Positions 1 to 32,888 of a stretch of DNA of 32,888 nt are shown piece by piece. The stretch is from an uncultured Thermoleophilia bacterium. Its GTDB lineage: Bacteria; Actinomycetota; Thermoleophilia; UBA2241. The stretch covers positions 1 to 32,888 of the forward strand of contig CAIYOD010000054.1 of NCBI GenBank assembly GCA_903927755.1. The letters run 5' to 3'. Under the pieces are notes generated by a model, which had not been told where the DNA came from, did no database searches, and saw nothing but the letters and a program-made list of their open reading frames with translations. Each line of letters opens with the position of its first letter. The stretch's first letter is position 1. The position numbers and the translations under genes were made by a program.

Positions 1-888
1 CTGGCGCTGGCCAACAAGGAGAGCATGGTCGCCGGCGGGCCGTTCGTGCTGGACGCGGCCCGCCGCAGCGGCTCGCCGATCCTGCCGGTGGACAGCGAGC
101 ACAGCGCGCTGTTCCAGTGCATCGCCGGCGGCGGCGCCACTGCCGGCGTGGCCGGCGCCGGCGGGGGAGAGGCGGCGCTCGAAGAGCTGCTGCTGACCGG
201 GTCGGGCGGCCCCTTCCGCGGCCACACCGCCGCGGACCTGGCCGCCGTCACGCCCGACGAAGCGCTCGCACATCCCAACTGGTCGATGGGGCCCAAGATC
301 AGCATCGACTCGGCCACGCTCATGAACAAGGGCCTCGAGCTCATCGAGGCTCACTACCTGTTCGGCGTGCCGTACGAGGACATCACGGTCGTGCTCGACC
401 CGCGCAGCACGGTGCACAGCATGGCGCGGTTCTCCGACGGCGCGATCCTCGCCCATCTGGGCGTGCCCGACATGCGCACGCCGATCGGCTGGGCGCTCGC
501 CTATCCGGAACGGCCGGCGCTGCCGCAGGTGCGCCGGCTGGACCTGTTCGCCACGTCCATCGCGTTCGCGCGACCCGACACGGAGACGTTCCGCTGCCTC
601 GCCCTGGCCGAAGCGGCCGGGACCAGGGCGATGCTGGCCGAGCGAGAAGCGGTTGCGGCCGGGGCGGGCCCGAGGACGGTCGCCGCCCCGATCGTCCTGA
701 ATGCTGCCAACGAGGTCGCCGTGGCGGCGTTCCTCGAGCGCCGGCTCGGCTTTCTCGGCATCGCCGAGGTCGTCGAGGCGAGCCTAGACCGGCTCGGCGA
801 CCAGACGGTGGCGTCGCTGGACGACGTGTACGCCTGCGACGCCGAGGCGCGCAGCCTCGCCGCCGAGACCATCGCGATTCTTGCCTGA
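1..888 (+). CDS. dxr: 1-deoxy-D-xylulose 5-phosphate reductoisomerase, 5' truncated by window start
   Basis: This is the second enzyme of the MEP isoprenoid pathway. It is a cytoplasmic NADPH- and metal-dependent enzyme converting 1-deoxy-D-xylulose 5-phosphate to 2-C-methyl-D-erythritol 4-phosphate. The frame is open from base 1, beginning inside the LALANKES motif. 295 residues are visible, so roughly the first 100 (the NADPH-binding part) are missing. Diagnostic blocks are VDSEHSALFQC (metal and substrate site), GSGGPFR (flexible loop region), HPNWSMGPKISIDSATLMNK and the PxSTVHSM-type segment, followed by the C-terminal helical domain with APIVLNAANEVAV. A short Gly/Ala-rich stretch between the SEHSALFQC motif and the SGGPF loop is longer and of lower complexity than usual. 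rseP and ispG follow on the same strand, a common genomic association. The identification is secure. Confidence 0.97.
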   Translation: MALANKESMVAGGPFVLDAARRSGSPILPVDSEHSALFQCIAGGGATAGVAGAGGGEAALEELLLTGSGGPFRGHTAADLAAVTPDEALAHPNWSMGPKISIDSATLMNKGLELIEAHYLFGVPYEDITVVLDPRSTVHSMARFSDGAILAHLGVPDMRTPIGWALAYPERPALPQVRRLDLFATSIAFARPDTETFRCLALAEAAGTRAMLAEREAVAAGAGPRTVAAPIVLNAANEVAVAAFLERRLGFLGIAEVVEASLDRLGDQTVASLDDVYACDAEARSLAAETIAILA

Positions 889-996
889 GCGCGGCCTCCA
901 CGGACCTCGGGATCGGCGGTCTTACGAAGAGCGGATCGGCGTGCCGCGAACCTCGCGGCCCGCGGCGGCGTTAATGTGGACGTAATGTCCAGCGGG

Positions 997-1002
997 TATC
1001 GT
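997..1002 (+). promoter_or_regulatory. Candidate -10 element (TATCGT) just before rseP
   Basis: TATCGT fits the TAnnnT actinobacterial -10 pattern and ends 8 nt before the rseP ATG, so the transcript would be nearly leaderless. The only SD-like sequence (GGGAG, 1003-1007) lies just 3 nt from the ATG, too close to be a good ribosome site. No convincing -35 is visible. This is a weak call. Confidence 0.25.
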
Positions 1003-1010
1003 GGGAGCAT

Positions 1011-2207
1011 ATGACTGATGACGTGACACAGGACGGCTTGGACCCGGCGCCTCCCGAACGCGAGGCGGAGCCTCAGCCCGAGACGCCGCGGCGCGCCCTG
1101 AGCCCCTGGTCGCTGCTGCTCGGCGTCGCCGTCGTGGCGGCGCTGCTGCTCGGGCAGTGGGTGCTGTTGGTGGCCATCCTCGGCCTGGCTCTTCTCATCA
1201 CCGTCCACGAGTTCGGGCACTTCATTGCCGCGAAGTCGTTCGGCATGCGCGTCGAGAAGTTCTACATCGGCTTCCCGCCGGCAGCCCTGCGTCGCACCTG
1301 GGGTGAGACGGAGTACGGCATCGGCATCATCCCGCTCGGCGGCTTCTGCAAGATCAGCGGCATGATGCCGGAAGAGGAAGTCCCCGAGGGCACCGGCGAC
1401 CGCGTCTACTACAAGAAGGCCATCTGGAAACGGAACATCACCATCGCCGCCGGCCCGTTCATGAACTTCCTCGCCGCGGCGGTCATCCTCATCCTGTTCG
1501 TCGGTATCCAGGGCGTGGCCCAGGGCCCGACGCTCACGCTGAGCACGGTCGAGAAGGGGAGTCCGGCGGCCGTCGCAGGGCTCGTCGCCGGCGACAGGAT
1601 CGTGGGCGCGGACGGCCAGACGTTCGCCACCTGGGACGAGGCCACCGCGTACTTCCGCGCCCGCCTCGACAAGTCCATCGAGCTCACGTACCAGCCGGCT
1701 TCCGGCGGCCCCGAGAAGACCGTCACGGTCACGCTGGCGCCAAAACCGGGTGAGCCCAAGGTCGGCTATCTCGGCGTCAGCCCGACCGCCGTGTACGAGC
1801 GCCCCGGTCCGGTCAAGGCCGTCACGCTCGGCCTCACCGGGTTCAAGGAGGTCGTCGTCGGCACCTTCACCGGCTTCTGGTGGCTGCTCAGCGGCAAGAT
1901 CAGCGCGACGGGGCCCGACGGAGCCGTTGGGCCGATCGGCATCATCGACGTCAGCCGCGAGGCAGTGCAGCAGAGCTGGTATCCGATCCTGCTCGCGTTC
2001 CTCAGCTTCAACCTCGGCCTCATCAACCTGCTCCCGATCCTGCCGTTCGACGGCGGGCACATCGCCATGAACGTCGTCGAGAAGATCCGCGGACGGCGCC
2101 TGGACGCGCGCGTGTTCGAGCGCATGATCGCGTTCGGCACCGTGCTGCTGGTGATGCTGTTCATCTTCCTCACGTTCAACGACGTGAAGAGGCTGTTCGG
2201 CGGATAG
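1011..2207 (+). CDS. rseP: RseP-type site-2 intramembrane zinc metalloprotease
   Basis: This is a membrane-embedded M50 protease that cleaves transmembrane substrates such as anti-sigma factors or remnant signal peptides. The protein has 398 residues. An acidic, proline-rich N-terminal tail of about 35 residues precedes the first hydrophobic segments. The zinc motif HEFGH lies at residues 66-70. A PDZ domain follows around residues 165-260 (including GSPAAVAGLVAGDRI). The second catalytic motif NLLPILPFDGGH has Asn339 and Asp347. Hydrophobic spans near residues 35-60, 145-160, 325-345 and 370-390 fit the family. The start at ATG 1011 has a poor SD and may be leaderless. It lies 122 nt after dxr and about 35 nt before the epimerase, consistent with the dxr-rseP-ispG block seen in many bacteria. 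Its substrate cannot be told from this window. Confidence 0.96.
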   Translation: MTDDVTQDGLDPAPPEREAEPQPETPRRALSPWSLLLGVAVVAALLLGQWVLLVAILGLALLITVHEFGHFIAAKSFGMRVEKFYIGFPPAALRRTWGETEYGIGIIPLGGFCKISGMMPEEEVPEGTGDRVYYKKAIWKRNITIAAGPFMNFLAAAVILILFVGIQGVAQGPTLTLSTVEKGSPAAVAGLVAGDRIVGADGQTFATWDEATAYFRARLDKSIELTYQPASGGPEKTVTVTLAPKPGEPKVGYLGVSPTAVYERPGPVKAVTLGLTGFKEVVVGTFTGFWWLLSGKISATGPDGAVGPIGIIDVSREAVQQSWYPILLAFLSFNLGLINLLPILPFDGGHIAMNVVEKIRGRRLDARVFERMIAFGTVLLVMLFIFLTFNDVKRLFGG

Positions 2208-2230
2208 AGGTGCGCCGCCGCCGCGTGCCG

Positions 2231-2236
2231 TAGGAT
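2231..2236 (+). promoter_or_regulatory. Candidate leaderless-type -10 (TAGGAT) before the epimerase
   Basis: TAGGAT matches TAnnnT and ends 6 nt before the ATG at 2243, the geometry of leaderless actinobacterial transcripts. The same bases contain AGGA, which could instead be a Shine-Dalgarno at 7 nt spacing, so the two readings cannot be separated by eye. Confidence 0.25.
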
Positions 2237-2242
2237 TGGCGC

Positions 2243-3211
2243 ATGGACGGACTGACTCTCGTGACCGGCGGCGCCGGGTTCATCGGTTCCCACGTCGTGG
2301 ACGCGCTCCTCATGAGCGGCTCCGACGTGCGCGTGCTCGACGACTTCAGCACCGGCAAAGAAGAGAATCTCGACGGCGCCTGGGCCCTGGCGGCCCAGGG
2401 CGGCGCCGGACTCCAGGTCATCGAGGGCGACGTCCGCGACGAGGTGCGGATGCGCGACGCGGCCGACGGCTGCGAGGCGATCGTCCACTTGGCGGCCGTG
2501 CCGTCCGTCGCGCAGTCGATGGAAGATCCCGTGGGCTGCGACTCCGTCACCCACGGGGGCACGGTCAACGCCGTCCGCCAGGCCGTCGAGGCCGGCGCGG
2601 AGCGCTTCGTGCTTGCCTCGAGCTGCGCGGTGTACGGCGATGCGGCGGAGCTGCCCATCGCCGAGACCACGTCGCCGCGCCCGCTGAGTCCGTACGCCGG
2701 CGCCAAGCTGGCGTCCGAGGGCGTCTGCGCCGACGCCGCCGACGCGGGCCAGCTCACTGCCGTGTGCCTCCGTTTCTTCAATGTGTACGGGCCGCGCCAG
2801 GATCCCGGCTCGGCCTACTCCGGCGTCATCAGCCGCTTTCTCTCGGCCGCGGCTGCCGGCGAGCCCGTGACCATCTACGGGGACGGCCGCCAGTCACGCG
2901 ACTTCGTGTACGTCGCCGACGTGGTCGCCGCCATCCTCGCCGCGCTGCAGCGGGCGCTCACCGGCACTTCGGTGCTCAACGTCGGCACCGGACGCCAGAC
3001 CGACCTGTTGCAGATCCTCGACGTGGTCGAGGAGCGCTCGGGGAGGAAGCTGGAGCGCCGCCTGGAGCCGGCGCGCGAGGGTGACATCCGCGACTCGCGC
3101 GCCGACGCCGGCCGCTCCCGCTGGGTGCTCGGCTGGGAGGCCGAGATCGGCCTGCCCGCCGGCCTCGCCGCGACGTGGGAGTGGTTCACCGCCGGAGACA
3201 GCGGTGCCTAG
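2243..3211 (+). CDS. NAD-dependent epimerase/dehydratase (UDP-glucose 4-epimerase-like SDR)
   Basis: This is an extended short-chain dehydrogenase/reductase acting on a nucleotide sugar, most like bacterial UDP-hexose 4-epimerases; the exact sugar cannot be read from sequence. The protein has 322 residues, typical for the family. The N-terminal Rossmann motif GGAGFIGSH spans about residues 9-17. The catalytic YxxxK is Tyr151/Lys155 (SPYAGAK), with an upstream SSCAVYG segment supplying the Ser/Thr. RFFNVYGPRQDP and YGDGRQSRDFVYVADV are the usual substrate-binding blocks. The 3' end overlaps the ispG start at GTG 3204 by 8 nt, so the two are probably translationally coupled. A sugar epimerase is not part of the MEP pathway, so its place between rseP and ispG looks like an insertion serving envelope glycan synthesis. 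Confidence 0.93.
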   Translation: MDGLTLVTGGAGFIGSHVVDALLMSGSDVRVLDDFSTGKEENLDGAWALAAQGGAGLQVIEGDVRDEVRMRDAADGCEAIVHLAAVPSVAQSMEDPVGCDSVTHGGTVNAVRQAVEAGAERFVLASSCAVYGDAAELPIAETTSPRPLSPYAGAKLASEGVCADAADAGQLTAVCLRFFNVYGPRQDPGSAYSGVISRFLSAAAAGEPVTIYGDGRQSRDFVYVADVVAAILAALQRALTGTSVLNVGTGRQTDLLQILDVVEERSGRKLERRLEPAREGDIRDSRADAGRSRWVLGWEAEIGLPAGLAATWEWFTAGDSGA

Positions 3212-4295
3212 CCGGCGGCGCGTCATGGTGGGCGCCGTGCCCGTCGGCGGCGGCGCCCCGGTGGCCGTGCAGTCCATGACGTGCACGCGCACCGGCGACG
3301 CGGACGCGACGCTCGCGCAGGTCCGGGCGCTCGAGGCGGCCGGCTGCGAGCTCGTGCGCGTGAGCCTGCCGACAGCCGAGGAGACGCCGGCGTTCGCGCG
3401 CGTGGCGTGCGAGGCCGCAGTGCCGATCATCGCCGACATCCACTTCGACTGGCGGCTGGCGCTGGCGGCGATCGCCGCCGGTGCGGCCGGTGTGCGGATC
3501 AACCCCGGCACGATGGCGGAGAAGCACGTGCGCGAGATCGTGCAGGCGGCGGCGGACGCTCGCGTGCCCGCCGCCTCCGGCGAGCCGGACGTCCCGGTCG
3601 CGATCCGCATCGGCGTCAACGCAGGCTCGCTGCCGCGCGACCTGCGCGAGCGCGCCGAGACGGACACACCCGGTGCGCTCGTCGAAGCGGCGCTTCGCTG
3701 GGCGGAGCAGTTCGAGGAGTGGGACTTCACGAGCTACAAGCTCAGCGTGAAGTCCTCGTCGGTGCCGGACACGATCGCCGCGTACCGGCTGCTGGCGACG
3801 AAGACCGACGCCCCGCTCCACGTCGGCGTTACCGAGGCGGGCACCGTGTGGAGCGGCACGATCAAGAGCGCCGTCGGCATCGGCACATTGCTGGCCGACG
3901 GCGTGGGCGACACGATCCGGGTGAGCCTGACCGGCGACCCGGTCGAAGAGGTCAGGGTCGCCTGGCAGATCCTGGCCGCGCTGGGCCTGCGGCGGCGCGG
4001 CCCGGAAGTCATCTCCTGCCCGACCTGCGGCCGTACCGAGGTCGACATCGTCGGGCTCGCTGAAGAGGTGGAGCGCCGCCTGGGCTCCGACCCGGCGCTC
4101 GCCGGCCGCGTGATCAGCGTGGCCGTCATGGGCTGCCGGGTGAACGGCCCCGAGGAGGCGCGCCACGCCGACTTCGGCATCGCCGCCGGCGCCGGCGAGG
4201 GCGTGCTCTTCGACCACGGCGAGCGCGTCGCGACGCTGCCCGAGGGGCAGCTGGTCGACGCGCTCCTCGAGCTCGTCCGCTCCTCCGCGGACTGA
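3204..4295 (+). CDS. ispG: 4-hydroxy-3-methylbut-2-enyl diphosphate synthase (IspG/GcpE)
   Basis: This [4Fe-4S] enzyme performs the penultimate MEP pathway step, converting methylerythritol cyclodiphosphate to HMBPP. A longer open frame exists upstream, but GTG 3204 is preferred: GGAGA at 3194-3198 gives about 6 nt spacing, and the protein then starts PSRRRVMVGAVPVGGG, matching family N-termini before VAVQSMT. The length is 363 residues. The TIM-barrel part carries DIHFDWRLAL, GVRINPG and VAIRIGVNAGSL. The C-terminal cluster-binding domain has Cys272 and Cys275 (SCPTCG) and Cys311 (MGCRVNGPEEA), with Glu318 the expected fourth ligand. The NGPEEA form differs from the frequent NGPGEA by one residue beside the ligand. 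The 8 nt overlap with the upstream epimerase implies co-transcription. Confidence 0.96.
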   Translation: MPSRRRVMVGAVPVGGGAPVAVQSMTCTRTGDADATLAQVRALEAAGCELVRVSLPTAEETPAFARVACEAAVPIIADIHFDWRLALAAIAAGAAGVRINPGTMAEKHVREIVQAAADARVPAASGEPDVPVAIRIGVNAGSLPRDLRERAETDTPGALVEAALRWAEQFEEWDFTSYKLSVKSSSVPDTIAAYRLLATKTDAPLHVGVTEAGTVWSGTIKSAVGIGTLLADGVGDTIRVSLTGDPVEEVRVAWQILAALGLRRRGPEVISCPTCGRTEVDIVGLAEEVERRLGSDPALAGRVISVAVMGCRVNGPEEARHADFGIAAGAGEGVLFDHGERVATLPEGQLVDALLELVRSSAD

Positions 4296-4383
4296 CCGCT
4301 CGCGGGCTTCGGCCGCCGGCCTCGACCGGTGGTCTCACTGGGCGACTTGGCCGGCATGTGATCGCATTCCCTCCCGGACCGCA

Positions 4384-4397
4384 TAAACGGACGTTCC
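4384..4397 (+). promoter_or_regulatory. Shared upstream motif TAAAC-N4-GTTCC, copy 1
   Basis: The motif lies 104 nt before the ATG of the first tiny membrane-protein gene. The same bipartite motif occurs at 4781-4794, 97 nt before the ATG of the paralogous second gene. Similar sequence at similar distance suggests a common control element or residual similarity from duplication. It does not fit the sigma factor consensus sequences I tried. Confidence 0.3.
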
Positions 4398-4487
4398 AGA
4401 CCGACATCTGCAGCGAGCGGGCAGACTGGGTGTGAATGGGCGCGTCGCCGAGAGGCGGGACGCGAACCGCGAGAAGGAACGGGAGCC

Positions 4488-4625
4488 ATGGAACGCGCGA
4501 TTGAAGACGTGAAAGACCTCCAGGAGGAGCAGGACGCGGTGCTGGTCACCGCTGCCGGGTTCGGGATGATCGGACTGCTCCTCGGGCTGGTGGCCTTCTT
4601 CGTGACGGTCGCGCCCGGCTCCTGA
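4488..4625 (+). CDS. Tiny single-span membrane protein, copy 1 (45 aa)
   Basis: This is a 45-residue ORF with a GGGAG ribosome site (4481-4485) just before ATG 4488. The first 17 residues are charged and amphipathic (ERAIEDVKDLQEEQD). Residues about 19-42 form one hydrophobic helix, ending in the tail AFFVTVAPGS. A second tiny ORF at 4878-5063 ends in a closely similar hydrophobic tail (AFFVAFAPGV), so the two are probably paralogues and both real. A long perfect hairpin follows at 4671-4710. The function is unknown. It could be a small regulatory or envelope-stress membrane protein, but nothing here shows that. Confidence 0.6.
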   Translation: MERAIEDVKDLQEEQDAVLVTAAGFGMIGLLLGLVAFFVTVAPGS

Positions 4626-4670
4626 GGCTGGGCCGGGCCGCTCACCCCCCTTGAGCGCCCGGACTGCAGG

Positions 4671-4710
4671 GAGGCCCCCGAGATGCCAGAAGCGGCGTCT
4701 CGGGGGCCTC
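4671..4710 (+). terminator. Perfect 13-bp hairpin after tiny gene 1
   Basis: Arms 4671-4683 and 4698-4710 are exact reverse complements (GAGGCCCCCGAGA and its complement). The 14 nt between them can pair further (a T-G wobble, then GCC with GGC), leaving a 6 nt loop. There is no T-tract after it, as is common for GC-rich actinobacterial terminators. It is probably the terminator of the 4488-4625 gene. Confidence 0.65.
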
Positions 4711-4780
4711 TCGCGCGTACGCGGGCGCCGATCGCCTACGGCGCCCCGTGATACTCCCAGGCGCCGTGGGGAATCCTCCC

Positions 4781-4794
4781 TAAACACGCGTTCC
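4781..4794 (+). promoter_or_regulatory. Shared upstream motif TAAAC-N4-GTTCC, copy 2
   Basis: This is the second copy of the bipartite motif also found at 4384-4397, placed 97 nt before ATG 4878. The flanking sequence is otherwise different, which argues mildly for retention by selection rather than simple duplication. Confidence 0.3.
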
Positions 4795-4877
4795 GTGCTG
4801 CGCGACACGTGCGATGTCGATAGCTCTGGTGAAGCTGAGAGTGGACCGTGAGGCCGACGACCAAGGGACGGAAGACC

Positions 4878-5063
4878 ATGGGGACCAGAGAACACCTGGC
4901 GGCGGGCGATCCCTACACTGACGCGACGGCCATGGAGTTGTGGGCCGCCGGCGAGTTGCACGATGAGGCGGGCTCGAGCGGGACGAGCCTGGTGGTCGGG
5001 GCCATGACAGGCCTCCTCGTCCTGCTCGCGGCGTTCTTCGTAGCGTTCGCCCCCGGCGTCTGA
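4878..5063 (+). CDS. Tiny single-span membrane protein, copy 2 (61 aa)
   Basis: This is a 61-residue ORF from ATG 4878 with purine-rich AAGGG and GGAAG sequences just upstream. An alternative GTG start at 4848 would add ten basic residues. Residues 1-37 are polar and acidic (including GDPYTDATAMELWAAG). Residues about 38-59 form a hydrophobic helix ending AFFVAFAPGV, closely matching the end of the 45-residue protein encoded at 4488-4625. The longer N-terminus means the pair has diverged outside the membrane span. It has its own upstream motif (4781-4794) and its own downstream hairpin (5074-5121), so it is probably a separate transcription unit. The function is not recognised. Confidence 0.6.
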   Translation: MGTREHLAAGDPYTDATAMELWAAGELHDEAGSSGTSLVVGAMTGLLVLLAAFFVAFAPGV

Positions 5064-5402
5064 GGGAAGCAGGGCCGGACAGGGCCGGGCGGCGCGGCAG
5101 TGCTGCCCGGCCCTGTCCGGCGTACGGGGCCGGGCCGGTGACGGCGCGGTCGCCGGCCGTCCCCCGCCGGCCCCAGACAAAGGGCAGGGTACCTCAGGCA
5201 GGATGAGTACGCGGCCTCATGTGGGCGGACCCCCGGCTCCCGATGGAGTACTCAGACTCTCCGTGGGCTTGCTCAGGACTCGCGCCCGAGCCTGAACGGC
5301 GTGGCACACGCCGCGTCCGGGCAGGGTCGCAGGCGGGACTCGTGGAGGGTCCTCGCCGGCGCGAACGCAGGGGCTGCGCCGGAACCAGGGGTAGGAGGTT
5401 TC
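5064..5402. other. Non-coding gap before the giant surface-protein gene
   Basis: This 339 nt gap holds a strong hairpin at 5074-5121 and a GC-rich stretch with no convincing promoter, known riboswitch or small gene. The giant ORF frame is open upstream to a GTG at 5301, but the strong ribosome site at 5394-5398 argues that translation begins at 5403, leaving about 280 nt as a likely 5' leader plus promoter. Confidence 0.5.
5074..5121 (+). terminator. Perfect 17-bp hairpin after tiny gene 2
   Basis: Arms 5074-5090 and 5105-5121 are exact reverse complements. The inner 14 nt can pair further (GCGC with GTGC, one wobble), leaving a GGCA tetraloop, so the full stem is about 22 bp. It starts 11 nt after the stop codon at 5063 and lacks a T-tract. 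It is very probably a transcription terminator. Confidence 0.7.
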
Positions 5403-8400
5403 GTGGGAGCCAGGCGCTGGGGCCGCGCGTGCGGCACGTCCCGTTCAGAAACGACCGTGCCGGGGCGCGCTGCGACACGGTCGTTCCTCTGCCGGGACCA
5501 CGCGCCCGCTGTGCTCCTCCTCATCGGCCTGCTCCTCCTGACCTGGGCCCTGCTGGCGGCGGCCCCGCCGGCACGCGCGGCCACCGGATCCAGCGTGCTC
5601 GGCGAGTTCCTCTTCGCGCCGCTCGGGGGGCCGGTAGGGGACACGCACACGTGGGACGGCGAGGCGGGGTGGGACGACCAGAAGTGGAGCAACCCGGTCA
5701 ACTGGGTGGACGACAGCCTGCCCAGCAACGGCGACGACCTGGTCTTCCCGGACGGGTACACGGCGTTCAACGACGACTTGCTCACGTCCGTCGGCACTGT
5801 GGACCTGGGTATGGGCACCGGCGCGCACGGCTCCGCTGTGACGGTGGGAGAGCTGCTGTACGGCCGAGGCTACGACGACTGGGGCTCGAGCTGGGGCTGC
5901 CCGACGACGCTGAGGGACGACACGACCATCTCTACGATCCCCTCGAGCAACCCGACGGGGGCGCCGTTTGCCATCGGGACTGTCTCGCTGGAGGACAGCT
6001 CTGGCGTCGGTCACACGCTCACCGTGGATCCCGTCGACTGGAACCGCGTCTCGATGGAGGGCGGGCTGACCGGCAAGGGCGCGCTGGTCAAGAAGGGCTC
6101 CGGCGTACTGCTGCTGGGCGGCTATTGGCCTGAGAGCGGCTTCACGTGGGACGGCCCGACGGACGTGCAGGCCGGCACCCTCTGGATCGTGTCGACCGGT
6201 GCGCTCTCGTCGCACACCGACGTGCACATCGCCGCCGACGCAACAGTCAAGGCCACGATATGGGACTCGACGGAGCCCGGCCGGGATACGTGGGGCAACA
6301 CCTTCACCGGGGACGGCACGCTCGACCTCTCGGCCGGGTACCTGACGTTCACGGCGGCGTCCGGCTCGTTCACCGGGACGGCGCTGTGCGGGTCCGAGGC
6401 GTCGCTGACGCAGATCGGCTCCTTCCCCGCCCGGACCGAGGTGGTGGGCACGCTGAGGGGCACGGGGACGGTCGGCCCGCTGACTCTCGCCCTTCTCGTT
6501 CGGTACTGGGGCGGGTACTCCGCCGGCTCCGTGAGCCCGGCCATTGAGGACTTCGAGTCGGGGATGCTGACGGTGAGCGGCGCCGGCTCGTTCGAGCCCG
6601 GTTCGAGCTACGCGTGCGACGTGAGTGACGTAAGCGGGGCGGCCGGCACTGGAAACGACCAGCTCGCCGTTGACGGCGACATGACGTTCGCCGGGGCGGC
6701 GGAGACTCCCGTCGCGGTGGTGCTGCGCTCCGGCGCCGGCGGGGGCGAGGGTCCGGCGGCCGGCTTCAGCAGGGCCGGGTCGTATCGCTGGTCCGTGCTG
6801 CGCACCGGCGGCTCGATCGCGGGCTTCACCGAGGCCACCGTATCGCTCGACACCTCGCCGTTCGTGGCGCAGAACCCGAACGCGACGGGGACGTTCGACC
6901 TCGAGGTGGTCGACCACGCGACCTATCAGACGCTCGACGTGACCTACGCGCCCCCCGCCGTGGTGACGCTGGGATGGACCGGGGGCGGCATCGGCGGCAA
7001 CTGGTCCGACCCCGGCAACTGGGATCTCGGCCGCGTGCCCCAGGATGGCGACAGCCTGAGGTTCACGGGCGACAGCAACGTCGACACCGTCAACGACCTG
7101 GCGGGGCTGACTCTGGAGGACGTCGAGTTCTCGAGCTCGAGCGTCTTCTCGGTGAGCGGGAACCCGGTCACGCTGACCGGCGGCGTCTCGCTGCCCGACG
7201 ACCGCGCGACCGTGGACTGGAACGCGGACATCGTGCTGAGCGCGGGCACGCACCTGTTCTCGACGCTGAGCCAGGAACTGCGTGTGGCCGGCGGCATCTC
7301 CGGCGGCTCAGAGGCACAGTCCACGCTCGTGGTCGGTGGCCAGGGCTCCGTCCGCTTGAGCGGCGCGAACAGCTTCGCCGGCGATGTGCGTGTGGCAGGC
7401 CAGCTGAACGTGCGCAGCGGTGACGGCTTGCCCGGCACGGCGGCCGTCACCGTCCAGGGCGCGGGAACCCTGTCGTTCACCAACGACTCGTCCGATCCGT
7501 GGACCGTAGCCAACGCGCTCTCCGGGCCCGAGGGCTCGCGGATCGAGGTGCAGAGCGGGGCCGTCACGCTGACCGGGGACTGCTCGGGGTTCCTCGGACG
7601 GACTTGGACGCAGACGACGACGACACCCCGCCTCACGGTGGCCGGCGGGGTGGTGCTCAACGGCATCGTCGAGTGTCACGGCGTCATCGCCGGGACGGGT
7701 CAGCTGGACGACCTGGACGCGAGCGGCACTCCGTGGTTGATGCCGCCGTTCTTCTCCGTGATGTTGCCCTGCTTCGTGAGTCCCGGCGACGCCGAGTACG
7801 CGGTCGGGACCTTGACGGCCGCCGGCACGGCGACCATCGGCGGCGGAGCGACCCTGGACGTCGACGTCTCCGACTCCGGGGGCGGCCTGGCACACGATGT
7901 GCTCGCGGCGAACGAAGTCCACGTGACGGCGGACCCGGGCGCCAGCCCGGCCGGCCGCGTCACCGTGGTGCTGCGCTCGTCGGACGGCGGCAAGGCGGCG
8001 AGTCTCGAGAACTTCGACCCGACGCAGCAGTACCAGTGGCCGATCGTGACCGCCGGCACCTCCTTGACCGTGGATCACCCGGAGTGCTTCACCGTCGATG
8101 TCACGCAGTTCAACGATGGGTCTGTGACCGGCACGTTCAGCGTCGAGCAGCCGGACGGCAGCAATGCGCTGTACGTGATGTACGACCCGGGGCCCGTGCT
8201 CAGCTGGACCGGTGGGGGCGATGGGGAGGACTGGTCCGACCCGGCGAACTGGAATCCCGCGCGAGTGCCGCAGGACGGCGACAGCTTGCGCTTCGACAGC
8301 TGGACCGTGGCCGAGACGCGCAACAGCATCGCCGGCCTCACGCTGGCGAACGTCGTGTTCGACAACGGTGGCTTCAGCGTGCGCGGCGAGGCCGTGACGC

Positions 8401-11400
8401 TGACCGGCCAGATGACCTGCGGCGGCTACGCGACCGAGAACGTCTGGCTGTCGGCCATCACGGCGCCGAACGGCCACAGGCTCCTGGTCCGCGGGGTGGG
8501 ACGGCTCGTCCTCTCCGGCGGCCTCAGCGGCGGCGTCGACGGCGGCGCTGGTCTGACAAAGTGGGGCACCGGAGAGCTGTCGCTCTCCGGCGAGGCTCAG
8601 TACGTCGGGGACCTCGGCATCCAGGCGGGAACGCTGACCGCGACCGCCGCGCAGGCGGTGCCCGGAGCGGCGGCGGCCCAGGTCGCCGCGGACGCCACGT
8701 TCGACTGCGACTTCACCACACGCGGCAGTGCGACGCTCGGCGGCACGCTCACCGGTCCGGCCGGCGCCTCGCTCCATGTCGGCCGGTACACCACGCTGAC
8801 GCTGGACGGCGACGGCTCCGGCTACCTCGGCAACGCAACGGTGGACGGCGTCGGCCTCAACGTCGGCGTGCTGCACGTCGCCGAGGGCGCGCTGTTCGGC
8901 GGGACGCCGAGCGGCACGGGTGCGATCGCAGGATCGGGGACCATCGACGGGTTCGGGGACATCGGCTACGTCTTCCCGGGCATCCACGGCTGGCGGCAGA
9001 TCGGGGCGCTCTGGTATCCAGAGCTGACGCCCACGACGCTGCACGCCGGTGGGTCCGTGACCTGGAGCGAGGGTCAGGCTCTCGCGGTCACCATCGAAGA
9101 CGCCGCGGGCGAGCCCGGCACCGGGTACGACCAGGTGGTCGTCGACGGGAGCGTGACCGTCGACGAGGACGCGACCACGGTCGTCGGCCTGGTCGGCGAC
9201 CATGACGGGACCGTCGGGGAGTGCACCGGCTTCGACCCGACCAAGGCCGGGCGCTGGCACGTGCTCCGCGCCACCGGCGCCATCAGCGGCTTCGAGCCGG
9301 CATCATCCGCCGTCGATACCACCTGGTTCCTGAACGACCTGCAGGACGGTTCCTTCGGCTTGGAGTTGGGGACGCAGGACGTGGACGGCGAGACGTATCA
9401 GACGCTCGATCTCGTGTTCACGCCGGCTGAGTTCGTCGGGCCTGTTGCCGGATTTGGCAACGCCCTCGCCTGCGGCAGGGGCTATCTGAACGCGCCGAAC
9501 AGCGATGCGGTGGCGTTCTCCGGCGCCTCCGAGGCGACCGTGGAGATGTGGGTGCGGCCGCACGGTGGCGCGACCGACAACACGACGCTCATGCGCCAGC
9601 GCGATGGCGGCGCCGGCACGGAGGAGATCTGGTTCGCCATCACCAAGGACCAGATGCTGTTTGGCGGCGTCCAGAACTACGCTGAGCCCGGCTGGCTGTT
9701 CTTCGGGTTCGATCACCAGCTGCCACTCGAGAAGTGGTCGCACGTCGCGATGGTCAAGACGACGACCCAGATTCAGCTGTTCATCAACGGAGACCTGGTC
9801 GACGCACAGGACTACGGCGCCCCGTTCAATGAGGGGGCGCCGAGCAAGGCGCCGCTCACGTTCGGCGGCGATTACCTCGAGGGCAATCACGTTCCCGGCG
9901 ACCTGGATGAGATCATGGTGTACGACCGCGCGCTGAGCGAGGAGCAGCTCGCCGCCGTGTACAACCGCGGCCCCGGGCAGGGGCTCGCGGCCGGCGTCGC
10001 GGACCCCGTGCGGTACTACCGGCTCGACGAGACGGAGGGCACGGCCGCGGCCGATGCCGGCTCGGACGGCGTGGATGCGGCGCTGGTCGACATGGGCGCC
10101 GCACCCTGGATCGCCTCGACCGCCGGCCGCGAGGCCGAGGGCCGGCACAGCACGCCCGGCGTGGTCGCGCTGGCCTACGGCAGCTTCGGCGCGGCCGACC
10201 TCACGGTCGACGTCGAGCAACAGCCCGAGCACGGGACGGTGGACCTCACCGCCGCCGCCCTCGGACAGGGTACCTACACGCCGAGCGCCGGCTGGGCCGG
10301 CACCGAGACGTTCACGTACACCGTGAGCGACGGCACGACCACGACCGACCCCCTGACCGCGTGGGTCACCGCGCCCGCTCCCGACACGCACACGTGGGAC
10401 AGCGGCGGGACGACCGCCCTGTGGTCCGAGGCCGCCAACTGGGTCGGCGACACGGTGCCGACGGACGGCGACAGCCTCGTCTTCCCGGACGGCACGCTCT
10501 ACGACCCGGTCAACGATCTCAAGGCGGGGCTCACCCTGCACGACATCACCCTCGCGCGTCCGGGCATGGCCGTGCTGGGGAACGCGATCACGCTCACCGG
10601 CGCGCTCGTGCGCACGGTCGCGGACGAGGCTCACATCGACTGGCACCCGGACCTGCAGCTCGGTGACGAAGCGACGCTGGGCAGCACTGCGGGGATCCTG
10701 AACCTCAAGGAGGCCGCGGTGAGCGGCGGCGACCTGACCAAGACAGGCGCCGGCACGGTGTCGCTGAGGGACGCCTCCTCGTACACCGGCAAGACGGCGG
10801 TCGAGGGAGGGACGCTGCACTTCAACGCCGACGGTGCCCTGCCGGCCGGCTCGGCCGTGAGCATCGCGGCCGGCGCGACCGTCGACGTCGATCCGATGGA
10901 AAAGGCCACGACGGCCTACGACAACGTCTTCAGCGGGCCGGAGGGGGCTACCCTGCGGTTCAGCTACGGCACTCCGATGCTCACCGGCGACTCCTCCGGC
11001 TTCGCCGGCGCCACGGAGGCGGAGACCTCGGTGATCGTCACCGGCTCGCTCGGTGGCACGATCAGCGGGAAGAGCGCCGTGAGCGGCTCCGGAACGGTCG
11101 GCGTCATGGACGGCGTCATGGTCCTCCCGAGCATGCGCGGGGAGGAGACCTTCGCCATCTCGACCCTGACGGGGTCCTACTGGACGGGGGAGGCAGCCGG
11201 CTTCGGCATCACCGACGCCGCCGGAGACCCCGGCGTGGGCTACGACCAACTGTGGATCACCGGCGACGTGGACATTCCAGCCGTGGTCGACGGCAAGGGC
11301 GGCCTCATGGTGGTGCCCATGTCGATCGACGGGACCGGAGCATCAGGGTCGTGCGCCAACTTCGATCCGGCCACGAGCTACCGCTGGCTGGTCGTCCACG

Positions 11401-14400
11401 TCGACGGGCAGGTCAACGGGTTCGACCCCGCCGCGGCGTCGGTCTTCGCTGACGCCTTCGTGAACGACCTCGCGGGCGGCACCTTCGGCTTCGAGCTCAC
11501 CGACCACGAGACGTACCGGACGCTCGACCTCGTCTTCACTCCTGTCGGCGACACGCATACCTGGGACGGCGAGGCGGGCACCGAGCACCCGGAGTGGAGC
11601 AACGCGCTCAACTGGGTCGGAGACACAGTGCCGGGCAATGGGGACTCGCTGGTGTTCCCGGCCGGGTCCGGCTACAACGCGACCAACGATGACCTTCTCG
11701 ACGATGTCGGGGCGATCTCCGTGGGGCACGAGCTGTTCGTCGACGGCAGCGCGCTCGGCCTTGGCGCCGACCTGACGCTCGGTCGTGACTCGGTGTGGGC
11801 CGTCACGACCACCACGCTCGAGGACGACGTGAGTGTCGTCTCAACGGTCACGCCGGAGCCGACGCCGGAGTCCACGCCGTACGCACACCTCGGCCAGGAC
11901 ATCGGGATGCTCTCTCCGACCAGCGGCGCGCATGCGCTGACCGTGGAGAACTACTTCGGCTACATCGTCCACCACGGCAGCCTCGCCGGCGCAGACGCGG
12001 CGTGCAGCCTGACCAAGAAGGGCGCGGGCACGTTCGTGCTCGGCGGCCCGGGCGGCAAGGGCAACCCCTGGTCCGGGACCAACACGTGGGCCGGCCCGAC
12101 GGACGTCCAGGCCGGTACGCTCGGCATCGACGCGCCCGGCGCGCTCTCGTCGCACACCGACGTGCACGTCGAGGGCGGCGCGCGCGTGGCCATCTCCTTC
12201 CCGGATGCGGCGGCCACCGACGTGTGGTCCAACGAGTTCACCGGGTCGGGGCGCATCGACGTCGAGTCCGCCGCTCTGACCATGACGGCGGCGTCCACCG
12301 AGTTCTTCGGCACCGTGGACATCAGCAGCGGTGCCGCGCTGACCACGACCGGCTCCTGGCCGGCCGACACGGTCGTCGGCGGCCTGCTGCGCGGCACCGG
12401 CACCGTCGGGTTCCTCACCGCCGAGTCCGGCGGCGCGCTGAGCCCCGCCGTCGACGACTACGAGTCCAACACGCTCGACGGCGGTGGCATGGCCCTCCTG
12501 AAGGGCGGCTCGTCCTACGTCTGCGACGTCACCGACGCCGAGGCGGCCGCCGGTCTGGGCCATGACCTGCTGGCCCTCCAGGGCGACGTGACCTTCTCCG
12601 ACACGTCCACGGACGCCGTCACTGTCGTGTTGCGCTCCGGCGCGGGCGGCACGGAGGGCCCCGCGCCACACTTCGACAAGACGACCTCCTACCGCTGGAC
12701 CATCCTGACCACGCCGACGCGGATCAACGGGTTCGACGCCAACGCGGTCACGCTCGACACATCGGCCTTCGAGGCCCAGAACCCCGTGAGCGGCGGCACG
12801 TTCGCGCTCGAGGTCGCCGACCACACGACGTCCCAGTCACTCGACATCGTCTACGCACCGGGTGCGCGCACCGTGGTGTGGGATGGCGGCGGGACGAGCG
12901 AGAAGTGGAGCAACGCCGCGAACTGGGTGGGCGACGTCGCGCCCAGAGACGGCGACACCCTGCGCTTCTCCGGCTCCACGCGCCCCATGAACACCAATGA
13001 CCTGCTGACCTCCGTCGGCGGGATCGAGTTCACCGACGGCGGGTTCGTGCTCGGTGGGCTGGGCCTCATGCTGACCGGGCCGGTCACAAGCACGGCGACC
13101 GGCACTCAGTGCATCGTGCAGTTGCCGGTGACGCTCGCCGCGGACGTCTCCGCGACGACGGCGAGCGCCGATCTCTCACTGCTCTTCGTGCACCTGAACG
13201 ACGGAGTGGCCGGTCACGCCCTCACCGCGGGCGGCGCCGGCACGGTCTACCTGGGCAGCATCGACGGCGCCGGCGTGGCCAGCACGCTGACCAAGACGGG
13301 CGCCGGCAAGCTCTACCTGATCTCGGCGAACACCTTCGGCGGCGCCGTCACGGTCAGCGAGGGCACCCTCGCCACTGTCGTGGACGGCGCCCTGCCGTCC
13401 GGCGCCGCCGTGGCGGTCGCCTCCGGCGCCACACTGGCATGCGCCACCGTCGTGGACGACCTCCAGACGTGGGACAACCCGATCACGGGGCCCGTCGGCG
13501 CGGCCATCGAGCTCGTCGAGCAGCGCAATCTCAGCCTGACCGGTGACAGCTCCGGCTTCGAGGGGACCACCACCGTCGGATTCAAGTCCACGCTGTTCGT
13601 GGACGGCAAGCTAGGCGGAGCCCTGGCCGGCGCCGAAGGCGTGGTGGCCGGCAGCGGCACCCTTGGCTCCGTCTCCGGCCCCACAGTCTGGCCGGGCCTC
13701 CTGTCGCTGGAGGGCGGCGGCTGCCAGGTCACGACCCTGACCGCCGGCGCCGTCACGCTGGCGCCCGGCTCCGGCATGATGGTCGACATGCGCGACGCCG
13801 CCGGCGCCGCCGGCGCGGGCTTCGACCGCGTCGAGGTGACCGGCACCGTGGACGTCACCGCGACCGCGGGCTCCCCGTGCGGCGTCGCGCCCTTCACGAT
13901 CACGGCCGACGGCAAGCTCGGAGACTGCAGCAACTTCGACAGGACCACGGACCAGTCGTGGCCGATCCTGCACGCGACCGGCGGCATCACCGACTTCGCG
14001 GCGGACAAGTTCACGGTGATGACCGACTTCTTCAGCAACGCGATCGGCGAGGGCACCTTCTCGGTCGCGCTGTCGGACGACGCGAAGACGCTGAACCTCG
14101 TGTTCACCGCCGGCCACCCGCTCTCCATCTGGGACGGCGGCGCCGGGCTCGGCCACCCCGAGTGGAGCAACGCGCTCAACTGGGTGGGCGACGTGGCGCC
14201 GGTCAATAACGCCGACCTCAGCTTCCCCAGCACGCCGGTCACGGCGCACAACGACGCGTTCCTCACCCGGGTCCACGACGTCACCATCGGTGCCGCGGCG
14301 GGGGTCGACGGCAGTACGCTCACGCTCGGCGGCACGCTCGCCCTGACCACCCACAGCTCGTACGGCATCAGCGCCACCACCCTGGCCGCCGACACGACCG

Positions 14401-17400
14401 TTCTGTATGCGGCGGCGGGCTACACCAACCCGGCGACCATCGCCGGCGACGTCCAGATGGTGGACGCGTCGTCGGTCGGGCACGCGCTCACGTTCGACGT
14501 GAGGAATGGAGGCTCGATCCTCACGACTGGGCACATCCTGGGGACGAAGGCCGCCTGCACGCTGACCATGACGGGCAACGGGCTGCTGGAGCTCGGCAAC
14601 GGCGCCGCCTGGTCGGGCGACAACACGTGGAGCGGCGACACGAGCATCACGTCCGGTTGGATCACGGTCCGCCGGCCGGGCGCACTCTCGTCGCTGAGCG
14701 GCCGCGTGCACGTCGCGGCCGACGCCGGGGTGGACTACGAGCTGAACGCGGCCACGCCGCACGCCGTGTCGGACGCCACCTGGACAGGCTCCGGCAACCT
14801 CCGGGCACTCTACGCGAGCGACCTGCAGCTGACTGCCGACTCGTCCGGGTTCACGGGCACGCTGGACGGCATGTTCGGCGGCCAGATCGGCGTTCTCGAC
14901 AAGGCCGGCGGCAACGCCTGGACGCACAACGGCGGCGGGTTCTACGGGCACGGCACGCTCGGCAGCCTCAACATGGGCTGGCAGGGCACGCTGAGTCCGG
15001 GCGACGCCGCCTACAAGGTCGCGACGCTCAGCGGGGCGGGCGACGCCGTGCTCGGGTGGGGCACGTACACCGTCGACGTCAAGGACGCGACCGGTGAGGC
15101 CGGCGCCGGCTACGACACCTTCGCCGCCGCCGGCTCTCACGGCATCTACGTGAACGACTTCGCCGACGAGGGCCGGATGCTGACCATCGCGCTGCGGTCC
15201 TCCGACGGCAGCGCCGCGGCCGAGGCCGTCAACTTCGACCCGGCCAAGACCTGCCGCTGGCACATCGCCTCGGCGACCAACGGCGTGATCAACTGGTTCG
15301 ACCGCGCCGTCTACACCATCGACGCTGCCGCCTTCACCAACGACCTCGACGGCGGGAGCTTCGCGCTCGGTCTGTCCAACAGCGGCAAGTCGTTGGACGT
15401 CGTGTTCACGCCGCGTCCGTCCGCCACGTTCACGTGGGACGGCGGCGGCGCGGACGACAACTGGAGCACCGCCGCCAACTGGGTCGGCGACAAGGCGCCG
15501 CGCGACGGCGACAGCCTCGTGTTCACCGGCGCGACGCGGCAGACGCCGGTCAACGACACGCTCACCACCATCGGGTCCGTGGCCGTCACCACCACCGGCT
15601 TCGACGTCAAGGGTGCGGCGCTCTCCATCACCGGCGGTATGAGCTCCGACGTGGGCACCGGTACGACGACGTGGGAGATCCCGCTCACGCTCGGCGCCAA
15701 CATCCAGGTCACGTCCACGCTGGGCGGCCACTTCACCTTCACAGGTGCCGTGTCGCTCGGCGAGGGCGAGGACGCGAAGATCCTGACGACCGACGGCGCC
15801 GGCCAGATCGAGTTCGACGGCGCCCTCTCCGGCGGCTCGGCGGCGACCTACGGCATCATCAAGATGAGCACTGGGCCGCTGGTCCTGAAGGCCGACAACA
15901 CCTGGCAGGGCAAGCTGTACATCACGGGCGGCTCCGTCAGCGCGTACAAGCCTGGATCCCTGCCGGCGGGCGTGCCCGTGGAGTTCGTGGGCGGCGGCGA
16001 AGTCGCCGCCTACCTCGGCGCCGGCGTCAGCGGCACCTGGGACAACGCGTTCACCGGCCCCGGCACGATCAATGTCCACACTGGGTCGCTCACCCTGACG
16101 GGCGATTCGTCGGCCTACACGGGCCTCTCCTACGATCGCAGCGAGCTGACGGTGAACGGCAAGCTCGCCGGCGCTCTGGGTGCCTACGGGCCGCTGCGCG
16201 GCGAAGGTCGCGTCGGCGGCACGGCCGTCGAGGGCCAGGGCCGGGTCAACATCATCAACGGCGGGGTGCTGCAGCCGGGCGCCGCCGACTACGACGTCGG
16301 TACGCTCGAGACGCGCGGCTGGACCTACCTGGCCGGGCGCACGGGCGGCGACAGCGGCTCGTACGTGGTCGACGTCTGCGACGCGAGCGGCTCGGCGGGC
16401 ACAGGCTACGACCGCCTGCAGGCCGTCGGCCTGGGTAACGTCACGGTCGATGCCGTTCCAGCGCCCTTCGTCATCAAGCTGCGGTCGTCCGACGGGACCA
16501 AGTCGGCCGACACTGCGAACTTCGACAACAGCAAGACCTACCGCTGGCACGTCGCCGACCAGGAGTCGGGGACGGTCCAGGGCTTCGCCGCCGGCAGGGT
16601 GACGGTGGATGCCTCCGCCTTCACCAACGCGCTGGCCGGCGGCACGTTCGGCGTCGAGCTTTCAGCAGACAGCAAGTCGCTCGACGTCGTCTTCACGCCG
16701 TGCGCCGACTTCACGACCGGACCGACGGTCGGCGACGGCGGCAGCGAGTTCGCCAAGACCTCCAAGCAGACCGTGGCGTGGGAGATGGACGCCGCGCCGC
16801 CGGCCGGAGGTGTCTTCAAGGTCGTCGCCGACGACCCGGACTCGGCGACCAACGTCCTGCTCGGGACTGTCGACGCCTCGAGTGAGACCAAGTACAGCTA
16901 CGACTGGACGATCGCGCAGGGACCGTCCACGGGCTGGCACGTCACCGTCCAGCTCTGGTCCGGCAGCGGCGACTCGGCGGTCCAGTACCGCACCAAGGAC
17001 AGCCAGAGCTTCGACATCGTCCCGGCCGAGTACACCATCAAGCCGAGCGTCGTCGGCACTCCCGCCCACGGCACGATCAGCCCGGCAACCGACCAGACGG
17101 TCGCGTACAAGGCCACCCCGAAGTTCGCCTTCCAGCCCGAGACCGGCTACCACGTGAAAGAGGTCAAGGTCGACGGCTCGCTCGTCACGATGACCGGCGA
17201 GAACGAGTACACCTTCCCGGCCGTCAAGGCCGACCACACCATCTCGGTGGAGTTCGCCGTCGACACGTTCACGATCACCCCGAGCGTGGTCGGCGCCACG
17301 CCGCACGGCTCCATCACGCCGGACACCTCCCAAACAGTCGACTACGGCGCCACGCCGAAGTTCGCGTTCGACGCCGACGACGACTACCACGTGAAGACCG

Positions 17401-18983
17401 TACGCGTGGACGGCGAGTCGGTCACGATGACCGGCACGGACGAGTACACCTTCCCGGCCGTCACGAAGGGGCACACGATCAGCGTCGAGTTCGCGATCGA
17501 CACGTTCACGATCACCCCGAGTGTCGTCGGCGCCACGCCGCACGGCTCCATCACGCCGGACACGGCCCAGACCGTCGACTACGGCGCGACGCCGAAGTTC
17601 ACCTTTGCGCCGGCCGAGCACTACCACGTGAAGACCGTGCGCGTAGACGGAGACCCGGTGACCTTGACCGGGACCGACGAGTACACCTTCCCGGCGGTCA
17701 CGAAGAGCCACACGATCTCCGTCGAGTTCGCCATCGACACCTTCGCGATCACCGTCACTCCCGGCGCGCACGGCGGCATCACGCCGGGCACCGGCACGGT
17801 CGAGTACGGCAGCTCGCCCGAGTACACGATCACCGCGGACGAGGGCTATCACATCGCCGACGTGGTGGCCGACGCCAAATCGCTCGGCGCGGTCGGCTCC
17901 GTGACCTTCAAGGACGTCGCCGAGACGCACACCCTGAGCGCGACGTTCGCCATCGACAGGTTCAACATCACGCCGAGCGTCGTCGGAGGCTCGGGCGGGC
18001 ACGGCTCCATCACCCCGAGCGAGCCGCAGAGCGTGGATTGGCACGGCACCCCACTCTTCACCTTCGCGCCGGACACCGGCTACGAGGTGGCCGAGGTCCT
18101 GGTGGACGGCACGGCTGTCACGATGACCGGGACGAACGAGTACCAGTTCCCCGCGGTCACTGCCGGGCACACGATCAGCGTCGCGTTCGCCGTCAACACG
18201 TTGACCATTTCGGTGACGTCCGGCGAGCACGGCAGCGTCACGCCGGGCACAGGTGAGGTCGAGTACGGTGGCACGCCCACGTACGCGATCACGCCCGACG
18301 AGGGCTTCCGCGTCGCGGAAGTGCTCGTGGACGGCAGTTCCGTCGGCGCGGTGACGAGCTACCAGTTCGCCGCGGTGCAGGTGGATCACACGCTGGCGGC
18401 GAGCTTCGTCCCGCTCGGCATGCCCTCGACGACGGTGAGCGGCGCGTCCGGCCGCTGGAGCCGGACGCCGGTGACACTGACGTTCACCGGCCACCCCGGC
18501 GAGGCCGGCGTCCCCATCGCCTTCACGGAGTACAAGGCGGGCGAGGGTGAGTGGGCCGAGGGCGCCACGGTCACCATCCGCGGCCAGGGCGAGACGCGGG
18601 TGTGGTACCGGTCCGTGGACGAGACCGGCGCCGTGCAGGACCCGCCCGGCAGCTGCCTGGTGCGCATCGACACGCGCAGGCCCAAGGTCGTGGCGCGGTC
18701 CCTGAGGGCGCGTCCTAGCCAGACCGCCAGGCTGCGCTACAAGGTGAAGGACCCGCTGCCGACCAGCGGCTCGGCGCTCGTGCGCTGCGTCGTGCGCAAC
18801 GCGAAGGGCAAGGTCATGACCCGGTCGAGCGCCGTGCCCGTCGGCGTGAACACGTGGCTCAGGCTGAGGGTCAGTACCTGGGCGATCCACGCCCCGGGCG
18901 CGTACACGGTCGAGCTTCGCGCCAAGGACCGCGCCGGCAACTGGCAGAAGGGCTGGACCAGCGTCCGGCTGACGATCAGGTAG
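5403..18983 (+). CDS. Giant secreted repeat protein: beta-strand modules, LamG-like domain, InlB-B repeats
   Basis: The encoded surface or secreted protein has about 4,526 residues. GTG 5403 is chosen because GGAGG (5394-5398) sits 4 nt upstream. A long basic N-region precedes a hydrophobic segment and a PPARAA-type signal cleavage site near residue 64. Eight modules of about 390-440 residues begin near residues 80, 521, 932, 1661, 2050, 2489, 2906 and 3340. Each opens with W-[DT]-G-G, a WS-N-x-NW signature and P-x-x-GD-x-L-x-F, then beta-strand blocks of the autotransporter-associated (PATR-like) type (TKTGAGTVSL, GGTLHFNADGALP), and ends TLDVVFTP-like. A LamG/concanavalin-like domain lies near 1344-1527, a cadherin/Ig-like domain near 1595-1660, six InlB-B-like repeats near 3877-4338, and an Ig-like C-terminus follows. 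There is no LPXTG, C-terminal membrane helix or autotransporter barrel, so the means of attachment is unknown. Adhesion or matrix function is inferred. Confidence 0.93.
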   Translation: MGARRWGRACGTSRSETTVPGRAATRSFLCRDHAPAVLLLIGLLLLTWALLAAAPPARAATGSSVLGEFLFAPLGGPVGDTHTWDGEAGWDDQKWSNPVNWVDDSLPSNGDDLVFPDGYTAFNDDLLTSVGTVDLGMGTGAHGSAVTVGELLYGRGYDDWGSSWGCPTTLRDDTTISTIPSSNPTGAPFAIGTVSLEDSSGVGHTLTVDPVDWNRVSMEGGLTGKGALVKKGSGVLLLGGYWPESGFTWDGPTDVQAGTLWIVSTGALSSHTDVHIAADATVKATIWDSTEPGRDTWGNTFTGDGTLDLSAGYLTFTAASGSFTGTALCGSEASLTQIGSFPARTEVVGTLRGTGTVGPLTLALLVRYWGGYSAGSVSPAIEDFESGMLTVSGAGSFEPGSSYACDVSDVSGAAGTGNDQLAVDGDMTFAGAAETPVAVVLRSGAGGGEGPAAGFSRAGSYRWSVLRTGGSIAGFTEATVSLDTSPFVAQNPNATGTFDLEVVDHATYQTLDVTYAPPAVVTLGWTGGGIGGNWSDPGNWDLGRVPQDGDSLRFTGDSNVDTVNDLAGLTLEDVEFSSSSVFSVSGNPVTLTGGVSLPDDRATVDWNADIVLSAGTHLFSTLSQELRVAGGISGGSEAQSTLVVGGQGSVRLSGANSFAGDVRVAGQLNVRSGDGLPGTAAVTVQGAGTLSFTNDSSDPWTVANALSGPEGSRIEVQSGAVTLTGDCSGFLGRTWTQTTTTPRLTVAGGVVLNGIVECHGVIAGTGQLDDLDASGTPWLMPPFFSVMLPCFVSPGDAEYAVGTLTAAGTATIGGGATLDVDVSDSGGGLAHDVLAANEVHVTADPGASPAGRVTVVLRSSDGGKAASLENFDPTQQYQWPIVTAGTSLTVDHPECFTVDVTQFNDGSVTGTFSVEQPDGSNALYVMYDPGPVLSWTGGGDGEDWSDPANWNPARVPQDGDSLRFDSWTVAETRNSIAGLTLANVVFDNGGFSVRGEAVTLTGQMTCGGYATENVWLSAITAPNGHRLLVRGVGRLVLSGGLSGGVDGGAGLTKWGTGELSLSGEAQYVGDLGIQAGTLTATAAQAVPGAAAAQVAADATFDCDFTTRGSATLGGTLTGPAGASLHVGRYTTLTLDGDGSGYLGNATVDGVGLNVGVLHVAEGALFGGTPSGTGAIAGSGTIDGFGDIGYVFPGIHGWRQIGALWYPELTPTTLHAGGSVTWSEGQALAVTIEDAAGEPGTGYDQVVVDGSVTVDEDATTVVGLVGDHDGTVGECTGFDPTKAGRWHVLRATGAISGFEPASSAVDTTWFLNDLQDGSFGLELGTQDVDGETYQTLDLVFTPAEFVGPVAGFGNALACGRGYLNAPNSDAVAFSGASEATVEMWVRPHGGATDNTTLMRQRDGGAGTEEIWFAITKDQMLFGGVQNYAEPGWLFFGFDHQLPLEKWSHVAMVKTTTQIQLFINGDLVDAQDYGAPFNEGAPSKAPLTFGGDYLEGNHVPGDLDEIMVYDRALSEEQLAAVYNRGPGQGLAAGVADPVRYYRLDETEGTAAADAGSDGVDAALVDMGAAPWIASTAGREAEGRHSTPGVVALAYGSFGAADLTVDVEQQPEHGTVDLTAAALGQGTYTPSAGWAGTETFTYTVSDGTTTTDPLTAWVTAPAPDTHTWDSGGTTALWSEAANWVGDTVPTDGDSLVFPDGTLYDPVNDLKAGLTLHDITLARPGMAVLGNAITLTGALVRTVADEAHIDWHPDLQLGDEATLGSTAGILNLKEAAVSGGDLTKTGAGTVSLRDASSYTGKTAVEGGTLHFNADGALPAGSAVSIAAGATVDVDPMEKATTAYDNVFSGPEGATLRFSYGTPMLTGDSSGFAGATEAETSVIVTGSLGGTISGKSAVSGSGTVGVMDGVMVLPSMRGEETFAISTLTGSYWTGEAAGFGITDAAGDPGVGYDQLWITGDVDIPAVVDGKGGLMVVPMSIDGTGASGSCANFDPATSYRWLVVHVDGQVNGFDPAAASVFADAFVNDLAGGTFGFELTDHETYRTLDLVFTPVGDTHTWDGEAGTEHPEWSNALNWVGDTVPGNGDSLVFPAGSGYNATNDDLLDDVGAISVGHELFVDGSALGLGADLTLGRDSVWAVTTTTLEDDVSVVSTVTPEPTPESTPYAHLGQDIGMLSPTSGAHALTVENYFGYIVHHGSLAGADAACSLTKKGAGTFVLGGPGGKGNPWSGTNTWAGPTDVQAGTLGIDAPGALSSHTDVHVEGGARVAISFPDAAATDVWSNEFTGSGRIDVESAALTMTAASTEFFGTVDISSGAALTTTGSWPADTVVGGLLRGTGTVGFLTAESGGALSPAVDDYESNTLDGGGMALLKGGSSYVCDVTDAEAAAGLGHDLLALQGDVTFSDTSTDAVTVVLRSGAGGTEGPAPHFDKTTSYRWTILTTPTRINGFDANAVTLDTSAFEAQNPVSGGTFALEVADHTTSQSLDIVYAPGARTVVWDGGGTSEKWSNAANWVGDVAPRDGDTLRFSGSTRPMNTNDLLTSVGGIEFTDGGFVLGGLGLMLTGPVTSTATGTQCIVQLPVTLAADVSATTASADLSLLFVHLNDGVAGHALTAGGAGTVYLGSIDGAGVASTLTKTGAGKLYLISANTFGGAVTVSEGTLATVVDGALPSGAAVAVASGATLACATVVDDLQTWDNPITGPVGAAIELVEQRNLSLTGDSSGFEGTTTVGFKSTLFVDGKLGGALAGAEGVVAGSGTLGSVSGPTVWPGLLSLEGGGCQVTTLTAGAVTLAPGSGMMVDMRDAAGAAGAGFDRVEVTGTVDVTATAGSPCGVAPFTITADGKLGDCSNFDRTTDQSWPILHATGGITDFAADKFTVMTDFFSNAIGEGTFSVALSDDAKTLNLVFTAGHPLSIWDGGAGLGHPEWSNALNWVGDVAPVNNADLSFPSTPVTAHNDAFLTRVHDVTIGAAAGVDGSTLTLGGTLALTTHSSYGISATTLAADTTVLYAAAGYTNPATIAGDVQMVDASSVGHALTFDVRNGGSILTTGHILGTKAACTLTMTGNGLLELGNGAAWSGDNTWSGDTSITSGWITVRRPGALSSLSGRVHVAADAGVDYELNAATPHAVSDATWTGSGNLRALYASDLQLTADSSGFTGTLDGMFGGQIGVLDKAGGNAWTHNGGGFYGHGTLGSLNMGWQGTLSPGDAAYKVATLSGAGDAVLGWGTYTVDVKDATGEAGAGYDTFAAAGSHGIYVNDFADEGRMLTIALRSSDGSAAAEAVNFDPAKTCRWHIASATNGVINWFDRAVYTIDAAAFTNDLDGGSFALGLSNSGKSLDVVFTPRPSATFTWDGGGADDNWSTAANWVGDKAPRDGDSLVFTGATRQTPVNDTLTTIGSVAVTTTGFDVKGAALSITGGMSSDVGTGTTTWEIPLTLGANIQVTSTLGGHFTFTGAVSLGEGEDAKILTTDGAGQIEFDGALSGGSAATYGIIKMSTGPLVLKADNTWQGKLYITGGSVSAYKPGSLPAGVPVEFVGGGEVAAYLGAGVSGTWDNAFTGPGTINVHTGSLTLTGDSSAYTGLSYDRSELTVNGKLAGALGAYGPLRGEGRVGGTAVEGQGRVNIINGGVLQPGAADYDVGTLETRGWTYLAGRTGGDSGSYVVDVCDASGSAGTGYDRLQAVGLGNVTVDAVPAPFVIKLRSSDGTKSADTANFDNSKTYRWHVADQESGTVQGFAAGRVTVDASAFTNALAGGTFGVELSADSKSLDVVFTPCADFTTGPTVGDGGSEFAKTSKQTVAWEMDAAPPAGGVFKVVADDPDSATNVLLGTVDASSETKYSYDWTIAQGPSTGWHVTVQLWSGSGDSAVQYRTKDSQSFDIVPAEYTIKPSVVGTPAHGTISPATDQTVAYKATPKFAFQPETGYHVKEVKVDGSLVTMTGENEYTFPAVKADHTISVEFAVDTFTITPSVVGATPHGSITPDTSQTVDYGATPKFAFDADDDYHVKTVRVDGESVTMTGTDEYTFPAVTKGHTISVEFAIDTFTITPSVVGATPHGSITPDTAQTVDYGATPKFTFAPAEHYHVKTVRVDGDPVTLTGTDEYTFPAVTKSHTISVEFAIDTFAITVTPGAHGGITPGTGTVEYGSSPEYTITADEGYHIADVVADAKSLGAVGSVTFKDVAETHTLSATFAIDRFNITPSVVGGSGGHGSITPSEPQSVDWHGTPLFTFAPDTGYEVAEVLVDGTAVTMTGTNEYQFPAVTAGHTISVAFAVNTLTISVTSGEHGSVTPGTGEVEYGGTPTYAITPDEGFRVAEVLVDGSSVGAVTSYQFAAVQVDHTLAASFVPLGMPSTTVSGASGRWSRTPVTLTFTGHPGEAGVPIAFTEYKAGEGEWAEGATVTIRGQGETRVWYRSVDETGAVQDPPGSCLVRIDTRRPKVVARSLRARPSQTARLRYKVKDPLPTSGSALVRCVVRNAKGKVMTRSSAVPVGVNTWLRLRVSTWAIHAPGAYTVELRAKDRAGNWQKGWTSVRLTIR
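5640..16698 (+). repeat. Eight coding modules of about 1.2-1.3 kb within the giant gene
   Basis: Module starts are near 5640, 6963, 8196, 10383, 11550, 12867, 14118 and 15420. All are marked by the same W-[DT]-G-G / W-S-x-x-x-NW / GD-x-L-x-F opening and a closing LDVVFTP-like strand. The third and fourth are separated by the LamG-like and cadherin-like domains (about 9432-10380). Modules 1, 5 and 7 share the longer DGEAG/DGGAG-type opening with EWSN or KWSN. Modules 2 and 3 share WTGGG and VPQDGDSLRF. Modules 6 and 8 share WDGGG and APRDGD. This suggests more than one round of internal duplication. Confidence 0.8.
17031..18413 (+). repeat. Six tandem InlB-B-like repeats (period about 237 nt)
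   Basis: Repeat units start at 17031, 17268, 17505, 17742, 17961 and 18201. The first three intervals are exactly 237 nt (79 codons); the later ones are 219, 240 and about 213. Each unit reads FTITPSV..HGSITP, then YGATPKF or an equivalent, a Y-H-V or Y-x-V strand, VDG, and HTISVEFA. This is the divergent InlB B-repeat (beta-grasp) pattern. Units 2 and 3 are nearly identical in DNA, indicating recent duplication or conversion. Confidence 0.85.
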
Positions 18984-19378
18984 AAGACGGGCGGCCGGAG
19001 GGCGCGGCCGCCGCCCAGAGGCCGGGCGGGTTCACCTACCCCGTCCCGCCCGGCCTCGATGCCTCGAAGCGCCATGGGAGAACCCCGGCCCGGCCGCGGT
19101 AGAGGCCGCGCGGACCGCGGGCGCGTCCGTCCTGCTCACGGAGGACGCGCGGCTGCTTCGGGCCGCGACGGCGCCGGGCGAGGGCCTGAGCGCCGTCGAT
19201 CCTTTCTCGATCTGACCGCAAGGCCATCCCGGGAGTCTCGCCGCGAGCCGGCTCCGCTTCGCCGCCGCCCAAGCGGGTACAAACCAGTGGTACAGCGACG
19301 ATCGGGGGCCCGACGAGGGTCCCGGCCATGGGGATGCGCGCCATGCCTGGCGAGGGGGCGCGGAAACGGAGGGATCGT
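18984..19378. other. Gap between giant gene and NHL gene, with a possible gene remnant
   Basis: This 395 nt gap contains the hairpin at 19018-19057. A + strand reading frame running up to a stop at 19213-19215 has strongly GC-biased third positions and reads protein-like (for example AARTAGASVLLTEDARLL), but no plausible start or ribosome site was found. It could be the 3' remnant of a lost gene or chance in GC-rich DNA. The last 50 nt before 19379 are duplicated before the second NHL gene. Confidence 0.4.
19018..19057 (+). terminator. Perfect 13-bp hairpin after the giant gene
   Basis: Arms 19018-19030 and 19045-19057 are exact reverse complements (GAGGCCGGGCGGG and its complement) with a 14 nt loop. 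The hairpin lies 35 nt after the stop codon and has no T-tract. It is the likely terminator of the 13.6 kb gene. Confidence 0.7.
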
Positions 19379-20611
19379 ATGGACGCTCGTACACTCATCG
19401 ACTCGCGACCGCGGCTCGCGCTCGTGACCGCGACGGCGCTGCTCCTGCTGACGCTTGTCGCCGTCCTGCTCGCCTTCGCGGCGCCGGCCGACGCCGCCTA
19501 CACGTACTCGTACAAGTTCGGCGGCCCGGGCGCCGGCGACGGGCAGTTCAACGGGCCGGTGGGCCTGGCCGTCGCCCAGGACGGCAGGGTCTACGCCACC
19601 GACGCCGGCAACGCGCGCGTCCAGGTCTTCGCCGCCGACGGTACCTTCCAGTCCAAGTGGGGCTCGCCGGGTACGGGGCCCTCCCTCTTCGGGCTGCCGT
19701 GGGGCATCACGCTGGGGCCCGACGGGTCCATCTACGTCGCCGACACGGGCAACAGCTACGTCGAGCAGTTCGACGCCGCCGGCGCCTACCTGAGGACGTG
19801 GGGCAGCGCCGGCCCCGGCGCCGGCCAGTTCAACGGCCTCCGCGGCATCGCCGCCAGCCGGGCCGGGGACGTCTTCACCACCGAGCTCGGCACGTCGCGC
19901 GTGCAGAAGTTCTCGTCGACCGGCGCGTTCGCCCTCGCGTGGGGCTCGACGGGCTTCGAGAACGGGCAGTTCGGCGTGCCCATCGCCTGCGCCGCCGACG
20001 CGCTCGGCAACGTGTACGTGCTCGACATCGGCCGCGCCCGCGTGCAGAAGTTCTCCAGCTCCGGCGCCTTCGTCACCGGCTGGAGCGGCGCCGGCCAGGC
20101 TCCGGCTCAGTTGATGGGCCCGATGAGCATCGCCGTGGACGCCAACGGCGACGTCTACGTCGCGGACACCGGCAACGACCGAGTGCAGAAGTTCACCAGC
20201 GACGGGTACTGGGTCACCAGCATCGGCAGCAACGGCGTCGGCGACGGCCAGTTCGAGGCCCCCTTGGCGCTCGCCGTCGCGCCGGACTACCGCTTGTACG
20301 TGGGCGACGGGAACAAGAACAACGTCCAGGTCTTCACCGACCCGACTGCCGGCCTGCCGGTGATCGCCACCGTCTCGCCGATCTCCGGCAAGCGCAAGTC
20401 CGTGGTCACGATCACGGGTACCGCGTTCGGCCAGATCCGGGGCGCCGGCTACGTGAAGTTCGGCTCCAAGAAGGTGACGAGCTACACGTCGTGGAGCTCG
20501 ACCACCATCGTCTGCAAGGTGCCGAAGACCGCGGCCTACGGCAAGGTCAAGGTCCGGGTCGTGACGCCGGGCGGCACCAGCGCCGCTAAGAGGTTCACGG
20601 TCACGAGGTAA
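19379..20611 (+). CDS. Secreted NHL-repeat protein with C-terminal IPT/TIG domain, copy 1
   Basis: This is a 410-residue exported protein. The ATG at 19379 has GGAGGG (19368-19373) 5 nt upstream. An earlier in-frame ATG at 19328 would put 17 extra residues before the signal and is less likely. Residues 1-38 form a signal peptide (basic start, long Leu/Ala core, APADAA cleavage region). About six NHL-type repeats follow (VYVADTGNDRVQKF and similar), probably forming a beta-propeller. From about residue 330 there is an IPT/TIG immunoglobulin-like domain with SGKRKSVVTITG and VKFGSKKVTSY. Such proteins are usually extracellular binding or scaffold proteins, and the ligand is unknown. It is followed by a nearly identical-length paralogue 120 nt downstream. 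Confidence 0.92.
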   Translation: MDARTLIDSRPRLALVTATALLLLTLVAVLLAFAAPADAAYTYSYKFGGPGAGDGQFNGPVGLAVAQDGRVYATDAGNARVQVFAADGTFQSKWGSPGTGPSLFGLPWGITLGPDGSIYVADTGNSYVEQFDAAGAYLRTWGSAGPGAGQFNGLRGIAASRAGDVFTTELGTSRVQKFSSTGAFALAWGSTGFENGQFGVPIACAADALGNVYVLDIGRARVQKFSSSGAFVTGWSGAGQAPAQLMGPMSIAVDANGDVYVADTGNDRVQKFTSDGYWVTSIGSNGVGDGQFEAPLALAVAPDYRLYVGDGNKNNVQVFTDPTAGLPVIATVSPISGKRKSVVTITGTAFGQIRGAGYVKFGSKKVTSYTSWSSTTIVCKVPKTAAYGKVKVRVVTPGGTSAAKRFTVTR

Positions 20612-20622
20612 GGAGAGGCCCG

Positions 20623-20646
20623 GTTCGGACCCGATGAGGGCCGAAC
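20623..20646 (+). terminator. Weak hairpin after NHL copy 1
   Basis: GTTCGG-A-CCC pairs with GGG-CCGAAC, giving nine pairs with one bulged A around a 5 nt GATGA loop, starting 12 nt after the stop codon. It may be a terminator or attenuator between the two NHL copies. It is weaker than the hairpins at 4671, 5074 and 19018. Confidence 0.4.
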
Positions 20647-20731
20647 GGACGGAAGCTGACCGCCGGCGAGGGACGCGGCCAGGGGGATGCGCGCCATGCC
20701 TGACGAAGGGGCGCGGAAACGGAGGGATCGT

Positions 20732-21964
20732 ATGGACGCTCGTGCACTCATCGACTCGCGACCGCGGCTTGCGCTCGCGACCGCGACGACCCTGCTCTCG
20801 CTGGCGCTGTTCGCCGTCCTGCTCGCCTTTGCTGCGCCGGCCGATGCCGCCTACACCTACTCCTTCAAGTTCGGCGCCCCGGGCGCCGGAGACGGCCAGT
20901 TCACCTACCCGTCCGGCCTGGCCATCGGTCAGGACGGTCGCGTGTACGTCACCGACCCCGGCAATCCGCGCGTGCAGGTCTTCGCCGCCGACGGGACCTA
21001 CCTCTCGAAGTGGGGAGCGGGGGGCTCGGGCCCCTCGCTGTTCTCCGCGCCCTGGGCTGTCGCGACGGCGCCCGACGGATCCGTCTACGTCTCCGACATC
21101 GGCAACAACTACGTCGAGCAGTTCGACGCCGCCGGCGCATACCTGAGGATGTGGGGCAGCCCCGGCGCCGGCGCCGGCCAGTTCTCGAGCGCCTACGGGA
21201 TCTCGGTCGACGGCGCCGGCAGCGTCTACACGGCGGAGATCGCCAATCCGCGCGTGCAGCGGTTCTCGTCCACCGGGTCGTTCCTCAGCCTGTGGGGCTC
21301 GATGGGCGATGAGAACGGGCAGTTCAACGCGCCGTGGGCCTGCGCCGCCGACGCGCTCGGCAACGTGTACGTGCTCGACATCGCGCTGGCCCGCGTGCAG
21401 AAGTTCTCGAGCACGGGCGCGTTCATCGTCGGCTGGGGCGGCCAGGGTCCGGCCCCGGCGCAGTTCAGCTCGCCGATGGGCCTCGCCGTCGACCCCGACG
21501 GCAACGTGTACGTCGCGGACGTCGGCAACAACCGCGTGCAGAAGTTCACCAGCAGCGGCGTCTGGGTCACGAGCATCGGCGCCCCGGGCCCCGGTGACGG
21601 CCAGTTCGAGGCTGCGGGGGCTCTCGCCGTCGATCCGAGCTACCGGGTGTACGTGGCCGACTTCGCCAAGGACGCCATCCAGGTCTTCACCGACCCGACC
21701 GCCGGCCTGCCGGTGATCGCCACCGTCACGCCGACCTCCGGCAAGCGCAAGGCCAAGGTGACGATCACAGGCGCAGTGTTCGGTCAGGTGCGGGGCGCCG
21801 GCTACGTGAAGTTCGGCTCCAAGAAGGTGACGAGCTACACGTCGTGGAGCTCGACCAGCATCGTCTGCAAGGTGCCGAAGACCGCGGCCTACGGCAAGGT
21901 CAAGGTCCGGGTCGTAACGCCGGGAGGCACCAGCTCTGCCAAGCGGTTCACGATCACGAGGTAG
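20732..21964 (+). CDS. Secreted NHL-repeat protein with C-terminal IPT/TIG domain, copy 2
   Basis: This paralogue is exactly 410 residues long, like its upstream neighbour. The ATG at 20732 is preceded by the same GGAGGG ribosome site (20721-20726). The signal peptide (residues 1-38, ending APADAA), six NHL-type repeats (VYVSDIGNNYVEQF, VYVADVGNNRVQKF) and C-terminal IPT/TIG domain are in the same order. The propeller part differs at many positions from copy 1, while the ends are almost identical, so the copies may bind different ligands or be kept alike at the ends by gene conversion. It lies just upstream of a sugar-nucleotide cassette but in what looks like a separate unit. Confidence 0.92.
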   Translation: MDARALIDSRPRLALATATTLLSLALFAVLLAFAAPADAAYTYSFKFGAPGAGDGQFTYPSGLAIGQDGRVYVTDPGNPRVQVFAADGTYLSKWGAGGSGPSLFSAPWAVATAPDGSVYVSDIGNNYVEQFDAAGAYLRMWGSPGAGAGQFSSAYGISVDGAGSVYTAEIANPRVQRFSSTGSFLSLWGSMGDENGQFNAPWACAADALGNVYVLDIALARVQKFSSTGAFIVGWGGQGPAPAQFSSPMGLAVDPDGNVYVADVGNNRVQKFTSSGVWVTSIGAPGPGDGQFEAAGALAVDPSYRVYVADFAKDAIQVFTDPTAGLPVIATVTPTSGKRKAKVTITGAVFGQVRGAGYVKFGSKKVTSYTSWSSTSIVCKVPKTAAYGKVKVRVVTPGGTSSAKRFTITR

Positions 21965-22005
21965 AGGGGGTTCAGGATTCGCGCGCCCCGCGGCGAAGGA
22001 ACAGG

Positions 22006-22011
22006 TAGGCT
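22006..22011 (+). promoter_or_regulatory. Candidate -10 (TAGGCT) before the capE-type gene
   Basis: TAGGCT fits TAnnnT in the 105 nt gap before the sugar cassette and would give a leader of about 50 nt. A similar TAAGCT lies at 32022-32027 before the PqqD-like gene. No good -35 is visible, so this is weak. Confidence 0.2.
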
Positions 22012-22069
22012 CGGTCCGACGTCCGCCGACGGGCGGGGGAGACCGACATCCGACAGCGAGGTGGGCAGC

Positions 22070-23098
22070 ATGTTTGAGGGCCGGACGCTTCTGATCACCG
22101 GCGGCACGGGCACGTTCGGCAACGCGGTGCTCCGCTGCATGGCAGACAGGGGGCTGGGCGAGATCCGGATCTTCAGTCGCGACGAGAAGAAGCAGCACGA
22201 CATGCGGATCGAGTACGCCGACCCGCGGATCAAGTTCTACATCGGCGACGTGCGCGACCCGGACAGCCTGCGCGACGCGCTCGAAGGCGTGGACTTCGTC
22301 TTCCACGCGGCCGCCCTCAAGCAGATCCCCTCGTGCGAGTTCTATCCGCTGCAGGCGCTCATGACGAACGCCCTGGGCACGGAGAACGTGATGAACGCCG
22401 CCCAGGACGCCGGCGTGCAGCGCATGATCGTGCTGTCCACCGACAAGGCGGCGTATCCCATCAACGCCATGGGCATCTCGAAGGCCATGATGGAGCGGCT
22501 CGCCGGCGCCAAGAGCCGCGTGGCCTCGTCCCGGGGCCTGACCATCTGCATCACCCGCTACGGCAACGTCATGGGCAGCCGTGGCTCGGTGATCCCGCTG
22601 TTCGCCGAGCAGATCCGCTCCGGCGGACCGCTCACCGTCACCGACCCGCAGATGACGCGCTTCATGATGACGGTCGAGGACGCCGTGGAGCTCGTCCTCT
22701 TCGCCTTTGAGCACGGCAGCCCCGGCGAGCTCTTCGTCCAGAAGGCGCCGGCCGCCACCATCGAGACCCTGGTGGCCGCCATGAAGCGCCTCTACGGCGG
22801 CGACAGCCCCGTGCGCATCGTGGGGTCGCGGCACGGGGAGAAGCTCTACGAGACGCTGCTGACGCGCGAGGAGATGCTCCGCGCCGAGGACATGGGCGAC
22901 TACTTCAGGGTGGTGCCCGACGACCGCGACCTCAACTACGACCTCTACTTCACGCAGGGCGTCGCGGACGCCGGCCGCGTCGACGACTACCACTCGCACA
23001 ACACGACCCGGCTCGACGTGGACGGCACCTGCGAGATCCTCGAGAGGGTGGAGGGAGTCCGCGTCGACCTGGGCCTGCCGCCGCTCGGGGCGGCCTGA
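22070..23098 (+). CDS. capE: CapE-type UDP-GlcNAc 4,6-dehydratase/5-epimerase
   Basis: This is a cytoplasmic SDR enzyme that, in the CapE/WbjB family, converts UDP-GlcNAc to a 4-keto-6-deoxy sugar with inversion at C5, the first step towards UDP-N-acetyl-L-fucosamine. ATG 22070 is chosen over GTG 22061 because GAGGTG (22058-22063) is then a correctly spaced ribosome site. The product has 342 residues. The NAD motif LLITGGTGTFG is N-terminal, followed by IFSRDEKKQHDMR. The usual catalytic Tyr of YxxxK is replaced by Met134 (M-G-I-S-K, Lys138), which is characteristic of CapE/WbjB-like enzymes as I recall them. STDKAAYPINAMG and RYGNVMGSRGS are family blocks. Its stop overlaps the next start (TGATG), so it is the first gene of a coupled three-gene operon. 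Confidence 0.93.
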   Translation: MFEGRTLLITGGTGTFGNAVLRCMADRGLGEIRIFSRDEKKQHDMRIEYADPRIKFYIGDVRDPDSLRDALEGVDFVFHAAALKQIPSCEFYPLQALMTNALGTENVMNAAQDAGVQRMIVLSTDKAAYPINAMGISKAMMERLAGAKSRVASSRGLTICITRYGNVMGSRGSVIPLFAEQIRSGGPLTVTDPQMTRFMMTVEDAVELVLFAFEHGSPGELFVQKAPAATIETLVAAMKRLYGGDSPVRIVGSRHGEKLYETLLTREEMLRAEDMGDYFRVVPDDRDLNYDLYFTQGVADAGRVDDYHSHNTTRLDVDGTCEILERVEGVRVDLGLPPLGAA

Positions 23099-24228
23099 TG
23101 CGGCGCGTCCTCGTGACGGGGGCCCGGGGCTTCATCGGGCGCAACCTGATGACCGCCCTGACGCGCCGGGACGACCTCGAGGTCGAGGGGTTCGACGTCG
23201 GCGACCCCCTCGGCGGCCTCACCGCGGCGCTGGCGGACGCCGAGGTCGTCTACCATCTCGCCGGCGTCAACCGGCCCGAGGACCCCGGGGAGTTCGAGAC
23301 CGGCAACGCCGGCTTCACCGGCGAGCTCTGCGGCCTCATGACCGCGGCCGGCGTCCGGCCCACGGTCGTCTTCGCGTCGTCGATGCAGGCCGAGCTGGAC
23401 AACCCCTACGGCGCCAGCAAGCTGGCGGCCGAGGGTGTGCTGGAGGACTGGGCGCGCTCGGGTGGCGGCGCCGTCGCGATCTTCCGCCTGCCCAACGTGT
23501 TCGGCAAGTGGGGGCGGCCCGAGTACAACTCCGTGACCGCCACCTTCTGCTACAACACGGCCCACGGGCTGCCCCTGCGGGTGGACGACCCTTCGTCGCC
23601 GCTGCGCCTCGTGTACGTGGGCGACGTCGTGGCGGCGTTCGTCGCGCTGCTGGACGTCCCCGTGACCGGGGTCGAGCGGCCCGCGGTGAGTCCCGTCATC
23701 GACACGACGGTGGGGGAGCTGGCGGAGCGCATCCGGACGCTGCACGCGCTGCAGCACGCGGCGGACGCGCCCGACCTCTCGAGCCACTTCGGTCGGGCGC
23801 TGCACAGCACCTACCTCTCCTACCTGGAGCCGGAGGATCTGAGCTTCCCCTTCGCCCTGCACAGCGACGAGCGCGGCGACCTGGCGGAGCTGGTGCGGCA
23901 GCCGGGGGCGGGGCAGATCTTCTTCTCGCGCACGCACCCCGGCGTCACGCGCGGCAACCACTACCACGACACCAAGGTGGAGCGCTTCATCGTCCTCGCC
24001 GGAGAGGGCGTCGTGAGGCTGCGGCGGGTGGACTGCGACGAGGTGGAGGAGTACGCCGTGAGCGGCGCCGCTCCCCGGGCGGTCATCATCCCGCCCGGCA
24101 CGACGCACAGCATCGAGAACGTGGGGAGCGACGAGATGCTCACGCTGTTCTGGGCGGACGAGGTGTTCGATCCTGACCGCCCCGACACGTACTTCGAGCC
24201 CGTGCTGCGCGAGGGAGGGGAAAGATGA
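23098..24228 (+). CDS. capF: CapF-type bifunctional epimerase/reductase with cupin domain
   Basis: This is the second enzyme of UDP-N-acetyl-L-fucosamine synthesis. In the CapF/WbjC family an SDR domain reduces the 4-keto group and a C-terminal cupin catalyses C3 epimerisation. The protein has 376 residues, normal for the family. N-terminal VTGARGFIGRNL is the cofactor motif, and Tyr104/Lys108 (PYGASK) is the catalytic pair. From about residue 245 the cupin starts (SFPFALHSDERGDLAEL). The metal ligand region is His288-Tyr-His290 (NHYHDTK), followed by VIIPPGTTHSIENVG. Start and stop codons overlap both neighbours (TGATG at 23096, ATGA at 24225), so expression is translationally coupled. Confidence 0.94.
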   Translation: MRRVLVTGARGFIGRNLMTALTRRDDLEVEGFDVGDPLGGLTAALADAEVVYHLAGVNRPEDPGEFETGNAGFTGELCGLMTAAGVRPTVVFASSMQAELDNPYGASKLAAEGVLEDWARSGGGAVAIFRLPNVFGKWGRPEYNSVTATFCYNTAHGLPLRVDDPSSPLRLVYVGDVVAAFVALLDVPVTGVERPAVSPVIDTTVGELAERIRTLHALQHAADAPDLSSHFGRALHSTYLSYLEPEDLSFPFALHSDERGDLAELVRQPGAGQIFFSRTHPGVTRGNHYHDTKVERFIVLAGEGVVRLRRVDCDEVEEYAVSGAAPRAVIIPPGTTHSIENVGSDEMLTLFWADEVFDPDRPDTYFEPVLREGGER

Positions 24229-25346
24229 AGGTCGCCACGATCCTGGGTACCCGTCCGGAGATCATCCGGCTCTCGCGGGTGATGGCCGCGCTGGACCGAC
24301 ACCTGGAGCACGTGCTGATCCACACCGGGCAGAACTACGACTACGAGCTCAACCAGGTGTTCTTCGAGGATCTCGGGCTGCGGCCGCCCGACAAGTACCT
24401 GGAGGCGGCCGGCCAGACCGCTGCCGAGACGATCGGCAACGTCATCGCTCGTGCCGACGCGGCGCTGCGTGAGGTCGAGCCCGATGCGGTGGTCATCCTC
24501 GGCGATACCAACAGCTGCCTCGCCGCGATCGCCGCCAAGCGCCTGCGCATCCCGGTGTTCCACATGGAGGCCGGCAACCGCTGCTTCGACGAGCGCGTGC
24601 CGGAGGAGATCAACCGCCGGATGGTGGACCACATCGCGGACGTCAACCTGCCGTACAGCGATATCTCCCGGGAGTACCTGCTCGCCGAGGGGCTGCCCGC
24701 CGACCGCGTGATCAAGACGGGCAGCCCGATGTTCGAGGTGCTGAGCCACTACAGCGACAAGATCGAGGCGTCGCCGGTCCTCGACGACCTCGGCCTGACG
24801 CCCGACGGCTACTTCGTGGTCAGCGTGCACCGCGAGGAGAACGTCGACGACCCGCGGCAGTTCGCGTTGTACGTCCAGATGCTGCGGGAGCTGGCGGCGG
24901 CGCACGGACTCCCCGTCGTGGTGACGACGCACCCCAGGACGCGCAAGCGCCTGGACGCGCTCACCGACCCCTTGCCGGCGCTGGTGCGTCTGCTCAAGCC
25001 CCTCGGCTTCACCGACTACGTGCATCTGCAGGAGCGGGCCCGCGCCGTCCTTTCTGACTCGGGGACGATCAGCGAGGAGGCGTCCATCAGGAATCTGAGG
25101 GCGCTGAACGTGCGCCAGGCGCACGAGCGCCCCGAGGCGATGGAAGAGGCGGCCGTCATGCTGACCGGCCTGGAGTGGCCGCAGATCGCGGAGGGCCTTC
25201 GCATCCTCGAGACCCAGCCGCGTGGCCCGGAGCTGCTGCTGCGCCTGGTCGCCGACTACTCGGTGCCCAACGTCTCCGAGAAGGTCGTGCGGCTGATCGT
25301 CAGCTACACGCCGTACGTGCGCCGGGTCGTCTGGAGACAGTACTAG
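24225..25346 (+). CDS. capG: CapG-type UDP-N-acetylglucosamine 2-epimerase family enzyme
   Basis: This is the third enzyme of the cassette. CapG/WbjD-type 2-epimerases convert the UDP-N-acetyl-L-pneumosamine-type product to UDP-N-acetyl-L-fucosamine. The protein has 373 residues. Family motifs are GTRPEIIRLSRV at the N-terminus, HTGQNYDYELNQVFFEDL, the HMEAGNRCFDERVPEEINR region, and SDSGTISEEASIRN with NVRQAHERPEAMEEA near residues 280-310. The AHERPE block is closer to CapG-like members than to plain WecB. It overlaps capF by 4 nt. No glycosyltransferase, flippase or polymerase follows: the next genes are convergent and unrelated, so the sugar must be used by enzymes encoded elsewhere. Confidence 0.93.
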   Translation: MKVATILGTRPEIIRLSRVMAALDRHLEHVLIHTGQNYDYELNQVFFEDLGLRPPDKYLEAAGQTAAETIGNVIARADAALREVEPDAVVILGDTNSCLAAIAAKRLRIPVFHMEAGNRCFDERVPEEINRRMVDHIADVNLPYSDISREYLLAEGLPADRVIKTGSPMFEVLSHYSDKIEASPVLDDLGLTPDGYFVVSVHREENVDDPRQFALYVQMLRELAAAHGLPVVVTTHPRTRKRLDALTDPLPALVRLLKPLGFTDYVHLQERARAVLSDSGTISEEASIRNLRALNVRQAHERPEAMEEAAVMLTGLEWPQIAEGLRILETQPRGPELLLRLVADYSVPNVSEKVVRLIVSYTPYVRRVVWRQY

Positions 25347-25365
25347 CGGGGGCTGCTGGACGGCG

Positions 25366-25560
25366 TCAGGAGGCGCGCCGGCGGCGTGACGCGCCAGCGG
25401 AGCGGTGCCAGAACAGGTCGTACCAGCGACTCTCTCTGGTGGAAAGGCGAGGGTCGTAATCCGGAAGGCCGCGATCCGTGCGTGCTGCTACTCGGCAACG
25501 CGTTGCGGCCTTGCTGCGCCTGGCAACCTTGATGGGCTCATGGAACATGGTCTTGGTCAT
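25366..25560 (-). CDS. Hypothetical basic small protein (64 aa)
   Basis: This is a 64-residue ORF with a good AGGAGA ribosome site (25565-25570 on the - strand) that overlaps the stop codon of the upstream membrane protein, suggesting coupling. The product is strongly basic (about 18 Arg/Lys) with a YDPRLSTRESRWYDLFW segment and an Arg-rich end. It has one Cys (residue 22) and no signal or membrane span. Base composition is less GC-rich than the flanking sugar genes. It is convergent with capG, with a 19 nt gap. I do not recognise it. It lacks the EEAVL-x2-CK leader and terminal Cys-Thr-Ile tail of the two precursors at 28169 and 30575, so it is not obviously a third precursor. Confidence 0.45.
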   Translation of the reverse strand: MTKTMFHEPIKVARRSKAATRCRVAARTDRGLPDYDPRLSTRESRWYDLFWHRSAGASRRRRAS

Positions 25561-25568
25561 CAGGTCTC

Positions 25569-26045
25569 CTACAGTACCAGCCAGGCAACGCGCGTTCCAA
25601 TCACGACGGTACCCAGCATGAGCAGAATGAGTCCGAACGTGTAGAGGGCCTCCACCTGTAGGATCATCCGCTCGTTACTTTCGATGTCGTCCAGCGTATT
25701 CCTCAGGATGTGTGATTCGATCTCGGCGACGTCGTCGTACAAGTAGTCATCGGCCAGAACCCGCGGATCAGGAGAACGTGTGAGCCTGAAGCCGGCCGAA
25801 ACGATGAGAAACATTGCTGCCGCGACGACGACCAGCACGATGCCCGTGAAGAGGAGCACGCCGCCCTCTTCACCTGTAACGGCGTCGACGGAGAGCGCCG
25901 CAAAGACCGCCGCGAATGCCAAGAGGCTTCCGGCTCGGCTGCGGAAGGCCTCGAGTCGGCTTTCTTGTCGGGCTGCCTCGGCGGAGGCGTACCGGAGTAC
26001 GTAGTTCGTCTTGGGGATTCGCGGCTCCGCAGGGTGTTCGGGCAT
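25569..26045 (-). CDS. Hypothetical three-span membrane protein (158 aa)
   Basis: This is a 158-residue ORF starting at ATG 26045. Hydrophobic spans lie near residues 36-52, 61-86 and 132-157. Between the second and third is an acidic loop of about 45 residues (DPRVLADDYLYDDVAEIESH). The N-terminal 30 residues are polar with RQESRLEAFRSRAG. Its composition is visibly less GC-rich than the ABC transporter upstream on the same strand, suggesting recent acquisition. It lies 49 nt downstream of the exporter gene and is followed by the 64-aa ORF. I do not recognise the family. Self-protection against the peptide product is a possible role purely from position and topology; an unrelated genomic island gene is equally possible. 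Confidence 0.7.
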   Translation of the reverse strand: MPEHPAEPRIPKTNYVLRYASAEAARQESRLEAFRSRAGSLLAFAAVFAALSVDAVTGEEGGVLLFTGIVLVVVAAAMFLIVSAGFRLTRSPDPRVLADDYLYDDVAEIESHILRNTLDDIESNERMILQVEALYTFGLILLMLGTVVIGTRVAWLVL

Positions 26046-26060
26046 GCCGGGAGTGTATCT

Positions 26061-26092
26061 CGAATCGTGTTATCCGGATAGTTGACGATTCG
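26061..26092. repeat. Inverted repeat between exporter and membrane-protein genes
   Basis: CGAATCGT (26061-26068) and ACGATTCG (26085-26092) are perfect arms around a 16 nt centre that contains the palindrome TATCCGGATA (26071-26080). The element ends 2 nt before the exporter stop codon region (26095-26097) and 15 nt before the membrane-protein start. It is much richer in A/T than its surroundings. It may be the exporter terminator (read on the - strand) or an operator for the downstream gene. Confidence 0.55.
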
Positions 26093-26094
26093 GG

Positions 26095-27930
26095 TCAGCG
26101 CTCGCCTGTGTAGGCCCGCGCCTGCACCTCATACATCCGAGCGTAGCGGCCGCCGAGCGCGATCAGCTCGTCGTGCGTGCCGCTCTCGACGATCCGGCCT
26201 TCGCTCAGGATGTGGATGCGGTCGGCGCTGCGCACGGTGCTGAAGCGGTGGCTGATGAGCACCACCGCGCGGCCCTCGGCGAGTTCGCGGATGTGCTCGA
26301 AGACGCTCCACTCCGACTCGGGGTCGAGCGCGCTGGTGGGCTCGTCGAGCACCAGGATCTGCGCGTCGCGCACGAAGGCGCGGGCGAGCGCGACCTTCTG
26401 CCACTCACCCACGCTGAGCTCCTCGCCGTCGTCGAACCACTTGCCCAGCGGCGTGTCGTAGCCCTTGCGGAGGCCGCCGATGACGCCGTCGGCGCCGGCG
26501 TCGCGGGCGGCGGCTTCCACCGCCGCCTCCGTCTCCGGCGCGCCCGCCGTCAGCTCCACGTTGCCCACGCGGATGTTCTCGCGCGCCGTGAACTGGTACT
26601 GGGAGAAGTCCTGGAAGATGACGCTCATCTCGCGGCGCAGGGCGACGACGTCGTAGGCGCCCAGCTCGGCGCCGTCGAGCGTGATGCTGCCGGCGGTGGG
26701 GTCGTAGAGCCGGCAGAGCAGCTTGACCAGCGTGGTCTTGCCGGAGCCGTTGGCGCCGACCAGCGCGGCGACCTCCCCGGGCCGGATCTCGAGGTCGATG
26801 CCCGCGAGCGCCGTGCGCTCGGTGTCGGGGTAGGCGAAGTCGACGCCGGTGAAGCGGATGCCCTCGCGCATCGGCCGCGGGACGGGCGCCGGCTGCGCCG
26901 GCGCGGTCACCCGCGGCTCCAGCTCCATGAACTCGTGGTAGTAGGTGAGGAAGAGGTTGTCCTCGTAGAGCCCCGCCATGCCCTGCAGGACGCTCTGAAG
27001 GCTGCTCAGGCCCGTCTGGAAGGCCTGGTAGTACATGACCATGGACCCGAGGCTGATGGCGCCGTAGATGGTCTGCCAGGCGATGTAGGCGAAGGTGCCG
27101 AAGGTGGCGAGGACGGCGACGACGCCGCTGAGGAAGTCCCACAGGGAGCGCCGCCGGGCGATGCCGATGCGCTCGCCGCGCAGCACGGTGCGCAGGTCGC
27201 GGAACATGGCGCGGAAGAGCTCGCCCAGGCCGAACAGGCGGATCTCCTTGGCGTGCGGCCCGCCGGTGAGCAGCCAGTGGGCGTACCAGGCCTGGCGCTC
27301 GGAGCTCGTGCGGTCGCGCTGCCAGTGGTACATCACCTTGGAGTAGCGCATCCGCACCCAGGCGCCGGGGATCGCTGCGAGCACGACGATGAGCCCGATG
27401 CTCCAGTGGAGGGTGAAGAGCAGGCCGGCCATGGCGATCATGGAGATCGCGCTCTGGCCGGTGGTCAGCAGGTCGTTCACGATCTTGGTGGGGCGCGAGG
27501 GCGCTTCGTTCTGCGCCCGCTGCAGCGTGTCGTAGTAGGCGGGGTCCTCGTAGTACTCGAGGTCGACGGCGATGGACTGGGCGTGGATGAGGTCGCTGAC
27601 GTGGTCGGTCACCGTCTGGCCGAGCGCCTCCGAGGTGAGCGCGCTCAGCGAGCGGAGCAGCGCCGCCGCGAGGCCCACCGCCGCCGCGATGCCGATGTAC
27701 ACGGCGGCGGTGCGGAACGCGGCGGCGTGGTCCTGCTCCGTCACGCCCTGGGTGACGGCGTCGACGATCAGCTTCATCAGGTAGACGGCGAGCAGCGGGA
27801 CGATGCCCTGGAGGACGGCGAGCGCGATGTTGAGAGCCGTCCAGCCCGGCGCCGCGCGCCAGACGAGGCGCACGGCGTCCATCAGGCGCAGCGCGTCGCT
27901 GAGCTGCGGTCTGCGTGGCTGGTCGGTCAC
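26095..27930 (-). CDS. ABC exporter, fused membrane and ATPase domains (half-transporter)
   Basis: This protein exports a substrate across the cytoplasmic membrane as a homodimer. The open frame extends far upstream, but GTG 27930 has AAGGAG (27942-27937) 6 nt before it and gives the normal N-terminus TDQPRRPQLSDALRL. The length is 611 residues. The membrane domain with six predicted spans covers about residues 20-320. The ATPase domain has Walker A GANGSGKTT at 392-400, a divergent signature LSVGEWQ at 505-511 (usually LSGGQ), Walker B ILVLDEP with Asp529/Glu530, and the H-loop His561. There is no N-terminal C39 peptidase domain, so it would not remove a leader itself. It is divergent from the peptide-maturation genes that start 238 nt away and is the obvious candidate to export their product. 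Confidence 0.9.
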   Translation of the reverse strand: MTDQPRRPQLSDALRLMDAVRLVWRAAPGWTALNIALAVLQGIVPLLAVYLMKLIVDAVTQGVTEQDHAAAFRTAAVYIGIAAAVGLAAALLRSLSALTSEALGQTVTDHVSDLIHAQSIAVDLEYYEDPAYYDTLQRAQNEAPSRPTKIVNDLLTTGQSAISMIAMAGLLFTLHWSIGLIVVLAAIPGAWVRMRYSKVMYHWQRDRTSSERQAWYAHWLLTGGPHAKEIRLFGLGELFRAMFRDLRTVLRGERIGIARRRSLWDFLSGVVAVLATFGTFAYIAWQTIYGAISLGSMVMYYQAFQTGLSSLQSVLQGMAGLYEDNLFLTYYHEFMELEPRVTAPAQPAPVPRPMREGIRFTGVDFAYPDTERTALAGIDLEIRPGEVAALVGANGSGKTTLVKLLCRLYDPTAGSITLDGAELGAYDVVALRREMSVIFQDFSQYQFTARENIRVGNVELTAGAPETEAAVEAAARDAGADGVIGGLRKGYDTPLGKWFDDGEELSVGEWQKVALARAFVRDAQILVLDEPTSALDPESEWSVFEHIRELAEGRAVVLISHRFSTVRSADRIHILSEGRIVESGTHDELIALGGRYARMYEVQARAYTGER

Positions 27931-28095
27931 CGGTCGCTCCTTCTTGTCGCCCCCGGCGGGCCGCTCCCTCACCGAGGGTGGTCCGTCCGGCTCGATAGTA
28001 CCGAAAATGCGCGTGCCGGTGGACGGCTGCCCCAGTCGTATCGCCGCACGCGTCCCGGAACGCCGGCGCGCGCCTCCGTGCGGGGTCCCCGATGC

Positions 28096-28101
28096 TATGC
28101 T
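28096..28101 (+). promoter_or_regulatory. Candidate extended -10 (TGC-TATGCT) before precursor A
   Basis: TATGCT preceded by TG one base away looks like an extended -10 in the divergent gap between the exporter and the first precursor. It would leave a leader of about 60 nt. No -35 is evident, which an extended -10 can tolerate. This is weak. Confidence 0.3.
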
Positions 28102-28168
28102 TCGCCCTGACTCCACGATCCACCAGCGTCGGTGACGGGTGAGCCATGAGACGTCAAGGGGGATGAAG

Positions 28169-28348
28169 ATGCAGACCAGGCCCTGGGAGGTTCCACGGCT
28201 GATCGTGCTCGGCCGCGGCACACCCGAGGAGGCCGTGCTGACGGCGTGCAAGACCGCCGGCGTGCAGGGGCTCTCCCCGAACAACGTGTACGGCCTCTGC
28301 TGGACCACGGTCGAGTGCGCGCACTGCACGATCTGGGCTTCGTCGTGA
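28169..28348 (+). CDS. RiPP precursor peptide A (59 aa, four Cys)
   Basis: This is the putative substrate of the adjacent radical SAM enzyme. In-frame starts exist at GTG 28139 and ATG 28163 and 28169; AAGGGGG (28156-28162) is correctly spaced (6 nt) only for 28169. The leader part carries L-[IV]-x-L-x-R followed by EEAVL-x2-CK. Cys residues are at 27, 44, 50 and 53, a C-x16-C-x5-C-x2-C framework. The peptide ends CTIWASS. A second ORF at 30575-30781 has the same leader block, the same first and last Cys spacings and the same type of tail, which is the main evidence that both are genuine precursors. There is no signal peptide. It sits 15 nt before the radical SAM gene. The site of leader removal is unknown. 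Confidence 0.85.
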   Translation: MQTRPWEVPRLIVLGRGTPEEAVLTACKTAGVQGLSPNNVYGLCWTTVECAHCTIWASS

Positions 28349-28363
28349 CGACGAGCCGCGTGT

Positions 28364-30511
28364 GTGAGTGACCTGACGTCGATCGTGTCGGAGCTGCGCC
28401 GCCCGCCCCGCCTGCCCCTCGAGGCGTCCGTCGACCTCACCTACCGCTGTTCCAACGCCTGCCGGCACTGCTGGCTCGTGACGCCCGACACCCCCGCCGA
28501 GCGCGCCGCGGAGCTCACCACCGGCGAGTGGCGCGAGGTCGTGGACCAGGCCCGCTCGCTCGGCACGCGCCGCTGGTCGATCTCCGGCGGCGAGCCGCTG
28601 CTGCGCGAGGACTTCGCCGAGCTCTTCGACCACATCACCCGCAAGGCGATCGGCTACTCGCTCAACACCAACGGCGCGCTGATCACGCCGCAGATCGCGA
28701 AGCTGCTGACCCGCAGAGGCAGCAAGATGATCGCCCTGTACGGCGCGACCGCCGAGGTGCACGACGACGTCACTCGCACGCCCGGCTCCTTCGACGCCAC
28801 CATGGAGGGGTTTGCGCGGCTGCGCGAGGCCGGCGCCGGCTTCACCGTGCAGGTCGTCCCGATGCGCGCCAACTGGCACGAGTGGGAGGCGATGAAGGCG
28901 CTCGCGGCGTCGCTCAGCCCGCACTGGCGCGTCGGCGCAGCGTGGTTGTACCTGAGCGCCTGCGGCGACGCGGCTCGCAACGAGGAGATCGCCCGGCAGC
29001 GCCTGGATCCGGCGGATGTGATCGCCCTCGACGAGCCGATCCCGGCGGACGAGAGCGCGGCCGGGTCGGACGGCGAGGAGCCGGCAGCAGGGGCCGCGCA
29101 CCCGCGTCCCGCGGGCGGCGACGATCGCGTGTACGCGGCGTGCATCGCCGGCCGTCGCGACCTCCACATAGACCCGTACGGGCAGGTCGCGCACTGCAGC
29201 TTCATCAAGGACCCGGCGCTGCGCTTCTCGCTGCGGGGTCCCGGCGGCGTCGCGCCGGGCGCGCTCGAGCGCATCTGGGAGCAGGAGTTGCCGGCCGTGG
29301 CCGACGGTGTCTGCGGCGGGCAGGAGTATCTCGAAGGATGCGCCGTCTGCGACGTTCGCGACGACTGCCGCTGGTGCGGCGTGTACGGCTACCTCGAGCA
29401 CCGCCGGCACGGCGCCGGGGTCGACTACCTGTGCGAGGTGGCCAAGGAGGCGCGGCGCTTCAAGGACGAGTGGCGCCGCGATCACCGCCGCACCTTCCAG
29501 ATCGGCGGGATGACGGTGCAGGTCGGCGCGGACCGGCCCGTCGCCGCCGACACCTTCTCCGCCAAGTTCCGGGACTTCGAGGCGCCGCCCGCGGAGGGCT
29601 GCGGCGCCGATGGTCTGCCCGTCATCCACATCCGCCACCACTTCGGCCTGCCGGACCTGCACGGCCGGGACCTCGGCGCGCAGACCTACCGCAAGCCGCC
29701 CTGGGCCATCTTCCGCCGGGGCTCGTCGTGGATCTACCTCGGCATCTCGCCGTCCGACGACGGCGAGGGAGTGCCGACGGACCTGCACCGCGTGGCCACC
29801 TTCAACGACGACCACACGCGAGCGCGCGTCTACAACGACGACGCGCGCGTCGACTCGTGGGTCAAGGGCGGGCTCGCCTCGGTGACCATGTTCCCGACCG
29901 ACCAGATCCTGCTGGCGCGCGTGCTCGCCGACCGCGACGGGCTGTTTCTGCATTCCGGCGCGGTGATCCTCGACGGCGCCGGCCTGTGCTTCATCGGGCA
30001 CTCCGAGGCCGGGAAGTCGACGACCATGGACCTGCTCTGCGCACGTCTCGGCGACCGCGTCGAGGTCCTGTGCGACGACCGCAACGTGGTGCGCTGGTGG
30101 CCGGATGGGCCGCCGCCGGTGCCGTCACAGGTCGCCGGCCCGGATGCCGCCGACGTCGCCGCCGGGGCGGGCGGCGACGAGGCTGCGCCCTCGCCGCCCG
30201 GCTTCTGGGTGCACGGCACGTGGAGCCACGGCACCGTGCCGCTCGTCTCCGCTTCGCAGGCGCCGCTCCGGGCGCTCGTCTTCCTGCGGCAGGACGAGTG
30301 CAACGAGATCGTGCGGCTCACCGACCGCAAGGACGTCTCCTCGCGGATCCTCGCCTGCATCATCCGCCCCTTCGTCACCGCCGACTGGTGGGAGAAGACG
30401 TTCGACGTCGTCGAGCGGCTCGTCGCCGAGGTCCCGGCCTATGAGATGCGCTTCGACAAGAGCGGCGCCGTGGTGCCGCAGATCGAGGCGCTTGCAGCAG
30501 CGAAGCGGTAG
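28364..30511 (+). CDS. Radical SAM/SPASM maturase fused to HPr-kinase-like domain
   Basis: This is a 715-residue fusion. Residues 1-385 are a radical SAM/SPASM peptide maturase: Cys29, Cys33 and Cys36 (CxxxCxxC) bind the SAM cluster, and SISGGEPLLREDF is the SAM-binding GGEP motif. The SPASM part has C-x12-G-x4-C (CIAGRRDL to VAHC), then Cx2Cx5Cx2C (CAVCDVRDDCRWC) and a final Cys for auxiliary clusters. Residues about 390-715 resemble the HPr kinase/PEP carboxykinase-type P-loop fold: FLHSGAVIL, then P-loop GHSEAGKST at 545-553 and acidic Asp571/Asp572 (VLCDDRN). HprK-like proteins in some lasso peptide clusters phosphorylate a C-terminal Ser; here the neighbouring precursors both end in Ser. 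GTG 28364 lacks a clear SD and is probably coupled to precursor A. Kinase activity is inferred. Confidence 0.88.
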   Translation: MSDLTSIVSELRRPPRLPLEASVDLTYRCSNACRHCWLVTPDTPAERAAELTTGEWREVVDQARSLGTRRWSISGGEPLLREDFAELFDHITRKAIGYSLNTNGALITPQIAKLLTRRGSKMIALYGATAEVHDDVTRTPGSFDATMEGFARLREAGAGFTVQVVPMRANWHEWEAMKALAASLSPHWRVGAAWLYLSACGDAARNEEIARQRLDPADVIALDEPIPADESAAGSDGEEPAAGAAHPRPAGGDDRVYAACIAGRRDLHIDPYGQVAHCSFIKDPALRFSLRGPGGVAPGALERIWEQELPAVADGVCGGQEYLEGCAVCDVRDDCRWCGVYGYLEHRRHGAGVDYLCEVAKEARRFKDEWRRDHRRTFQIGGMTVQVGADRPVAADTFSAKFRDFEAPPAEGCGADGLPVIHIRHHFGLPDLHGRDLGAQTYRKPPWAIFRRGSSWIYLGISPSDDGEGVPTDLHRVATFNDDHTRARVYNDDARVDSWVKGGLASVTMFPTDQILLARVLADRDGLFLHSGAVILDGAGLCFIGHSEAGKSTTMDLLCARLGDRVEVLCDDRNVVRWWPDGPPPVPSQVAGPDAADVAAGAGGDEAAPSPPGFWVHGTWSHGTVPLVSASQAPLRALVFLRQDECNEIVRLTDRKDVSSRILACIIRPFVTADWWEKTFDVVERLVAEVPAYEMRFDKSGAVVPQIEALAAAKR

Positions 30512-30574
30512 TATCAAGGCCGGGTTCCCCGCCCGTGCCGGGCGGCCGCGCAACGGATGGTCTGGAGGCACCAC

Positions 30575-30781
30575 GTGAGACGCGAGGACTCAAAGGCGCC
30601 GGTTCGGCGCCGGGAGCGCCCGACGCTCGTCACGCTCGTGCGAAGCTCCTCCGAGGAGGCCGTGCTGGGCGGCTGCAAGCACGAGGCGCACCCCGAAGGC
30701 TTCCCGCACTTCAACCATCACCAGTGCGCGGGGTTTCTGATCGCGCCGTGCATCCTGTGCACCATCCTCGGGACGTCGTGA
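30575..30781 (+). CDS. RiPP precursor peptide B (68 aa, four Cys, His-rich core)
   Basis: This is the second putative precursor. ATG 30557 opens the frame, but GTG 30575 has GGAGG (30564-30568) exactly 6 nt upstream and is preferred. A basic N-terminus precedes L-V-x-L-x-R and EEAVL-x2-CK, matching precursor A. Cys residues are at 34, 51, 59 and 62 (C-x16-C-x7-C-x2-C), and the peptide ends CTILGTS. Between the first two Cys there are five His (36, 39, 45, 48, 49), absent from precursor A. It lies 63 nt after the first maturase gene and 19 nt before the second, so each precursor precedes its own radical SAM gene. There is no signal peptide. The nature of the modification cannot be told from sequence. 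Confidence 0.85.
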   Translation: MRREDSKAPVRRRERPTLVTLVRSSSEEAVLGGCKHEAHPEGFPHFNHHQCAGFLIAPCILCTILGTS

Positions 30782-30800
30782 GCGGCGTTCGCGCGGTGCG

Positions 30801-31973
30801 GTGAGCGACTTCGTCCGCCGCACCACGCGCCTCGAGCGGCCGATCGGTTCGCGCCTCGGCCGGCTCGACATCGAGCTCACCGAGCGCTGCGACAACGACT
30901 GCATCCACTGCTGCATCAACCTGCCGGCGGGGGACCGTGAGGCTCGCGCCCGCGAGCTGACCACGGCGCAGGTCGAGGGGATCCTCGACCAGGCCGCCGA
31001 GCTTGGCTGCCTGCAGGTGCGCTACACCGGCGGCGAGCCGCTGCTGCGGCCCGACTTCGAGGAGCTCTACCTCCATGCACGGCGTCTGGGCATCAAGGTG
31101 CTCATCTTCACCAACGCGCGGCGGATCACGCCGGAGCTCGCCGATCTGCTTGCGCGCGTGCCGCCGCTGGTCACCGCCGAGGTGACCGTGTACGGCATGC
31201 ATGCGGAGTCCTACGAGGCCGTCTCGCGCGTGCCCGGGTCCTACTCGCAGTTTCGCCGCGGCGTCGACCTGCTGCTGGACCGCGGTGTGCCCTTCGTGGT
31301 CAAAGGCGCCCTCCTGCCGGCCAACCGCGGCGAGGTGGAAGAGTTCGAGGCCTGGGCGGCCACGATCCCCTGGATGGACAAGCCGCCCAGCTACGCGATG
31401 ACGTTCGACCTGCGCAACCGCCGCGACGACGAGCGCAAGAACGAGCTGATCCGCTCGCTCAGGCTCCCGCCGGACGAGGCCGTCGCGATGCTCACGCGGC
31501 GCCCCGAGGAGTATCGCCGGGAGATGACCGAGTTCGCCGGCAGGTTCATGGGTCCGCAGGGAGACGTGCTCTTCGCCTGCGGCGCCGGGCACGGCGTTAG
31601 CGTGGACGCGTACGGGCGCGCGCAGCCGTGCATGGGCGTGCGCGCACCGGAGCTCACCGTCGACCTGATCCGCGCGTGCGCTGCGGGCGGCGCCGACGGC
31701 GGAGGAGCTACGCTCGCCGCCGCCCTCGAAGCGTTCGCCGCCCTGCGTGAGCTGCGGGCGACGAACCCCGAGTACCTGCGCCGTTGCGCGCGCTGCTTCC
31801 TCAAAGGACTCTGCGAGCAGTGCCCGGCCAAGTCCTGGGCGGAGCACGGCAGGCTGGATACCCCGGTGGAGTACTTGTGCGCCGTCGCCCACGCCCAGGC
31901 GCGCTGGCTGGGCTGGCTCGGCGCGGACGAGTACGCCTGGGAGGTCGTGGACTGGCGTGCGCGGGTGACGTGA
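30801..31973 (+). CDS. Radical SAM/SPASM peptide maturase
   Basis: This 390-residue enzyme is expected to install a radical-mediated crosslink or other change in a ribosomal peptide, probably precursor B immediately upstream. Cys30, Cys34 and Cys37 (ERCDNDCIHC) form the SAM cluster motif, and RYTGGEPLLRPDF is the GGEP motif. The SPASM domain has C-x11-G-x4-C (CGAGHGVS to RAQPC), Cx2Cx5Cx2C (CARCFLKGLCEQC) and a last Cys in the VEYLCAVAH segment. GTG 30801 follows precursor B by 19 nt, with no strong SD. It is clearly homologous in layout to the N-terminal half of the fusion protein at 28364 but lacks the kinase-like half. Whether it acts on one or both precursors is unknown. Confidence 0.9.
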   Translation: MSDFVRRTTRLERPIGSRLGRLDIELTERCDNDCIHCCINLPAGDREARARELTTAQVEGILDQAAELGCLQVRYTGGEPLLRPDFEELYLHARRLGIKVLIFTNARRITPELADLLARVPPLVTAEVTVYGMHAESYEAVSRVPGSYSQFRRGVDLLLDRGVPFVVKGALLPANRGEVEEFEAWAATIPWMDKPPSYAMTFDLRNRRDDERKNELIRSLRLPPDEAVAMLTRRPEEYRREMTEFAGRFMGPQGDVLFACGAGHGVSVDAYGRAQPCMGVRAPELTVDLIRACAAGGADGGGATLAAALEAFAALRELRATNPEYLRRCARCFLKGLCEQCPAKSWAEHGRLDTPVEYLCAVAHAQARWLGWLGADEYAWEVVDWRARVT

Positions 31974-32021
31974 GGTGTCGCGCGGAGGTGCCCTTCACTG
32001 TCGGCGAGCGGCGTGGGAGGG

Positions 32022-32027
32022 TAAGCT
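32022..32027 (+). promoter_or_regulatory. Candidate internal -10 (TAAGCT) before the PqqD-like gene
   Basis: TAAGCT fits TAnnnT in the 95 nt gap between the second maturase and the PqqD-like gene, the longest gap within the + strand peptide operon. It could allow separate expression of the recognition protein and peptidase. No -35 is seen, so this is weak. Confidence 0.2.
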
Positions 32028-32068
32028 GAAGCGAGGTACGGGTCCGCGACTGATTGAGGGGCATCCGG

Positions 32069-32374
32069 ATGACGAGTGAAGTGACGCTGCAGACGGTCTG
32101 CGTGCCGTCGGAGGACGTGGTGGCGCGCGAGATCGAGGGCGAGATCATCATCGTCCCGCTGGTGGCCGGCATCGGCGATGCCGACGACGAGCTCTACACG
32201 CTCAACGAGACCGGCAAAGCCATCTGGGACAGGCTCGACGGGCAGCGCTCGCTGGCCGCCGTGGCCGCCGAGGTGGCCGGCGAGTTCGATGCTCCGCCCG
32301 CGGCGATCGAGGCCGACGTGCTCGGCTTCGCCGCCGAGATGGCGCAGCGCGGGATCCTGACGGCCGGGGCGTAG
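32069..32374 (+). CDS. PqqD-like RiPP recognition element protein (101 aa)
   Basis: This is a stand-alone PqqD-family protein of the kind that binds a precursor leader and presents it to the maturase. ATG 32069 has GAGGGG (32056-32061) 7 nt upstream and is preferred over an upstream GTG. The 101 residues show the family pattern: an N-terminal beta region, then DELYTLNETGKAIWDRLDGQRSL (about residues 40-62) with the typical L-N-x-T-x-x-x-I-W core, and a helical end with EVAGEFDAPPAAIEADVLGF. Only one PqqD-like gene is visible for two maturases, so it presumably serves both, consistent with the shared leader motif of the two precursors. The peptidase gene follows 5 nt after its stop. Confidence 0.9.
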   Translation: MTSEVTLQTVCVPSEDVVAREIEGEIIIVPLVAGIGDADDELYTLNETGKAIWDRLDGQRSLAAVAAEVAGEFDAPPAAIEADVLGFAAEMAQRGILTAGA

Positions 32375-32379
32375 GCCCT

Positions 32380-32888
32380 GTGGCCGCGGCCGCGTCCGGA
32401 TCGGCGTACGTCTCCGCCGGCGGGGAGCTGCGCCTCAGTAATCCTGGGCAGCTGGAACTGCTGCGCGGCATGGCCGAACGCGGCGTGCCGTTGCGCACCG
32501 CGGTGCGCGGCTTCAGCATGACGCCCTTCATCCGGGACGGCGACGTGGTCACCATCGAGCCGCTGCGCGCCGACCCCGAGGTCGGCGACGTCGTCGCTCT
32601 CGCCTTCCCGGAGAACGGCCGGATGGCGCTCCACCGCGTGGTGGAACGCCGCGGAGACCGGTGGCTGGTGCGCGGCGACAACTGCCCCCAGCCAGACGGC
32701 GTCTTCGGGCGCGCGGCCTTCGTCGGCCGCGTCGCGCGCGTGGAGCGCGGCGGGCGCGATCTGCATCTCGGCTTGGACCAGCACGCTGCGTGGATCGCGG
32801 CGCTCAGCCGCTGCGGCTGGCTGCCTCGGCTGCGGGCGGCACGGCTGGCGCCGCGGCGGGCGGCCGGCGGAGCGCTGCGCGCGGCGCA
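32380..32888 (+). CDS. S26-type (signal-peptidase-like) serine peptidase, cut by window end
   Basis: The frame is open from GTG 32380, 5 nt after the PqqD-like stop, to the end of the window; 169 residues are visible. The nucleophile motif is GFSMTP with Ser46, followed by IRDGDVVTIEP. ALHRVV with His85 and VRGDN at about residues 95-99 follow. The His in place of the usual Lys is the pattern of ER/SipW-type signal peptidase I enzymes (Ser-His pair). No N-terminal membrane helix is visible, so it may be cytoplasmic. Peptidases of this group occur beside PqqD-like genes in other peptide clusters; removing the leaders of precursors A and B is the inferred role. The C-terminal 40 residues are Arg/Ala-rich and may not be the end of the gene. 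Confidence 0.82.
   Translation, partial: MAAAASGSAYVSAGGELRLSNPGQLELLRGMAERGVPLRTAVRGFSMTPFIRDGDVVTIEPLRADPEVGDVVALAFPENGRMALHRVVERRGDRWLVRGDNCPQPDGVFGRAAFVGRVARVERGGRDLHLGLDQHAAWIAALSRCGWLPRLRAARLAPRRAAGGALRAA

Follow-up and report, generated by a model that had tools for sequence, protein, structure and literature searches.

A radical SAM/SPASM enzyme fused to a predicted PEPCK/HprK-fold peptide kinase in a RiPP cassette with Cys-rich, Ser/Thr-ending precursors

Described systems and their relation to the fusion cassette

Lasso peptide systems, including those of paeninodin and pseudomycoidin, contain HprK-like kinases (PadeK, ThcoK, SyanK, and PsmK) with a His-Lys-Asp-Asp set (PMC9266682), and mutations showed that these four residues are essential in the ThcoK-type enzymes, whose target is a conserved Ser at the C-terminus (PMC9266682). 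The systems for linear polyphosphorylated peptides (LPP) reported in 2026 (PMC13381572) consist of an archaeal-type signal peptidase, a discrete recognition element, an HprK-like kinase, a nucleotidyltransferase, and an MsbA-like exporter. The LPP core set is without a radical SAM enzyme, a term absent from the LPP paper; LPP clusters are found mostly in Bacillota, their leader is YxxPxVLxHQxIxFETxxS, and LppK phosphorylates the internal residue Ser3 (PMC13381572). SynChlorMet systems (ScmC, ScmD, ScmE, and ScmF; TIGR04248-TIGR04251) contain radical SAM/SPASM proteins and a PqqD relative together with ScmC. Finally, the SPASM peptide maturases PqqE, SkfB, SuiB, and CteB have a radical SAM and SPASM fold and act on ribosomal peptides; to our knowledge, none of them carries a kinase domain.

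We analyzed a window of 32,888 nucleotides, an entire contig from a draft genome of 3.5 Mb. Its gene at 28364..30511 (+ strand) encodes a radical SAM/SPASM enzyme that shares the fold of the SPASM maturases and would, like them, act on a ribosomal peptide, joined in one chain to a predicted kinase half, and is a member of a RiPP cassette with an exporter, a PqqD-like protein, a signal peptidase, and further radical SAM enzymes. In common with the lasso-kinase systems, the cassette has a PqqD-type recognition element and a [Y/W]xxPxL leader motif (PMC9266682), some clusters have a nucleotidyltransferase beside the kinase, and the precursors end in Ser or Thr (61/63) where lasso-kinase precursors have a conserved C-terminal Ser. 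Unlike the lasso kinases, the present kinase is fused to a radical SAM/SPASM enzyme, and unlike lasso precursors the present ones are Cys-rich with another leader, in which weak PadeA-family similarity is confined to the beginning. The genes scanned in the related loci L031, L042, and L045 and in the window, whose cluster is truncated by the end of the contig, included no lasso cyclase or B2 protease. Four of the five LPP components are present in the window; the fifth, a PF14907-type nucleotidyltransferase, was found in 15 related loci, including several Thermoleophilia relatives, while the window, cut short by its contig, has none. The present family differs from LPP in its leader (WxxPxLxVLxRxxPEEAVLxxCK) and in having no conserved internal Ser. 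Membership in SynChlorMet was rejected, because bit scores were far below cut-off (ScmC 24-35 of 125, ScmD 25-30 of 100, ScmE/F under 90 of 400); moreover, ScmC, which remotely resembles the kinase half, is a separate protein in SynChlorMet. Four candidate precursors near genuine ScmC genes (L216:11793-11969 +, L217:10729-10947 -, L218:5771-6046 -, and L220:4404-4616 -) have a YxxP leader motif, a Gly/Cys-rich core, and no terminal Ser. We therefore regard this as a probable phospho-radical RiPP family, whose nearest known systems are the paeninodin-type lasso kinases, LPP, and SynChlorMet and which is a full member of none of them.

We think it fairly likely that the two halves share the precursor tail, the kinase half by (poly)phosphorylating its terminal Ser/Thr and the radical half by modifying the Cys stretch next to it. 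No description of a radical SAM-HprK fusion was found in the literature searched, where absence is not proof of novelty, and the kit of fusion and Ser/Thr-ending, Cys-rich peptides in dozens of bacteria and archaea seems to be previously undescribed. In the boldest reading, to which we give about an even chance, this would be the first fusion of a radical SAM enzyme and a peptide kinase whose substrate family is defined. The single chain links two RiPP tailoring chemistries for which we found only separate descriptions. The family also suggests a general role for HprK-like kinases in RiPP tailoring that is not limited to lasso and LPP peptides.

The fusion gene and its two halves

The fusion gene begins with GTG at 28364, stops at 30509-30511, and encodes 715 amino acids with zero internal stops. 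Its GC content at the three codon positions (0.71/0.52/0.95) has the same bias as that of neighboring genes, and by this measure the ORF is a real gene. The radical SAM and SPASM half (residues 16-357; 28409..29434, +) matched Pfam Radical_SAM over residues 25-177 (E 6.7e-20) and contains GGEP (residues 75-78; 28586-28597) as well as the two features that define the radical SAM/SPASM class, CxxxCxxC (C29/C33/C36; 28448-28471) and a seven-Cys SPASM domain (C260, C278, C326, C329, C335, C338, and C357). In an alignment of 40 full-length fusions, C29/C33/C36 were conserved in 39/39 and all seven SPASM Cys in 40/40. The kinase half (residues 376-715; 29489..30508, +) contains His530 (29951-29953), the P-loop GHSEAGKST (residues 545-553; 29996-30022), and the Asp pair D571-D572 (30074-30079). 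Among 61 kinase domains, H530, K551, and D571 were conserved in 61/61 and D572 in 60/61. The near-invariance of the cluster Cys and kinase residues across homologues implies that the motifs of the fusion did not arise by chance. The initial annotation had described an uninterrupted 715-residue frame with CxxxCxxC, GGEP, and SPASM motifs followed by the P-loop and Asp-Asp pair, and its coordinates and motifs proved correct, with no frameshift. A full-length AlphaFold2 model built from homologue alignments (pLDDT 87.8, pTM 0.83) matched structures of BlsE, SkfB, SuiB, PqqE, and CteB and showed residues 354-374 as a continuous helix that links the radical and kinase halves.

Pfam, NCBIfam, and PDB sequence searches of the kinase half were uninformative. 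The C-terminal half had no trusted Pfam match, and residues 389-715 had no match to Pfam HPr kinase/phosphorylase or PEPCK at E<=10. A profile search, as proposed in the initial annotation, found HprK-like RiPP proteins (ScmC and HprK_rel_A/B) as the sole informative relatives, all far below cut-off. Most matches in a PDB search with the profile designated A1 were ABC-transporter P-loops, which we read as P-loop cross-matching, and HprK was matched only at E 0.013. The kinase assignment was consequently made from fold and conserved residues, without a trusted sequence-family match. An AlphaFold2 model of the kinase half, also built from homologue alignments (pLDDT 85.2, pTM 0.85), gave 20 Foldseek matches in the PDB at E<=0.001, of which 19 were PEPCK and one was HPr kinase. 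The probabilities of these matches were high, but the low global TM-scores (about 0.2-0.4 of the query) count against the favored reading, as does a sequence similarity to known kinases near zero. HPr kinase/phosphorylase and PEP carboxykinase share the fold, P-loop (including its Lys), and Asp pair with the kinase half, at about 10% identity in structural alignment and with no HPr substrate suggested.

The conserved H530, K551, D571, and D572 match the lasso-kinase His-Lys-Asp-Asp set in type and order, where the pairing is by order and not by direct alignment. Given this set and the predicted fold, the C-terminal half is probably a PEPCK/HprK-fold peptide kinase, in agreement with the joining of a radical SAM enzyme to an HPr-kinase/PEPCK-like domain in the initial annotation, and the candidate phosphate- and metal-site residues are kept across homologues. 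The weak sequence similarity to known kinases would also fit a degenerate, non-catalytic PEPCK-like scaffold. We regard such a scaffold as very improbable, because the catalytic His, Lys, Asp, and Asp are retained in 60-61 of 61 domains and exceed most of the domain in conservation.

Cassette, precursors, and co-occurrence of leader and kinase

Divergent from the cluster is a gene for an MsbA-like ABC exporter (permease/ATPase; 26095..27930, -; NCBIfam TIGR02203 1.2e-81, below cut-off; Pfam ABC_tran 9.4e-32), whose start near 27930 was placed by inspection in an ORF that is open to 28440. On the other side of the fusion gene are a second radical SAM/SPASM maturase of 390 aa (rSAM2; 30801..31973, +; Pfam Radical_SAM 1.1e-21), a PqqD-like RiPP recognition element (32069..32374, +; Pfam PqqD 1.9e-16), and an archaeal-type signal-peptidase-I-like protease of the S24/S26 type (32380..32888, +; NCBIfam TIGR02228 sigpep_I_arch 2.9e-07, below cut-off; Pfam Peptidase_S24 1.4e-06), which is truncated where the contig stops and is a probable leader peptidase. 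A third radical SAM enzyme (rSAM3) is present in the cassettes of relatives.

Two precursor genes, which the initial annotation did not contain, flank the fusion gene. Precursor peptide A1 (MQTRPWEVPRLIVLGRGTPEEAVLTACK-TAGVQGLSPNNVYGLCWTTVECAHCTIWASS; 28169..28348, +) starts with ATG after AAGGGGG, with an alternative ATG possible at 28163, and precursor peptide A2 ((M)RREDSKAPVRRRERPTLVTLVRSSSEEAVLGGCK-HEAHPEGFPHFNHHQCAGFLIAPCILCTILGTS; 30575..30781, +) starts with GTG after GGAGG. Both have orthologues in the closest relative, L031 (E 1.2e-21 for A1 and 9.9e-18 for A2), and both match a leader-only profile (1.8e-13 and 3.9e-10, respectively) that was used to find the precursor family and that recovers it throughout the loci. 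The last residue of the 63 precursors is Ser in 55 and Thr in 6, compared to an ORF-end background of 10% Ser and 5% Thr, whereas all other positions are <=44% Ser/Thr. Among the exceptions to this rule that were inspected, L044 19853-20095 ends in Ser-Pro, L090 7574-7747 seems to be truncated or to carry a frameshift, and L052 7476-7631 and L180 look like leader matches due to chance. The family has no conserved hydroxyl residue other than the terminal Ser/Thr, and the last Cys lies exactly at position -7, six residues before the end, in 51/63 precursors.

This strict Cx5[S/T] spacing and the tolerance of either Ser or Thr at the end would suit a different chemistry, in which the terminal phosphate is an intermediate that is eliminated and the Cys six residues before the end adds to the resulting dehydro residue, closing a seven-residue C-terminal (methyl)lanthionine ring. 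Such kinase-lyase logic operates in class III/IV lanthipeptides. We consider this pathway unlikely here, since no lyase or lanthionine cyclase was recognized among the genes examined and the products of known HprK-like RiPP kinases retain their phosphate. The main proposal is favored by the PF14907 nucleotidyltransferase beside some clusters, as in the kinase-containing pseudomycoidin and LPP clusters.

The precursor leader and the kinase nearly always occur together, also in genome samples chosen independently of the kinase. Among 249 genomes of the class, 7/8 leader genomes have the kinase family (G012 as a contig-edge fragment), and the single leader genome without it is an 84% complete draft. 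Among 297 genomes from another phylum, drawn without selection, 6/6 credible leader genomes have the kinase, where two of the six (G122 and G124) were known beforehand; a seventh leader match, partial and 15 residues long, was not credible. Together, the nearly invariant His-Lys-Asp-Asp set, the Ser/Thr-ending precursors, and this co-occurrence support the terminal Ser/Thr as the target of the kinase half. Nevertheless, a terminal Ser is not an obligatory target of HprK-like RiPP kinases, since LppK modifies internal Ser3 and ScmC-type clusters have a related domain with peptides that do not end in Ser; the latter, putative peptides suggest that the presence of a kinase of PEPCK/HprK fold is not enough to impose a Ser end. 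The kinase half could then act on another residue or molecule, and the terminal Ser/Thr could be a tag by which the leader protease or the ABC exporter recognizes the peptide. We judge this reading rather unlikely, given that the family has no other conserved hydroxyl residue and that leader and kinase are so seldom apart. No cassette with the same leader, protease, and exporter but without the kinase was found, and hence phosphorylation site and tag are not fully separable.

Five orphan precursors (L181, L183, L185, L192, and L193), on whose retrieved stretches no cassette gene was recognized, all end in Ser. In addition, a distant sister system (L035:8298-8684 +, L036:7145-7345 -, and L038:1612-1812 +) encodes EEVLxxxCK peptides with a Ser end, PqqD, one radical SAM enzyme, and a stand-alone kinase that is about 28% identical.

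Distribution of the fusion, the third core Cys, and a proposed pathway

A kinase-alignment scan of 84,980 species genomes found 60 kinase loci across many phyla and groups, including Methanomicrobiales, Methanothrix, Chlorobi, Chloroflexi, Acidobacteria, Planctomycetota, Myxococcota, Desulfobacterota, and candidate phyla. A Thermoleophilia (Actinomycetota) genome contains the nearest relative of the kinase, and the cassette is also present in Desulfofustis glycolicus DSM 9705 (L085), a named strain available from a culture collection. The count of genomes with the same fusion, which the initial annotation had called for, came to about 44 other loci (about 45 of the 60 scan loci), spread over many phyla of bacteria and also over archaea. 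The remaining loci have the kinase alone, some uncertainly owing to contig ends; two loci on one chromosome (L057 and L099) were not accepted as lacking the radical half, because the apparent gap consists of runs of N. On the kinase tree, the fused or unfused label changes 11 times, at least 3 of which are forced by well-supported branches, implying that fusion or fission occurred repeatedly.

Presence of the radical half goes with an additional Cys in the precursor core. A precursor with three or more core Cys is encoded in 28/29 fused clusters, whereas precursors of kinase-only clusters end in Ser/Thr and have two core Cys in 13/14 (Fisher p 5e-9, a value weakened by relatedness). The third Cys mostly forms a Cys-x2-3-Cys ahead of the tail; it is missing from 7/49 peptides in fused clusters. 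The one kinase-only cluster with three Cys is an archaeal copy (L097:9938-14523) in which the radical half is absent and rSAM2 and rSAM3 are each split over two frames, and this cluster is apparently decaying. On the best tree, 8/9 independent pairs agree with the association and 0 oppose it, which we treat as weaker evidence; only 2 independent pairs lie on well-supported branches, and the test confined to such branches was underpowered. The Cx5[S/T] tail and the link between radical half and third Cys support that part of the sequential action suggested in the initial annotation which places both halves on the same peptide.

The scarcity of contrasts on well-supported branches and the existence of kinase-only clusters, which means that the halves are separable, leave room for a fusion that provides physical co-regulation only, with halves that act independently at different positions and a third-Cys association that stems from ancestry. 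We consider this possible but not likely, because the fusion is retained in about 44 other loci of many phyla and because of the agreement among pairs on the best tree. Phosphorylation of the terminal Ser/Thr by the kinase half together with modification of a nearby extra Cys by the radical half would explain why the two are fused.

We infer each reaction of the favored pathway, its site, and its order from gene content, fold, residue conservation, and precursor patterns. The PqqD-like protein would bind the WxxPxL motif of the leader and present the precursor, as expected from known recognition elements. Like PadeK and ThcoK with lasso precursors, the kinase half would place a phosphate, perhaps several, on the hydroxyl group of the last Ser/Thr, and the radical SAM/SPASM half would modify the Cys-rich tail just upstream. 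The likeliest site of the radical half would be the extra Cys of the Cys-x2-3-Cys-x5-Ser/Thr end, where it could form, for example, a thioether or carbon cross-link. Sactipeptides and ranthipeptides contain such thioethers from Cys to a peptide carbon. The Cys residues that every precursor shares would be the sites of rSAM2 and rSAM3, the signal-peptidase-like protease would cut off the leader, and the ABC exporter would secrete the product, whose phosphate may be further decorated by the nucleotidyltransferase in some clusters. The resulting rule, that the radical half goes with a third Cys and the kinase with a Ser/Thr end, makes both activities directly testable in a family that spans many bacterial phyla and methanogenic archaea and whose substrates and likely modification sites are now named.

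Other genes of the window were also noted. Beside the exporter, FnlA-like, reductase-like, and UDP-GlcNAc 2-epimerase-like genes (22061-25346, +) form a FucNAc-type nucleotide sugar set; capsule loci have been reported to contain LPP clusters (PMC13381572). Tandem paralogues at 19328-20611 and 20687-21964 (+) encode NHL-repeat/TIG-domain proteins, and a 4,560-aa ORF (5301-18983, +) encodes a putative giant surface protein that combines autotransporter-type PATR repeats and a Laminin_G_3 domain with tandem repeats at its C-terminus (GSITPDTSQTVDYG...). At 25-4295 (+), Dxr, a PDZ-containing M50 protease, a sugar epimerase-like gene, and IspG/GcpE follow in succession, and the epimerase-like and GcpE frames overlap.
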